DNA of 64,000 bases from Streptomyces sp. S4.7 (lineage in GTDB: Bacteria; Actinomycetota; Actinomycetes; Streptomycetales; Streptomycetaceae): contig NZ_CP048397.1 of the NCBI RefSeq assembly GCF_010384365.1, positions 1,054,001 through 1,118,000 on the forward strand, given 5' to 3'. How positions within the stretch are numbered: position 1 is the stretch's first letter; each line of letters begins with the position of its first letter. Positions 1 through 64,000 of the stretch are shown one piece after another. The notes beneath the pieces are model-generated. The model saw nothing but the letters and a program-made list of their open reading frames with translations, had not been told where the DNA came from and did not search any database. Position numbers and translations under genes: made by a program.

Positions 1-872
1 TCGGGCGCGCTCTCGGAGATCTGTCGCCACATGTCGTTGTGGCCGATCATCATGGCCGCTCGCCCCTGCACGAGGGGAGCGGCGACCGCTCCCTTCTGGG
101 TGAACCCGTAGTCCTCGATCTTGTCCGTACGGATGATGTCGACCATCCACTGGAGGGCGTCCACCGCCTCGTCGGAGTCGAGGACCGGCTTACCGCCGTC
201 GAACAGGTCGGCGCCGTGGGCCCACATCACAGGAAGGTAGGTCTGGCGCAGGTCGTTGCTGAGGATGTCGACGCCGGCCCGTGTCAGCTTGCCGTTCTTG
301 CGGACCGTCAACTCCTTCGCGATCTCCTTCAGTTCGGTGAGGTCCTTGGGGGGCGCGTCGATACCCGCCTCGGCGAACACGTCCTTGCGGTAGATGCCCA
401 TCCTGGTGTCGAGCAGGATCGGACGCGCATAGATCTTGCCGTCGTACACACCGGGCTCGACCACACGGGGGTTGTAGAGCCGGGCCAGTTCGTCCTTGCT
501 GGCCTCCAGGTCGGCCAGGACCCCCTTCTCGGCGAAGGGCGGTATCCAGCCGACGCCCATGAGCATGACGTCGTAGGGCTGGCCTCCCACGATCGAGGTG
601 GTCAGCTTCTCGTTGAGCTTCCCGTACTCGGTGTAGTCGACCTGAACGCTGACACCGGGGTTGTCCTTCTTGAAGTCGGCGAGCAGGGACGTGAGGAGCT
701 TCTGCCCGTCCGCCCGGTCGAAGATCGGTGTCAGCAGGCGCAGTGACGCGCTGCCGCTGCCGGACTTGCCGGGGGCGGCCCCGCCGCACGCGGTCAGAGC
801 CGTGCCGGCCACCGCCGCGGCGCCCAGACCCAGCAGGCTTCGTCTGGACAGGGATGAGGGATGTGAACGCAT
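1..872 (-). CDS. ABC transporter sugar-binding lipoprotein (partial, 3' end off the window)
   Basis: This is the extracellular solute-binding component of a carbohydrate ABC importer, anchored outside the membrane. About 290 codons are visible from the ATG at 870-872, preceded by a GGGAG ribosome site, and the frame stays open to the window edge. The N-terminus has twin arginines (SRRSLLG), a hydrophobic stretch and a lipobox LTAC-G, so it is a lipoprotein that may be Tat-exported. The mature part resembles family 1 sugar-binding proteins (blocks such as DYTEYGKLNEKL, GGQPYDVMLMGVGWIPPF and GRAAMMIGHNDMW). It is divergent from the LacI regulator, with paired operator-like repeats in between, so regulation by that repressor is likely. 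The substrate cannot be read from the sequence. The permease genes would lie to the left of the window. Confidence 0.85.
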   Translation of the reverse strand, partial: MRSHPSSLSRRSLLGLGAAAVAGTALTACGGAAPGKSGSGSASLRLLTPIFDRADGQKLLTSLLADFKKDNPGVSVQVDYTEYGKLNEKLTTSIVGGQPYDVMLMGVGWIPPFAEKGVLADLEASKDELARLYNPRVVEPGVYDGKIYARPILLDTRMGIYRKDVFAEAGIDAPPKDLTELKEIAKELTVRKNGKLTRAGVDILSNDLRQTYLPVMWAHGADLFDGGKPVLDSDEAVDALQWMVDIIRTDKIEDYGFTQKGAVAAPLVQGRAAMMIGHNDMWRQISESAP

Positions 873-930
873 AACTGACTCCCGACAGCGGAACATGCAC
901 TGGGTGGGTGAGCGAGACTTGCGTTGATCG

Positions 931-961
931 CGGTGCACCGATTTACTGGTGCATCGATGCA
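931..961. promoter_or_regulatory. Candidate LacI-type operators between the sugar-binding lipoprotein and its repressor
   Basis: Two direct repeats GGTGCACCGAT (932-942) and GGTGCATCGAT (948-958) lie 16 bp apart. Each contains or abuts a palindrome: CGGTGCACCG at 931-940 and TGCATCGATGCA at 950-961. They sit in the divergent intergenic region about 60-90 bp from both starts. Small palindromes of this size are typical LacI/GalR operators. That the adjacent repressor binds here is inference. Confidence 0.6.
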
Positions 962-1035
962 TGAGACTAGGAACACCGATACTTGATGTCAACATCGTGG
1001 AAACAATGGGTTTTCTTTGAGAGCGGGGGGCGGTT

Positions 1036-2142
1036 GTGGCAGGAACAACGATTTACCAGGTGGCACAGGAAGCGGGAGTCTCACCCAGTACGGTCTCCAA
1101 CCTGCTCAACGGCCGCACCGGCAAGATGCTCCCGGAGACCAGAGCACGGGTCGAGTCGGCGATACGGCGTCTGGGCTACCGTCCCAACCGGGCCGCCCAG
1201 CAACTGCGCACCGGGCGCATCCAGATGCACGGGCTCATCGTGCCGTCGGTGGCCAACCCGTTCTGGGGCACGTTCGCACGCCACCTCGAAGCCGCTGCCC
1301 TGGCGGAAGGGTTCTACATGCTGCTGTGCAACAGCGAGCGTGACCGCGACCGTGAACGCCACTACGTCGAGGAGCTCTGGGGCGACGGCATCGGTGGCGT
1401 GGTCCTGTGCTCGTCGCTCCCGTCACTCGACCACGTGAAGCAGACCATCGAGGCGGGACTCCGGCTCGTGGCCTTCGACCGCACCGCCCAACCCGGAGAC
1501 CCGCACAACGTGGTGAACATCGGGACGGACAACGTGCTCGGAATGCGCTTGGCCACGGAACACCTGCTGGCGCTCGGACACCGGAGGCTGGCCTTCGTGT
1601 CCGGATCGATCGGCAGCATCAACCGGGCCGAACGCTACAGCGGGTTCCGGCAGGCCATCGAGGCCGCCGGTCTGCCTCCGGAGGCCGGGATCGTCTGGTC
1701 GGGAGCGGACACCCTGGACTTCGACGACCGGGACACCGCGGAGCTGGGACGCTCAGCGGCGCGCGAACTCCTCGCGACCGCCAATCCCCCGACCGCGATC
1801 GTCGCCATCAACGACATGTGCGCCCTCGGCGTCATCGCGGGTGTGCGGGAAGCGGGGCTGACCGTGGGCCGCGACATCTCAGTGGTGGGCTACGACGACA
1901 TCATGCTCGCGGGCATGGCGATGCCCGGGCTCACGACCGTACGGCAGCCGGTGGAGGAGATGGCGTCCAACGCGTTCAGCAAGCTGAGGCAGGGCATGGA
2001 GAGTTCCGAGGACTCGACAGGTCACTCCGTACTCCACAGACCCAGACTCATCGTCCGTGATTCGACCGCGGCTGCGGCTGTCCCCCGGCCCGAGGGGTCC
2101 CATGTGCCCGGTCGGAGAAAGGCCTTGAAGGCGCACCCCTGA
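1036..2142 (+). CDS. LacI-family transcriptional repressor
   Basis: This is a DNA-binding sugar-responsive repressor of 368 aa. An N-terminal LacI helix-turn-helix (residues about 4-24, with VSPSTVSNLLNG) is followed by the hinge helix (PNRAAQQLRTGR) and a periplasmic-binding-protein-like effector domain. The effector domain shows the family blocks VPSVANPFWG, DGIGGVVL, HLLALGHRRLAFV and VVGYDDIMLAGMAMPGLTTVRQP. The start is GTG at 1036 behind a G-rich Shine-Dalgarno sequence. It is transcribed away from the sugar-binding lipoprotein gene and probably controls that ABC importer and itself. The last roughly 30 residues are a Pro/Arg-rich tail beyond the usual family end. The family call is secure and the inducer is unknown. 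Confidence 0.93.
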   Translation: MAGTTIYQVAQEAGVSPSTVSNLLNGRTGKMLPETRARVESAIRRLGYRPNRAAQQLRTGRIQMHGLIVPSVANPFWGTFARHLEAAALAEGFYMLLCNSERDRDRERHYVEELWGDGIGGVVLCSSLPSLDHVKQTIEAGLRLVAFDRTAQPGDPHNVVNIGTDNVLGMRLATEHLLALGHRRLAFVSGSIGSINRAERYSGFRQAIEAAGLPPEAGIVWSGADTLDFDDRDTAELGRSAARELLATANPPTAIVAINDMCALGVIAGVREAGLTVGRDISVVGYDDIMLAGMAMPGLTTVRQPVEEMASNAFSKLRQGMESSEDSTGHSVLHRPRLIVRDSTAAAAVPRPEGSHVPGRRKALKAHP

Positions 2143-2318
2143 GCCAGGATACCGGGAAACCGGACGACGGTCCCGGAACCAGCCGCCCGGCGCTACGGAT
2201 CACTGGCGACGACGGCCCACAAAGGACGTGGCCGCCCCTGCCGCGGCAGGGCCGATCCCCGAAACCCCGCGCGCACGACACCTCTGCCGCTACCGCCCGA
2301 CTTCAGGAGGCGACCCAG

Positions 2319-3665
2319 TTGAGTACGGGGCGAGGAGCAGATCCCGCAGCCGACACCGACCACTCCATCGACGCCCCACCTTCCGGAGGGTCCCTCTTCT
2401 CCTCGCTGAAGGTCAGGAACTACCGGCTGTTCTTCCTCGGCCAAGTCGTCTCCAACAACGGCACCTGGATACAGCGCATCTCCCAGGACTGGCTCGTGCT
2501 CAGCCTCACCGGCTCCTCCACCGCCGTCGGCATCACCACCGCCCTGCAGTTCCTGCCCCTGCTCCTCTTCGGCCTGCACGGCGGCGTCCTCGTCGACCGA
2601 CTGCGAAAGCGCCCTGTCCTGGCCGCCACCCAGATAGCCATGGCCCTCACCGCTCTCGCCCTGGCCACCCTCACTCTGGCCGGCCAGGTCAACGTCTGGC
2701 ACGTGTACGCCGCCGCTTTCGCGGTCGGCCTCGCGACCGTCCTCGACAACCCCGCCCGCCAGTCATTCCTCTCCGAGCTGGTCGGCCCGGAACATCTGCG
2801 GAACGCCGTCGGCCTCAACTCGGCGAACTTCCAGTCCGCCCGCCTCATCGGCCCCGCCGTGGCGGGGCTGCTGATCACGGGCATCGGCACCGGATGGGCG
2901 TTCCTGTTCAACGGTCTCTCCTTCGCCGCACCCCTGATCTGCATGCTGCTGATGCGCACAGCCGAACTGCGCGCCGTCGAGCGCGCCCCGCGCGGCAAGG
3001 GACAGTTGCGTGAGGGCCTGCGCTACGTCGCCGGCCGCCCGGAGTTGATGTGGACCATCGTTCTGGTCGGGTTCGTCGGTACCTTCGCCCTCAACTTCCC
3101 CGTACACCTCACCGCGTTCACCGACGTCTTCCACATCGGTGCGGGTACCTTCAGCCTCCTCAACACCCTGGTGGCGGCCGGCTCCCTGGTCGGCGCACTG
3201 CTCGCCGCCAGAATGGGAACGGCGGGGCTGAGACTGCCCTTCCTGGCCGCGCTGGCTTTCGGCGTCGTGGAGATCGCGGCCGCCCTGGCGCCGTCCCTGT
3301 GGAGCTTCGCCCTGCTCATGGTGCCCATGGGGTTGTTCGCCATGGTCGTCAACGTCAGCACGAACACCACCGTCCAGACGTCCACCGACCCCACCATGCG
3401 GGGCCGTGTCACAGCCCTCTACATGATGGTCCTCCTCGGGGGTGCGCCCGTCGGGGCTCCGGTCGTGGGCTGGATCTCCGACATCTACGGGCCTCGCGTC
3501 GGACTAGCGACGGCCGGTGCCGTGGCCGCCTGCACCGCCATGGCGACAGGGCTCATTCTTGCCCGGGTCGGCGGCCATCGCGTCGCGATCAAGTGGATCA
3601 GCTATCGCCCACGGCTGCGAATCGTGCCCCGGAAATCAAAGGCAGGCAAAGACAGCCCCACCTGA
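2319..3665 (+). CDS. MFS transporter, drug/siderophore exporter type
   Basis: This is an integral membrane exporter of the major facilitator superfamily, 448 aa with about 12 hydrophobic segments. It belongs to the DHA3/EntS-like group: NYRLFFLGQVVSNNGTWIQRISQDWLVL at the N-terminus is the hallmark of that family, and GxLxDRxxKR appears as LVDRLRKRPV in loop 2-3. The start is TTG at 2319, eight bases after a perfect AGGAGG (2305-2310). An N-terminal cytoplasmic tail of about 35 residues precedes helix 1. It follows the LacI gene on the same strand with a 176-bp gap, so it may have its own promoter. The substrate is unknown. Confidence 0.9.
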   Translation: MSTGRGADPAADTDHSIDAPPSGGSLFSSLKVRNYRLFFLGQVVSNNGTWIQRISQDWLVLSLTGSSTAVGITTALQFLPLLLFGLHGGVLVDRLRKRPVLAATQIAMALTALALATLTLAGQVNVWHVYAAAFAVGLATVLDNPARQSFLSELVGPEHLRNAVGLNSANFQSARLIGPAVAGLLITGIGTGWAFLFNGLSFAAPLICMLLMRTAELRAVERAPRGKGQLREGLRYVAGRPELMWTIVLVGFVGTFALNFPVHLTAFTDVFHIGAGTFSLLNTLVAAGSLVGALLAARMGTAGLRLPFLAALAFGVVEIAAALAPSLWSFALLMVPMGLFAMVVNVSTNTTVQTSTDPTMRGRVTALYMMVLLGGAPVGAPVVGWISDIYGPRVGLATAGAVAACTAMATGLILARVGGHRVAIKWISYRPRLRIVPRKSKAGKDSPT

Positions 3666-3962
3666 CCCGGCAGCCACCCACGGGGCTCGGGGACCCGGTC
3701 GTGCCCGCGGGCAGGCTCGCCGGGGAGCCCGCCACTCGGCCGGACACGCGCGACTCGTCGGCGTGGGCCGCGGCCGTTCGTGGATCCGCCCGTGGCCCTT
3801 TGTACCCAACGGTGTTGCGGCGGCCGTAGGGCTTCGCGCCCCCGACGGAGAGGGCCAGCGCGGATCTCGCGCGACACGCACACCGCGGACCGCTGGACGG
3901 GGCAAAGCCGCCTTCTCCCCGAATCCGGGCAGTGCCCGCACAGCGAAACCCTTCCGACATGG
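3666..3962. other. Intergenic region between convergent genes, no gene seen
   Basis: About 300 bp separate the ends of the convergent MFS and GNAT genes. Short open frames on both strands lack ribosome sites and recognisable protein features. I see no strong hairpin with a T-tract, although the region is GC-rich enough to fold. Confidence 0.5.
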
Positions 3963-4595
3963 TCACTCTTCGCCGTCGCGGCGCGCTGCCTCACCCGTGA
4001 AGTCCCCCTGGCGCACCCGGCCGCCCCACCTTTCCGGCACGGGCCCGGCCGGGTCGACACCGCTCCGCGCTCCGGCCTCCCATTCCTCTTCGAGGATGCC
4101 GAACATCAGGGAGTCCCGCCAGCCGTCCCGGATCCATGCCGTGTGTCGGTGGTGCCCCTCGTACGTCATTCCGAGCTTTGCCAGCACTCGAGAGGATCCG
4201 AGATTCCGCGGGTCGCAGGTGGCGTAGATCCGGTGAAGCCCCAACTGGTCGAAGCCGAGCGACAGGAGCGAGCGCCCGACCTCCGTGCCGAGACCCCGCC
4301 CCCATACTCGCGGATGCACGAGGTAGGAGATCTCCCCCTGTCGGTAGGTGTGACTGCGAACGCGCAACTCCCCCATACCGACAACGGCGCCCTCGAAGCG
4401 CACCACGTGGGCGAAGCGCTGCCGAGGTTCGTGCGACCAGGCCTCGACCGCGGCCTTCACGAAGTCGCGCGTCTGGTCCTCGGTGTTGGGCCCCCAAGGC
4501 TGGAACCGACACGCCTCCGCGAGACGGGCCCACGAGTGGACGTCCCGCCAGTCGTCGAGAGCGATCCTGTCCAGGGTCACCGAGCACTCACTCAT
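3963..4595 (-). CDS. GNAT-family N-acetyltransferase (RimJ/RimL-like)
   Basis: This is an acetyl-CoA-dependent N-acyltransferase of 210 aa. The RimJ/RimL-type fold is visible: a strand block VVGMGELRVRSHTYRQGEISYLVHP, then the acetyl-CoA-binding segment VWGRGLGTEVGRSLLSLGF (residues about 97-115, the RGxGT/A pyrophosphate loop), then LHRIYATCDPRNLGSSRVLAKLGM, which is the motif B hallmark. The last roughly 40 residues are a charged tail. It starts at ATG 4595 and reads toward the MFS gene. The acceptor may be a ribosomal protein, a small molecule or an antibiotic and is not deducible. Confidence 0.88.
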   Translation of the reverse strand: MSECSVTLDRIALDDWRDVHSWARLAEACRFQPWGPNTEDQTRDFVKAAVEAWSHEPRQRFAHVVRFEGAVVGMGELRVRSHTYRQGEISYLVHPRVWGRGLGTEVGRSLLSLGFDQLGLHRIYATCDPRNLGSSRVLAKLGMTYEGHHRHTAWIRDGWRDSLMFGILEEEWEAGARSGVDPAGPVPERWGGRVRQGDFTGEAARRDGEE

Positions 4596-4728
4596 CGGTA
4601 GATCGTGTCAGACGTAGCGGACAGGGAGGCGGATTCCAGAAGCACGTGCTCATCGCCCTCGGGCAGATCGCAGAAGACGCCGGAGTGGGTTCGTCGGGCC
4701 TCCGTCGCCGCCGCGTGCGCATGCGGTG

Positions 4729-5127
4729 CTAAGCCTGCTGTTGGGTGAGGGTGGACAGGGCCGCGTCCAGCCGGTGGGTGGCATCCTCGGCGACGGGCTC
4801 GAGAGCGTCCCGGCCGGTCAGGGTGACCATCGTGGCGGGGTCGAGGGCCTGGACGGCGATGCGCTCGCCGTCGGTGCGGACGACGACGTTGCAGGGCAGC
4901 AGCAGGCCGATGGAGCGGTCCGCCTCGATCGCTTGACGGGCGAGCGGCGGGTTGCAGGCGCCGAGGATCAGATAGTTCTCCATGTCGTGGCCGAGCTTCT
5001 CCTTCAGCGTGGCCCGCACGTCGATCTCGGTCAGGATCCCGAAGCCCTGCTCGGCCAGAGCCTCGCGCACGGCCCTCACGGTCTCCTCGAAGTCGCCGTC
5101 CACGTGCACAGTGCGGCTGTAGGTCAT
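4729..5127 (-). CDS. DUF302-domain protein of the persulfide module
   Basis: This is a small soluble protein of about 132 aa made of one DUF302 domain. Typical blocks are TVREALAEQGFGILTEIDV-like (here VRAVREALAEQGFGILTEID), LGACNPPLARQAIEAD and IGLLLPCNVVV. The in-frame reading can extend upstream to 5205, but ATG 5127 is preferred because a GAGG ribosome site lies eight bases upstream. ATG 5133 is the alternative. It is divergent from the persulfide dioxygenase gene and shares its promoter region, which holds two CstR-like palindromes, so co-regulation with sulfur detoxification is likely. DUF302 proteins are often found beside sulfur genes, but the molecular activity is not established. 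Confidence 0.82.
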   Translation of the reverse strand: MTYSRTVHVDGDFEETVRAVREALAEQGFGILTEIDVRATLKEKLGHDMENYLILGACNPPLARQAIEADRSIGLLLPCNVVVRTDGERIAVQALDPATMVTLTGRDALEPVAEDATHRLDAALSTLTQQQA

Positions 5128-5215
5128 CGGCATCGCCTCATCGTCGTCTGCTGGTCCCGCTTTGGGCGGAGGCCGCCGGGCACCCGCACGGGTGCGGCGA
5201 TCCACTCACAAAATA

Positions 5216-5264
5216 TACCCCCGGGGGTACGAGTGTTACGGTGGGACCAATACCCCCTGGGGTA
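5216..5264. promoter_or_regulatory. Two CstR/CsoR-type operators in a divergent promoter
   Basis: A perfect 14-bp palindrome TACCCCCGGGGGTA lies at 5216-5229 and a near-perfect copy TACCCCCTGGGGTA at 5251-5264, 35 bp apart. Both resemble the palindrome beside the repressor gene at 8114-8131. G/C-rich palindromes with TAC...GTA ends are the known operator type of the CsoR/CstR family. They cover the space between the DUF302 gene and the persulfide dioxygenase gene. Confidence 0.82.
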
Positions 5265-5289
5265 ATTTTCATGCGAAAGGAATATCCGC

Positions 5290-6654
5290 GTGTTCTTCGT
5301 TGACACCATAGAGCTGGAAGGGCTCGGCAACCGCAGCTACCTGGCCGGAGGGGAGCACACGGCGGTGGTTGTGGACCCGCCGCGTGACATCGACCAGGTC
5401 CTGGCGGCAGCCGCCCGGCGCGGTGTGCGGATCGCGTACGTGGCGGAGACCCACATCCACAACGACTACGTGACCGGCGGCCCGGAACTCGCCCGGATCA
5501 CCGGCGCCCAGTACCTCGTGCCGGCCGGTGCGAACGTCTCCTTCGCGCGGGTGGCTGTCGCCGACGGCGACACCGTGGACATCGACCCCGGCAGCGGGGT
5601 GAGCCTGGCCGCGATCGCGACGCCGGGCCACACCCCGCACCACACCTCCTACGCGCTGCGCGAGGGGGGGCGTCCGGTGGTCGTCTTCACCGGCGGATCG
5701 CTGCTGATCGGCACGGTGGGCCGGCCGGACCTGGTCGAACCGCGGCTGACCGAACAGCTCGCCCGCGCCCAGCACGCCTCCGCCCACCGTCTGGCCTCCG
5801 GCCTTCCGGACGAGACGGCGGTGCTGCCCACGCACGGCTTCGGCAGCTTCTGCTCCTCGGCCCAGTCCGAGGGGGAGGAGACCACCATCGGCAAGGAGAA
5901 GAGCGCCAATACGGCGCTCACCGTCGATGTGGACACATTCGTCGCAGACCTGCTGGCCGGGCTGGAGGACGTGCCCGCCTACTACGCGCACATGGGCCCG
6001 GCCAACGCCGCAGGTCCGGCCCCGGTCGATCTGACCCCGCCCGCGCTCGCGGACCCCGCCGAGATCGCCACGCGGCTTGCGGCCGGGGAGTGGGTGGTCG
6101 ACCTGCGCAACCGCGTCGCGTTCGCCGAGGGGCACGTGGCCGGTTCGTTCAACTTCGAGGCCGATGGCAAGATCGCCACCTATCTCGCCTGGATGATCCC
6201 CTGGGGCAAGCCGGTCACGCTGCTCGCCGAATCGGCCGAGCAGCTCGCCGACACCCAGCGCGAGCTGGTGCGGGTGGGCATCGACCGGCCGGCCGCCGCC
6301 GCCACCGGCGGTCCCGCCGCCTGGCTGCCCGCCGGGGAGAAGCCCGCCTCCTTCCCGCGCTCCACGTTCGCCGCACTCGCCGACCGCGGCCTCGACCACG
6401 TGGTGGTCCTGGACGTGCGCCGCGACTCCGAGCGGGCGGACGGCTGGATCGAGGGATCGGTGCACATCCCCATCCACGAGCTCCACGGCCGCCTTGCCGA
6501 GGTACCGCGGGGGGCGGTGTGGGTGCACTGCGCGGGCGGTATGCGCGCCGCGATCGCCGCATCCCTGCTCGACGCGGCAGGCCGGGATGTCGTCGCCGTC
6601 GACGACGGCTTCGACGCCGCCGCCGGCGCCGGCCTGCCCCTGACCACCGGCTGA
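5290..6654 (+). CDS. Persulfide dioxygenase-rhodanese fusion (CstB-like)
   Basis: This cytoplasmic non-haem iron enzyme is expected to oxidise low-molecular-weight persulfides to thiol plus sulfite or thiosulfate. Its 454 aa match the CstB architecture. Residues 1-195 form a metallo-beta-lactamase/ETHE1 domain with H55-x-H57-x-D59, PGH114 and H182, and a conserved C188 in the GSFC loop. Residues about 255-340 form a rhodanese-like domain without an active cysteine. Residues about 355-450 form a C-terminal rhodanese domain with C414 in the loop CAGGMR. The start is GTG 5290 with AAAGGAA seven bases upstream. It heads a plus-strand run with the next rhodanese and the TauE exporter. Regulation by the CstR-like repressor is inferred from the two operator copies immediately upstream. 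Confidence 0.9.
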   Translation: MFFVDTIELEGLGNRSYLAGGEHTAVVVDPPRDIDQVLAAAARRGVRIAYVAETHIHNDYVTGGPELARITGAQYLVPAGANVSFARVAVADGDTVDIDPGSGVSLAAIATPGHTPHHTSYALREGGRPVVVFTGGSLLIGTVGRPDLVEPRLTEQLARAQHASAHRLASGLPDETAVLPTHGFGSFCSSAQSEGEETTIGKEKSANTALTVDVDTFVADLLAGLEDVPAYYAHMGPANAAGPAPVDLTPPALADPAEIATRLAAGEWVVDLRNRVAFAEGHVAGSFNFEADGKIATYLAWMIPWGKPVTLLAESAEQLADTQRELVRVGIDRPAAAATGGPAAWLPAGEKPASFPRSTFAALADRGLDHVVVLDVRRDSERADGWIEGSVHIPIHELHGRLAEVPRGAVWVHCAGGMRAAIAASLLDAAGRDVVAVDDGFDAAAGAGLPLTTG

Positions 6655-6692
6655 CCCACACCCCAGCACAGCACGAGAAAGGGGAGAACGTC

Positions 6693-7058
6693 ATGTCCCT
6701 CTTCCGCCGCGACCAGCCCCGCGTCAGCGCGGAACGGGCCCGCAGCCGCACCGGTGGCAAGGCCCCGGACGCGATCCCGCTCGATGTCCGCGAGAAGCCG
6801 GAGTGGAACGCCGGCCACGCTCCCGGCGCGGTGCACGCCCCGCTGTCGAACCTCAGCGCCGGCGCCGACCTGCCGGCCGGAGTATCGGGCACGCCACTGG
6901 TGGTGATCTGCCGCAGCGGGCACCGCTCCCAGCAGGCGGCCGAACTCCTCGACCAGCGCGGAGAGCGGCCGGTGGACGTCGAGGGCGGCATGGACGCGTG
7001 GGCCGCCTCGGGATACCCGGTCAGCGACGAACGCGGGAACAGCGGCCGGATAGCGTGA
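6693..7058 (+). CDS. Single-domain rhodanese sulfurtransferase
   Basis: This is a sulfur-carrier enzyme of 121 aa that moves persulfide sulfur through an active-site cysteine. The rhodanese domain has LDVREKPEWNAGHAPGAVHAPL and the catalytic loop CRSGHRSQ (Cys at residue about 74), followed by GGMDAW. The start is ATG 6693 behind GGGGAG (6681-6686). A longer open reading in this frame from 6090 is out of frame with the persulfide dioxygenase and is not coding upstream of 6693. Its stop overlaps the GTG of the next gene (GTGA), so the two are translationally coupled. Confidence 0.9.
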   Translation: MSLFRRDQPRVSAERARSRTGGKAPDAIPLDVREKPEWNAGHAPGAVHAPLSNLSAGADLPAGVSGTPLVVICRSGHRSQQAAELLDQRGERPVDVEGGMDAWAASGYPVSDERGNSGRIA

Positions 7059-7798
7059 CCGCCCTCGTTCTCGCCCTCATCGCCGGAGCCGTCATCGGCC
7101 TCGCCCTAGGAACTCTGGGCGGCGGCGGCAGCGTCCTGACCGTACCCGCCCTGATCTACCTGCTCGACTTCACCCCGCCCGCGGCCACCACCGCCAGTCT
7201 GATCATCGTGGCCGCCACCTCCGTCACCGCCCTGTACGCCCACGCACGCGACGGCCACGTCGCCTGGAAGACCGGATCACTCTTCGCCGCTGCGGGCATC
7301 GTCCCTGCCTACCTCGCCGGAGCAGCCTCTGGTCACGTACCCGAAGTGATCCTGACAGTGGCGTTCTCCCTGATCGCCGCGCTGGCGGCCATGCGCATGC
7401 TCCGCCCCTCCACCTCCGAACCGGCGGACCGGACAAGGCCCGGCAAGGCGACCGGGGCAGGCGCCGGACTAGGCGCGGTGACCGGTTTCCTCGGCGTCGG
7501 AGGCGGATTCCTTGCCGTCCCGGCTCTGGTGAGCGTGCTCGGGCTGACGATGAGGCGGGCGGTGGGCACCAGCCTGCTCGTCATCACCGTCAACTCATTC
7601 GCCGCCCTGATCGCCCGTACCGGAACCGGCGGCGGACTCCAGTGGGAAGTCATCACACCGTTCACGGGGGCCGCGATCCTCGGCGCCTGGGACGGAAAAC
7701 GCCTCGCCACCAAGATCTCCGGCCATACTCTTCAGAGAGCCTTCGCCGGCGTGCTCCTGGCGGTGGCCGTGTTCATGCTCATCGACGTGATCGCATGA
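7055..7798 (+). CDS. TauE/SafE-family membrane protein, probable sulfite/sulfur anion exporter
   Basis: This is an integral membrane protein of 247 aa with about seven or eight hydrophobic helices. It shows the two family repeats: GTLGGGGSVLTVPALIYLL near the N-terminus and GFLGVGGGFLAVPALV after the central loop. The start GTG 7055 overlaps the rhodanese stop codon. TauE/SafE proteins export sulfite, sulfoacetate or related anions. Following a persulfide dioxygenase, removal of sulfite or thiosulfate is the natural role. The exact substrate is inference. Confidence 0.85.
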   Translation: MTALVLALIAGAVIGLALGTLGGGGSVLTVPALIYLLDFTPPAATTASLIIVAATSVTALYAHARDGHVAWKTGSLFAAAGIVPAYLAGAASGHVPEVILTVAFSLIAALAAMRMLRPSTSEPADRTRPGKATGAGAGLGAVTGFLGVGGGFLAVPALVSVLGLTMRRAVGTSLLVITVNSFAALIARTGTGGGLQWEVITPFTGAAILGAWDGKRLATKISGHTLQRAFAGVLLAVAVFMLIDVIA

Positions 7799-7819
7799 AC
7801 AAGCCAGCCACCGCCGCCC

Positions 7820-8750
<931 letters not shown>

Positions 8751-8866
8751 AACACTCGCCGACCTGACGACCGCATCGCTCGGCGGCGCAAGGACCATCA
8801 CGGCCTCCGGCTCTGCCGAGGGGTGGCATTACGGCTCGACCACTCGTGCGCTGGCGGCCGGCTCCG

Positions 8867-8930
8867 TCACAGGGGGAAGACGATGAGGGCGGTGTCGTCG
8901 CTTGCGCCGACGGGCGGGGCCAGGAGGGGC
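8867..8930 (-). pseudogene. Fragment resembling the C-terminal end of a PP2C/SpoIIE phosphatase
   Basis: Right after the point where the transposase reading loses similarity, the open frame continues for about 20 residues ending in GASDDTALIVFPL and a stop. The (D)DDTAL motif close to the C-terminus is characteristic of actinobacterial PP2C/SpoIIE-type phosphatases. The piece is too short to be a gene and is best read as the tail of a phosphatase gene cut by a deletion or insertion. The assignment rests on one short motif. Confidence 0.35.
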
Positions 8931-9720
8931 GTCTGGACGATCATGCGAGGCCAGACGGCTTCGGTAAGGCCCTTGAGCCCGTCGCAGACCAGCATGAGCA
9001 CGTCATCCAGGCCGTGGTTCTTCAGCTCGGTGAACACATGCAGCCAGTACTTCGCGCCCTCGCCGCCGTCGCCGGCCCAGATGCCGAGGATGTCGCGGTG
9101 CCGTCCACGGTCACCGCCATCACCACGTAGATAGGACGGTTCGCGACCTGCCCGTCCTTGATCTTGACGCTGATGGCGTCCACGAACAGCACGGGATAGA
9201 CACGGTCGAGGGGACGGATCTGCCACTCGGTCATGTCCTCCATCACTGTGTCGGTGATTCTGGAGATGGTCTGTTTGGACACCTCGGCGCCGTAGACCTC
9301 GGCCAGGTGAGCGGCGATCTCGCCAAGCGTGAGCCCCTTCGCGGACAGCGACAGCACCATCTCGTCGACCCCGGTCAGCCGCCGCTGCCGCTTCTTGACA
9401 AGCTGCGGCTCGAACGTCCCCGAGGTGTCACGCGGCACCTTGACCTCGACCGGCCCGACGTCGGTCAGCACGGTCTTGGCCTGGCCTCCGTTGCGGGAGT
9501 TGCCGCTGCCCCGGCCGCCGACAGCATGCTTCTCATAGCCGAGGTGATCGGTGATCTCACCTTCCAGCGCAGATTCCCGCTTGGTCAGCTGCAGCCCCTC
9601 CGACCGGGCCCGCTCCACCAGCTTCGCGACCAGTTGCTCCTCGGACACAGGCGCAGGCTGCCCGGACTGGACACTCTCGACAGGCTGCACGGTCTCCAAC
9701 TCCACGGCGTTGTATGTCAC
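8931..9720 (-). pseudogene. Decayed IS256-family (mutator-type) transposase
   Basis: This is the remnant of a DDE transposase. The GTG at 9720 has GGGAGAG seven bases upstream. The family blocks EEQLVAKLVERARSEGLQL, GEITDHLGYEKH, FEPQLVKKRQRRLTGVDEMV, YGAEVSKQTISRITD and RVYPVLFVDAISVKI are clear. Three lesions are visible. About a dozen residues usually found between LQLT and ESALEGE are missing. A one-base loss near 9098-9103, just after AVTVDG, shifts the rest (HRDILGIWAGDGGEGAKYWLHVF) into another frame. The protein stops matching after VWP-IVQT, so the C-terminal half with the final catalytic Glu is gone. It cannot be active. Terminal inverted repeats were not found. Confidence 0.88.
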
Positions 9721-10644
9721 TTGACGTCTCTCCCATGATCGTCGGATCCGCCGTGGCCTGAGTTCCTCCGGCGTGGGTTCGCGCGCATCCGGCATCTTCG
9801 GGAGCTCACTCAAGGGGTCCATCGACCTCACGTACGCCCTGTCCTTTGCCGCTCGTACCTCGATCTCTCCAAGGACCACGCCCAGGGCCTCTTCGAGCGT
9901 CCGGGTCTTCCGATCTCGCCAGCGGCCGGGCCGGTCGGTCAGGCCATGAGTAAGCTCCACGACGAGGCGAGAGGAGCGGTCAGGATCCAAGGACTGCGGG
10001 AACTCCTGCCTGACACTGACGGTGTAAGGGAGGCCGTCGACAGCAATGTCCACTCCGCCCTCGCGCGGGTGGAAGAACGAGTGGGCCTTCCGCACCTCGC
10101 ACCCTCGCCGGACCGCCTCAGCCGACAGTCCCTGCAGCAGAAGAAGCGACCTTCGGCGGAGCACAGAAGGCATGACGAGTCGGCGCTCGTCGTCTTTGAG
10201 CGCGGTCACGATCGGATGGAGGTTCCCCAGTCGTGAGGGAACGGGAACCGGACCCCCGTTCTCCTTCGGCCGTTGACTCCGCGCATGGGGATGCGGGCCA
10301 TCCGCAAGGAACAGCTCCAGCCCCGGCCCACCGTACGGAACCTTCTCAATATGCTTGCCCACTGGTTCCAGGCCGTGCCGTTTCGCGTAGTTGACGACGC
10401 GCCGCCACTCCGCGACCTCGTCGTCATCAGGGTCGGTGATCCGAACGCGGCCCTCAGCGACGAGCCGCTCGATCAGTTCTTGAGCCTTCGCCCGTCGGGC
10501 CCGCGCGACGGGCCTCTCGCTGTAGGACGTCCGAGGGCTGGCGGGCACTGCCGGCTCACTGGCACCAGCGACCGCAGAGTCGTCGTCGAAAGGGCACTGA
10601 TGGGTCGTCGTGACCGCCAATCCGCCCCAGCACCAATCCAGCAC
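9721..10644 (-). CDS. Unknown protein fused in frame to the IS256 remnant
   Basis: An open frame from GTG 10644 (GGGAA nine bases upstream) encodes about 308 residues and then runs without a stop into the transposase remnant. I do not recognise a family. The sequence is charged and Arg/Glu-rich, with a helical N-terminal segment (residues about 45-105), a central part VLRRRSLLLLQGLSAEAVRRGCEVR, a beta-rich part VDIAVDGLPYTVSVRQEFPQ, and a C-terminal helix GRWRDRKTRTLEEALGVVLGEIEVRA. It has no signal peptide or membrane segment. The simplest reading is a host or phage-derived gene whose 3' end was replaced by an IS256 insertion followed by decay. It may no longer be functional. Confidence 0.45.
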
Positions 10645-11030
10645 GGGACAGGTTCCCGCAGTTGCTCAGGGGTGTCGACAGGTCAGCACGAAACCAGCAC
10701 AGGGACGCGGCAAGGTCTCACCCGCCGTGCGGGACCTTGCTCTTGACCTGCAGGTTTGCGTTCTGCGCGCCCGAGTGCTGATCGACACGTCATCTTTCCA
10801 TTGAGGAAACGCATACCGACTCTCTCACCTGCGGTTCTACGGAAAGGGCGGGTGGGGAGTCAGCTCGGAGCGGTGACGGTCCCGGCTGCGGCTCCTACGT
10901 CATCATCGCCGATGGCACGGACTTCTGGCGAACCGGCGGAGTGCTTTCCGTACCTTCGGCCCGCGGAGGCCGGGGGTGTTCGTAGCATCGGCCGAAGACG
11001 CCGGCGGCATCTCGGGCGCCGCCCGTGGCG
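10645..11030. other. Intergenic region of about 390 bp, one hairpin, no gene seen
   Basis: No credible coding region is seen on either strand. The only structure I find is the hairpin at 10710-10740. The stretch separates mobile-element debris from the regulator gene beside rpe and may include the element boundary. Confidence 0.5.
10710..10740. terminator. Hairpin, possible terminator
   Basis: The arms GCAAGGT (10710-10716) and ACCTTGC (10734-10740) enclose an inner stem CCCGC/GCGGG (10721-10725 and 10729-10733) with loop CGT and a 4-base bulge. No T-tract follows, which is common for actinobacterial terminators. It lies downstream of the SorC-type gene on the minus strand, about 290 bp past its stop, so its role is uncertain. 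Confidence 0.4.
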
Positions 11031-12080
11031 CTACTCGCTGTCCGGGTCCTTGCGCTCCAGCGCCGGGCGGGGGCCGGGCTCGAAGTCGTGCAGCAGGAAG
11101 TCGGCCGCGGCGGTGTCGGTGACCAGGCTCGTGACGAGCCCGGATCTCAGAACGGCTCCGATGGCCGCGCCCTTGCGCTGGCCGCCCGCGATCGCGACGA
11201 CCTCGGGGATACGGCGCAGCCGGTCGGCCTCGACGGTGATGCACCGCTCGCCCAGGTCCCGTCCGACCCGCCGGCCCTCCGCGTCGAAGAGATGCGCCGA
11301 CATCTCGGCCTCGACCCCGAGGGACGCGTAGTGCGAACGCTCCTCGTCGGTGAGCATGTCGTGGACCGTGGAGATCCCCGCCTCCCAGGAGCCGATGGAG
11401 ACGGCGGCGACGGTGACCTTGTCGAAGTAGTCGAAGGCCCGGGCGATACCGGTCTGGCTGCGCAGCGCGGCGGCGGTCGCCGGGTCGGGCAGCAGCATCG
11501 GGGCGTAGATCGGGTGCGCCTCGCCGCCGGAGACCTGGGCGGCGCGCCGTACGGCCTCGACGGAGCCGCGCTCGGCGGTGCCCGCGTCGTACACACCGGT
11601 CAGCTGGACGACGGTGCAGGGCGGCAGGCGGTCGAGCGCGGCGGCCATGTGGATGGTGGAGCGGCCCCAGGCCAGGCCGAGGACGTCGCCCTCGACCACC
11701 AGTTCGCCGAGGAGGTCGGCGGCGACCTCGCCGAGGTTCTCGGGGTCGGGCGACTCGTCGGCGCCTTCGGCGGGCGACTCCACGACGACCGCGTGCCGCA
11801 GGCCGTAGCGGGCGCGCAGGGCGTCGGAGCGCTCGGCGTCCAGCTCGGCCGGGACGCGGATCTCGATCCTCACGAGGTCACGTTCGAGGGCGGTCTCCAG
11901 GACCCGGGCCACTTTGAAGCGGCTGACGCCGAACTCCTCGGCGATCTGGATCTTGGACTTGCCCTCCAGATAAAAGCGGCGGGCCATGGCCGCCGCCTGC
12001 ACCAGTTCCGCGGGTCCCATGCGCAGGGCCGGCCGACCCGCCGACATACCAGACACCGCGATCTCCTCACTGCTGTTCAC
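11031..12080 (-). CDS. SorC/DeoR-type sugar-binding transcriptional regulator
   Basis: This is a DNA-binding regulator of 349 aa. The N-terminal helix-turn-helix (residues about 25-65, MARRFYLEGKSKIQIAEEFGVSRFKVARVLETA) is of the SorC type. It is followed by the NagB-like sugar-phosphate-binding domain with GLAWGRST, VQLTGVYD, SIGSWEAG and VAIAGGQRKGAAI. It lies about 100 bp downstream of rpe on the same strand. That neighbourhood, as I know it from Streptomyces, suggests control of pentose or other sugar-phosphate metabolism. The effector is unknown. Confidence 0.9.
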   Translation of the reverse strand: MNSSEEIAVSGMSAGRPALRMGPAELVQAAAMARRFYLEGKSKIQIAEEFGVSRFKVARVLETALERDLVRIEIRVPAELDAERSDALRARYGLRHAVVVESPAEGADESPDPENLGEVAADLLGELVVEGDVLGLAWGRSTIHMAAALDRLPPCTVVQLTGVYDAGTAERGSVEAVRRAAQVSGGEAHPIYAPMLLPDPATAAALRSQTGIARAFDYFDKVTVAAVSIGSWEAGISTVHDMLTDEERSHYASLGVEAEMSAHLFDAEGRRVGRDLGERCITVEADRLRRIPEVVAIAGGQRKGAAIGAVLRSGLVTSLVTDTAAADFLLHDFEPGPRPALERKDPDSE

Positions 12081-12182
12081 ACTCTGGACGCGCTCTCATC
12101 CTGTCAGATTCGGCGGTCCTTGATCAGCCCGGATGGGCGCCGTTCATGAAGCCGTGGCCCGGTGGCCGCGTGGAATCGCGCC

Positions 12183-12866
12183 TCAGTGGGCGCAGGACCA
12201 GCCGGCGGAGGCGGTCGCCTCGTCGGCCTGGTGGCGCAGCATCCGTACGGCAGCAGCCGGGTCGTCCGTGCCGTACACCGCCGAACCGGCGACGAAGACG
12301 TCCGCCCCCGCCTCGGCACACCGTTCGATGGTGGCGGCCGAGACACCGCCGTCGACCTGGAGCCACAGTTCGAGCCCGTGCTTGGAGATCAGCTCACGGG
12401 TACGGCGGATCTTGGGCAGCATGATGTCCAGGAACGCCTGACCGCCGAAGCCCGGCTCCACCGTCATGATCAGCAGCATGTCCAGCTCTGGCAGCAGGTC
12501 CTCGTACGGCTCGACGGGCGTCGCGGGCTTCAGCGCCATCGAGGCGCGCGCGCCCTTGGCGCGGATCTCGCGTGCCAGCCGTACGGGGGCCGCCGCGGCC
12601 TCCGCGTGGAAGGTGACCGAACCGGCTCCGGCCTCGACGTACTGCGGAGCCCAGCGATCGGGTTCCTCGATCATCAGATGGCAGTCCAGCGGCGTCTCCG
12701 TCGCGCGGGCGAGCGCTTCGACGACCGGCACACCGAGAGTCAGATTGGGCACGAAGTGGTTGTCCATGACATCGACGTGGAGCCAGTCGGCGCCTTCGGC
12801 CGCTTTCGCCTCCTCGGCCAGACGTGCGAAATCGGCGGACAGGATGCTGGGGTTGATCTGAGCCAT
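12183..12866 (-). CDS. rpe: Ribulose-phosphate 3-epimerase
   Basis: This enzyme interconverts D-ribulose 5-phosphate and D-xylulose 5-phosphate in the pentose phosphate pathway. The 227-aa TIM barrel has all the landmarks: NPSILSADF at the N-terminus (catalytic Ser), [16 protein letters not shown] (metal His and catalytic Asp), [28 protein letters not shown] and the phosphate-binding end VAGSAVYG. The start ATG 12866 gives the canonical N-terminus [13 protein letters not shown]. An upstream in-frame reading to 12938 is not homologous. Confidence 0.97.
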
Positions 12867-13100
12867 GTCCCAAGCCTGCCATGCTCCGGGCGACTTCCCC
12901 GCCTCGTTGCGCGGCAAGGGGCCCGGGGGGGCAGGCACAGTCCGCGCAATCCTCGCGATTCGACGAGTGCGGTGGGGTGTCCGGGGGCGAGGGAGCGGGG
13001 GCGGGGCGCAGGAGCACGGGTCCGCGGGGGTGGGGAGGGAGCGGAGACGTGGCGCAGGTGCGCAGCGGCGGTCGCGGGTCGTTCAGGGTCGGGCTGGAGG

Positions 13101-13156
13101 GGCCGGTCGGGCCGGTCGGGCCGGTCGGGTCGGTCGGGTCGGTCGGGTCGGTCGGG
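13101..13156. repeat. 9-bp minisatellite
   Basis: Six tandem copies of a 9-bp unit, three GGCCGGTCG followed by three GGTCGGTCG, plus two bases of a seventh copy, start immediately after the stop codon of the Cdd1-family gene. There are no spacers and the unit is too short for CRISPR. In a coding frame it would read Pro-Thr-Asp/Gly repeats, but no gene uses it. Confidence 0.9.
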
Positions 13157-13157
13157 C

Positions 13158-13448
13158 TTACAGCGGCGCCTGTCGCTCGGACCGGAGACGTCTGCGTTCG
13201 GGCGTGTAGTGCCACCAAGGGCGGGCCGGCTTTCCTTCGGCCTGGTCCACGGCGGACATGACGGTGTCGAGGAGGCAGGGGTCGAGCCGCTGCCCGGCGG
13301 CGGCCGACATCCGCTCGTACAGTTCGACCGGGTCCTCCCCCACCAGCTGAGCGATCCTGGTGACACCGACGCCCTCGAAGTAACGGGCCACGGAACGGCC
13401 GACGTTGACCAGCTCGGTGAGGTCCGGCTCATCGTGTGTGGAGGCCAT
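13158..13448 (-). CDS. Cdd1-like helix-hairpin-helix protein
   Basis: This is a small protein of about 96 aa. The N-terminal half has an HhH-type segment, LTELVNVGRSVARYFEGVGV. The family pattern then continues with AQLVGEDPVELYERM, LDPCLLDTVMSAVDQAEG and the tryptophan pair PWWHYT, which is characteristic of the Cdd1 (TfoX-C/pathogenicity locus-like) family. ATG 13448 is preferred over GTG 13457 because AAGGAG stands eight bases upstream. The function is unknown; the HhH suggests nucleic-acid or protein binding. The tandem repeat abuts its stop codon. Confidence 0.75.
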   Translation of the reverse strand: MASTHDEPDLTELVNVGRSVARYFEGVGVTRIAQLVGEDPVELYERMSAAAGQRLDPCLLDTVMSAVDQAEGKPARPWWHYTPERRRLRSERQAPL

Positions 13449-13592
13449 CAGGACCACTCCTTCTCTCTCGTCCGGTCCGTCCGGGCCGCCGGCTCGGCCC
13501 GCTCCGTACAGGCCGCCGTACGCGTACCCGTACCGGCCACGTAACCACGCGGGCCCGGCCGGGTCTTGAACGAATCGGACACGCCCGCGGAG

Positions 13593-14204
13593 TCAGCGCT
13601 CGTCGCGTCCGGCGGTCAGTGCGCGGATGCCGAGGATCATGACGTCCATGCCGGTGTCGAAGTGTGACTGCGGGGGCTTCCCGGCCGGGGCGGGAGACGG
13701 GGGTTCGAGCCCTGCCAGGGCGAACCCGTTGGCGAAGTCGACGAACATGCCGGCGCACGCGTCGATCTTGTCCGCCGGTACGCCCGCCGAGGTCAGCGCG
13801 GCGTGGAGTGGGCCGTTGATCGTCTCCGACGCCTGTGTGACCGCCACCGGGTCGGTGACGATCTGGAGTACGAGCCGGGGGTGGCGCCGGGTCAGGTCCC
13901 GGTAGGCGTCCACCCAGGCACGCACCTGCCCGGCCCAGTCGTCGGGTACGGACTCCGGCAACCGCATACGTGAGAAGACGAGTCCGACGAGCCCCGAGAC
14001 GACCGCGGCCTTGTTGGGCAGATGGTGGTAGATCGACATGGGATCCACACCCAGTTCACGGGCCAGCCGGCGCATGCTCAGGGCATCGAGACCCGCCGCG
14101 TCGACGAGGGCGAGGGCGGTCGTCAGGATCCGGTCGGCGGTGAGTCCTGCCCGGTCGGCGGCGGGGCGCCCGCGCTTCCTGACCTTGTCCGGTTCCGTTG
14201 CCAC
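13593..14204 (-). CDS. TetR-family transcriptional regulator
   Basis: This is a repressor of 203 aa. The N-terminal TetR helix-turn-helix is clear (residues about 20-66, TADRILTTALALVDAAGLDALSMRRLARELGVDPMSIYHHLPNKAAV), followed by a TetR_C-type helical ligand-binding domain. It lies downstream of a PPOX-fold gene on the same strand, with 79 bp between the PPOX stop and its own start. Its upstream region shares the CCGTAGATT(T)CCAGG sequence with the PPOX promoter, where a long palindrome is found. Control of both genes by this repressor is inference. Confidence 0.92.
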   Translation of the reverse strand: MATEPDKVRKRGRPAADRAGLTADRILTTALALVDAAGLDALSMRRLARELGVDPMSIYHHLPNKAAVVSGLVGLVFSRMRLPESVPDDWAGQVRAWVDAYRDLTRRHPRLVLQIVTDPVAVTQASETINGPLHAALTSAGVPADKIDACAGMFVDFANGFALAGLEPPSPAPAGKPPQSHFDTGMDVMILGIRALTAGRDER

Positions 14205-14283
14205 CTCGGCATGCTACCGGGCCGAAGCGAATTCATACGCCGTAGATTTCCAGGTGGTCGCGGGGCGTTCGGCGACCGCCGGT

Positions 14284-14736
14284 TCAGTGCGTCCTGCGCC
14301 GCCGGCCGTGCTCGGCGTCCCAGGACTCGATGACGAGGTGGTCGGCGGGGGTACCGAGATAGGTGAGCGCGACTTCACGGATGTCGATCCGGAAGAAGCC
14401 CGCGCCCACGTGCGGGTTCCCCGGCGGGGCCGGCGTCTCCACGAGGACTCCGGAGAGTTTGGCGTCTCCGTGCCAGGCCTCCCCCTCCGGGGCGTCGATC
14501 GTGGGGCTGTGGACCGCGACGCGCGGATCGCGTCGGGCGTCGCGGAGTTTGACCGATCCGCCCATCATCCCCAGAGTGACGTCGCCGTCCTTGAACTCCA
14601 GCTCAATCGCGCTGATTCGGGGTGAGCCGTCCCGGCGGAGCGTCGCGATCGTCTTGTTGACGCCCGCCGCGAAACACGCCGAGACCTTGTCGGCGAACTC
14701 CGGGTGCCCGCTCCGGATCTCGTGCCACGTCGCCAT
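14284..14736 (-). CDS. Pyridoxamine 5'-phosphate oxidase-fold protein
   Basis: This is a split-barrel flavin- or F420-binding protein of 150 aa. Typical PPOX blocks are IATLRRDGSPRISAIELEFKDGDVTLGMM, KLRDARRDPRVAVHSP and the C-terminal strand FRIDIREVALTYLG. The start ATG 14736 is chosen for GGGAGG eight bases upstream. The frame runs to 14772 but that extension has no ribosome site. It is probably an oxidoreductase acting on a small molecule. The cofactor (FMN or F420) cannot be decided from the sequence alone. Confidence 0.85.
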   Translation of the reverse strand: MATWHEIRSGHPEFADKVSACFAAGVNKTIATLRRDGSPRISAIELEFKDGDVTLGMMGGSVKLRDARRDPRVAVHSPTIDAPEGEAWHGDAKLSGVLVETPAPPGNPHVGAGFFRIDIREVALTYLGTPADHLVIESWDAEHGRRRRTH

Positions 14737-14780
14737 GGTGCGAACCTCCCGTTCGGTGGGCGTCTCCCCCACACCCGCAC

Positions 14781-14814
14781 TCTACAGCGTAGGAATATTT
14801 TCCTACACCGTAGA
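14781..14814. promoter_or_regulatory. Extended palindromic operator upstream of the PPOX gene
   Basis: The inner arms GTAGGAA-TATT-TTCCTAC (14789-14806) are perfect. They are flanked symmetrically, after three bases on each side, by TCTAC (14781-14785) and GTAGA (14810-14814). This gives a 34-bp two-tier palindrome. The right flank CCGTAGATTCCAGG recurs as CCGTAGATTTCCAGG at 14240-14254, upstream of the TetR gene. This is a good candidate for TetR binding. Confidence 0.7.
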
Positions 14815-14889
14815 TTCCAGGGAAGCTCGATGCCCCGCCCGGGAGCGGCTGCCTCCTGTGTGGTCAGCTCCGACGCGTCGAGGTGACGA

Positions 14890-15465
14890 TCACTCGACCG
14901 ACCCGGGGGTTCGCCGCCGGCCGGCTCTGAAGCGCGCCTTCTTCTGACGATTCCCGCACGTGTTCATGTCGCACCATTTGCGGGTGCGGCTCTGGCTGGT
15001 GTCGAAGAAGGCGGCCAGGCAGGTTGGTGACGCGCACAACGCGAGCTTTCCGTCTCGTTCGCCCGCGATGACGCCGATCGCGTCGGCGGCGATCACGCCG
15101 AGGGCGTCTTCCAGGCCCGAAGCCGAGCCGAGCAGCCATCGCCGCTCGCCCCCGGGCGTCAGGACCGCCGCGGCCCGCCCCTGTGCGCTGCGGTCATTGA
15201 TGACCTGGACAGCGGACTCCGGCAGAGCGTCCCGGATCGCGGCCGCTGTCGCGGCGGCGTGAATCGACTCCCTCAGCTCCCGGGCGAGGTCGAGCTGGGC
15301 GGTGGTGCAGGAGTCCACGGCGAGGCCGTTCACCGCGAGCCAGTCGACGAGTCGGTGCGGCACGGGGATGCGCTCCACGGCGTTGCCATGACGCTCCGAC
15401 AGGGTCCCCGTGAAGCTGGTCGCCAGCACACTGCCGAGGCGGAAGTCAGGGAACGCGGCACACAT
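14890..15465 (-). CDS. CGNR zinc-finger (ABATE-domain) regulator
   Basis: This is a putative DNA-binding regulator of 191 aa. The N-terminal ABATE-type domain (HRLVDWLAVNGL, LRESIHAAATAAA) is followed by a C-terminal zinc finger LCASPTCLAAFFD...RKWCDMNTCGNR, with four cysteines ending in the CGNR signature. The ribosome site AAGGTGG lies inside the left copy of a repeated palindromic sequence. It is divergent from the epoxide hydrolase gene, the usual layout for a local regulator and its target. Confidence 0.87.
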   Translation of the reverse strand: MCAAFPDFRLGSVLATSFTGTLSERHGNAVERIPVPHRLVDWLAVNGLAVDSCTTAQLDLARELRESIHAAATAAAIRDALPESAVQVINDRSAQGRAAAVLTPGGERRWLLGSASGLEDALGVIAADAIGVIAGERDGKLALCASPTCLAAFFDTSQSRTRKWCDMNTCGNRQKKARFRAGRRRTPGSVE

Positions 15466-15467
15466 AA

Positions 15468-15526
15468 AACCACCTTAGCCGGTTGCGGCGTGACCCGGAG
15501 AGCTGTTAGAACCGCCTTAGCCGGTT
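15468..15526. promoter_or_regulatory. Paired 17-bp operator-like repeats between CGNR regulator and epoxide hydrolase
   Basis: AACCACCTTAGCCGGTT (15468-15484) and AACCGCCTTAGCCGGTT (15510-15526) are identical at 16 of 17 positions and start 42 bp apart, about four helical turns. Each has AACC/GGTT ends in inverted orientation. The left copy overlaps the ribosome site of the CGNR gene, and the right copy lies 12 bp before that of the hydrolase. Confidence 0.72.
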
Positions 15527-15547
15527 CCACTGTGGCCAGGAGGTCCC

Positions 15548-16720
15548 ATGCCCCGTCCGACCAGCGACGTGCAAGCATTCGAAACCCACGCGACCGACGC
15601 CGACCTCGACGATCTGCGCGCGCGGCTGGCGGCGGCGCGGCTGCCGGAGGCCGAGACCGTCCGCGGCGCGGCGCCCGGCCCTCGCCGATGGGAACAGGGC
15701 GTCCCTCTCGCCGACCTCGTCGATGTCGTGAACTACTGGCGCACCGAGTACGACTGGCGGTCGTTCGAAGCGCGCCTCAACCGGATCGGCCAGTTCCGCA
15801 CGACCATCGATGATCTGGGAATCCACTTCCTGCACCGACGGTCCGCGCGCGCGGACGCCACTCCTGTGATCCTGACGCACGGCTGGCCGGGCAGCATCGC
15901 CGAGTTCACCGATGTGGTGGACGAACTGGCGGATCCGAAAGACGCCGACGCGCCCGCGTTCCACGTCGTGGCGCCGTCGCTGCCGGGCTTCGGACACAGC
16001 GACAAGCCGGCCACCACCGGGTGGGGAACCGAGAAGATCGCGGCCGCCTGGGTGGAACTGATGGGAAGGCTCGGCTACGACAAGTTCGCGGCCCACGGCG
16101 GCGACTGGGGAGGTGTGATCACCACCGTCCTCGGCGGCAGGTTCCCCGCGCACGTTCTCGGCATCCACTCGACCCTCGCCCAGGCACCTCCCGGCCTGAC
16201 GACGGACGGGCTGACGGCGGGCGAGCGCGAGTGGACCGATCAGACCCGCGATTTCTGGCGCCACCGTGCCGCGTACGCGAAGCAGCAGGCGACCCGGCCG
16301 CAGACCATCGGCTACTCGCTCGTCGACTCACCGGTCGGGCTTCTCGCCTGGATCCTCGACAAGTTCGCCGAGTGGTCGGACACCGAGGACAGCCCGTTCG
16401 AGCTGATTTCCAGGGACCGTGTTCTTGACGACGTCACCCTGTACTGGCTGACGCGGACCGGCGCGTCGGCGGCCCGTATCTACTACGAGAGCCACCACTC
16501 CCTGAACCCCGAACTCCGGGTGGACGTGCCGTCGGCGATCAGCATGTATCCCCGCGACATCGAGAAGTGTCCGCGCCCCTGGGCACAGGAGCGGTACCGG
16601 CGGATCGTCCGCTGGAGGGAGCCCGAGGTCGGGGGACACTTCCCGTCGCTGGAGGTCCCCGGGTACTTCGTCCGGGATCTGCGGGAGGGCCTCGCGGCGG
16701 TGCTGGCCGCGAATCGCTGA
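15548..16720 (+). CDS. Epoxide hydrolase (EHN domain, alpha/beta hydrolase)
   Basis: This enzyme opens epoxides to diols by covalent catalysis. It has 390 aa. The N-terminal EHN segment (residues 8-105, DLDDLRARLAAARLPEAE, WEQGVPLADLVDVVNYW, YDWRSFEARLN) is followed by the alpha/beta hydrolase core with oxyanion motif HGWPGS (111-116), nucleophile Asp186 in HGGDWGG, and the catalytic His in the late GGHFPSLEVP block. The start ATG 15548 follows AGGAGG by five bases. It is divergent from the CGNR regulator. The substrate is unknown. The length and motifs match microsomal-type bacterial epoxide hydrolases. Confidence 0.92.
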   Translation: MPRPTSDVQAFETHATDADLDDLRARLAAARLPEAETVRGAAPGPRRWEQGVPLADLVDVVNYWRTEYDWRSFEARLNRIGQFRTTIDDLGIHFLHRRSARADATPVILTHGWPGSIAEFTDVVDELADPKDADAPAFHVVAPSLPGFGHSDKPATTGWGTEKIAAAWVELMGRLGYDKFAAHGGDWGGVITTVLGGRFPAHVLGIHSTLAQAPPGLTTDGLTAGEREWTDQTRDFWRHRAAYAKQQATRPQTIGYSLVDSPVGLLAWILDKFAEWSDTEDSPFELISRDRVLDDVTLYWLTRTGASAARIYYESHHSLNPELRVDVPSAISMYPRDIEKCPRPWAQERYRRIVRWREPEVGGHFPSLEVPGYFVRDLREGLAAVLAANR

Positions 16721-16748
16721 ACGCGGCCGGGTGGCCGGCCGGTACCGG

Positions 16749-16769
16749 GACCGGGACAGCGTCCCGGTC
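16749..16769. terminator. Bidirectional hairpin between convergent genes
   Basis: GACCGGGAC-AGC-GTCCCGGTC forms a perfect 9-bp stem with a 3-base loop. The flanks (GGCCGG repeats on both sides) can extend the fold. It lies between the ends of the epoxide hydrolase gene and the amidohydrolase gene. Confidence 0.65.
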
Positions 16770-16826
16770 ACCGGCCGCCCGGCCCGGCCCCCGCCGGTTC
16801 TCCCTCAGCGCTTCCTCAGCGCTTCC

Positions 16827-19800
16827 TCAGCACAGACAGCCCGTCCCGCCGGGGCGCGGGTCCTGCCACCCGTACCGGCGCTCGGTCCGCGCGGACACCA
16901 GGGACCGCTCCTTCAAATTGGCCGCGGGAGACCGCGTACCCGTGGCTCTGAAGGGCTCCAGCAGCGAGGACACCGTACGGACCGTGCCGCCCGTCACCAC
17001 CGTCCGTACGGCCGCCGCCGCGTCGATGTCCCGCAGCGGATCGCCCTCCACGAAGACCAGATCGGCGAGCATGCCCGCTTCGAGCATGCCGAGGTCGCTG
17101 TCCATGCCCATGCGCCGCACGGGGTTGGCGGTGGCGGTGCGCAGCGCCTCGTACGGGGTGAAGCCGCCCCGCACCATCGCGCGCAGGTTCTGGTGCAGCG
17201 ACAGGGCGGGATCGTCCAGCGGGGCGTCCGAGCCCGCGATGACGCTGCCGCCGCCGCGCTGTACGCGCAGCAGCATGTCGACGCCGCCCGCCAGCAGCGC
17301 GCGGTTCAGCCCGGCGTCCGGGCCGCCGGCCGCGTCCGCCTTGGCCACCAGGACCGTGTAGTCCCACGGCGGGTAGAGCAGGCGGGTCCGTTCGTCGGTG
17401 ACCAGGGAACGGTCGTCGGCGAGCAGCACGGAGGAGTTCATCAGGGTGGAGGTGACGGGCATCGAGGCGGCCGTCAGGACGGCGATGGCGTCCTCGTAGG
17501 CCCTGCCCAGCCGGGTCTGGGTCTGCGAGTAGCCGACGCGGTTGCCGCCGCCCGTGTGCTCCATGGCGTCCATGCCGTACGCCGCGTGCGGGTAGGCGTA
17601 GTGCGAGGTGACGAGCAGCCCCCGCTCGTGCGCCTGGCGGGTGACCGCGCGCTCCAGTGGGGCCTGCAGCCGGATGTAGGTCTTGACGAGGTCGTAACTG
17701 AGCCGTTCGGCGCGCTCCATCTCCAGCCGCAGCTGGTCGGTGCCGACCACGGGACGGGCGAAGTTCCAGAACACCCGCGCCCCGTCCAGGGCGTCGCCCG
17801 TACCGAAGAAGCGCGGCCCCACCTGGGCGCCCGACTCGATGGCCTCCCTCGTCTCCACCATCTGGTAGGCCGGATCGCCGGGTGACAGCACGGTGGTGAT
17901 GCCGTACGACAGGAGCAGGCGTCCCGTGCGGTCGCCCCACTGCCGGCCGCGCAGGTGCCAGTGCAGATGGGCGTCGACCAGGCCGGGCATCGCGGTCAGG
18001 CCCGACAGGTCCACGACGGTGTCGCCCCGGCCCTGTCCCGCGGGGCGGACCGCGGCGATCCGGTCGCCCTTGACGACGATGTCGGCGGCGCCGCGCAGTT
18101 GCTCGGCGCGCCCGTCCCACACGGCACCGGCGCGGAGTACCACGGTGCGGGCCGTCGCCGGTCTGCGGTAGGTGAGGGGGACGGGCACGGTGCGCGGGGT
18201 GCCGCCGGTGAGCGGGACGGTGCGCAGCGTGCCGTTGCTCAGATAGAAGAGACGGCCGTTCGTGTCCACGGAGAGGGAGTCGGTGACCTCCGTGGTGATC
18301 TGCTCGGGTGCGCCGGTGATCTGTCCGGTGGGATCGACGGGCACCCGCCACGCCGTACTCTCCATGACGAAGACGAAGTGCTTGCCGTCCGGGGTCCACA
18401 CGGGTCCGTCGTCGCCCCGGGTGGCGATCGACCGGTGGGCGGCCACGGGCTGGGAGCGGGTGGCGCCGGTGGCCAGGTCGACGGTGAGGACTTCGCTCAG
18501 CCCGGCCCGGTTGCGCCTGGAGTAGGGCTGGTTGGCGGCGACCGCGAGGTGGGCGCCGTCCGGGGACCAGGTGGGGCGGCCCGGCTGGAAGATTACGGGC
18601 AGCACCTGGCGTACGGCGCCGGAGGCGAGTTCCAGCACCCAGGTCGCGCCGTTCTCGTCCTGGTAGGCGATCTTCGTGCCGTCCGGGGACCAGCGGGGGG
18701 TGAGCTGCGCGCCCGGCAGCGAGGTCAGCCGTACCGGCTCACCGCCGGTGAGGTCCCGGCGCCACAGTGCGGCCGTTCCCGAGCGGTCGCTCGCGTGGAC
18801 GAGGGCCGTGCCGTCGGGGGACCAGTCGGGGTCGGAGTTGAAGAATCCGTCGTCGGCCAGTCTGACGGGGGCCTCGCCGGTCTTCATCACCCACAGCGCG
18901 TTCAGGGCCCGGAAGGCGACGCGCTGCCCGTCGCGGGAGACGACCGGGCTCGCGATTCCCCTGGCCTGCCGGGCCGCCCGGGAGGTGAAGTCCCTGACCC
19001 GCGGCGTCCAGGGCTTGCGGGTGAAGGTGACCGTCGCGGTGAAGTCCACCGTCCGGGGGGTGCCGCCGGGGCGCAGCCGCCGGACGCGCCCGCCTGCCGT
19101 GTAGAGCAGGTCGCCGTCCGGGGTCCAGGATGTGCGCAGGGCGTGCACGTCCTCGCCGGCGGCGGCCACCTGGCCGTCGATCATGACATCGGCGCGGGTC
19201 CCCGTGAACTGTACGTAGCTCACCCGGCGCCCGTCCGGGCTGGGCGCCGGGCCGAAGATCTTCGCTCCGGCGCTCGCGGTGATCAGCCGGGTCCTGGTCC
19301 CGGTCGCCACGTCCACGGAGTCGATGGCCGCGTCGTTCACCGTGCAGACGATCGTCCTGCCGTCCGCCGACCAGGCGGGGGTGCCGTCCTCGTCGGGGCC
19401 GGTGGTGAGCTGCGTACGGACGCCGGTGGCCGGGTCGAGCAGCCACAGGTCGTTGCTGCCCGACCGGTCGGAGGTGAAGACGATCCGGCTGCCGTCGGGC
19501 GCGTACTGCGGCTCGCGGTTGTCGTAGTCGTCGTCGGTCAGCCGGGTGAGGCCGGTGCCGTCGCGCTTCACCGACCACAGCTGGTAGGCGCCGTCGCGGA
19601 AGGACTGGAACACGACACGGCTGCCGTCCGGTGCCCAGTGCGGCTGGGTGGCGTCCTGGAGTTCGCCGGTGAGCCGGACGGCGGCGCCGCCCGCACCGGG
19701 GACCACCCAGACGGCGCTCAGCACGTCGATGGCGAGGCCGGTGCCGTCGGGAGAGAGGGCGGCGGCCATGTTGGTGCCCTCGGAGACGGTGACGGTGGCG

Positions 19801-20006
19801 GTACGAGGCGCACCGCCGGGCCGCTCGGCGGGCCGCCCCTGCTCCGTGCCGGCCGCGGCGGCCCGGCCCGCGCTCGTACCCGCGGCGGTCAGCGCGCCGG
19901 CGGTCACCGCGCCGCTCACGGCCAGGACATGCCGTCTGCTCGGGCCGGGAGCGGGGGCGGGGTTCGTGACGTCCATCAGGTTCTCGTGTTTCTTCAGGAG
20001 GGACAT
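16827..20006 (-). CDS. Tat-exported beta-propeller/amidohydrolase fusion
   Basis: This is a large secreted hydrolase of about 1059 aa. A twin-arginine signal (PSRRHVLAVSG then an Ala-rich core) precedes a TolB/WD40-like propeller with repeated SPDG/APDG/WSPDG motifs (residues about 75-620). A C-terminal amidohydrolase domain follows (about 640-1010), with metal motif DAHLHWH, later SHYAYPHAA, EHTGG and the Asp in GSDAPLDD. Prolidase/imidazolonepropionase-like enzymes of this kind act on peptides or cyclic amides. The start is unsure: ATG 20006 lies four bases past the aminotransferase stop, suggesting coupling, while ATG 19976 gives a more ordinary Tat leader. It is the last gene of the dpg run, so it may process or detoxify the product, or be an unrelated neighbour. 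The extreme C-terminus contains an 11-bp duplicated DNA segment (16802-16824). Confidence 0.85.
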   Translation of the reverse strand: MSLLKKHENLMDVTNPAPAPGPSRRHVLAVSGAVTAGALTAAGTSAGRAAAAGTEQGRPAERPGGAPRTATVTVSEGTNMAAALSPDGTGLAIDVLSAVWVVPGAGGAAVRLTGELQDATQPHWAPDGSRVVFQSFRDGAYQLWSVKRDGTGLTRLTDDDYDNREPQYAPDGSRIVFTSDRSGSNDLWLLDPATGVRTQLTTGPDEDGTPAWSADGRTIVCTVNDAAIDSVDVATGTRTRLITASAGAKIFGPAPSPDGRRVSYVQFTGTRADVMIDGQVAAAGEDVHALRTSWTPDGDLLYTAGGRVRRLRPGGTPRTVDFTATVTFTRKPWTPRVRDFTSRAARQARGIASPVVSRDGQRVAFRALNALWVMKTGEAPVRLADDGFFNSDPDWSPDGTALVHASDRSGTAALWRRDLTGGEPVRLTSLPGAQLTPRWSPDGTKIAYQDENGATWVLELASGAVRQVLPVIFQPGRPTWSPDGAHLAVAANQPYSRRNRAGLSEVLTVDLATGATRSQPVAAHRSIATRGDDGPVWTPDGKHFVFVMESTAWRVPVDPTGQITGAPEQITTEVTDSLSVDTNGRLFYLSNGTLRTVPLTGGTPRTVPVPLTYRRPATARTVVLRAGAVWDGRAEQLRGAADIVVKGDRIAAVRPAGQGRGDTVVDLSGLTAMPGLVDAHLHWHLRGRQWGDRTGRLLLSYGITTVLSPGDPAYQMVETREAIESGAQVGPRFFGTGDALDGARVFWNFARPVVGTDQLRLEMERAERLSYDLVKTYIRLQAPLERAVTRQAHERGLLVTSHYAYPHAAYGMDAMEHTGGGNRVGYSQTQTRLGRAYEDAIAVLTAASMPVTSTLMNSSVLLADDRSLVTDERTRLLYPPWDYTVLVAKADAAGGPDAGLNRALLAGGVDMLLRVQRGGGSVIAGSDAPLDDPALSLHQNLRAMVRGGFTPYEALRTATANPVRRMGMDSDLGMLEAGMLADLVFVEGDPLRDIDAAAAVRTVVTGGTVRTVSSLLEPFRATGTRSPAANLKERSLVSARTERRYGWQDPRPGGTGCLC

Positions 20007-20010
20007 GCTG

Positions 20011-21327
20011 TCAGGAGGGACATACCGCGTGCAGGAAGCGGGCCAGCCGGGCAACGCCTTCCTTGATCGCGTCGGGGTCCAAGTAACTACAGGCCAGGCG
20101 GAGTTGGTAGTCCCCGCCGCTGCCCAGATAGAAGTGGGACATCGGAGTCCACAACACGCCGAACTCGCGGGCGGACCGTTCGAGCAGCCGCTCGTCCGCC
20201 GGTACGGGAAGCCGGACCCGTACGAAGAAGCCGCCGCGCGGCCGGTTCCAGGAGACCCCGGCGGGCGCGCCGGTGCCCGGTCCGAGCGCGTGGTCCAGCG
20301 CGTCCAGCAACAGACGCAGATTGCGCTGGTACAGCGCGGCCTTGGCGCTGACGACCGAGGCCAGCGAGCCCCGGTGCTCCAGCAGGATGCCGCCGACGAC
20401 GGCCTGGGCGATGGGCGAGGTGTTGACCGTCACCATGCTCTTGAGGGTGGCGAGTTCGTCGGCGAGCAGGCCGGTGCGGCCCGACGCGTCCCGTACCCGC
20501 TGGTCGGCGACGACGTAACCGACCCGGGCTCCCGGCATGCACACCTTGGCGAACGTGCCGAGATGCACGACCCGTTCACCACCGGGCAGCGCCTTCAGCG
20601 GCGGGAGCGCGCCCGGCTGGTGCGCGGTGAACGCGTACGCGTTGTCCTCCAGCAGGAGGAAGTCCTCGCGGGCGGCGACGTCGAGCAGCCGGTGGCGGTC
20701 TGCCAGGGAGAGGAAACCGCCGGACGGGTTGGAGAAGTCCGGCGCGACGTACAGGGCCCGGATACGGCGGCCCGCCTCGCGCGCCGCCCGGCACACGTCG
20801 TCCAGCTGGGCGAAGTCGATCCCGTCGTCGGTGTCGTCGACCGGGACGAGGTCCACGCCGAGCAGGCCGGCCGCCCCGGACAGACCGACGAAGCACGGGT
20901 TGACGACAGCCACGAGGTCCGTGGGCTCGGCGGCGAGCGCGCGCAGCGCCAGCAGCATCGCCTCCTGGCAGCCGACCGTGATCACCACGGACTCGGGCGG
21001 CACGTCGATGCCCTGGTCGGTGCGGAGCGCGCCCGCCACCAGATCGCCGATGAGACCCCGGCTCGGCCCGTACTGGTAGAGGAGCCGTTCGGCCTGGTCG
21101 GGCTTGAGTCCCCGGTCCTCGGTGAGATGGCGGAGATAGCGGTCGATGTGCCGGGGGACGTCGATCTGGTCGAAGAAGCTGATGTGCGGGGCGCCCGGTG
21201 CGAAGGAGAGCGCGTCGGGGAAGCGGCCCATCACCTCGTTGAGGAAGTTGATCGATCCCATGGCGGGAGAGCCCAGGGAGCTGTGCAGGCGCTCGCGCCG
21301 CAGGACGACACCTGCCCCGGCGGTCAC
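20011..21327 (-). CDS. hpgT: PLP-dependent aminotransferase, HpgT-like
   Basis: This is a fold-type I aminotransferase of 438 aa. It has the family blocks SFAPGAPHISFF, LLYQYGPSRGLIGDL, the phosphate-binding VITVGCQEAMLL, APDFSNPSG, EDNAYAF and the PLP lysine K261 in GTFAKVCMPGARVGYV. In glycopeptide producers the equivalent HpgT (Pgat) transfers an amino group to 3,5-dihydroxyphenylglyoxylate or 4-hydroxyphenylglyoxylate to form DPG or HPG. Its GTG start overlaps the dpgC stop (GTGA). Coupling to dpgC, whose product is the keto acid, strongly supports the DPG transaminase role. Amino donor and product are inferred from the family. Confidence 0.85.
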   Translation of the reverse strand: MTAGAGVVLRRERLHSSLGSPAMGSINFLNEVMGRFPDALSFAPGAPHISFFDQIDVPRHIDRYLRHLTEDRGLKPDQAERLLYQYGPSRGLIGDLVAGALRTDQGIDVPPESVVITVGCQEAMLLALRALAAEPTDLVAVVNPCFVGLSGAAGLLGVDLVPVDDTDDGIDFAQLDDVCRAAREAGRRIRALYVAPDFSNPSGGFLSLADRHRLLDVAAREDFLLLEDNAYAFTAHQPGALPPLKALPGGERVVHLGTFAKVCMPGARVGYVVADQRVRDASGRTGLLADELATLKSMVTVNTSPIAQAVVGGILLEHRGSLASVVSAKAALYQRNLRLLLDALDHALGPGTGAPAGVSWNRPRGGFFVRVRLPVPADERLLERSAREFGVLWTPMSHFYLGSGGDYQLRLACSYLDPDAIKEGVARLARFLHAVCPS

Positions 21328-22793
21328 CGGCCGGTCTCCGCGCCGGCGTGCGTGTCCGTCCTCGTGCCGGCTGCCGCGCCGGGCTCTGTGCCGGACTCGG
21401 TGCCGGACTCGGTGCCGGACTTCGGCGGATCGGTGGCCGAGGGCCCCGTCCCCGACCGCGCCGAGAAACGGCCCACCTTGTCCAGCACGTCCTCGCCGTA
21501 GAGCCGTTCGGCCTGGACCAGCGAGAACTCCGCCATGTACGCGCGGAACACGTCGACCGGCTCCTCCGAGACACGCAGCATGCGCCGGTTGGCGAGTACG
21601 GCGGGCGCCGCCAGCTGGGTCACCGCGTCCTCCACCGCCCGGTCCATCGCCTTCGGGTCGACCACCTCGTCGATCAGCAGCCGGGCGTCCGGCTCACCCG
21701 CCCAGATCTTGCGTCCGCCGAGCACCGCCTGGCGGGCCACCCGGCCGCCGGTCAGCCGCGCCAGCCGGAAGTTCGCCGCGCCGGGCACGATGCCCTCCTG
21801 CGCGGCGGGGAGGCTGAGATAGGAGTCGGCGGCGGCGATCACCTTGTCCATCACCAGCAGCAGCTGGGTGCCGCCGCCGATGGCGAACGTCTCCACCGCC
21901 GCCACCCACGGCTTCTCCACGCCGTGCGCCGGGAAGGTGTCCGGGCGCCCGAGCGTGGACAGACCCCGGTACATCTTGCTGATGTAGCCGAGTTCGCGCT
22001 GGAGCAGGAAGCCGGTGAACGAGATCCGGCCGTGGTGCAGATCGGCCAGATTGACGCCCGCGCTGAAGACCCGCCGCCCCCGGTAGCGCGGGTGGGTCAT
22101 CGGCCCGCCTCGCAGCACCCCCACCCTGATCCCGTCGTCCAGCAGCACGAGGTCGACGGCCACTTCGAGCTGGGCGATCAGGTCGTTGTCCTCGGCGTTG
22201 AGACAGGAGTCGTTGTGGAAGGTCACATGGCCGCCGTCGCCCTGCCGCTCCACCGTCACCTTGCCCAGCTCGGCCCGTCCGGTGGCCCGGAAGTCCGGCA
22301 GCAGCGCGTGTGCCCGGGGCGTCGGGTCCCGCATCACGTCGACCAGATGCGCGCCCGCGCCGGGCAGCCGCAGGATCTCCCGGAAGAAGATGCCCTGGTC
22401 GATCTCCCGGCCTTCCTTGTCCGCCTGCGCGTGGCGCAGCTCCTCGGCCAGCTGGGCGCCGTCCGGGACGAGCCCGGGGAAGCTCTCGGCCGCCGCGCCC
22501 GCCAGCTCGGTCAGCCCGAGCCGTGCGGTACGTCCTTCGGTCAGCCGGTCGTAGACCGCCGCCGCGTGCGCCCGCAGGAAGGCGGCCCGCAGCTCGCGGC
22601 AGGCGCGGTGGATCGCCGCGGCCCCCAGCTGCTGCTCCTCGGAGCGGTCGGAGCGCGGCGGCAGCGCGGCCAGCGGTGCCTCGCGGTCACGGATCTCGGC
22701 GGCCAGCGCGAGGCCGGCGGCCGACAGCTCACCGCCGTCGGCCGGGGCGGCCGCGGGGGCGGAGACGGATCTGGGGGAGCCTGACGTCGACAC
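21324..22793 (-). CDS. dpgC: 3,5-dihydroxyphenylacetyl-CoA 1,2-dioxygenase, DpgC-like
   Basis: This is a cofactor-independent oxygenase of the crotonase fold. It converts 3,5-dihydroxyphenylacetyl-CoA plus O2 to 3,5-dihydroxyphenylglyoxylate and CoA. It has about 489 aa. The N-terminal helical region has DRSEEQQLGAAAIHRACREL and IDQGIFFREILRLPGAGAHLVDVM. The crotonase core has VFSAGVNLADLHHGRISF, the oxyanion-hole segment VETFAIGGGTQLLLVMD, and LPAAQEGIVPGAANFRLARLTG. The start is GTG 22793, with GAAGGA upstream; the frame continues further without homology. The last roughly 45 residues are a low-complexity Gly-Thr-Glu-Ser tail absent from known DpgC. It sits between dpgB and the aminotransferase, and its stop overlaps the latter's start. 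Confidence 0.92.
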   Translation of the reverse strand: MSTSGSPRSVSAPAAAPADGGELSAAGLALAAEIRDREAPLAALPPRSDRSEEQQLGAAAIHRACRELRAAFLRAHAAAVYDRLTEGRTARLGLTELAGAAAESFPGLVPDGAQLAEELRHAQADKEGREIDQGIFFREILRLPGAGAHLVDVMRDPTPRAHALLPDFRATGRAELGKVTVERQGDGGHVTFHNDSCLNAEDNDLIAQLEVAVDLVLLDDGIRVGVLRGGPMTHPRYRGRRVFSAGVNLADLHHGRISFTGFLLQRELGYISKMYRGLSTLGRPDTFPAHGVEKPWVAAVETFAIGGGTQLLLVMDKVIAAADSYLSLPAAQEGIVPGAANFRLARLTGGRVARQAVLGGRKIWAGEPDARLLIDEVVDPKAMDRAVEDAVTQLAAPAVLANRRMLRVSEEPVDVFRAYMAEFSLVQAERLYGEDVLDKVGRFSARSGTGPSATDPPKSGTESGTESGTEPGAAAGTRTDTHAGAETGR

Positions 22794-22875
22794 GCGGTTC
22801 CTTCGAAGGAGGAGGGACAGGAGGGGCGTGCGGGGTCCCCGTCCGGGCGGGCGGGGAGCCGCTTCGTACCGGTGG

Positions 22876-23640
22876 TCAGCGCGCCTGCGCCAACGAGCCG
22901 TCGGCCGGGGCCTGTTCGGCCGCCGACTGTCCGGCCGTGGTACGGCGGCGCAGGCTTCGGTCGCACGCGGCCAGATGGGCGCCCAGGGCCTCCTCGTAAC
23001 TGAGGGTGGCGTCGAACAGCAGCCTGCGCCGAATCGACCACTCGCGGCCCGGCACGGCCGACAGCTCGCCCGCCACCAGCACCGCGCGGCGCAGGGCCGC
23101 CTCGCCGCCGTCCGCCGTCTCGTCCACCAGGTCCAGATCAGCGGCCTGCTCACCGTCCAGCCAGGGGCGGCGCAGCAGCAGGCGGCGCGCCCGCGCCGTG
23201 CCGATCTGCTGCGCCAGCCGGTGCAGCGCCGTGCTCGGCCAGGCGCCGTCCTCGGCGCCCGGGAGCCGCAGGCGCGCGTCGCCGGCCGCGATCCGGTAGT
23301 CGGCGGTGAGCAGCGCCTCCAGCGCGGGGCCGGTGCAGGTGCCCTCAACGAGCGCGAGGGTCGGGCGCCCCGAGGTCTCCAGCCGGCGCAGTGCCCGCTC
23401 CCAGGTGTTGACCAGATGGATGCCCGTACCGACGGGGGACGCGCCCTCCGCGGCGCCGGCGCCGCCCAGCAGGAGCAGGACGACACCGCGGTCGGCGCCC
23501 TCCGCCTTCTCGGCGGCGGTGCGCACGCGGTCGACCAGCGCCGGGGTCAGTTCCTCGTCGCCGACCGTCAGGACGGCGGCTGCCTCGTCGTGGAGACGGA
23601 CGGTCAGGGCGTTGGGGGTATCGGTATCCGTGCCGGACAC
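22876..23640 (-). CDS. dpgB: Enoyl-CoA hydratase-like DpgB
   Basis: This is a divergent crotonase-fold protein of about 254 aa. DpgB, with DpgD, assists DpgA in aromatising the tetraketide to 3,5-dihydroxyphenylacetyl-CoA. Visible blocks are VVLLLLGGAGAAEGASP, VNTWERALRRLETSGRPTLALVEGTCTGPALEALLTADYRIA and LPGAEDGAWPSTALHRLAQQIG. GTG 23640 is preferred: GAAGGAA lies eight bases upstream, and the alternative ATG 23736 adds only a Pro/Ser-rich leader with no ribosome site. It follows dpgA directly, as in glycopeptide clusters. The C-terminus carries a low-similarity extension. Confidence 0.85.
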   Translation of the reverse strand: MSGTDTDTPNALTVRLHDEAAAVLTVGDEELTPALVDRVRTAAEKAEGADRGVVLLLLGGAGAAEGASPVGTGIHLVNTWERALRRLETSGRPTLALVEGTCTGPALEALLTADYRIAAGDARLRLPGAEDGAWPSTALHRLAQQIGTARARRLLLRRPWLDGEQAADLDLVDETADGGEAALRRAVLVAGELSAVPGREWSIRRRLLFDATLSYEEALGAHLAACDRSLRRRTTAGQSAAEQAPADGSLAQAR

Positions 23641-23749
23641 GGTCACACTTCCTTCGTCGTCCGCCGGTGAGGGCGGTGAGGGTGGTGGGGGCAGTGGGGA
23701 TGATTCGGTGGGTGCCGTGGGTGCGGTCGGTGTCATGGCGCGGGTGCCG

Positions 23750-24952
23750 TCACCACTGGAGGAGCGCCGTCTCGATGGTGGAGCCGGGGCCCATGGTCAT
23801 GAGCACGCCGTAGTCACCGCGCCGCACCCGGCCCTCCTCCATCAGGCGCTCGTAGGAGAACAGGAACGAGCCGCTCGACAGGTTTCCGTAGTCGCGCAGC
23901 ACCCCGGTGGTGTGGCGCAGTGCGTACGTACTGAGGCCGAGGTTGACCTTCACCGAGTCGATGACCTTCTTGCCGCCCGAGTGGACCAGCCAGTGGTCGA
24001 TGTCCGCGCGTTCCAGACCGGTGCCGCCGAGCAGCCGGTCGACCACCTCCTCGGCGTTCGCCCCGACGACATACGGCACGTCACGGTCGAGGAAGAAGCT
24101 GAACTTGCCCTGGTCGTCGTCCCAGTCGTAGCGCATCGCGTCCACCGCTTCGGGGATGATGCGGCTGGCGGCCTTCAGTACGGTGCCCACGGGCGCCGCC
24201 TCGTCGGCCTCCGCCGTCTTTGTCGCGTGCGCGCCGTGCGCCGCGCGTGCCGTTCCCGCCGGGTCGGTGACCATCACGACGGCCGCCGCGCCGTCGCCGA
24301 AGAGGCTGTTCACCACCGAGGTGCGCATGGTGCCGTCGAAGACATAGGCGGCGGAGCAGACCTCCGCGCAGACCATGACGGCCGCCTGCCCGGGGTTGGC
24401 CGCCGACCAGGACGCGACGGCGGCCATGGCGTTGAGGCCGGCGTTGCAGCCCATGCCCACGACGTCGAGCCGGCCGGTGGAGACCGGCAGCCCCGCTTCC
24501 TTGACGAGATGGGCGGAGAAACCGGGTGTGAGCAGCCCCGTGGTGGTCACACAGCACAGGTATCCGACATCGGAGAGCGCGAGGCCGGCCCGCTTCAGGG
24601 CCGTCTCCAGCGCCTCCCTGCCCGTCCTGACGCCCTGCTCCTTGTGCTTGGCGAGCAGTTCGCCCTGGGTCTCGGTCTTGCGTGTGCCGTCGGCCAGTTC
24701 GGGCGGCAGGGTCAGATAGCGGCGCTCGATGGCGCTGTTGAGGAAGACGGACCTGATCCGGGGGTCCTCGATGCCGAACAGCTCCAGCATCTCGCGCTGT
24801 GTGTAGGAGTTGGCGGGGGTGGCCGTACCGAAGCCGACAACCGATGGCCGGGGCCCCGCGTTCGCCGTGCTGAGCCGCTGTCCGGGCGCCCGGGTCGCGG
24901 GCTCGGTGGGGACGGCGGCGGAGGCCGGGGCCGTGGGTTCTGTGGCGGTCAT
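23750..24952 (-). CDS. dpgA: Type III polyketide synthase DpgA (3,5-dihydroxyphenylacetyl-CoA synthase)
   Basis: This is a chalcone-synthase-fold enzyme that condenses four malonyl-CoA into the precursor of 3,5-dihydroxyphenylacetyl-CoA. It has 400 aa. The catalytic triad is Cys169 in DVVGMGCNAGLNAM, His324 in WLVHSGGKK and Asn357 in YGNLSSGSFLF. Other type III landmarks are GFGTATPAN, CCVTTTGLLTPG, SLFGDGAAA and the terminal MGPGSTIETALLQW. The start ATG 24952 overlaps the upstream oxoamine synthase stop (ATGA) and has GGAGGT six bases upstream. The assignment as DpgA, rather than another type III PKS, rests on the sequence plus DpgB, DpgC and DpgD partners in the same run. Confidence 0.93.
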   Translation of the reverse strand: MTATEPTAPASAAVPTEPATRAPGQRLSTANAGPRPSVVGFGTATPANSYTQREMLELFGIEDPRIRSVFLNSAIERRYLTLPPELADGTRKTETQGELLAKHKEQGVRTGREALETALKRAGLALSDVGYLCCVTTTGLLTPGFSAHLVKEAGLPVSTGRLDVVGMGCNAGLNAMAAVASWSAANPGQAAVMVCAEVCSAAYVFDGTMRTSVVNSLFGDGAAAVVMVTDPAGTARAAHGAHATKTAEADEAAPVGTVLKAASRIIPEAVDAMRYDWDDDQGKFSFFLDRDVPYVVGANAEEVVDRLLGGTGLERADIDHWLVHSGGKKVIDSVKVNLGLSTYALRHTTGVLRDYGNLSSGSFLFSYERLMEEGRVRRGDYGVLMTMGPGSTIETALLQW

Positions 24953-26193
24953 GCCGGCACCTCCAGCTCGTTGGTGGCCAGCTCGATCTGCTCGGTGGTG
25001 TGCGCCGCCGAGACGGCCATCCGGATCAGACCGCTGCCCTTGGCCACGGTCGGGAAGAACGCGGGGGTGACGATGACACCCGCCTTGCGCAGCCGCGCCG
25101 CGGTCACCAGCGCGTCCTCCTCGCTCTTGAAGAGCGCCCCGCGGATCGGCGACCGGGTGCCCGCGTTGAACAGCGCGCCTCCCGTGCGGGAGTCGAAGAG
25201 TTCGGTGTTGCGCCACAGATCCCGCTGGAGCCGCGCGACCGTACCGTCGAGATGCAGCTCCGCCGACGCCCGGCAGGCGCTGATGACGGGCAGCGCGATG
25301 GGGCCGCCGAAGATCAGCGGGTTGCCGAATCTTCGCAGCTCGACCGTGTCCTCCTCGGTGTTCAGCAGGACGAAGCCGCCGTTGCTGCCGCCGAACGCCT
25401 TGGCGAGCGAGCCGACGAGGATCACCGAGGCGGGCAGCCCGCCCGGCAGATGGCGGAACTCCTCGTACGCGAAACCCGCCCCCTGTTCACCGGTGATCGA
25501 CACACCGTGCGCGTCGTCCACGTACAGATAGCCCTCGGCCGCCGCGCACAGGTCGTACAGCGCGGCCACGTCGATGAGCCCGCCCATGGACCCCACGCCG
25601 TCCACGAGGACGATCGGCGTGCGCCCGGCGTCGCGCACCGCCGCCAGCCGGACGGCGAGGTCGTCCAGGTCCTCACAGTCGAACCGGTCCACGTCGCCGA
25701 TCTGTTCGAGCACGCCGCGCAGGACCTGGATGGACGCGTGCGCGGTGCGCTCGATCAGGAAGGTGACCCCGCTCGCCGACACCGGGTAGCTGGGCAGCAC
25801 ACCCGTTCCCAGCAGCGGCAGCACCCCCAGGTGGACGCTGCCGACGGCCGTGAAGCACGTGGCGTGCCGGCCGCCGTAGATGACGCCGAGCATCCGCTCC
25901 AGCGATTCGAGGTCCTCGTACCGCATCCGGGTGCGTGACGAGGAGAACTGGACGCCGACCCGGCGCAGGCTGGCGACGGCCGCCTCCACCAGGGCCGGGT
26001 GGGTGTCGAGGCCCAGATAGGAGCAGGAGATGAACTCGACGGCGCTGCGGCCGTCGGCGAGCGTCACCTCCTTCCCCTCCCGCCCGGTGAAGACATGGCT
26101 GGTCAGGTCGGTGGCGATGGCCCGGGTCAGCGCGTCCGACGTCTTGTCTACGCGCGTGGCTACCCAGTTGTGTCGTTCGATCGTACGAGGCAT
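24949..26193 (-). CDS. Alpha-oxoamine synthase (BioF/KBL/ALAS family)
   Basis: This is a PLP enzyme of 414 aa that normally joins an amino acid to an acyl-CoA with loss of CO2, giving an alpha-aminoketone. The family hallmarks are FISCSYLGLDTHPALVEAA, YVDDAHG (226-229) and the PLP lysine K265 in GSLAKAFGGSNGG. The usual block around residues 108-125 is CFTAVGSVHLGVLPLL rather than the common nucleophile-facing GY/GF-N pattern. That suggests a specialised subgroup, not housekeeping BioF. The start ATG 26193 has GGAG eight bases upstream. It is translationally coupled to dpgA (ATGA). It is not part of the known DPG route, so its presence points to an additional tailoring step. The substrates are unknown. 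Confidence 0.83.
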   Translation of the reverse strand: MPRTIERHNWVATRVDKTSDALTRAIATDLTSHVFTGREGKEVTLADGRSAVEFISCSYLGLDTHPALVEAAVASLRRVGVQFSSSRTRMRYEDLESLERMLGVIYGGRHATCFTAVGSVHLGVLPLLGTGVLPSYPVSASGVTFLIERTAHASIQVLRGVLEQIGDVDRFDCEDLDDLAVRLAAVRDAGRTPIVLVDGVGSMGGLIDVAALYDLCAAAEGYLYVDDAHGVSITGEQGAGFAYEEFRHLPGGLPASVILVGSLAKAFGGSNGGFVLLNTEEDTVELRRFGNPLIFGGPIALPVISACRASAELHLDGTVARLQRDLWRNTELFDSRTGGALFNAGTRSPIRGALFKSEEDALVTAARLRKAGVIVTPAFFPTVAKGSGLIRMAVSAAHTTEQIELATNELEVPA

Positions 26194-26307
26194 CGGAGTG
26201 TCTCCAGGGATGCGTACGGATGCGTGAGAAGGAGCGGTCGGAGCGGTGGTCTCGGCGGCGCGGAAATCTCGCGGGAGCCGCGTGACGGACGTGCGGCGGA
26301 AGGGAGT

Positions 26308-27801
26308 TCAGCCGGCGGTGCGGTTGACGAAGAAGGGTGTCTTGCCCCGTGCCGTGTGGTGGAACTCGGAGCTGTCGACCCGCTCCAGCGTCAGCCCGCG
26401 GTACAGCGGCGCGGTGAAGACCCTCCCCATGTGGTAGGCGCCGTGCAGCGCGGCGACGGCGTCCTCGGTCGTGACCGAGGGCGGCGTACGTTCCGAGACC
26501 AGCAGCCGGATCGAGAAGCCCGGATCGTGCTGGGTCACCTGGAACTGGCAGTCGGCCGGGTCGCTGATGCCCAGCGTGGCCAGCTGCTCCATCACCAGAT
26601 CACGGGAGATGGTGGTGCTGTCGACATTCATGGACATGCCCACCCGGCCCGTGAGGGTCAGCTGCCGCGCGGCGCTGCCGCACAGACAGGGGCGGGTCTC
26701 GATGAATCCCTCGTCGCCGATCCGGTAGCGCAGCAGCGGCATACCGGAGTCGGTGAGCATCGTGACGACCACCTCGCCGATCCGGCCGTCGGGCTGTATC
26801 CGCTCGGCGTCCGTGTCGACCACCTCGACCACCAGCACGTCCTCGTGCAGATGGTGGGTCGAACCGCTCTGGTAGGTGCACTGGTAGCCGACCGGCCCGG
26901 TCTCGCTGGTGGAGTACGAGAACGACCGCACCCGCAGATCGGGCCGGGCGTCCGCGAGTTGACGCTCCCGGCTCTCACCGAGGATCTCCCCGATGTACAG
27001 CAGACTGTCCACACCGCGCAGGAGTTCACGTGTCGCGTCGCCGGTCAGCAGCCCCGTCCCCGCCGAGGGTGAGCAGACGACCGCGTCCACCTGGTTCTCG
27101 CGGAGCAGCTGAGCCGTCTCCGGGGAGGCGAGGGCGCTGCTGCCCATGGGGAAGGACATGGCCGGCAGCAGCTCCGTGACCTCCTGGGCGAAGGTGAACG
27201 CGCCGTTCAGCTCGCCCGGGTAGAGGAAGTTGGCGATACGGCGGGGATGCGGTCGCAGCGCGCTGCGCACCCCGCGCGCGCCGAGAGCCGACACCCGGCG
27301 GCTGAACTCCCACGAGTGGTAGATCATCTTGCGCCGTCCCGATGTACCGCTGGAGCGCAGGACGAGCCCGGAGCGGCCGTCGCCGAGCACCAGATTCTCC
27401 GAGGCGGGCGGACAGGACGCCTGGAGATCGGCCGGTGAGAACAGGGGGAGTTTGAGCAGATCGCGCGGCACCCGCACGTCGAGCGCGCCGGGCCAGCAGG
27501 CGGCCACCGCCGGATTCCTCTTCAGGGCCTCCACCGTGCGGGCGAGATTGCGCTGCTGCATTTCCTCGAGCTGCGCCCGCGTCAGAATGTCGAGATTCTC
27601 TGCCAGTTCAATCTTTGACGACTCACCGGCACGCGCCTCGCTGTGGTGCGAGGTCGGATACATTTCCCCCAGCACGATTTCCTCACTTGGTCCACTGTTC
27701 AACAGATTCACCTGTCCGCACCACTCGACCGAGGCATGCTTTTCGGCCATTGCGTCGCTGTCGCCGGGCTGGAAATAGTTAAATTCCGATTGCTTCCGCA
27801 T
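26308..27801 (-). CDS. Phenylacetate-CoA ligase-like adenylate-forming enzyme (PaaK-like)
   Basis: This is an ANL-superfamily ligase that activates a carboxylic acid as adenylate and usually transfers it to CoA. It has about 497 aa. The adenylate P-loop RSSGTSGRRKM (about residues 149-159), YSTSETGPVGYQC and YRIGDEGFIETRPCLCGS are PaaK-type motifs. The C-terminal lid ends with HTARGKTPFFV, containing the conserved GK lysine. An N-terminal extension of about 90 residues precedes the usual start of similarity. ATG 27801 was chosen because it lies 17 bases after the dpgD stop. It sits between dpgD and the oxoamine synthase. It could make the acyl-CoA for the synthase or activate an aryl acid. 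Confidence 0.83.
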   Translation of the reverse strand: MRKQSEFNYFQPGDSDAMAEKHASVEWCGQVNLLNSGPSEEIVLGEMYPTSHHSEARAGESSKIELAENLDILTRAQLEEMQQRNLARTVEALKRNPAVAACWPGALDVRVPRDLLKLPLFSPADLQASCPPASENLVLGDGRSGLVLRSSGTSGRRKMIYHSWEFSRRVSALGARGVRSALRPHPRRIANFLYPGELNGAFTFAQEVTELLPAMSFPMGSSALASPETAQLLRENQVDAVVCSPSAGTGLLTGDATRELLRGVDSLLYIGEILGESRERQLADARPDLRVRSFSYSTSETGPVGYQCTYQSGSTHHLHEDVLVVEVVDTDAERIQPDGRIGEVVVTMLTDSGMPLLRYRIGDEGFIETRPCLCGSAARQLTLTGRVGMSMNVDSTTISRDLVMEQLATLGISDPADCQFQVTQHDPGFSIRLLVSERTPPSVTTEDAVAALHGAYHMGRVFTAPLYRGLTLERVDSSEFHHTARGKTPFFVNRTAG

Positions 27802-27818
27802 ATGCCCCGACGCGCCCG

Positions 27819-28670
27819 TCACGGCGGTACGTTCGCTGCCGCGGGCCGATTCCCCTTCCGGTCCGCGGTCCCGTATCCGGGCCACTCCGGCGGGCGGCGG
27901 CCGTTGAACGCGGCGACGCCCTCCGCCCAGTCGGCCGAGAAGGCGACCGTGTGCCAGGCGGCGTCCTCGACTTCGAGCCCCGCCGCCAGATCCCGGCCCT
28001 GCCCCAGTCGCAGCGCGCGCTTGGCGGCACGCAGCGCCACAGGCGAGTTGGCCGCGTAGGTACGCGCGAGGTCGAGAGCCGTGGCGCGGACCGCGCCGGC
28101 GGGCGCGAGGACGTCCACCAGCCCGAGGTCGCGTGCCTCGGTGGCCGGTACCCGTCGCCCGCTGAAGATCAGCTGGGCCGCGACGGCCGCCCCGACCCTG
28201 CGGGGCAGCAACTGCGTACCGCCGCCGCCCGGAATGACCCCGACCGTGGTCTCGGGCAGCCCCACGGTCGCGCCGGGGTCCGCCACGATGACGTCGCAGG
28301 ACAGCGCGATCTCGTAACCACCGCCCAGCGCGTAGCCCTGAACAGCGGCGACGACCGGCATGGGCAGCGCCAGTACGCCCGCGTACGCCGCCCGGCTGCC
28401 CGGCCGCGCCGCGGCCCGGTCGGCCTCGGTGTAGCCGGCACGTTCCTTGAGATCGGCACCCACGCAGAAGGCGCGTTCACAGCGGGAGGTGATGACGGTG
28501 ACGCCGACGGAGAGGTCATGTCCGAGATCAGCCGTCGCGTCGGCCAGCGCGGCGCCGAAGTCGGCGGAAACCGCGTTCATGCGTTCTGGCCGATTCAGGA
28601 CCAGTTCGGCGATCCGGCCGTTGTGTGTGCGGTGAACGAGAATGTACTCTCCGTAGCGCAGTTCGGACAT
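27819..28670 (-). CDS. dpgD: Enoyl-CoA hydratase DpgD
   Basis: This is a crotonase-fold hydratase/isomerase of 283 aa. It acts with DpgB in the dehydration and aromatisation steps toward 3,5-dihydroxyphenylacetyl-CoA. Typical motifs are LNRPERMNAVS, FCVGADLKERAGYT, the oxyanion segment VQGYALGGGYEIALSCD and GLPETTVGVIPGGGGTQLLPR with the catalytic Glu/Gly pair. The start is ATG 28670 with AGGG just upstream; GTG 28673 is adjacent. It is the first gene of the minus-strand biosynthetic run and directly faces the divergent regulator. On its own it could be a fatty-acid hydratase; context makes DpgD likely. Confidence 0.85.
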   Translation of the reverse strand: MSELRYGEYILVHRTHNGRIAELVLNRPERMNAVSADFGAALADATADLGHDLSVGVTVITSRCERAFCVGADLKERAGYTEADRAAARPGSRAAYAGVLALPMPVVAAVQGYALGGGYEIALSCDVIVADPGATVGLPETTVGVIPGGGGTQLLPRRVGAAVAAQLIFSGRRVPATEARDLGLVDVLAPAGAVRATALDLARTYAANSPVALRAAKRALRLGQGRDLAAGLEVEDAAWHTVAFSADWAEGVAAFNGRRPPEWPGYGTADRKGNRPAAANVPP

Positions 28671-28809
28671 CACGCCCTGCCCGGTCCGGGATCAGGGCCG
28701 ATGTCCGCCATCGACGGTGAGCACACCGCCCCACGGTGAATTTCGGCCACGGTCGAATATGACACGGCTGGACATGTGATTGCGCGCAGCACGACTCGCT
28801 TCTCCCCCG

Positions 28810-28836
28810 ACGTAATCAGTGCCTGATACGACGTAA
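28810..28836. promoter_or_regulatory. Operator-like inverted repeat in the dpg divergent promoter
   Basis: ATCAG-TGC-CTGAT (28815-28827) is bracketed by two direct copies of the octamer CGACGTAA, at 28809-28816 and 28829-28836. It lies in the roughly 300-bp, comparatively AT-rich gap between dpgD and the LuxR-type regulator. A related CGTCGTAAT lies near 28877. The gap holds no convincing gene. Binding by the adjacent regulator is inferred. Confidence 0.45.
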
Positions 28837-28971
28837 ATCTGCCATCTGCCGAGAGGGGGCCGCCAGTGCGCATGCACGTCGTAATGCCGCCAGGCGAGAA
28901 TGCGACGGGCCGAAAACCCGCCAAATTGCCTGAACGGATTAATCTGGAATTTTCGGACATGAGGTAGTGCA

Positions 28972-29979
28972 GTGAATATGCCAGCTCACCATGTTGATCG
29001 CTCCCCGCTCCCGATAGACGAGGAGATCACCTCGGCCTACGCATTCCTCTGCGGTTCGGGGAACGCGTCCGTCGAACAGATCGCCGCCGCGCTGGAAATC
29101 GGAATCGAACGAGCGCGGCAATTGGTCGGCCGCCTCACGGAGTTACATCTGATCGATTCCGCCGGGGACGGCACGTACACACCGGGATCGCCCCGGGCGC
29201 TCGGCGCCGGCGTCATCGCCCCCGCCATCAGGGAGCTGGAGAGCGGCCAGCAGCAGATCATCAGGATGATGACGGAGCTGGACGCCCTCACCAAGATCTA
29301 CGAGCGGAGTCCAGCCGAGCGGCTGCGCCGTCCCCGGATCGAGATCCTGCCCGAGGTCACCGCCGTACGGGCGGTCCTGACCGAACTCTCGGCAGGGGCT
29401 CGGACGGAGATCCTCACCTCCCAGCCGGGCGGCGCCCGCCCCGCCGATGTGCTGCGCGAGTCCCTCGAACGGACGGAAGCGGTGCTGAGCCGCGGCATCA
29501 CCATGCGCACCGTCTACCAGTACACCGCCCAGTTCTCACAGGTCACGGTGGACTACGTCCGCCATGTGACGGAGCGGGGCGTCGAAGTGCGCATGCTCGG
29601 CGACGCCTTGATGCGGATGATCATCTTCGACCGGGAGATCGCCGTCCTGCCGCAGTACGACCGGGACGGTGCCGTGGTCGTCAGCGACCGGAGCATCGTG
29701 GACTTCGCCGTGCAGGCGTTCGAACGCGCCTGGCCGGTGGCGAGGCCGTTCCCCGTCTCGTACGACCGGGGCCAGGTCAAGAGCACCTCGGTCGAAATCC
29801 AGCTCTCCATCTCACGGTTGCTGGTGGAAGGGCTGGAGGACAAGGTGATCGCCCGCCGCATGGGCATGTCGCTGCGGACCTGCCAGCGCCACATCTCGGA
29901 GATCATGTCGCGCATCGGGGCCCGCAACCGGATGCACGCGGGCTATCTCCTGGGGAAGCTGATCGACAGTCAGAACTGA
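28972..29979 (+). CDS. LuxR-type cluster-situated regulator with a TTA codon
   Basis: This is a DNA-binding activator candidate of 335 aa. The N-terminus has a winged-helix, TrmB-like segment (residues about 20-60, ASVEQIAAALEIGIERARQLV). The middle resembles a phospholipase D-like/TrmB effector region. The C-terminus has a LuxR helix-turn-helix (about 275-325, LLVEGLEDKVIARRMGMSLRTCQRHISEIMSRIG). The start is GTG 28972 with GAGG seven bases upstream. Codon 58 is TTA (29143-29145), a codon that in Streptomyces depends on the developmental tRNA encoded by bldA. It faces the biosynthetic run and converges on the MFS gene with a 21-bp gap. It is probably the pathway-specific switch. Confidence 0.88.
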   Translation: MNMPAHHVDRSPLPIDEEITSAYAFLCGSGNASVEQIAAALEIGIERARQLVGRLTELHLIDSAGDGTYTPGSPRALGAGVIAPAIRELESGQQQIIRMMTELDALTKIYERSPAERLRRPRIEILPEVTAVRAVLTELSAGARTEILTSQPGGARPADVLRESLERTEAVLSRGITMRTVYQYTAQFSQVTVDYVRHVTERGVEVRMLGDALMRMIIFDREIAVLPQYDRDGAVVVSDRSIVDFAVQAFERAWPVARPFPVSYDRGQVKSTSVEIQLSISRLLVEGLEDKVIARRMGMSLRTCQRHISEIMSRIGARNRMHAGYLLGKLIDSQN

Positions 29980-30000
29980 CCGGGCACCGGAGCTCCACGC

Positions 30001-31332
30001 TCAGGACAGGTCCCGGGCGGACGAGGCTCCGGGCGAGGCGTCCGGCGAGTCGTCGGGTGAGCCGTCCGGGGAACCATCGGCGGAACCGCCGGGCGCGACC
30101 TCGCGCGTGGCCTTGGCAGCGCCCGAGGGCACGACGTACCGGGTGACGGCGAGACCGCCCACGAGCAGCACCAGCCCCGCCAGCACACCCACCCCCATGC
30201 CGAAGTGGGCCGGCTGCGGCAGCCAGGACGCGGAGGTGCTGACCGCGAGCCCGGCCGCCATGTTCCCGCAGATCTCACCGATGGCCGTGACCAGGCTGAC
30301 GAGGCCGATGACATCCGTCAGCCGTGTCTGCGGCACCGTGTCCGCCGCCTCCACCTGGATCTTCGGGAAGGCCAGGCACTCCGCGACGGCGAACAGCGTC
30401 AGCCCCGCGAGGATGAGCGTCAGACTGCCGCTGAAGGAGAGCACGAGCCCCGTGCCCCCGCCCACCGCGACGATCAGATACAGCGCGCGGCGCCTCAGCC
30501 GGGTGAAGAACGGCAGGAGCGCCAGCTGGATGGCGATGATCGCCAGCGGCTGGAAGCTGAGGAACAGCGTCCGGTGCTCCGCCTGGGCGGGGTTGACCAC
30601 CTCGTACAGCAGGATCATCGCGTAGAGGAACCCCATCGCGAAGTAGATCGCGAAGGTGTAGCCGAGCACCACCGCCACCGCGGGCGTCCTGAGGACGGTG
30701 AGCCGTCCGCGCAGCCCGTTCGCACCCCGGGGCGGCAGCGCGAAGTCGAGCCCCCGGGCGAGGAGTCCGACGGTGATCCCGATCACCGTCTCGACGACGG
30801 CCAGGACGAGCAGCGCGGGAACCCCGGCCCGTCCGACCGGCCCCGCCGCGAGCGGCGCCAGCACATAGGCGGTGTTCAGCAGGATGAAGAAGACCTGGAA
30901 GACCTGGCTGCGGCGGTCGTCGGTCGCCGCGGCGACCAACAGGGAACGCACCGCGGGGCGTGAGATGCCCACGCCGAGACCGGCCAGCACCGCGAAGAGA
31001 TACAGCGCCGGAGCCGAGGTGCTGACGGCGACGGTGACGAATCCGGCGGCCTTCAGCGACGAGGCGATCGTCAGGACCCAGGCCGGATGGACCCGGCTGA
31101 ACGCGATCGGCGTGACCAGCGCGCCGACCAGGGCCGAGCCGACATGCACGGACAGCGCGAAGGAGAAGACGGACGGCTCGATCCGCCCGCCGTGCAGGAC
31201 CGCCACCGGAAGCAGCGTGAGCACCATCGCCAGACCGAAGTTGGACAGCAGGGTGAAACCCAGCCCCGCTCCCACGGCCCGGGGGTACCAGCCCGCCTTC
31301 GGCGTGCCCGTCTCGGTGGCCGTTCCCGTCAT
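30001..31332 (-). CDS. MFS transporter, probable product exporter of the dpg locus
   Basis: This is an integral membrane protein of 443 aa with about 12 hydrophobic helices. The MFS pattern includes GLGFTLLSNFGLAMVLTLLPVAVL (helix 1) and the cytoplasmic loop between the two halves. The C-terminal 40 residues are a Ser/Asp/Pro-rich tail (GSPDGSPDDSPDASPG). The start ATG 31332 overlaps the ATP-grasp ligase stop (ATGA), so the pair is co-translated. Export of, or self-resistance to, the locus product is the likely role; the substrate is unknown. Confidence 0.85.
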   Translation of the reverse strand: MTGTATETGTPKAGWYPRAVGAGLGFTLLSNFGLAMVLTLLPVAVLHGGRIEPSVFSFALSVHVGSALVGALVTPIAFSRVHPAWVLTIASSLKAAGFVTVAVSTSAPALYLFAVLAGLGVGISRPAVRSLLVAAATDDRRSQVFQVFFILLNTAYVLAPLAAGPVGRAGVPALLVLAVVETVIGITVGLLARGLDFALPPRGANGLRGRLTVLRTPAVAVVLGYTFAIYFAMGFLYAMILLYEVVNPAQAEHRTLFLSFQPLAIIAIQLALLPFFTRLRRRALYLIVAVGGGTGLVLSFSGSLTLILAGLTLFAVAECLAFPKIQVEAADTVPQTRLTDVIGLVSLVTAIGEICGNMAAGLAVSTSASWLPQPAHFGMGVGVLAGLVLLVGGLAVTRYVVPSGAAKATREVAPGGSADGSPDGSPDDSPDASPGASSARDLS

Positions 31333-32327
31333 GCGCTGTGCGCCGGGGCGGGCTCGGACAGCAGCCGGCCGACCCACGGGAAGAACGCGTCGGCCAACTG
31401 CGACCGGGCGGGCTCGGGCATCGAGGAGAACTCCGCCATGGCGGTGCCCCACTCGCCGAGCACCGGCCCGTCGTCGGTCAGCAGCCAGTCCACACAGAGA
31501 TATCCGGCCTGGAGATCCGCGACGATCCGCTCCACGTCACCGAGCACGGTCGCCACGTCCGGGTTGGCGCTCGAACTGCCGCCCTGGGTGATGTTGGCGA
31601 GGTACGCGCCCTCCGCCGGGCTGCGCAGCATGCTCGCGGCGAACTTCCCGTCGACCATCGCCACCCGCAGATCACCCTTGTTGGGCAGGTACTCCTGCAC
31701 GATGTAGCTCTGCCCGGTCTGGGACGCGATGTCGACGGCGGCCCGCAACTGCTCGTAGCTGTCCAGCTTCAGCACACCGAAGCCGATGCCCATCTCGCGC
31801 GCCTTGAGGATGTACGGCCCCTCGCCGATCTCCTTGCGGACGACGTCGAGCCCCTTGCGCGCGTAGCGCCCGAAGGGCAGCGCCACCGTCTTCGGCACCC
31901 GCACCCCGAGCGTCGACGCACGGGCCAGGATCGCCAGCTTGTCGCGCTCCAGGCATTCCGGCCCCACGAGCGAGCGGTTGAGCAGGACGGAGTCGCTGGC
32001 GTCGATGGCCCGGTAGATGCCCCGCAGGAAATGAGTGGCCTGCGGGTCGCCGCTCACATCGTCCACGATGTACGCCTGCCGCGTCCGGAGCAGATCCACC
32101 CCGTCGTGCCACAGCCGGGGGCGCTCGTCGCACGCGGGCACGAGCTCGTTCGCGCTGATGAACCGGAAGGCGAATCCGTGCCTCGCGCAGGGCTCCGCCC
32201 AGCGCTCCGTCATCTGCTCGGTGATCTTGTCCACATACTCCGGCAGAAAGTCGTCCGGATGGCAGATCCACGTCACCAGGCGCTCATTCGCCACGATCGC
32301 AACTCCTACGAGAGACCTCATCGGCAT
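31329..32327 (-). CDS. ATP-grasp ligase (RimK-like)
   Basis: This is a carboxylate-amine ligase of about 332 aa. ATP-grasp enzymes activate a carboxylate as acyl-phosphate and form an amide or peptide bond. Visible features are LARASTLGVRVPKTVALPFG (start of the grasp domain), ILKAREMGIGFGV (ATP-binding Lys), YIVQEYLPNKGDLRVAMVDGK (adenine-binding Glu and the RV strand), and the metal-binding end CVDWLLTDDGPVLGEWGTAM. Two starts are plausible: ATG 32327 behind GGGGG, or GTG 32294 with AGGAG eight bases upstream. It is coupled to the MFS exporter. In the absence of any peptide synthetase nearby, it is the best candidate for joining DPG to another residue. The substrates are inferred, not shown. 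Confidence 0.83.
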   Translation of the reverse strand: MPMRSLVGVAIVANERLVTWICHPDDFLPEYVDKITEQMTERWAEPCARHGFAFRFISANELVPACDERPRLWHDGVDLLRTRQAYIVDDVSGDPQATHFLRGIYRAIDASDSVLLNRSLVGPECLERDKLAILARASTLGVRVPKTVALPFGRYARKGLDVVRKEIGEGPYILKAREMGIGFGVLKLDSYEQLRAAVDIASQTGQSYIVQEYLPNKGDLRVAMVDGKFAASMLRSPAEGAYLANITQGGSSSANPDVATVLGDVERIVADLQAGYLCVDWLLTDDGPVLGEWGTAMAEFSSMPEPARSQLADAFFPWVGRLLSEPAPAHSA

Positions 32328-32479
32328 GTGACGGCACCCCCGCGACCCACTCCGACCGCTGCACCGACGACGTCTCACTCTTTCAGGATTCCGGCCGGCC
32401 TCCCGTCCCTCCGGGGGCTCGGATCTTCGCCTTGCGCCGATGCGACAGGGGTGCGGGGCGGCCGGCCTCGCGACGGGCC

Positions 32480-33913
32480 TCAGGCCGTGCGCCGCAGCAG
32501 CGCCAGATACATCGCGTCCGTGCCGTGGACATGCGGCCACAGCTGGACGTCGGGGCCCTCCCCCAGCGCTGCGACGCCGGGCATCAGCGGCCGGGCGTCG
32601 ACCCATTCGGCCTCGGCGGCGGGGCCGCCCCTGCCCTTGAGCACGTCCTCGACCACGACGCGCGTCTCGGCCAGGTGCGGGGAGCACGTGGCGTAGCCGA
32701 CCACTCCGCCCACCCGCACGGCCTTCAGCGCCTCGCGCAGCAGTGACCGCTGGAGTGGCGCGAAGCCCTCCAGGTCCTCGGGACGACGGCGCCAGCGCGC
32801 CTCGGGGCGGCGGCGCAGGGCGCCGAGGCCGGTGCACGGGACGTCGACCAGGACGCGGTCGAAGACTCCGGGCCGCCACGGCGGGCGGGTGCCGTCGGCG
32901 GTGATCACCTGGTACGGGCCGGGGTTGCCCGCGAGCGCGCGCTCGACCAGGCGCGCGCGGTGCGGCTGCTTCTCGGAGGCGAGCAGCCGCGCGCCCCGCT
33001 CGGCGGCCAGCGCGGCCAGCAGCGCCGCTTTGCCGCCGGGGCCCGCGCAGCCGTCGAGCCACCGGCTGTCGGTGCCTTCCAGCGGCGCGTTGGCGAGCGC
33101 CACGGCGACGAGCTGGCTGCCCTCGTCCTGGACTCCGGCCCGGCCTTCGCGTACGGCGTCGATGGCGCCCGGTTCGCCGCCCTCGGTGAGCCGGACCGCG
33201 TACGGGGACCAGCGTCCCGGCAGTCCGGACTCCTCGCCCAGTGTGTCGAGGAGTGCGTCGGCCGAGACCCGTCCGGGGCGCGCGACGAGCGTCACCTCCG
33301 GGCGTTCGTTGTCTGCTTCGAGCAGGTCCTCGATGCCGGCCCGGCCGCCCCCGAGCGCGTCCCAGAGCGCGGAGACGATCCAGCGGGGATGGGAGTGGAC
33401 GACGGCGAGGTGGTCCTCGGCGTCCTCGTCGTACGGCGGTGCGACCCGCTCCACCCAGGCGTCGAGGCCGTCCTTGGAGATCTTCCGCAGCACGGCGTTG
33501 ACGAACTTCGCGCGGCCGTCGCCGAGCACGACGCGGGCGAGCTCCACACTCGCCGACACGGCGGCGTGCGTGGGGATCCGGGTGCCGAGCAACTGGTGCG
33601 CGCCGAGGGCCAGTACGTCGAGCACTGGCGGGTCGACCTGGCGCAGCGGGCGGTCGATGCAGGCGGAGATGATCGCGTCGTACGTGCCCTGGCGGCGGAG
33701 CGTGCCGTAGACCAGTTCGGTCGCGAGCGCCGCGTCGCGGTTGTCGAAGTCACCCGCCTCCCTGGCCTTCTTGAGGAGGGGCGGGAGGACGAGGTTGGCG
33801 TAGGCGGCGCGTTCGTCGACGGCCCGCAACGCCTCGAAGGCGAGGATCCGCACGGGATCCTTCTTGGGACGGCGGTAGGTCTTGGAGGGACGGCGACGTG
33901 CCTGCTCGTTCAA
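32480..33913 (-). CDS. rsmB: 16S rRNA (cytosine-967-C5) methyltransferase
   Basis: This enzyme methylates C967 of 16S rRNA with SAM. It has 477 aa. The N-terminal NusB-like RNA-binding domain (residues about 15-165) is followed by the Rossmann methyltransferase with GAGVQDEGSQLVAVALA-type entry, DGCAGPGGKAALL (SAM loop), VDVPCTGLGALRRRPEARW (catalytic PC motif) and GVVGYATCSPHLAET (second catalytic Cys). The start is TTG 33913 with GGAG upstream, giving the usual MNEQARRRP-type N-terminus; the longer reading to 33994 is not homologous. It sits next to fmt, as in other actinobacteria. Confidence 0.96.
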   Translation of the reverse strand: MNEQARRRPSKTYRRPKKDPVRILAFEALRAVDERAAYANLVLPPLLKKAREAGDFDNRDAALATELVYGTLRRQGTYDAIISACIDRPLRQVDPPVLDVLALGAHQLLGTRIPTHAAVSASVELARVVLGDGRAKFVNAVLRKISKDGLDAWVERVAPPYDEDAEDHLAVVHSHPRWIVSALWDALGGGRAGIEDLLEADNERPEVTLVARPGRVSADALLDTLGEESGLPGRWSPYAVRLTEGGEPGAIDAVREGRAGVQDEGSQLVAVALANAPLEGTDSRWLDGCAGPGGKAALLAALAAERGARLLASEKQPHRARLVERALAGNPGPYQVITADGTRPPWRPGVFDRVLVDVPCTGLGALRRRPEARWRRRPEDLEGFAPLQRSLLREALKAVRVGGVVGYATCSPHLAETRVVVEDVLKGRGGPAAEAEWVDARPLMPGVAALGEGPDVQLWPHVHGTDAMYLALLRRTA

Positions 33914-33996
33914 AGGTGCTCCGCAGTTGAAAAGGTGCTCCGCAACAGTGCCGCGCGTGAGGGTGCCGTGGTACCGCGCGTGGCGGTGGGACACCC

Positions 33997-34953
33997 TCAG
34001 CGTACGTCCGCGGCCCCCTCTGCCGCGCCGAGCCGCTCACCGGGCGCGATCCGCACGCCGCGGGCCCAGTCGGCGGCCCTCATGGGCTTCTTGCCCTGCG
34101 GCTGGACCCAGAGCAGCTCGACGGCGTACGAGCCGGTGCCGACGTGCACGGAGTTCTTGCCGACGGCCGGCTCCCCGGGCGCGAGGTCGGTGCGGTCGGG
34201 CACCGGCTTGAGCTGGATCAGCTTCAGGCGTTCGCCGCGGAAGACGGTCCAGGCGCCGGGCGCGGGGGTGCAGCCGCGTACGACACGGTCGACACGCAGC
34301 GCGGGCGCCGCCCAGTCGACACGCGCGTCCTCGACGGTGAGCTTGGGCGCGAGCGAGATGCCTTCGGTGGGCTGCTGTACGGCCTTGAGGGTGCCGTCCT
34401 CGATGCCGTCCATGGTCGCGGCGAGCAGTCCGGCACCGGCGAACGCGAGCCTGGTCAGCAGGTCACCGCTGGTGTCGGTGGGCCGTACGTCCTCGGTGAT
34501 CACGCCGTACACCGGTCCCGAGTCCAGCCCTTCCTCGATGAGGAAGGTCGCCGCGCCGGTCGTCTCGTCCCCGGCGATCACCGCGTGCTGCACGGGCGCG
34601 GCGCCACGCCACGCGGGCAGCAGCGAGAAGTGCAGGTTGACCCAGCCGTTGGCCGGGATGTCGAGGGCGACGCGGGGCAGCAGCGCCCCGTAGGCGACGA
34701 CCGGGCAGCAGTCGGGGGCGATCTCGCGCAGCCGGGTCAGGAAGGCCTCGTCACGGGGCCTGGCGGGCCGGAGGATCTCGATGCCCTCCTCTTCGGCGCG
34801 CTGCGCGACGGGGCTGGCGACGAGCCTGCGGCCACGGCCGGCGGGCGCGTCGGGGCGGGTGACGACGGCGGCGACCTCGTGCCGGTCGGAGGCGATCAGT
34901 GCGTCCAGGGCTGGTACGGCGACCTCGGGGGTGCCTGCGAAGACGAGCTTCAC
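33997..34953 (-). CDS. fmt: Methionyl-tRNA formyltransferase
   Basis: This enzyme formylates initiator Met-tRNA using 10-formyl-tetrahydrofolate. It has 318 aa. The N-terminal formyltransferase domain has [18 protein letters not shown] and the active-site block [20 protein letters not shown] with Asn, His and the SLLP loop. The C-terminal OB-fold domain begins near residue 205. The start is GTG 34953 with GAGGAAG upstream. It lies 83 bp upstream of rsmB on the same strand, the conserved arrangement for translation-related genes. Confidence 0.97.
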
Positions 34954-35232
34954 TGCGGGACTTCCTCGCTCTCTCGTGCGGCTTCCGGTCGGTCGTCGGC
35001 GGGCGGGCGGCGGGCACCGGCGCGGCCGACGACGGACAGCGCACCAGTCTATGGGCCGCCCGGGGCCGGGGCGGCAGGGGGCGTACGGGAGCCCGCGCGC
35101 CCCAGGCATATGCGCATACGCCCCCGCAGCGTGACCACAACGGCGGGTGGCGCGTTGTCAAGGGAGATTGACCTCAAACGGGCCGCCCGGTGCGGCCCGA
35201 TCCGTTTCAACGCCGGTTCGAGAGGCTTGTTA

Positions 35233-35769
35233 ATGGCCGACCACGCAACCCACGACGCACAAGCCCGGGCAAACCTGCACCTGTTGGTGCGGGACATCGA
35301 GCGCGTCCGCCGGCAGGTGGACGCACTGCGCACCCTCACAGCCCAGTTGGGCAACGTCTACCGCCCGCGCCGTTCAGGCCCTTCGACGGGCTTCGTCGTC
35401 TACGGCCGGGCGCCGGCCCCGACCGTCCGTCTCGCGCAGGAACTGCGGGACAGTGTCGAGAGTCTGGTGACGGCGGCCGTGGATTTCGATCGCTCGCTGG
35501 GCTTCTCGTGGGACGCGGTCGGCTCGGCGCTCGGTGTCACCAAGCAGGCGGTACACCGCCGTTACGGTACGAGACGCGCGGCCCAGCAGTCGGCCCCCGC
35601 CGAGGGCGAGCGCCCGGCGGACTCCGCACAGCCCCGCCCGTCGGGGCCCGCGCAGGGCGTCCCGGCGGTGCCCGCTGCCCGGTCGATGCCGCCGCAGCCG
35701 ACGGTGGCGCCGCAGCCGCTCCGCGAAGAGGCACGCCCGGGGGCGTTCCCGGGTCCACGCAACGGCTGA
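35233..35769 (+). CDS. Small helix-turn-helix protein, conserved neighbour of fmt and priA
   Basis: This protein of 178 aa is read opposite to its neighbours. The N-terminal half is helical ([23 protein letters not shown]), followed by [47 protein letters not shown], whose end (residues about 90-112) is a helix-turn-helix. The last 65 residues are Pro/Ala/Gln-rich and probably disordered. The start is ATG 35233 with GAGAGG about eight bases upstream. A longer in-frame reading from 34144 runs antisense to fmt and is rejected. I know it only as a conserved Streptomyces hypothetical protein; DNA binding is likely. Confidence 0.82.
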
Positions 35770-35838
35770 CGAGGCCGCTGCCCGATCGCAGGGACGGGTC
35801 GGCCGCGGGTGCGGCCCACCCGCCGGCCGGGGAGGCCG

Positions 35839-35862
35839 GGACGGGCGGGCAACCACCCGTCC
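35839..35862. terminator. Possible bidirectional hairpin
   Basis: GGACGGG (35839-35845) and CCCGTCC (35856-35862) can pair across a 10-base loop, between the convergent helix-turn-helix gene and priA. There is no T-tract. The surrounding DNA is GC-rich and folds in several ways. Confidence 0.35.
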
Positions 35863-35915
35863 GTCGCCGACGGTCGGGCCACCACCCGGCTGCCGGGGGT
35901 GGGTCGGGCGCCCCG

Positions 35916-38063
35916 TCAGCCGATGTCGGGGGGATCGATCCGGATACGCACCGGGTCGCCGCCGCCCCGTGCCAGCCGGCCCGCCTGGGCCGACTTCAGG
36001 GCCGTCGCCAGCGCCGCGCCGCTGCCCGGCGGCACGCGCAGCAGCGCGCGCTCCCACACCTCGCCCGGCGGCTGATCGCCGGTCCTGCGGGGCCGGGCCG
36101 GGTCCGTGACCGGCAGCGGGACCGGGCCCAGGACCTCGGCGTCGGGCGGCAGTTCGGCGGCGGCCAGGAACGCGGCGACCGCGTCGGGCCCGCCGGTCAC
36201 CGCCGCCATCCGCGAGACCGGCGGGAAGCCCAGCTCCGCCCGCTCCGCCAGCTCGCGCTGGGCGTGGCCCACGGGATCCCAGCGCACGAGCGCCTGCACG
36301 GGCCGCAGCGTGGGCTCGGCCACGACCACGACCGTGCCGCCGTCGGCCTGGCCCCGGACCAGCGAAGCGGCGTGCAGCCAGCGCCGCAGCGCCTCCTCCC
36401 CCGCCCTCAGATCGGGCCGGCCGAGCATCGCCCAGCCGTCGAGGAGCAGCGCCGCCGCGTAGCCGCCTTCGGCGACGGGCTCGGCGCCGGGCGTGCTCAC
36501 CACCAGCGCGGGGCGGCCGGGCACCGTGTCGAGGATGTGGTCGCGGCCCGACGTACGCACCGGGACCGCCGGGAACGCCCGGCCCAGCTCCTCCGCCGTA
36601 CGCCGCGCGCCCACGACGCTGGCGCGCAGCCGCGTACCACCGCACTCCGCGCAGCGCCAGGCGGGCTCGCCGCGTCCGCACCATCCGCAGTGCAACTCCC
36701 GCTGTTCGGGGGCCTCCAGGGGGCCGGCGCAGTGGCGGCAGCGGGCGGGCGCACGGCAGCGCTCGCAGCCGAGCCGGGGCACATAGCCGCGCCGGGGGAC
36801 CTGCACGAGGACCGGGCCGGTCCTGAGCCCTTCCCGGACCGCCTGCCAGGCGAGGCTGGGCAGCCGGGCCGCGCGGGCGGCCTCGTCGCGCGCCAGCTCG
36901 CCGTCCCCCACCGTCCGGATCAGGGGCGCGGCCGTACGGAACCGCTCCCGGTCGGCCGTCATCGGCAACGCCCAGCCCGTCTCGACCAGTTGGGCCGCCT
37001 CGACGGTGCAGCCCGTACTGCCCAGGAGGAAGGCGCACTTGTCGTGCGCGGCGCGCAGCAGCAGGACCTCGCGGGCGTGCGGCAGTGGCGCGTGGAGTTC
37101 GCTGTGGCTGGAGTCGCCGTCGTCCCAGATGGCGACGAGCCCGAGATCGCGCACGGGAGCGAACATGGCCGCGCGGGTCCCCACGACGGCCCGCACCGCG
37201 CCGCGTCGGACGGCGAGCCACTGGCCGTACCGCTTCTGCGGGCCCGCCTCCGCGGTGAGCAGCGCGTGGTGGCCCTCGCCGAGCAGGGCGGTGAGCGCGG
37301 TGTCGACGCGCGCCGCCGCGCGGCCGTCCGGGACGACGACGAGCGCGCCGCGCCCCGACGCGAGGGTCGCCGTGACGGCCCGCGCCAGCTCCTGCGCCCA
37401 GTGGGGTCCGGGCAGCGCGGTCCATACGGCCCTCGGGGAGCCGCCGTCGGCGAGCGCGTCCAGAAAAGCCGCGCCTTTCGCGTACCGCTCCCAGGTGCCC
37501 GTCTCCGGCCTGCCGGGCGCGGGCAGCGGATCGGGCGAGGGTCTGGCCTCCGCGCGCGCGTTCCTCGGTGGCACGGCCAGTTGCAGGACGTCGGCGAGGC
37601 TGCCCGCGTAACGGTCGGCGACGGCCCGCGCGAGCCCCAGCAGCTCGGGGCTGAGCACCGGCTCCGGGGACACCACACCGGCCAGTGCCGCGAGCGGTCC
37701 GGTGTAGTCCGACTCGGCCCGCCGCTCGACGACGAACCCGTCGATCAGCCGCCCGCCCTCACGGCGCCCGCCCCGCACCTGATGCGCCCCGGCCCCGAAC
37801 CGCACCCGCACCCGGACGCCCGGCTGCGCGGCCTCGTCCAGCTCCTCGGGCACGGCGTAGTCGAAGAACTGGTCGAGATGCAGCACCCCTTTGTTCACCA
37901 CGACGCGAGCCACGGGCAACTCCGCCGCCAATGGCGCCCCCCGCCAGGTCCGGGGCTTGGCGCGGGGCACCTTGGCGGCCCGCACGGTCTCCCGAATGAA
38001 CGCGAGCTGCTCCGGCCCACCGCCCCCGGCGGACTCCTCGGACTGCTCGTCGTCGCTGCTCAC
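35916..38063 (-). CDS. priA: Primosomal protein N' (PriA), actinobacterial type
   Basis: This is a replication-restart protein of about 715 aa that recognises branched forks. The N-terminal DNA-binding domain (ARVVVNKGVLHLDQFFDYAVPEEL), the zinc-binding insertion with eight cysteines (CERC, CRHC, CGWC, CAEC), and the C-terminal ELGFPPVSRMAAV block identify PriA. The helicase core is degenerate. No GxGKT/S Walker A is present in the stretch ALVVVPDGRAAARVD, and the DEAH box reads WDDGDSSHSE, although VVGTRAAMFAP remains. This is known of actinobacterial PriA, so helicase activity is doubtful. The start is taken as GTG 38063; GTG 38087 is the alternative. It is downstream of metK on the same strand. 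Confidence 0.93.
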   Translation of the reverse strand: MSSDDEQSEESAGGGGPEQLAFIRETVRAAKVPRAKPRTWRGAPLAAELPVARVVVNKGVLHLDQFFDYAVPEELDEAAQPGVRVRVRFGAGAHQVRGGRREGGRLIDGFVVERRAESDYTGPLAALAGVVSPEPVLSPELLGLARAVADRYAGSLADVLQLAVPPRNARAEARPSPDPLPAPGRPETGTWERYAKGAAFLDALADGGSPRAVWTALPGPHWAQELARAVTATLASGRGALVVVPDGRAAARVDTALTALLGEGHHALLTAEAGPQKRYGQWLAVRRGAVRAVVGTRAAMFAPVRDLGLVAIWDDGDSSHSELHAPLPHAREVLLLRAAHDKCAFLLGSTGCTVEAAQLVETGWALPMTADRERFRTAAPLIRTVGDGELARDEAARAARLPSLAWQAVREGLRTGPVLVQVPRRGYVPRLGCERCRAPARCRHCAGPLEAPEQRELHCGWCGRGEPAWRCAECGGTRLRASVVGARRTAEELGRAFPAVPVRTSGRDHILDTVPGRPALVVSTPGAEPVAEGGYAAALLLDGWAMLGRPDLRAGEEALRRWLHAASLVRGQADGGTVVVVAEPTLRPVQALVRWDPVGHAQRELAERAELGFPPVSRMAAVTGGPDAVAAFLAAAELPPDAEVLGPVPLPVTDPARPRRTGDQPPGEVWERALLRVPPGSGAALATALKSAQAGRLARGGGDPVRIRIDPPDIG

Positions 38064-38135
38064 AGCCAAATTCTTACCAGACGGCACCGACAGCCGCGGA
38101 CGGTCCGGGGCCGACCGATCCCGCCCCCGTGATAC

Positions 38136-38178
38136 GCCGACGGGCCCCGGACACCATCGGTGTCCGGGGCCCGTCGGC
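38136..38178 (-). terminator. Strong terminator hairpin after metK
   Basis: A perfect 20-bp inverted repeat (38136-38155 and 38159-38178, starting GCCGACGGGC) with a 3-base ATC loop lies 25 bp past the metK stop. There is no T-tract, as is usual in Streptomyces. It should separate metK from priA transcription. Confidence 0.88.
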
Positions 38179-38202
38179 GCTGACGTACGCGGAACGCCTT
38201 CC

Positions 38203-39411
38203 TTACAGACCCGCCGCCTCGCGCAGCGCGTCCACGCGGTCCGTGCGCTCCCAGGTGAAGTCCGGCTCGTCGCGGCCGAAGTGGCCGTACGCCGCCGTCT
38301 GGGCGTAGATCGGGCGGAGCAGGTCCAGGTCGCGGATGATCGCGGCCGGGCGGAGGTCGAAGACCGTGGCGATGGCCTGTTCGATCTTCTCGACGTCGAC
38401 CGAGGCCGTGCCGAAGGTCTCGACGAACAGGCCCACCGGCTCGGCCTTGCCGATCGCGTACGCGACCTGCACCTCGCAGCGCGAGGCGAGGCCCGCGGCG
38501 ACCACGTTCTTGGCGACCCAGCGCATGGCGTACGCCGCCGAGCGGTCCACCTTGGACGGGTCCTTGCCGGAGAAGGCGCCGCCGCCGTGGCGGGCCATGC
38601 CGCCGTAGGTGTCGATGATGATCTTGCGGCCGGTGAGGCCGGCGTCGCCCATGGGGCCGCCGATCTCGAAGCGTCCGGTCGGGTTGACCAGCAGGCGGTA
38701 GCCCTCGGTCTCCAGCTTGATGCCGTCCTCGAGGAGCTGCTTGATGACGTGCTCGACGACGAACTCGCGGATGTCGGGTGCCAGGAGCGAGTCCAGGTCG
38801 ATGTCCGAGGCGTGCTGCGAGGAGACGACGACCGTGTCGAGGCGGACGGCCTTGTCGCCGTCGTACTCGATGGTGACCTGGGTCTTGCCGTCGGGACGCA
38901 GGTACGGGATGGTCCCGTTCTTGCGGACCTCGGAGAGCCGGCGCGAGAGCCGGTGGGCGAGGTGGATCGGGAGCGGCATCAGCTCGGGCGTCTCGTCGCA
39001 GGCGTAGCCGAACATCAGGCCCTGGTCGCCGGCGCCCTGCTTGTCGAGCTCGTCGCCCTCTCCTTCGACCCGCTTCTCGTACGCGGTGTCGACACCCTGG
39101 GCGATGTCGGGCGACTGGGCGCCGATGGAGACCGAGACGCCGCAGGAGGCGCCGTCGAAGCCCTTCTTCGACGAGTCGTAGCCGATCTCCAGGACCTTGT
39201 CCCGGACCAGCTTCGCGATCGGCGCGTAGGCCTTGGTGGTGACCTCGCCGGCCACGTGGACCAGGCCTGTCGTGATCAGGGTCTCGACGGCGACCCGCGA
39301 GGTGGGGTCCTCCCGCAGGAGCGCGTCGAGAATGGTGTCGCTGATCTGGTCAGCGATCTTGTCAGGGTGACCTTCGGTCACAGACTCCGAAGTGAACAGA
39401 CGGCGCGACAC
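38203..39411 (-). CDS. metK: S-adenosylmethionine synthetase
   Basis: This enzyme makes SAM from methionine and ATP. It has 402 aa. The three-repeat structure is evident from [22 protein letters not shown] at the N-terminus, [24 protein letters not shown] (signature 1) and [19 protein letters not shown] (signature 2, P-loop-like). Length and motifs are canonical. The start ATG 39411 is followed at once by the conserved [11 protein letters not shown]. The 260-bp upstream gap contains a hairpin CCCAAAC/GTTTGGG (39602-39620) but no recognisable SAM riboswitch. SAM also supplies rsmB and secondary-metabolite methylation. Confidence 0.98.
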
Positions 39412-39670
39412 ATCGCTCCCTGGGGTTGCAGCGGCTGCTGGCTAGATCCTTGGCGGAAGTGGCGGGGAGCTGCGCCCCGCGTCGTTCCGGGGCCAGTTTA
39501 TCCGGCAGACGCCGAGAAAGGTCCAGGCGTCTCGGCCAGTGGGAGTGGAGTTAGGGGTTGTCACTCCGTCCTGCGATACGACGATCACCCACTATCCCGA
39601 CCCCAAACATTGGGTTTGGGCCGATTTCACACGCCCGGAAGGGCGAACGAAGAATTAACTCTCCGTTCGT

Positions 39671-40939
39671 CTACGCGGACCCGAGCGCCGGTACGACCAG
39701 GTCCCAGACGGTGTCGGCGAGCGCCTCCTTGGGACCGTACGGAACGGGCGTCTCGCCGCCGTCCGCGGCGAGGATCACCGCTTCGTTCTCCTCGGCCCCG
39801 AAGGTCTTGCGCTCCCCCACCTCGTTGACGACCAGCAGGTCGCAGCCCTTGCGGCGCAGCTTCGCCCGGCCGTTGGCGAGGACGTCGTCCGTCTCGGCGG
39901 CGAAGCCGACGATCACCTGTCCGGGCCTGGCGCGCTCGGCGCCGATCTCCGCGAGGATGTCCGGGTTGCGGACGAGCACGATCGGCGCCGGCTCCTCGCC
40001 GTCCTTCTTCTTGATCTTGCCCTCGGCGTAGGATGCCGGGCGGAAATCGGCCACCGCGGCGGCCATGACCACGGCGTCGGCGTCGGCGGCTGATTTCAGT
40101 ACCGCTTCACGCAGTTGTACGGCGGTTCCGACGCGTACCACGTCGACGCCCGCCGGGTCCGGCAGCCCGGTGTTCGCCTCGATGAGGGTGACCCGGGCGC
40201 CGCGGGCCGCCGCCGTACGGGCCAGGGCGTACCCCTGCTTCCCCGAGGAGCGGTTGCCGAGGAAGCGCACCGGGTCGAGCGGCTCGCGCGTCCCGCCGGC
40301 CGAGACGACGACATGCCGCCCCGCCAGGTCGGGCGTGCTCACGCCGCGCGCCAGCAGCCGGCGGCAGACCTCGAAGATCGCGCCGGGGTCGGGCAGCCGC
40401 CCCTTGCCGGTGTCGACGCCGGTGAGGCGGCCGACGGCGGGCTCGATGACGACCGCTCCGCGCTCGCGCAGGGTCGCGACGTTCGCCCGGGTCGCGGGGT
40501 GCTCCCACATCTCGGTGTGCATGGCCGGCGCGAAGACCACCGGGCAGCGTGCGGTGAGGAGCGTGTTGGTCAGCAGGTCGTCGGCCAGGCCCTGGGCGGC
40601 CTTGGCGAGCAGGTCGGCGGTGGCGGGGGCGACGACGACGAGGTCGGCGGACTGCCCGATGCGCACGTGCGGCACCTCGTGGACGTCCGACCAGACCTCG
40701 GTGGAGACGGGGTGGCCGGAGAGCGCGGACCAGGTCGCGGCTCCGACGAAGTGCAGGGCGGACGCGGTCGGCACGACCCGTACGTCATGGCCCGACTCGG
40801 TGAGGCGGCGCAGCAGCTCGCACGCCTTGTACCCGGCGATCCCGCCGCTCACTCCCAGGACGACCCCGGGCCCGCCCCCGCCCGGCCGCCCCGGCTCCTG
40901 CGACCGCTCCGTCCGGCCCACCTGGTCCACCTGGTCCAC
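39671..40939 (-). CDS. coaBC: Bifunctional phosphopantothenoylcysteine decarboxylase/synthetase
   Basis: This is a coenzyme A biosynthesis enzyme of 422 aa. The N-terminal CoaC flavoprotein domain has VVLGVSGGIAGYKACELLRRL, the catalytic His in DVHEVPHVRIG, and the APAMHTEMWEHPAT substrate clamp. The C-terminal CoaB domain has VVVSAGGTREPLDPVRFLGNRSSGKQG and AAVADFRP with the KIKK lysines. The start GTG 40939 has GGGGAG six bases upstream. The longer reading to 40987 would begin inside the rpoZ terminator and is rejected. Confidence 0.97.
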   Translation of the reverse strand: MDQVDQVGRTERSQEPGRPGGGGPGVVLGVSGGIAGYKACELLRRLTESGHDVRVVPTASALHFVGAATWSALSGHPVSTEVWSDVHEVPHVRIGQSADLVVVAPATADLLAKAAQGLADDLLTNTLLTARCPVVFAPAMHTEMWEHPATRANVATLRERGAVVIEPAVGRLTGVDTGKGRLPDPGAIFEVCRRLLARGVSTPDLAGRHVVVSAGGTREPLDPVRFLGNRSSGKQGYALARTAAARGARVTLIEANTGLPDPAGVDVVRVGTAVQLREAVLKSAADADAVVMAAAVADFRPASYAEGKIKKKDGEEPAPIVLVRNPDILAEIGAERARPGQVIVGFAAETDDVLANGRAKLRRKGCDLLVVNEVGERKTFGAEENEAVILAADGGETPVPYGPKEALADTVWDLVVPALGSA

Positions 40940-40981
40940 CGTGTCTCCCCGCGTTCGGATGGATTCGTCTCCCCCATGACA

Positions 40982-41020
40982 CACCACGGGCCCGGCAGTC
41001 GCGCTGCCGGGCCCGTGGTG
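40982..41020 (-). terminator. Strong terminator hairpin after rpoZ
   Basis: Perfect 17-bp arms (40982-40998 and 41004-41020, CACCACGGGCCCGGCAG and its complement) enclose the loop TCGCG. The hairpin begins 17 bp past the rpoZ stop and ends 43 bp before the coaBC start. Confidence 0.88.
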
Positions 41021-41037
41021 AGAGGAATTGTTCGCCG

Positions 41038-41310
41038 TTACTGCGCCGGGCCGTCGATGGCCTCGGACGTCAGCAGACCCGCGTTGATCTCACGCAGGGC
41101 GATCGAGAGCGGCTTCTCGTGGACGTGCGTGTCCACCAGCGGACCGACGTACTCGAGCAGGCCCTCGCCGAGCTGCGAGTAGTACGCGTTGATCTGACGC
41201 GCGCGCTTGGCCGCGTAGATCACGAGGCTGTACTTCGAGTCCGTGGCCTCGAGCAGCTCGTCGATCGGCGGGTTGATGATGCCCTCGGGCGTGGAAATGG
41301 AAGAGGACAC
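41038..41310 (-). CDS. rpoZ: RNA polymerase omega subunit
   Basis: This is the small core RNA polymerase subunit that chaperones beta-prime assembly. It has 90 aa. The RpoZ helix [31 protein letters not shown] (residues 14-43) is diagnostic, and the C-terminus [15 protein letters not shown] is the usual actinobacterial end. It is downstream of gmk on the same strand and followed by a strong hairpin. Confidence 0.97.
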
Positions 41311-41391
41311 TCTCTTGCCTTCCGAAGAAAAAACAGGGAAATACAGGAAATACCGGGTGTTGCCGACGTCTGCGCGACAAGCAGACAGGGG

Positions 41392-41955
41392 TCAGACAAC
41401 TGCCATCAAGGCTAGCAGCTCGCGCGCCACGTCCTCGACGGAGGTGTTCACCAGGCTGATGTCGAACTCCGACTCGGCGGCCAGCTCCACCTTCGCGGCC
41501 ACCAGCCGGCGCTCGATCACCTCGGGCGACTCGGTGCCCCGGCCGGTCAGCCGGCGGACCAGCTCGTCCCAGCTCGGCGGTGCCAGGAAGACCAGCTGTG
41601 AGTCCGGCATCGAGTCCTTGACCTGCCGCGCGCCCTGGAGGTCGATCTCCAGGAGTACGGGCTCGCCGGCCTCCAGGCGCCTCTGCACCGCGAGACGCGG
41701 TGTGCCGTAGCGGTTGCCCGCGAACTCGGCCCACTCCAGCAGCTCGCCGTTGGCGACCAGCTTGTCGAACTCCTCGTCGGTGACGAAGAAGTACTGGACG
41801 CCGTGGCGTTCGCCGGGACGCGGCTTTCTGGTGGTGGCCGACACCGAGAGCCATACCTCGGGGTGGACCTTGCGCATATGCGCGACGACCGTGCTCTTGC
41901 CGACGCCCGAAGGGCCGGAGAGCACGGTCAGCCGCGGATGTACCTCTGGTGCCAT
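41392..41955 (-). CDS. gmk: Guanylate kinase
   Basis: This enzyme phosphorylates GMP to GDP with ATP. It has 187 aa. The P-loop [12 protein letters not shown] (residues 12-23) is followed by the GMP-binding [22 protein letters not shown] and [17 protein letters not shown], and by [14 protein letters not shown]. The gene order sIHF-gmk-rpoZ is conserved in Streptomyces. It begins 38 bp after the sIHF stop. Confidence 0.97.
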
Positions 41956-41993
41956 GCAGCGATTATCCAGGTTCCCGGGAGTGCCCGGGAACG

Positions 41994-42317
41994 TCAGGCG
42001 GGACTGCCGCCGAACTCGCGTTCAAGCGACGCGATCTGGTTGGAGCCGAGACCCCGGACACGGCGGCTTTCGGAGATGCCGAGTCGCTCCATGATCTGCT
42101 TGGCGCGCACCTTGCCCACGCCGGGCAGAGATTCGAGGAGGGCGGAGACCTTCATCTTGCCGATGACGTCGTTCTCCTGACCCTGCTTGATGACCTCGTG
42201 GAGGGAGGCGCCGGAGTGCTTGAGTCGATTCTTGACCTCGGCCCGCTCCCGGCGAGCCGCGGCGGCCTTTTCGAGCGCGGCTGCGCGCTGTTCAGGGGTA
42301 AGGGGCGGAAGAGCCAC
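41994..42317 (-). CDS. sihF: Actinobacterial integration host factor sIHF
   Basis: This is a nucleoid-associated DNA-binding protein of 107 aa, a streptomycete type unrelated to proteobacterial IHF. The N-terminal long helix ([26 protein letters not shown]) and the helix-two-turn-helix core ([49 protein letters not shown]) are almost invariant. The start is GTG 42317 with GAGGTGA upstream, giving [10 protein letters not shown]. In Streptomyces this protein affects DNA topology, sporulation and antibiotic production, so it may also influence the dpg locus. Confidence 0.96.
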
Positions 42318-42467
42318 GCCTACGTCACCTCGGATGTCGAACTGTCGGATACGGACCGGTGCGGAACTGGTTCGTCCCACACCAGGCGAGCAACGAGCGA
42401 TGGTTCCGCGCGTTGACTCTCGACGGAGACTAGCGGTGCAGACCGCTCTCGTCAGCGAGAACAGCCG

Positions 42468-42499
42468 AAAAGTCCTGGTCAGCATCGCTCGACCAGGAC
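42468..42499 (-). terminator. Intrinsic terminator of the pyr operon
   Basis: On the minus strand, GTCCTGGTC (42491-42499) pairs with GACCAGGAC (42472-42480) across a 10-base loop and is followed by TTTT (42468-42471). It lies about 50 bp past the pyrF stop. This is one of the few hairpins here with a T-tract. Confidence 0.8.
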
Positions 42500-42550
42500 A
42501 TTTCCGGCAAAACAACCCGCTTTTCTGTCAGGATCCGCGTTCGAACCGCG

Positions 42551-43444
42551 TCAGCGCGCTCGCCGAGCGCCCTCGACCGCCGTCCGGACGTCGTCGCCGA
42601 ACCGCTCCGCCGCCGCACGCAGGACGTAAACATCCGGGCCGTGACGGAGTACTCCCCGGCTCACACTCGGCACCACGTCGCCGACGGCCGCGCCGAACAC
42701 AGCAGGAAGGTCCGCGGGGGTCGCGCCCTGCGCCCCGATGCCGGGGGCGAGGAGCGGCCCGTTGATCGCGAGATTCACCCCGGCCTCGGCGAGGGTCGCC
42801 CCGACGACGGCGCCGACCGAACCGAGCGGCGTCGCCCCGGCGTTCTCCGCGGCGGCGTGGTCGAGCATCGTCTGGGCGACCGAGCAACCGCCCTGGGTGG
42901 TGGCCCGCTGGACCTCGGCGCCCTCCGGGTTGGAGGTGAGCGCCAGCACGAAGAGACCGGAGCCGCTGACGCGCGCGGCGTCCAGCGCGGGGCGCAGCGA
43001 ACCGAAGCCGAGGTACGGCGAGACCGTGAGGGCGTCGGAGAAGAGCGGGCTGTCCTTGTCGAGGTACGTGGCGGCGTACGCGCCCATGGTGGAGCCGATG
43101 TCGCCGCGCTTGGCGTCCATCAGGACCAGCGCGCCGGCGGCCCGCGCCTCGGCGACCGCCTTCTCCAGGACGGCGACACCGCGCGAGCCGAACCGCTCGA
43201 AGAACGCCGACTGCGGCTTCAGTACGGCCACGCGGTCGGCCAGCGCCTCGACGACGGTACGGGTGAAGGCCGTCAGGCCCGCGACGTCGTCGCTCAGGCC
43301 CCAGTCGTGCAGCAGCGAGGCGTGGGGGTCGATGCCCACGCAGAGCGGGCCCCGGGTGTCCATGGCGCGGCGCAGGCGTGCCCCGAAGGGCTCCCGCTCC
43401 GTGTCCGCGCCCACGGACGCGGCGGTGACGGTGGCGTCGTTCAC
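42551..43444 (-). CDS. pyrF: Orotidine 5'-phosphate decarboxylase (type 2)
   Basis: This enzyme carries out the last step of UMP synthesis, decarboxylation of OMP. It has 297 aa. Motifs are LCVGIDPHASLL, AVLKPQSAFFERFGSRG and the catalytic LVLMDAKRGDIGSTMGAYA (Asp-Lys-Asp network), typical of the longer type 2 enzymes of actinobacteria. The start overlaps the pyrD stop (ATGA). It is the terminal gene of the pyr operon and is followed by the terminator at 42468-42499. Confidence 0.97.
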   Translation of the reverse strand: MNDATVTAASVGADTEREPFGARLRRAMDTRGPLCVGIDPHASLLHDWGLSDDVAGLTAFTRTVVEALADRVAVLKPQSAFFERFGSRGVAVLEKAVAEARAAGALVLMDAKRGDIGSTMGAYAATYLDKDSPLFSDALTVSPYLGFGSLRPALDAARVSGSGLFVLALTSNPEGAEVQRATTQGGCSVAQTMLDHAAAENAGATPLGSVGAVVGATLAEAGVNLAINGPLLAPGIGAQGATPADLPAVFGAAVGDVVPSVSRGVLRHGPDVYVLRAAAERFGDDVRTAVEGARRAR

Positions 43445-44550
43445 GCGTGCGCCTTCCTGGTGTCGGCGCCGACGGCCTCGGCGAGGGTGGCGTACTGACT
43501 GGTGGCCAGCCGGGCGGCGAGCCCCTTGTGGATGCCCCGGCTCCAGAACGGGCCCTGGTAGATGAAGGCGCTGTAGCCCTGGACGAGCGTCGCGCCCGCC
43601 AGGATCCGCTGCCAGGCGTCCTCGGCGTTCTCGATGCCTCCCACGCCGACCAGGGTGATCCGGTCGCCCACGCGCGCGTACAGCCGCCTCAGGACCTCCA
43701 GCGAGCGCGCCTTCAGGGGCGCCCCGGACAGTCCGCCGGTCTCGGCGAGCAGGGACGGGGCCGTCTTCAGGCCGAGGCCGTGCCGCGCGACGGTGGTGTT
43801 GGTGGCGATGATGCCGTCCAGGCCCAGCTCCACGGCCAGGTCGGCGACGGCGTCGATGTCGTCGTCGGCGAGGTCGGGGGCGATCTTGACCAGGAGCGGG
43901 ACACGCCGCTGCGGTACGACGTGGTCGGCGGCCTCGCGTACGGCGGTCAGGAGCGGGCGCAGCTGGTCGACGGCCTGGAGGTTCCGCAGACCGGGGGTGT
44001 TCGGGGACGAGACGTTGACGACGAGGTAGTCGGCGTGGGCGGCCAGGCGCTCGGTCGACGTCACGTAGTCGCCGATCGCCGCGTCGTCCGGTACGGCCTT
44101 GGTCCTGCCGATGTTGACGCCGACCGTCGTACGGAAGATCTCGCGGCGGGTGGCCAGGCGCAGGGCGACGGTGGCCGATCCGTCGTTGTTGAAGCCCATG
44201 CGGTTGATCAGCGCCCGGTCGGCGGGCAGCCGGAACAGCCGCTGCGGGGCGTTGCCCGGCTGCGGCTGCCCGGTGACCGTGCCGATCTCGACATGGTCGA
44301 AGCCGAGCATCGACATGCCGTCGACGGCGACGGCGTTCTTGTCGAAGCCGGCGGCGAGGCCGAAGGGGCCGTGCATCCGCAGCCCGAAGGCCTCGGTGCG
44401 CAGCGCCTCGTAACGAGGGGCGAGCGCCGCGGCGACGAAGGTGCGCAGCACCGGGACGCGGACGACGAGCCCGATCCAGCGGAAGGCCAGGTGGTGCGCC
44501 TGCTCGGGGTCCATGCGTCGGAAGAGGAGCCGGAAGAGGAGTCGGTACAT
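43441..44550 (-). CDS. pyrD: Dihydroorotate dehydrogenase (quinone, class 2)
   Basis: This is a membrane-associated flavoenzyme oxidising dihydroorotate to orotate with quinone. It has 369 aa. The N-terminal amphipathic helix [23 protein letters not shown] is the class 2 membrane anchor. FMN-site blocks include [45 protein letters not shown] (catalytic Ser) and [13 protein letters not shown]. The start ATG 44550 is set by the anchor helix. It lies 14 bp after carB. Confidence 0.97.
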
Positions 44551-44564
44551 GGCAGCAGGCTCTC

Positions 44565-47868
<3,304 letters not shown>

Positions 47869-47876
<8 letters not shown>

Positions 47877-49020
47877 GCTGGCCCTCCATCAGGGATGTGA
47901 AGCGGTCGAAGAGGTACGCGGCGTCGTGCGGGCCGGCGGCCGCCTCGGGGTGGTACTGGACGCTGAAGACCGGCCGGTCGAGCAGCCTGAGCCCCTCGAC
48001 CACGTCGTCGTTGAGACAGACGTGGGAGACCTCGGCGCGGCCGTAGGGGGTGTCGGAGATCCGGTCGAGCGGGGCGTCGACGGCGAACCCGTGGTTGTGC
48101 GCGGTGACTTCGACCTTGCCGGTTGAACGATCCTGCACCGGCTGGTTGATACCGCGGTGGCCGTATTTGAGCTTGTACGTGCCGAAGCCCAGTGCGCGGC
48201 CGAGGAGTTGGTTGCCGAAGCAGATGCCGAAGAGCGGCGTGCCGCGCTCCAGCACGCCCTTGACGACGGTGAGGTCGGCGGTGGCGGGGTCGCCGGGCCC
48301 GTTGGAGAGGAAGACACCGTCGGGCCCGACCGCGTACACGTCCTCGACGGTGGCGGTGGCGGGCAGCACGTGCACCTCGATGCCGCGCTCGGCCATGCGC
48401 TGCGGGGTCATGCCCTTGATGCCGAGGTCGAGGGCGGCGACGGTGAACCGCTTGGTGCCGACGGCCGGGACGACGTACGTCTCGGTGGTGGCGACCTCCG
48501 CGGACAGGTTCGCGCCCTTCATCAGGGGCGCCTCCTTCACGCGTGCGGTGAGCGTCGTGTCGTCGTCGAGGACGCCGCCGGCGAGCGCGTCGCCGGAGAA
48601 GATGCCGACGCGCATCGCGCCGCGCTCACGCAGATGGCGGGTGAGGGCGCGGGTGTCGACGCCGCTGATGCCGACGACTCCCTGGCGCAGCAGTTCCTCG
48701 TCCAGGGAGCGCCGGGAGCGCCAGTTGGAGGGGATCCGGGCGGGGTCGCGTACGACATAGCCCGCGACCCAGATCCGGCCGGACTCGTCGTCCTCGTCGT
48801 TGATGCCGGTGTTGCCGATGTGCGGGGCGGTCATGACGACGACCTGGCGGTGGTACGAGGGGTCGGTGAGGGTTTCCTGGTAGCCGGTCATGCCGGTGGA
48901 GAACACCGCCTCGCCGAAGGTCTCCCCCACGGCCCCGTAGGCGCGGCCGCGGAAGCTCCGGCCGTCCTCCAGGACGAGTACGGCGGGAGCTTTGCCGGCT
49001 CCCCGGGTGGAGAGGGTCAT
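47869..49020 (-). CDS. carA: Carbamoyl-phosphate synthase small (glutaminase) subunit
   Basis: This is the glutamine amidotransferase partner of CarB, 383 aa. The N-terminal CPSase domain has [43 protein letters not shown]. The class I amidotransferase triad is Cys in [16 protein letters not shown] plus His and Glu in [12 protein letters not shown]. The start ATG 49020 overlaps the upstream membrane protein stop (ATGA); longer readings upstream are not homologous. Confidence 0.98.
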
Positions 49021-49673
49021 CGTGCGGTGCCTTCCGTCGTGAAGGGTGCGTCGTTGGTCGCGGTGGTCGACGCGTCGGTGGTCGACGCGCCCGTGGTCGG
49101 TGCGTCGTTCGTCGTGATCGACTGGTTCATGAGATTGACCGCCTCGACCCAGGCGGCGTGCTCCGCCGCGCGGTCGGAGCGGAAGCCGGAGTCGAGCAGC
49201 CGGTCGCCGTGCTGCCAGGTGAGGATCAGCAGTCCGCCCTCGGCGAGGACCTTGCCGGCGATGCCCTTGTCGAGCCGGGCGGCGCGCAGCCGGTCCGCCG
49301 GGACGAAGAAGTCGGTGGCCCCCGGCCGTACGACCGCCACGCCCGCGTCGGTCAGCGTGAGCTCCGCCCGGCTGCGGACTCCGAGGCCGTGGGCGACGAT
49401 CCGGTCCAGCCACTGACCGGCGGTCGTCGAGCCGTGGTACCTGCCGCTGAGCCGCAGCTTCACGTCCCCGTCGGCGCCGGGCTCCTCGGGTGCCACCGGC
49501 AGCTCCGGCAGGTCGGACTGGAGGCTTCCGCGCCACTTCCAGCCCTGCCGCATCAGCCAGTAGACGAACGCGATGAACAGGAGCAGTCCCACCACCCAGC
49601 CGATGCGGGCGGCCCAGTCGGTCACCTCCGCCGATTTCTGTTCGGCGGCCAGATTGATCAGTGCAGCGCTCAC
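49017..49673 (-). CDS. Membrane-anchored protein of the pyr operon, function unknown
   Basis: This protein of 218 aa has one N-terminal membrane helix (residues about 24-43, [20 protein letters not shown]). A PH-like soluble domain follows: [42 protein letters not shown] and [18 protein letters not shown]. The tail is Thr/Asp/Ala-rich with repeats of [10 protein letters not shown] type. The start GTG 49673 overlaps the pyrC stop, and its own stop overlaps the carA start, so it is embedded in the operon. It is conserved here in Streptomyces as far as I know, with no assigned function; a transport or scaffolding role is speculative. Confidence 0.85.
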
Positions 49674-50956
49674 GCCAGATTCCCGTCGACGACCGTGGCA
49701 CGGCCCCGCAGGAAGGTGTGGGTGACGCGTCCCGGCAGCTCACGGCCCTGGTAGGGGGTGTTACGGCTGCGGGAGGCGAAGCCCGCGGGGTCCACCACTC
49801 CACGGTAAGCGGGATCGACGAGCGTGAGGTTGGCGGGCTCACCTGCCGAGACGGGACGGCCGTGACCGGCGAGGCGGCCGATCTGCGCGGGCCGCACCGA
49901 CATCCGGTCGGCGACTCCCGCCCAGTCGATGAGACCGGTGTCGACCATCGTCTGCTGGACGACGGAGAGCGCGGTCTCCAGGCCGACCATGCCCATGGCC
50001 GCCGCCGCCCACTCGCAGTCCTTGTCCTCGTGCGGGTGCGGGGCGTGGTCGGTGGCGACGCAGTCGATCGTGCCGTCCGCAAGGGCCTCGCGCAGCGCCA
50101 GGACGTCGGCCTCGGTGCGCAGGGGCGGGTTCACCTTGTAGACGGGGTTGTACGTGCGTACGAGCTCGTCCGTCAGCAGCAGGTGGTGCGGCGTGACCTC
50201 GGCGGTGACGTTCCAGCCCTTGGACTTGGCCCAGCGGACGATCTCGACCGAACCGGCCGTGGAGAGGTGGCAGATGTGGACGCGGGAGCCGACGTGGGCG
50301 GCGAGCAGCACGTCGCGGGCGATGATCGACTCCTCGGCGACGGCGGGCCAGCCGCCGAGGCCGAGTTCGGAGGAGACGATGCCCTCGTTCATCTGGGCGC
50401 CCTGGGTGAGCCGGGGCTCCTGGGCGTGCTGGGCGACGACTCCGTCGAACGCCTTCACGTACTCCAGGGCCCGGCGCATGATCACCGCGTCGTCCACGCA
50501 CTTGCCGTCGTCGGAGAAGACCCGCACTCCGGCGGCCGAGTCGTGCATGGCGCCGAGTTCGGCGAGCTGCTTGCCCTCCAGGCCGACGGTGACGGCGCCG
50601 ACGGGCTGTACGTCGCAGTAGCCGGACTCCCGGCCGAGCCGCCAGACCTGCTCGACCACGCCGGCGGTGTCGGCGACGGGGAAGGTGTTGGCCATGGCGT
50701 GCACGGCGGTGAAGCCGCCGACGGCCGCCGCCCTGGTGCCGGTGAGGACGGTCTCGGAGTCCTCACGGCCGGGCTCGCGCAGATGTGTGTGGAGGTCGAC
50801 CAGGCCGGGCAGCAGGATCTGGCCCTCGGCCTCCACCACGGTGGCGTCGCCGGCGTCGATGCCGGTGGCCACGCGTTCGACGACCGTGCCGTCGATGAGG
50901 ACGTCACGCGCCTCGCCGCCGAGGATGTTGGCGCCGCGGATAAGGATCTTGCTCAT
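49670..50956 (-). CDS. pyrC: Dihydroorotase
   Basis: This zinc amidohydrolase cyclises carbamoyl aspartate to dihydroorotate. It has 428 aa. Metal motif [11 protein letters not shown] (residues about 55-65), [12 protein letters not shown], and the catalytic Asp in [15 protein letters not shown] identify a class I dihydroorotase. The start ATG 50956 lies two bases after the pyrB stop. It belongs to the tightly packed pyr operon. Confidence 0.98.
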
Positions 50957-50958
50957 GG

Positions 50959-51999
50959 TTACTTGTTCTCCTCGGTGGCGGACGCCGGACGGGAATGGGT
51001 GACGGCGGGCACGGTCGGTGAATTGAACACAGCACCGCCCAGAAGCAGATACAGGACGGCCATCCGGGTCGAGACGCCGTTGGCGACCTGCTCGACGGCC
51101 GTGCAGCGGTCGGAGTCGGCGACCTCGGCGGTGATCTCCATGCCCCGGTTCATCGGGCCGGGGTGCATGACGATCGAGTTGTCGGGCATCCGGGCCATCC
51201 GCTCGCCGTCGAGCCCGTAGCGCCGTGAGTACTCGCGCTCGGTCGGGAAGAACGCGGCGTTCATCCGCTCACGCTGGACCCGCAGCATCATCACGGCGTC
51301 GGACTTGGGCAGCACCCGGTCCAGGTCGTACGACACCTCGCAGGGCCACTTCTCGACGCCGATCGGCACCAGGGTCGGCGGGGCGACGAGGGTGACCTCG
51401 GCGCCGAGCGTGTGCAGCAGCAGGACGTTGGAGCGGGCGACCCGGCTGTGCAGGATGTCGCCGACGATCGTGATGCGGCGGCCTTCGAGGTCCCGGCCGA
51501 TGCCCGCGTCGGCGCCGACCAGCCTGCGGCGCATGGTGAAGGCGTCGAGCAGGGCCTGGGTGGGATGTTCGTGCGTGCCGTCACCCGCGTTGATGACGGC
51601 GCCGTCGATCCAGCCGGAGTTGGCGAGCCGGTACGGGGCGCCGGAGGAGCCGTGCCGGATGACGACGGCGTCGGCGCCCATCGCCTCCAGGGTCAGCGCG
51701 GTGTCCTTGAGCGACTCTCCTTTGGAGACCGACGAGCCCTTGGCCGAGAAGTTGATGACATCGGCGGACAGCCGCTTGGCGGCGGCCTCGAAGGAGATCC
51801 GGGTGCGGGTCGAGTCCTCGAAGAAGAGGTTGACGACGGTACGGCCGCGCAGCGTCGGCAGCTTCTTGATGGGCCGGTCGGCGACCCTGGCCATCTCCTC
51901 GGCGGTGTCGAGGATCAGTACGGCGTCGTCGCGGGTGAGATCGGCGGCGGAGATGAGATGGCCGGGGGTTCGGGGGCTTGCCCCTGGGAGGCGCAGCAT
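50959..51999 (-). CDS. pyrB: Aspartate carbamoyltransferase catalytic subunit
   Basis: This enzyme catalyses the first committed step of pyrimidine synthesis, joining carbamoyl phosphate and aspartate. It has 346 aa. The carbamoyl-phosphate loop [40 protein letters not shown] and [13 protein letters not shown] are canonical. The start is ATG 51999 with GGAG eight bases upstream. Compared with the usual N-terminus (M[14 protein letters not shown]), about ten extra residues ([10 protein letters not shown]) stand between the start and HLISAADL. Their DNA is a GGGGCTTGCCCC-type palindromic sequence. Confidence 0.97.
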
Positions 52000-52122
52000 C
52001 GGGTGTGCTCCGTTGTGTGGAGGTGGTTCCGGGTTCCCGGGTCTCCCCGGGCGGGCACGGCGGCGTCAGGGCGCGCCGACGCGCGGGCCGTGTACGGGTC
52101 TGCGGTGTACGGGAGGGGCCCG

Positions 52123-52736
<614 letters not shown>

Positions 52737-52824
52737 TTAAAGGACGTCGGATTTGCGCCGTCGACATTACCAGGTCCGGCGCCCTTTTCCGGACTTGTGG
52801 AGGGGCGGGTACGGACCATTCGGC

Positions 52825-52867
52825 TTGACGCATCCAAGTCACGCTGCGTAACCTCACAGTGAGTTAC
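52825..52867 (+). promoter_or_regulatory. bldD promoter and overlapping BldD-box
   Basis: TTGACG (52825-52830) and TAACCT (52849-52854), 18 bp apart, make a sigma-70-like promoter. The near-palindrome GTAACCTCACAGTGAGTTAC (52848-52867) covers the -10 and start region and contains CTCACAGTGAG, which fits the BldD box type. BldD is known to repress its own gene. Confidence 0.75.
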
Positions 52868-52914
52868 CAGCCACGCGGCGGAGCCGCAGATTGTCCCAGC
52901 GTCCGGGGAGCCAT

Positions 52915-53415
52915 ATGTCCAGCGAATACGCAAAGCAGCTCGGGGCCAAGCTCCGCGCCATCCGCACCCAGCAGGGCCTTTCCCTCCACGGCGTGGAGGA
53001 GAAGTCACAGGGCCGCTGGAAGGCAGTGGTGGTGGGGTCGTACGAGCGCGGCGACCGCGCGGTGACGGTGCAGCGCCTCGCCGAGCTGGCCGATTTCTAC
53101 GGTGTCCCGGTGCAGGAGCTGCTGCCGGGCACGACGCCCGGCGGAGCCGCCGAGCCGCCGCCGAAGCTCGTCCTGGACCTGGAGCGTCTCGCCCATGTGC
53201 CCCAGGAGAAGGCGGGCCCGCTCCAGCGTTACGCGGCGACCATCCAGAGCCAGCGCGGTGACTACAACGGCAAGGTGCTGTCGATCCGCCAGGACGACCT
53301 GCGCACGCTCGCGGTCATCTACGACCAGTCTCCGTCGGTCCTCACCGAGCAGCTGATCAGCTGGGGTGTGCTGGACGCGGACGCGCGCCGCGCCGTGGCT
53401 CACGACGAGGGCTGA
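52915..53415 (+). CDS. bldD: Developmental master repressor BldD
   Basis: This is a c-di-GMP-controlled transcription factor that holds Streptomyces in vegetative growth. It has 166 aa. The N-terminal XRE-type helix-turn-helix (residues 6-66, LGAKLRAIRTQQGLSLHGVEEKS...YERGDRAVTVQRLAELADFYGV) is followed by a linker and the C-terminal domain. The c-di-GMP signature R114-G-D116-x8-R125-Q-D-D128 is intact. The start is ATG 52915, and the longer reading to 52891 is not homologous. It is divergent from pyrR. Confidence 0.98.
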   Translation: MSSEYAKQLGAKLRAIRTQQGLSLHGVEEKSQGRWKAVVVGSYERGDRAVTVQRLAELADFYGVPVQELLPGTTPGGAAEPPPKLVLDLERLAHVPQEKAGPLQRYAATIQSQRGDYNGKVLSIRQDDLRTLAVIYDQSPSVLTEQLISWGVLDADARRAVAHDEG

Positions 53416-53452
53416 CACCGCGGTACAGAACAGCAGAAACGTCACATCCGAC

Positions 53453-53486
53453 AGGGGCGGACCGCGATCGGCGGGCCGCCCCTTTG
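53453..53486 (+). terminator. Terminator downstream of bldD
   Basis: AGGGGCGG (53453-53460) pairs with CCGCCCCT (53476-53483) and is followed by TT. It lies 38 bp past the bldD stop, with a 15-base loop. Confidence 0.65.
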
Positions 53487-53761
53487 GCGTGCCGCCCTCG
53501 GCAAGGGCCGTGGTCGCCCGGTGCGCGCGTGTCGGGCGCCGTGTGGCTCCCCGGGGCGCAGGTCCGTCGCCGGGAGCGCACAGACGGCGTCGGTGGCCCC
53601 CGCGGATCCGATGAGCACGGCGGCGTCGCGCGGCGCGAGAGAGATGTCACTCATACACACCGCCGGGTCGAACGCGCGTACAGGCGCGGCGGCGGGCGAT
53701 CGGGCCGCGTGTCACACGAATGGCCCAGTGGCCGACGGCCGGCTTCGATCTCGGCCGACTT
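53487..53761. other. Non-coding gap between bldD and nusB
   Basis: The convergent bldD-nusB gap totals about 430 bp and includes the two flanking hairpins. Short open frames here lack ribosome sites and protein features. No tRNA or conserved RNA was recognised. Confidence 0.5.
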
Positions 53762-53803
53762 CGATCGCCGGCCGGACCGCGAGTGCGGTCCGGCCGGCGA
53801 TCG
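53762..53803 (-). terminator. Strong terminator hairpin after nusB
   Basis: Perfect 19-bp arms (53762-53780 and 53785-53803, beginning CGATCGCCGGCC) enclose a GAGT loop. It lies 45 bp past the nusB stop on the minus strand and could act in both directions. Confidence 0.85.
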
Positions 53804-53847
53804 GCGTTCCCGGGCCGCGAGACCGCCCGGGAAGGGAGCTGCGGGAG

Positions 53848-54291
53848 CTACTCGGCGTCGGCGTCGGCGCGGAGCAGGCTCGGCTTGAGGTCCTTGAACC
53901 GGCCGAGGAGGCCGTTCACGAAGGACGGCGAGTCGTCGGTGGAGAACTCCTTGGCGAGCTGTACCGCCTCGTCGATCACCACGGCGTCGGGCGTGCCGTC
54001 CACCCACACCAGTTCGTACGTGCCGAGCCGCACGATGTTCCTGTCGACGACCGGCATGCGGTCGAGCGTCCAGCCCACCGAGTAGGTGGTGATGAGCTCG
54101 TCGATCCGGTCCGCGTACCGCGCGTACCCCTCGACCAGCTCCATCGTGTATTCGCTGACCGGCGGCTGGCGGTCGTCGGTCCGGGCGTGCCGCAGCCAGT
54201 CCGCGAGGACCGTCTGCACGGGCGCCCCGCGCTGGTCGGCCTCGAAGAGGATCTGGAAGGCGCGCTTACGGGCCTTGTTGCGGGCAGCCAC
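53848..54291 (-). CDS. nusB: Transcription antitermination factor NusB
   Basis: This is an RNA-binding factor for rRNA antitermination, 147 aa. The all-helical NusB fold is evident from ARNKARKRAFQILFEADQRG at the N-terminus, then DRMPVVDRNIVRLGTYEL, and VVIDEAVQLAKEFSTDDSPSFVNGLLGRF. The start is GTG 54291, two bases after the efp stop. The efp-nusB pairing is common in bacteria. It ends the minus-strand run and is followed by a strong hairpin. Confidence 0.97.
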   Translation of the reverse strand: MAARNKARKRAFQILFEADQRGAPVQTVLADWLRHARTDDRQPPVSEYTMELVEGYARYADRIDELITTYSVGWTLDRMPVVDRNIVRLGTYELVWVDGTPDAVVIDEAVQLAKEFSTDDSPSFVNGLLGRFKDLKPSLLRADADAE

Positions 54292-54293
54292 GG

Positions 54294-54860
54294 TTAGCTG
54301 TTCACCCGGCCGAGGTACTCACCGGAGCGCGTGTCGACCTTGATCTTCTCGCCGGTCGTGATGAAGAGCGGGACACCGATCTCGTAACCGGTCTCCAGCT
54401 TCGCGGGCTTGGATCCGCCGGTGGAGCGGTCGCCCTGCACGCCGGGGTCGGTGTGCTCGATGACCAGTTCGACGGCGGCGGGCAGCTCGACGTAGAGCGC
54501 GTTGCCCTCGTACATCGCCACCGTGGCCTCGAAGCCCTCCAGGAGGAAGTTCGCGGCGTCGCCGACGATCTCCCGGCTGATGTGGATCTGGTCGTAGGTG
54601 CCCATGTCCATGAAGACGAAGTACTCGCCGTCCATGTACGAGAACTGCATGTCGCGGCGGTCGACGTTGGCCGTCTCGACCTTCACGCCGGCGTTGAAGG
54701 TCTTGTCGACGACCTTGCCGGAGAGCACGTTCTTCAGCTTGGTGCGCACAAAGGCGGGGCCCTTGCCGGGCTTGACATGCTGAAACTCGACGACGGACCA
54801 GAGCTGGCCGGAGTCGAGCTTGAGAACCATGCCGTTCTTGAGGTCGTTCGTGGAAGCCAC
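54294..54860 (-). CDS. efp: Elongation factor P
   Basis: This translation factor rescues ribosomes stalled at polyproline stretches. It has 188 aa with three OB-like domains. The tip loop carries the conserved lysine in [26 protein letters not shown] and the C-terminal [25 protein letters not shown] are hallmarks. The start is GTG 54860 ([10 protein letters not shown]), matching the family. Several proteins here are Pro-rich (the AAA protein and the DpgB leader), so EF-P dependence is plausible. Confidence 0.98.
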
Positions 54861-54943
54861 GGTTGCGGAATCTCCTGGACTGAAGCGGGGTGGGACCACG
54901 GGTGCGCGCCACCACCGCGACCGGCGAAAACCTTGCCGGAGCA

Positions 54944-56056
54944 CTACAGCGCGAGCAGTTCCTTGGTCGTAATGGTGAGTAGCTCGGGTCCGCCGTCCGC
55001 CAGGGGGCGGACGACGAGCGTGTCATCGATCCGGACACCGCCCCGGCCCGGGAGGTGGACCCCCGGTTCGACGGTGACCGGCACACAAGCGTCCAGTTTA
55101 CCCATGGCGGTGGGTGCCAACTGCGGGTCCTCGTCGATTTCGAGCCCGACACCGTGCCCCGTACGGGCCGCGAGCCCTTCCCCGTACCCCGCCGACTCCA
55201 GCGGCCGGCGGGCCGCGCGGTCCACGTCGCGGTAGGCGGTTCCGGGCGTCAGAGCCTCCCGACCTGCCCGTTGTGCGGCGAACACCAGGTCGTACAGATC
55301 GATCTGCCAGTCGGCGGGCGACGATCCGATGACGAAGGTGCGGCCGATCTCGCAGCGGTACCCGTGGTAGTTGGCACCGAGGCGTACGGAGAGGAAATCG
55401 CCCTCCTCGACCCTGCGGTCCGACGGCCGGTGGTCGGCGCGGCCCGAGTTCGGGCCGGTGGCGACCGAGGTCCGGAACGCCGGCCCGTCCGCGCCGTGGT
55501 CGACCAGGCGCCGCTCCAGCTCCAGGGCGAGATGCCGTTCGGTGCGGCCGACGAGGATCGATTCGAGCAGTTCACCCAGTGCCTGGTCGGAGATCTCGGC
55601 GGCGATCCGCAGCTGCGAGATCTCCTCCTCGTCCTTGACCGTCCGCTGCTGTTCCACGGTGCGGCCGAGATCGGCGAGGAGCAGCCGGGGTGCCACGGAA
55701 CGGATGGCTCGGTGGCGGGCGACGGTCAGGTGGTGTTCCTCGACGGCGAGGGTGCGGGCCGCGGCCGGATCGAGGAGGTCCGCGGCGGCGACGGCCGGAT
55801 CGCCCGTCGCGGTGGGCAGCACGCTCAGCCGCAGCTGCTCGTCGGGGCGGCCGTCGGCGGGGTCGCCGGTGGAGGTACGGGGACAGAGCAGTACGTCGCG
55901 CCGGTCGGCGACGCCGAGCAGCAGGACGGCGCCCGGTGGAGCACCGCCGGCGAGATAGCGGACGTTGGCGGGCAGTGACACCAGGGCTGCATCGGTGCCG
56001 GCCGCGGAGCACCGGTCGCGCAGCCGGCCGCGACGGACCGCGAACACCTCTGACAT
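54944..56056 (-). CDS. M24-fold (Xaa-Pro peptidase-like) protein with altered metal ligands
   Basis: This protein of 370 aa has the creatinase N-domain (residues 1-130) and a pita-bread M24 domain (about 140-360). The catalytic His in [10 protein letters not shown] and the Glu in [14 protein letters not shown] are present. The first metal Asp position reads [19 protein letters not shown], where the usual DAG becomes RLG and SDITR becomes CEIGR. The last ligand block is GVRIDDT instead of RIED. Three of five metal ligands are therefore changed, so peptidase activity is uncertain. It sits directly upstream of efp, a common place for PepQ-like genes, which is why it is usually annotated as an aminopeptidase. 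Confidence 0.85.
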
Positions 56057-56161
56057 GTACCGAGCCTATGAGCGCGGGCCCGGCTCGGCGCGTCGGCGCG
56101 TCCGACCGGGGTGGCCGCCGCACCGGGCGGCCCCGGACCCGGACGCCCCGCCGGGCGCCCG

Positions 56162-57172
56162 CTACCAGGCCGGCGGGCTCGCGATCGACCGGGCGAGTAC
56201 GTCGTCCAGGACCCGGGCCGTGGTCTCGACGTCGTACTTCGAGTTGTCGATGATCGGCAGTCCGGAGCCGTACCAGCCGGCCATCCGGCCGTGGATGCCC
56301 GCCACTTCCTCGTCCGAGAGCCTGCGGTTGCCGCTGCGCTCCGCGTTGCGCTCCAGCACGATCTCCAGGCCCGGCAGCAGGACGACGGGCAGCAGGCCGG
56401 GGCCGACGTGGCGCTTCCAGCCGCCGAGTCCGACGACGGGGCGGTCGGGGAAGACCGCGTCGTCGAGGATGCAGGAGATCCCGTTGGCGAGGAAGTTACG
56501 GGCGGCGAAGCCGCAGGTGCGGCGGGCCAGCCGGTACTGCGCCTCGGAGTGGTCGTTCCACCCCGACTGCGGGTCGGCGAAGCCGGAGCAGACCCATTCG
56601 CGTACGTCGTCGAGGCTGATGTGCGCGGTGGGGACCTGTCGGCGGGCCGCCCAGTGCCGGGCGACGGTCGTCTTGCCCGCACCGGCGGGTCCGATCAGCA
56701 GGACGGCGAGCGTGGCGGCGCCCGTACCGCTGTCGGCGGGATGCGGTACGGGGAGCGGGACCGGCCCGCCCGGCGGCAACTGGATGTGCCCGGTCGAGTC
56801 CGGCGGCGGGGCCGGCGGGCCCTGCTGGGGCACGGGGGTCCCCGGCGGCGCCGGAGGGATCCGCTGCGGTCCGCTGGGGCGGCCGCCCGGTGGCGGACCC
56901 GGATGCGGGGCGCCGTGCGGCGGCGGCGCGCCGTGCGCGTGCGGACCCGGCGGGCCACCGGGGCCCGGCTGCCCGCCGTACGGCGCCGCGCCCGGGACGG
57001 GCGCGTGCCCGTGGGGCGCGGGAGGGCCGGCCGGCGGGCCGGAGTGCGGTGCGCCGTGCGGTGGCGGACCGTGGGGCGGGGAGCCCTGCGTCCAGCCGCC
57101 CGGCCCCTGATCGCCCGCGCCGTGCGCCGAGCCATGGGGAGGCGGCAGCGGAGCCCCCACTGCGTGCTGCAT
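56162..57172 (-). CDS. P-loop AAA-type ATPase with long Pro-rich N-terminus
   Basis: This protein is about 336 aa. The first roughly 140 residues are Pro/Gly/His-rich (GPPPHGAPHSGPP-type repeats). The C-terminal half is a kinase-like P-loop domain with Walker A GPAGAGKTTVARHWA, SLDDVREWVCSGFADPQ, and later LLPGLEIVLERNAERSGNRRLSDEEVAGIHGRM. It resembles zeta-toxin/AAA_33-type small-molecule kinases. ATG 57172 is preferred (GGAG ten bases upstream); the frame is open further and GTG 57250 is possible. It sits between the M24 gene and aroQ. The substrate is unknown. Confidence 0.8.
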   Translation of the reverse strand: MQHAVGAPLPPPHGSAHGAGDQGPGGWTQGSPPHGPPPHGAPHSGPPAGPPAPHGHAPVPGAAPYGGQPGPGGPPGPHAHGAPPPHGAPHPGPPPGGRPSGPQRIPPAPPGTPVPQQGPPAPPPDSTGHIQLPPGGPVPLPVPHPADSGTGAATLAVLLIGPAGAGKTTVARHWAARRQVPTAHISLDDVREWVCSGFADPQSGWNDHSEAQYRLARRTCGFAARNFLANGISCILDDAVFPDRPVVGLGGWKRHVGPGLLPVVLLPGLEIVLERNAERSGNRRLSDEEVAGIHGRMAGWYGSGLPIIDNSKYDVETTARVLDDVLARSIASPPAW

Positions 57173-57326
57173 CCGGTGCCACTCCGTCTCGTACGTCTGA
57201 CGCTGATCGCTCGGCCACCGGGCCGACTTGCTTTCGAACGGTACCGTCACCGGCCGTCCCCGGAAGAACGTCGAAAACCCGCTCCGAGTGCCCGGCCGCC
57301 CGTTCGGGCTTCCCCACCGGCCGCCG

Positions 57327-60611
<3,285 letters not shown>

Positions 60612-60740
60612 CGGTGCTCCTCGGTAACTTTCGACAGCTTCGACGGTACGAATCCGGTACGCATCCTCAGGTCCTCGATCCTGCCATGACCGGCCCCCCG
60701 TTCCGTGACTCGTCCAGCCTGCGGATAGGCGGGCGAGCCG

Positions 60741-61586
60741 TCAGCTCCGGTGAACCTCAAGTGCCTGTTCGCCGGCCTTGCGCATCACGGCGAGCGGTGC
60801 GGGTGTCCGGCCGGTCATCAGCTCGACCTGGATGACGGCCTGGTGCACGAGGAGGTCGAGGCCGCCGACCACGGGGCCGCCCTGCGCGGACCACGCCGCG
60901 GCGAGCGCGGTGGGCCAGGGGTCGTACAGCACGTCGAAGAGGGTTCCGGGGCGGGCGGGGACCCGCGGCGCCAGCGCGTCGGTCGCACCGGCGGGCGTCG
61001 TCGCGATCACCAGTGGCGCGGTGAGCGCGTCGGCCGCGTCGGACCAGTCGGCGGTGCGGACGTCGACACCGAGCCGTGTCCCCCAGCCGCGCATCTCGGC
61101 CGCGCGGGCCGCACTGCGTACGTAGGCGGTGACCGGGCCCGTACAGAGCTGGGAGAGCGCGGCGAGTGCGGACGAGGCGGTCGCGCCGGCGCCGAGGACG
61201 GCCGCCGACTGCACGGCGGTGACGCCGCGCTCGCGCAGGGCGGCGAGCATGCCGGGGATGTCGGTGTTCTCGCCCGTGCGGCGGCCGTCGCCGTCGATGA
61301 CGACGGTGTTGACGGCCTCCACCGACGCGGCCGTCCCGCTGACGGCGTCGAGCAGCGGAATGACGGCTCGCTTCAGCGGCATGGTCAGGGAGAGACCGGC
61401 CCAGGACGGGTCGAGGCCCGCGAGAAAGGCCGGGAGCTGTGCCTCGGCCACCTCGAAGCGGTCGTACGACCAGTCGGCGAGGCCGAGTTCCGCGTACGCC
61501 GCCCGGTGCAGTACCGGGGAGAGCGAGTGCGCGATGGGCGATCCGAGGACGGCCGCCCTGCGTCCGGTGGTGCTAGTCGTTCGCAT
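60741..61586 (-). CDS. aroE: Shikimate dehydrogenase
   Basis: This enzyme reduces 3-dehydroshikimate with NADPH. It has 281 aa. VLGSPIAHSLSPVLHRAAYAELGL (shikimate site), SLTMPLKRAVIPLLD (catalytic Lys), EAVNTVVIDGDGRRTGENTDIPGM and the Rossmann loop AVLGAGATASSALAAL are present. The start ATG 61586 overlaps the last 14 bases of mltG; the longer reading is not homologous. Confidence 0.96.
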   Translation of the reverse strand: MRTTSTTGRRAAVLGSPIAHSLSPVLHRAAYAELGLADWSYDRFEVAEAQLPAFLAGLDPSWAGLSLTMPLKRAVIPLLDAVSGTAASVEAVNTVVIDGDGRRTGENTDIPGMLAALRERGVTAVQSAAVLGAGATASSALAALSQLCTGPVTAYVRSAARAAEMRGWGTRLGVDVRTADWSDAADALTAPLVIATTPAGATDALAPRVPARPGTLFDVLYDPWPTALAAAWSAQGGPVVGGLDLLVHQAVIQVELMTGRTPAPLAVMRKAGEQALEVHRS

Positions 61587-63456
61587 TCTTCCGTCGCTCG
61601 TTGAATTCCTTGACCAGCTTCTCGTGCTCGGCCAGGGTCTTGGTGAATTCGGTGGTCTTGCCGTCAATGGAGATGAAGAACATCCAGGCGCCCGGGTCCG
61701 GTGCCTTCGTGGCTTTCAGCGCGTCGGCGCCGGGATTTCCGATCGGACCGGGAGGAAGACCCTTGTGGAAGTACGTGTTGTAAGGGTCGGGGTTGTTCCT
61801 GATCTCCGAGGTGGAGATATCGATCTCGGACTCGTTCTTCAGATAGTTGAACGCCGAGTCGAATTCAAGCTTCTGGTTGGTGGCGGTGTTCGTCGGCTTG
61901 AGCCGGTTGAAGACGACGGACGCCATCTTCTTGAAGTCGTCGTGCGTGATTCCCTCGGCCTGTACCAGGCTGGCCACCGTGACGACGTCGAGCGGCGAGT
62001 CGAGACCCAGCGTCTCGGCCGATTCCTCCAGGTCGTACTTCTCGTACTCCTGGTTGGAGCGCGCGACCATCTGCTTGAGGATGTCCTGCGGCTTGGTCTT
62101 CTCACCGATCTCGTAACGCGCGGGGTAGAGGAATCCTTCGAGCGGATCCTTTATGTTCTTGTCGTCGTCGGCCCAGTCCGGCAGACCGAGGTTGTCCGAT
62201 TCGGCCTTGGCCACGTCCGCGGTGGTACCGGGGTCGAGCTTGAGCTTTGTGTCGATGAACTCGTACACCTTGACGGCTCGGACGCCCTCGGCGATGGTCA
62301 GCGAATTCAGATTGGCCGGGTTGGTCATCAGCTCGACCGCGGCCTTGGCCGACATCTCCTTCTTCATCGGATAGAGACCGGGCTGGATGGCTTCGCCCTT
62401 GGGGTGCTCACCCGCCGCGTCGATGAATGCCTGCGTGCTCTTGACCACGCCGCTCTTCTTGAGCAGACCGCCCATTTCGGCGAGGCCGGCGCCCTGCGGG
62501 ATCTCGACCTGGACGGTGCCCGTACCTGCGCCCGAGAAGTCGGCGGGCGGGCCGAAGCGATCCTGCCAGAACCGGTAGGCGTAGTACCCGCCGCCGGCCA
62601 CACCCGCGACCAGGACGAGGGAGGCCACGAGGCAGGCGCCGCCGCCGCGGCGCTTCTTCTTCGACTTGCCGCGGCGGTCACGGCCGCCGCCGCCGCCGCG
62701 CCGGCCGCCGCCCTCGTCGTCGTACTCCGGGTCGTCGTCCCGGTCGTCGAGGAGGCGGGGACGGTCGTCGTCGCGCCCGCTGTCGTGGTCCGCGCCGGTG
62801 AAGAACGGGTGCGTCTCCTCGGGCTGCGGGCCGTCCCAGTCGTTCTCCGGCTGCTGCGGGGGCGGCGGGGGCGGCTCCTGCCGGCGGCGGACCGGTGGAC
62901 GCTGCTGCTGGTAAGGGTCGGACGCGCCGTACGGGTCGGGGCTCTCGCCGCCGTAGCCGGGACTGCCCTGCCCGCCCGTGTAGGGGTCACCGGGATTCTC
63001 GCCGTACGGCGTGGCCCCTTGCTGGCCCGTGTCCCAACCGCCGCCGTACTGGGGCTGGTTGTCGTACTGCGGGTCGCCGTACTGCTGTTGGGGGTACTGC
63101 GGCTGGTGCTGGTGCTGAGGGTGCTGCTGCGGATGTTGCGGCTGCTGCTGGACGTACTGCTGCTGACCGGTGTCCCAGCCACCGCCGTCGTACTGCGGGT
63201 CGTACTGCTGCTGGGGGTGTTGCGGCTGCGTGTACTGCTGCTGGCCCGTGTCCCAGCCACCGTCGTACGGGTACTGCGGGTCGTACTGCTGCTGCGGGTG
63301 TTGCTGCTGCTGCGGGTGGGGATGCTGAGGCTGAGCCTGGGCGTCGTAAGGGGCCCGGCCGTCGGCGGCCTGCTGCGCCCCCCATCCCTGGTCCCCGTGA
63401 CGGGGGTCCTCGGGGTGCCACGGTTCAGGGCCTCGGCCCCGGCCATAGTCAGTCAT
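61573..63456 (-). CDS. mltG: Endolytic transglycosylase MltG with long Gln-rich N-terminus
   Basis: This membrane enzyme cleaves nascent peptidoglycan strands. It has 627 aa. The first roughly 240 residues are cytoplasmic and dominated by Gln, Pro, Tyr, Gly and His, with three copies of GGWDTGQQ separated by QYDPQY-type repeats. A basic stretch (RRGKSKKKRR) precedes one membrane helix (about 274-292). The extracellular YceG domain follows, with the catalytic Glu in SLVQAEGITHDDFKKMASVVFNRL. The start ATG 63456 has GGGGA upstream. In the conserved order it stands between aroE and ruvX. Confidence 0.95.
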   Translation of the reverse strand: MTDYGRGRGPEPWHPEDPRHGDQGWGAQQAADGRAPYDAQAQPQHPHPQQQQHPQQQYDPQYPYDGGWDTGQQQYTQPQHPQQQYDPQYDGGGWDTGQQQYVQQQPQHPQQHPQHQHQPQYPQQQYGDPQYDNQPQYGGGWDTGQQGATPYGENPGDPYTGGQGSPGYGGESPDPYGASDPYQQQRPPVRRRQEPPPPPPQQPENDWDGPQPEETHPFFTGADHDSGRDDDRPRLLDDRDDDPEYDDEGGGRRGGGGGRDRRGKSKKKRRGGGACLVASLVLVAGVAGGGYYAYRFWQDRFGPPADFSGAGTGTVQVEIPQGAGLAEMGGLLKKSGVVKSTQAFIDAAGEHPKGEAIQPGLYPMKKEMSAKAAVELMTNPANLNSLTIAEGVRAVKVYEFIDTKLKLDPGTTADVAKAESDNLGLPDWADDDKNIKDPLEGFLYPARYEIGEKTKPQDILKQMVARSNQEYEKYDLEESAETLGLDSPLDVVTVASLVQAEGITHDDFKKMASVVFNRLKPTNTATNQKLEFDSAFNYLKNESEIDISTSEIRNNPDPYNTYFHKGLPPGPIGNPGADALKATKAPDPGAWMFFISIDGKTTEFTKTLAEHEKLVKEFNERRKNAND

Positions 63457-63647
63457 CGATCCCCTAGAGCCGCGAGGCGGCCGGTGCCGGGCGCGGATGG
63501 CCCGGTGTCCGTAACGCCTCTCTCTGTGCGGCAGTTGTTCGAATCCCCGCCGCATCGCGCGGAACGTTACCGTATCGCGATCAGACGACCTTCATCCGCG
63601 CAGACCGACAACCATAAGTATGTTCCGGTTTCGCCTGATCAGGCGTC

Positions 63648-64000
63648 TCAGGTCTGGACCCGCACGCCCTCGCCCGGCGGTGCGCCCGACGCTCTCTCCG
63701 ACTCCAGCGCGTTCTGCAGGATGATGACGGCCGCCACCTGATCGATGACGGACCTGCCCTTCTTGGCCTTCACACCCGAGGCGCGCAGTCCCTGGCCGGC
63801 GGTCACCGTGGTCATTCTCTCATCCACGAGACGCACCGGAACAGGCGCGATACGACGGGCCACTTCCTCCGCGAACGCCCGTACCTTGACCGCCGCCGGG
63901 CCCTCGCCGCCGCTGAGCGAGCGCGGAAGACCGATCACGACCTCGATCGGCTCGTACTCCTCCACCAGCTGTACGAGCCGTCTGTGGGCGGCCGGGACAT
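63648..64000 (-). CDS. ruvX: Holliday junction resolvase-like RuvX/YqgF (partial, 5' end off the window)
   Basis: This is an RNase H-fold nuclease involved in pre-16S rRNA processing and possibly recombination. The C-terminal 117 residues are visible: HRRLVQLVEEYEPIEVVIGLPRSLSGGEG, VRLVDERMTTVTAGQ (conserved Asp-Glu) and KGRSVIDQVAAVIILQNAL. The frame is open to the right edge, so the gene continues beyond the window; the internal GTG at 63965 is not its start. Confidence 0.93.
   Translation of the reverse strand, partial: VPAAHRRLVQLVEEYEPIEVVIGLPRSLSGGEGPAAVKVRAFAEEVARRIAPVPVRLVDERMTTVTAGQGLRASGVKAKKGRSVIDQVAAVIILQNALESERASGAPPGEGVRVQT

What the first reader, a model, noticed from the sequence alone, without database searches (positions are those of the whole stretch)
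24949..27801. Oxoamine synthase and PaaK-like ligase inserted inside the dpg operon
Between dpgD and dpgA lie a CoA ligase and an alpha-oxoamine synthase, the latter overlapping dpgA by four bases. Neither is needed for DPG. The pair could make and use an acyl-CoA: the ligase activates a carboxylic acid and the synthase condenses it with an amino acid (perhaps DPG itself) with loss of CO2, giving an aminoketone. Alternatively the synthase could use 3,5-dihydroxyphenylacetyl-CoA, the DpgA-D product, directly.
Basis: partly seen in the sequence, partly recalled or inferred. Interest (0 to 1): 0.68.

Follow-up and report, generated by a model that had tools for sequence, protein, structure and literature searches.

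The report
Dihydroxyphenylglycine aminoketone gene cluster
A Streptomyces gene cluster appears to make the unusual amino acid dihydroxyphenylglycine and, with no giant peptide-assembly enzyme in the cluster, turn it into an exported small ketone; sister clusters in other actinobacteria seem to do the same around a different unusual amino acid, p-aminophenylalanine.

Summary
In detail: a PaaK-like ligase (LIG) and an alpha-oxoamine synthase (AOS) lie between a crotonase gene and dpgA; AOS and dpgA share ATGA. AOS is not housekeeping: better BioF- and KBL-like hits lie elsewhere in the genome, and AOS is in a separate supported clade. The pair belongs to a 15.5-kb cluster (ATP-grasp, MFS, crotonase, LIG, AOS, dpgA-B-C, aminotransferase, propeller-amidohydrolase); the nearest NRPS condensation domain is about 190 kb away. 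All 15 loci found with this AOS clade sit beside a route to an unusual aromatic amino acid: dpgABC in 3, papABC-like in 12; 13 of 15 have LIG. Best explanation: AOS condenses that amino acid (here DPG) with an acyl-CoA, probably from LIG; the aminoketone is capped by an ATP-grasp enzyme and exported. Direct use of dihydroxyphenylacetyl-CoA is disfavoured, because 12 relatives show no dpg genes. Substrates are inferred. The genome has many distant NRPS modules and only this DpgA, so DPG may also feed an NRPS. Relatives by logic (ketomemicin, dynaplanin, Pseudomonas pap pyrazine) make it a new variant of a known kind.

The parts
31329..32327 (-). RimK/GSH-synthetase-type ATP-grasp ligase
   Evidence: Pfam RimK and GSH-S_ATP over cut-off; 99% in L001, 62% in G191 cluster; start codon candidate
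30001..31332 (-). MFS exporter, start overlapping the ATP-grasp stop
   Evidence: Pfam MFS_1; 44% homologue in G191 cluster; start
28972..29979 (+). regulator with LuxR-type C-terminal HTH, divergent from the crotonase-LIG-AOS-dpg genes
   Evidence: Pfam GerE; 96% in L001
27819..28673 (-). crotonase/enoyl-CoA hydratase in the dpgD position (not over the DpgD cut-off)
   Evidence: NF042430 177.7 vs 400 bits; no copy found in the G191 stretches read
26308..27663 (-). LIG: PaaK-like adenylating ligase, about 451 aa
   Evidence: SSG, YST(S/T)ETGP and RxKxP positions kept in all 8 rows of alignment A2; dN/dS 0.16
24949..26193 (-). AOS: alpha-oxoamine synthase, 414 aa
   Evidence: NF005697 over cut-off; K265, D226, H229, H152, R391 conserved; tree
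23750..24952 (-). dpgA, 3,5-dihydroxyphenylacetyl-CoA synthase
   Evidence: NF042429 620.8 vs 425 bits; ATGA overlap with AOS
22876..23736 (-). dpgB
   Evidence: NF042431 184 vs 140 bits
21324..22691 (-). dpgC, (3,5-dihydroxyphenyl)acetyl-CoA dioxygenase (start not settled)
   Evidence: NF042432 598.2 vs 530 bits
20011..21327 (-). class I aminotransferase, expected to turn dihydroxyphenylglyoxylate into DPG
   Evidence: Pfam Aminotran_1_2; 61% homologue next to dpgC in G191; no NCBIfam family over cut-off among those shown; role inferred
16827..20006 (-). beta-propeller plus amidohydrolase protein with twin-arginine-like leader (motif recalled)
   Evidence: Pfam PD40 and Amidohydro_1; Xaa-Pro dipeptidase and lasso-isopeptidase models match but below cut-off; 52-53% homologues in G191 and in pap-type G177

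Best explanation
The ligase and synthase are the carbon-carbon-bond-forming step of a cluster, without NRPS genes of its own, for a DPG-derived aminoketone. DpgA/B make 3,5-dihydroxyphenylacetyl-CoA, DpgC oxidises it to 3,5-dihydroxyphenylglyoxylate and the aminotransferase gives DPG (pathway recalled). LIG adenylates a carboxylic acid and makes its CoA thioester. AOS binds DPG on PLP and condenses it with that acyl-CoA, losing CO2, to give a 1-(3,5-dihydroxyphenyl)-1-amino-2-ketone. The ATP-grasp ligase caps the amine with an amino acid, which would also prevent self-condensation to a pyrazine; the MFS protein exports the product; the propeller-amidohydrolase, probably exported, trims it or protects the producer. 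In the sister clusters the same AOS clade (usually with LIG) is wired to papABC-like genes, so p-aminophenylalanine replaces DPG. Shown: gene content, order, conservation, clade, conserved catalytic positions. Inferred: every substrate and the order of steps.
For: 15 of 15 clade loci lie beside a route to a non-proteinogenic aromatic amino acid: dpgABC + aminotransferase in 3 (window, L001, G191), papABC-like in 12, one of them cut by its contig end. LIG is present in 13 of 15 (absent within 20 kb in G230; G780's contig begins inside PabAB), and close LIG relatives occur in only 3 of 391 genus genomes, all 3 with the AOS within about 8 kb. ATP-grasp genes are seen in 13 of 15 by tblastn; Pfam confirmed the four of these that were scanned (window, G230, G428, G815). 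AOS keeps the PLP lysine, Asp, both His and the carboxylate-binding Arg (roles recalled) and has Ser/Ala where KBL has the gating Val (gate role from passages of PMC11906848). DpgC and the aminotransferase are kept in both dpg-type lineages, which points to DPG rather than only dihydroxyphenylacetyl-CoA. No condensation domain lies within about 190 kb of the cluster. Precedents: papABC + papDEF turn 4-aminophenylalanine into a dimethyl-bis(aminobenzyl)pyrazine in P. fluorescens (passage); KtmB and DynZ, PLP C-acyltransferases, build pseudopeptides (passages; section).
Against: In the ThAOS study L-Phg, L-Phe and L-Tyr were inactive or indeterminable with all variants, those with Ser or Ala at the gate included, so the gate residue alone does not establish an aromatic substrate. 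G230 lacks LIG within 20 kb, so LIG is not universal. LIG passes no curated family cut-off, and PaaK-like enzymes are not all CoA ligases (recalled). The AOS of G069 and G363 (36-37% identical) and of enterobacterial plasmids (38-43%) have no dpg or pap set in the stretches searched or viewed; G363 has only a gene 25% identical to dpgA. The genome holds 50 condensation-domain matches elsewhere, in several large NRPS reading frames, and only one DpgA over cut-off, the one in the window, so DPG could serve a distant NRPS. In G177 the gene after LIG had no Pfam match, so no ATP-grasp was found there. The AOS model failed (mean pLDDT 46). The DPG link rests on 3 loci, two of them near-identical.
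Confidence: 0.46

Rival explanations
1. AOS uses DPG (or p-aminophenylalanine) with ordinary acetyl-CoA, as inferred for the Pseudomonas pap pyrazine; LIG acts later, forming an amide or another bond from an acyl-adenylate.
For: Pyrazine precedent from papABC+papDEF (passage); G230 has AOS and papABC without LIG in 20 kb; weak BagE/FevW similarity of LIG, 45 vs 800 bits (amide/ester chemistry of BagE recalled).
Against: LIG accompanies AOS in 13 of 15 loci and is adjacent to it in the three dpg-type loci; 13 of 15 loci also hold an ATP-grasp gene that could do the amide formation.
Confidence: 0.24
2. The aromatic part is the acyl donor: AOS condenses an aryl-acyl-CoA (dihydroxyphenylacetyl-CoA from DpgA/B, or an aryl-CoA from LIG) with a proteinogenic amino acid, as DynZ is proposed to do with phenylacetyl-CoA and arginine.
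For: AOS-dpgA translational overlap; dynaplanin model (section read); PaaK-like enzymes are typically aryl-acid ligases (recalled).
Against: 12 of 15 clade members show no dpg genes in the stretches read, so dihydroxyphenylacetyl-CoA cannot be the common donor; DpgC, which consumes that thioester, and the aminotransferase are kept; LIG would be redundant for it. An aryl-CoA made by LIG is not excluded.
Confidence: 0.17
3. The dpg genes supply DPG to an NRPS elsewhere in the genome, and LIG/AOS serve a separate product that merely shares the cluster.
For: 50 condensation-domain matches in the genome, many in one stretch near C1:7.59-7.63 Mb, and a single DpgA over cut-off, in the window.
Against: The nearest condensation domain is about 190 kb away; LIG, AOS, ATP-grasp, MFS, dpgABC, aminotransferase and propeller genes stay together in a second, diverged genome (G191, 44-64% identity); the same AOS clade keeps to aromatic-amino-acid genes in 12 pap-type loci. 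Adenylation-domain specificities of the distant NRPSs were not examined.
Confidence: 0.08
4. AOS is a housekeeping BioF or KBL that happens to lie in the cluster.
For: Same fold family; TIGR00858 matches at 151 bits.
Against: A BioF-like gene beside a bioB-like ORF and a KBL-like gene beside a threonine-dehydrogenase-like ORF are elsewhere in the genome with 380 and 377 bits on the bioF model, though neither passes its 426-bit cut-off either (neighbours recognised by eye from the ORFs printed); AOS sits across a 100/100 branch from them; curated cut-offs not met.
Confidence: 0.01

Closest known systems
papABC-papDEF pyrazine pathway of Pseudomonas fluorescens SBW25 (Masuo 2020, seen only as cited in a passage of PMC9814548)
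   Same: Unusual aromatic amino acid made by dedicated genes, then turned by neighbouring genes into a product whose structure implies an aminoketone intermediate (inference)
   Different: DPG instead of 4-aminophenylalanine; PaaK-like ligase, ATP-grasp ligase and propeller-amidohydrolase here; homology of its synthase to this AOS was not tested
Ketomemicin clusters (ktmA-F)
   Same: NRPS-independent; PLP C-acyltransferase KtmB plus ATP-grasp ligase KtmD (PMC11943689, passage)
   Different: No aldolase, dehydratase, dehydrogenase or amidinotransferase among the cluster genes scanned here; has dpg genes and a PaaK-like ligase
Dynaplanin cluster (DynZ/DynY)
   Same: Stand-alone PLP C-acyltransferase proposed to form an alpha-aminoketone whose amine is then acylated (PMC9239090, section read)
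   Different: DynZ proposed to use arginine and phenylacetyl-CoA; amine capped by a GNAT-family enzyme, not ATP-grasp; sequences not compared
dpg operons of glycopeptide antibiotics (recalled)
   Same: dpgA, dpgB, dpgC over curated cut-offs
   Different: No condensation domain within about 190 kb; ligase and AOS between the crotonase and dpgA

Membership tests
alpha-oxoamine synthase superfamily | Conserved PLP lysine, aspartate, stacking His and carboxylate Arg | tested here: met
   K265, D226, H152, H229, R391 invariant in the 27 rows of A1 and in the 26-row alignment; residue roles recalled
BioF (AONS) | NCBIfam TIGR00858 cut-off 426 bits; grouping with BioF | tested here: not met
   151 bits; separated in tree. 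The genome's own BioF-like gene also misses this cut-off (379.8 bits), so the cut-off alone is not decisive
KBL | NCBIfam TIGR01822 cut-off 493 bits; grouping with KBL | tested here: not met
   139.8 bits; 100/100 branch between them; gate Val replaced by Ser
PRK07505 subfamily (NF005697) | curated cut-off 342 bits | tested here: met
   372.5 bits; the model is described only as 'hypothetical protein'
PaaK phenylacetate-CoA ligase | NCBIfam TIGR02155 cut-off 646 bits | tested here: not met
   39.2 bits; adenylation-type motifs nevertheless present
DPG pathway (DpgA, DpgB, DpgC) | NF042429, NF042431, NF042432 over cut-off | tested here: met
   620.8, 184 and 598.2 bits
DpgD | NF042430 cut-off 400 bits | tested here: not met
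   177.7 bits
Ketomemicin-type (ktm) cluster | KtmA aldolase, KtmC dehydratase, KtmE amidinotransferase, KtmF dehydrogenase with KtmB and KtmD | tested here: inconclusive
   No such genes among the cluster genes scanned, but ktm sequences themselves were not compared
AOS acting on DPG | Decarboxylative condensation of DPG with an acyl-CoA | not testable with these tools
   Needs purified enzyme

The most novel reading that the evidence does not exclude
A family of actinobacterial clusters without NRPS genes of their own couples a swappable route to an unusual aromatic amino acid (DPG in Streptomyces; p-aminophenylalanine in Streptomyces and in a second genus of the class, there with a diazotase-like enzyme) to one ligase/oxoamine-synthase/ATP-grasp module, making exported aminoacyl aminoketones of a class not yet described.
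Probability: 0.38. Interest if true: 0.75.

Novelty: new variant of a known kind. Interest (0 to 1): 0.57.

Why it matters
DPG is known to me (recalled) as an NRPS building block of glycopeptides and related antibiotics. If this reading is right it is also the amino-acid partner of an oxoamine synthase, which would give a handle for finding pseudopeptide or aminoketone clusters that NRPS/PKS mining can miss (the dynaplanin cluster was missed by typical algorithms, abstract of PMC9239090), and an AOS that may accept arylglycines, which the engineered ThAOS variants were not shown to do (L-Phg inactive or indeterminable). The dpg/pap swap beside one AOS clade offers natural pairs for mapping amino-acid specificity in this enzyme family.

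Tried and rejected
Structure prediction of AOS with 27 rows gave mean pLDDT 46.3; it was not used for fold searches. Stravidin/amiclenomycin relation (chorismate genes, BioF-like genes) was considered and followed in passages of PMC13336041; nothing seen there tied it to this cluster beyond chorismate genes. C5N-unit logic (ALAS + ligase, recalled) was rejected because the ALAS model gives 76 vs 339 bits. Of the 33 loci from the genome-contig scan, only L001 is a close relative; the other 32 are 29-34% identical, mostly KBL-like (recalled resemblance) and share the C-terminal peptide used as a search pattern; they served as outgroups and in the structure alignment. Rhodococcus plasmid pap genes show no AOS in the annotated stretch, and no Rhodococcus plasmid is among the 58 records with an AOS match at 1e-30. 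Ten paper searches: 11, 12, 24, 37, 42 and 84 returned none; one returned 5 papers, none holding ATP-grasp, oxoamine or PaaK; others gave the papers cited. So 'unreported' holds only for these searches of open-licence PMC papers. Papers: PMC9239090 (abstract, outline, passages, one section), PMC11943689, PMC11906848, PMC13336041 and PMC9814548 (passages). Rows dropped before counts: G069 and G363 (36-37% identity) are not among the 15 clade loci; the tree holds 11 of the 15 (L072, L075, L077, L078 left out) and the LIG alignment 8 of 13. L077/G780 is cut by its contig end, and L078/G813 begins at a contig end. The propeller gene was not matched by the dN/dS script.
Full report
Observation. The ligase (LIG, 26308-27663, minus) and alpha-oxoamine synthase (AOS, 24949-26193, minus) are real ORFs between a crotonase gene and dpgA; AOS stop and dpgA start share ATGA at 24949-24952. 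DpgA, DpgB and DpgC pass their NCBIfam cut-offs (620.8/425, 184/140, 598.2/530 bits), whereas the crotonase does not pass DpgD (177.7/400). The finding's outer limit 27801 is probably too far upstream: that ATG is not kept in L001, where the stretch has an in-frame stop. Between the window and L001 (Streptomyces sp. NP-1717, cluster genes 93-99% identical) dN/dS is 0.21 crotonase, 0.16 LIG, 0.12 AOS, 0.19 dpgA, 0.12 aminotransferase and 0.09 ATP-grasp; the propeller gene was not matched by the script. These genes are under purifying selection.

The cluster. On the minus strand: ATP-grasp 31329-32327, MFS 30001-31332, then crotonase, LIG, AOS, dpgA, dpgB, dpgC, aminotransferase and a propeller-amidohydrolase 16827-20006 with a twin-arginine-like leader (motif recalled); a LuxR-C regulator 28972-29979 on the plus strand. 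The genome has 50 condensation-domain matches, the nearest about 190 kb from the cluster, so the cluster has no NRPS of its own; but the genome is rich in NRPS and its only DpgA over cut-off is the window's. The cluster lies between rpe (12183) and rsmB (32480; both names recalled from the sequences), an interval that in the window also holds about 4 kb of other ORFs (13158-16720). In G000 the rpe and rsmB matches are 19.6 kb apart; of the 13 same-genus relatives with both on one contig, 5 have under 200 bp (G003, G005, G006, G012, G014) and 8 have about 0.75-4.8 kb, one of these from a partial match. This fits an insertion at a variable site.

Not housekeeping. NCBIfam places AOS over cut-off only in PRK07505 (NF005697), described as hypothetical protein; bioF, kbl, SPT and ALAS models are far below theirs. 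The genome has two better bioF-model hits (379.8 and 377.1 bits, against 150.8 for AOS, none over the 426-bit cut-off): one beside a bioB-like ORF, the other a KBL-like gene beside a threonine-dehydrogenase-like ORF (recognised by eye). In a 26-row tree holding 11 of the 15 clade loci, dpg-type and pap-type AOS form a clade (99/99), with the enterobacterial plasmid AOS as sister (96/97), separated from KBL and BioF by a 100/100 branch; the program warns of long branches.

Relatives. AOS of this clade (about 49% or more identical) occurs in 5 of 392 genomes of the genus, one further genome (G428) of 396 in the phylum sample, 9 of 248 of G428's genus (G428 included), and L001: 15 loci with the window. 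Three carry dpgABC plus aminotransferase (window, L001, G191); 12 carry PabAB, a chorismate-mutase-family gene (11 seen; the twelfth contig is cut) and a prephenate-dehydrogenase-like gene, that is a papABC-like set for p-aminophenylalanine (tblastn; family models on single members). LIG is found in 13 of 15. In one genus sample LIG relatives occur in 3 of 391 genomes, all with this AOS nearby. ATP-grasp genes are seen in 13 of 15 by tblastn; in G177 the gene after LIG had no Pfam match, and G813's contig begins just beyond its MFS gene. A diazotase-like AMP-binding enzyme (341.6 bits, cut-off 975) accompanies 10 of 12 pap-type loci. The propeller-amidohydrolase is also in G191 and in pap-type G177. 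DpgA passes its cut-off in 55 of 392 genus genomes, and only G000 and G191 of these have the AOS; at genome level that overlap is small, so the evidence is the adjacency.

Mechanism. In 8 LIG sequences the SSG of the first motif, YST(S/T)ETGP and a C-terminal RxKxP with its lysine are invariant (motif roles recalled). AOS keeps the catalytic residues and has Ser at the position of the KBL gating valine (Ala in G191); in ThAOS smaller residues there widened amino-acid scope, but L-Phg, L-Phe and L-Tyr stayed inactive or indeterminable (passages). Since the AOS clade always travels with a route to an unusual aromatic amino acid but mostly without dpg, the common factor is an aromatic amino acid rather than dihydroxyphenylacetyl-CoA. 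I therefore take DPG as the amino-acid partner and the LIG product as the likely acyl donor; ATP-grasp capping and export follow by analogy with ketomemicin (passage) and dynaplanin (section). All substrates are inferred.

Rivals and limits. AOS may use acetyl-CoA, with LIG making an amide; the Pseudomonas papABC-DEF pyrazine (passage) is the nearest precedent. Or an aryl-CoA may be the donor, as proposed for DynZ. Or DPG may serve a distant NRPS. Dpg-type evidence rests on three loci, two nearly identical. L042 groups weakly with the pap-type (87/73). The structure model failed. Sequences of KtmB, DynZ and Pseudomonas PapD-F could not be compared.

Verdict.

Noticed in passing
   Followed up: partly
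L041, L082, L084 (plasmids of Klebsiella variicola and E. coli): A two-gene unit, MFS transporter followed by an AOS 38-43% identical to the window's, sits on large enterobacterial plasmids (two typed conjugative, pKP187 non-mobilizable); in K. variicola a Trp/Tyr permease gene follows.
   Followed up: partly
L080, L081 (Rhodococcus plasmids NZ_CP023721, NZ_CP077418): papABC-like genes with DAHP synthase, diiron oxygenase, MBL-fold protein, AMP-binding protein and a chloramphenicol-type efflux gene, which looks like a chloramphenicol/corynecin-type cluster (recalled resemblance).
   Followed up: no
window 12183-33904: The interval between rpe and rsmB runs from about 0.1 to 4.8 kb in 13 same-genus relatives and is 19.6 kb here, so it may be an insertion hot spot.
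   Followed up: partly
L042 7340-8395: The G191 dpg-type cluster carries an extra O-methyltransferase between the ATP-grasp and MFS genes, suggesting a methylated product variant.
   Followed up: no
G000 C1:7590420-7633745 (outside the window): A dense run of NRPS condensation domains in very large reading frames; whether any module takes DPG was not examined.
   Followed up: no
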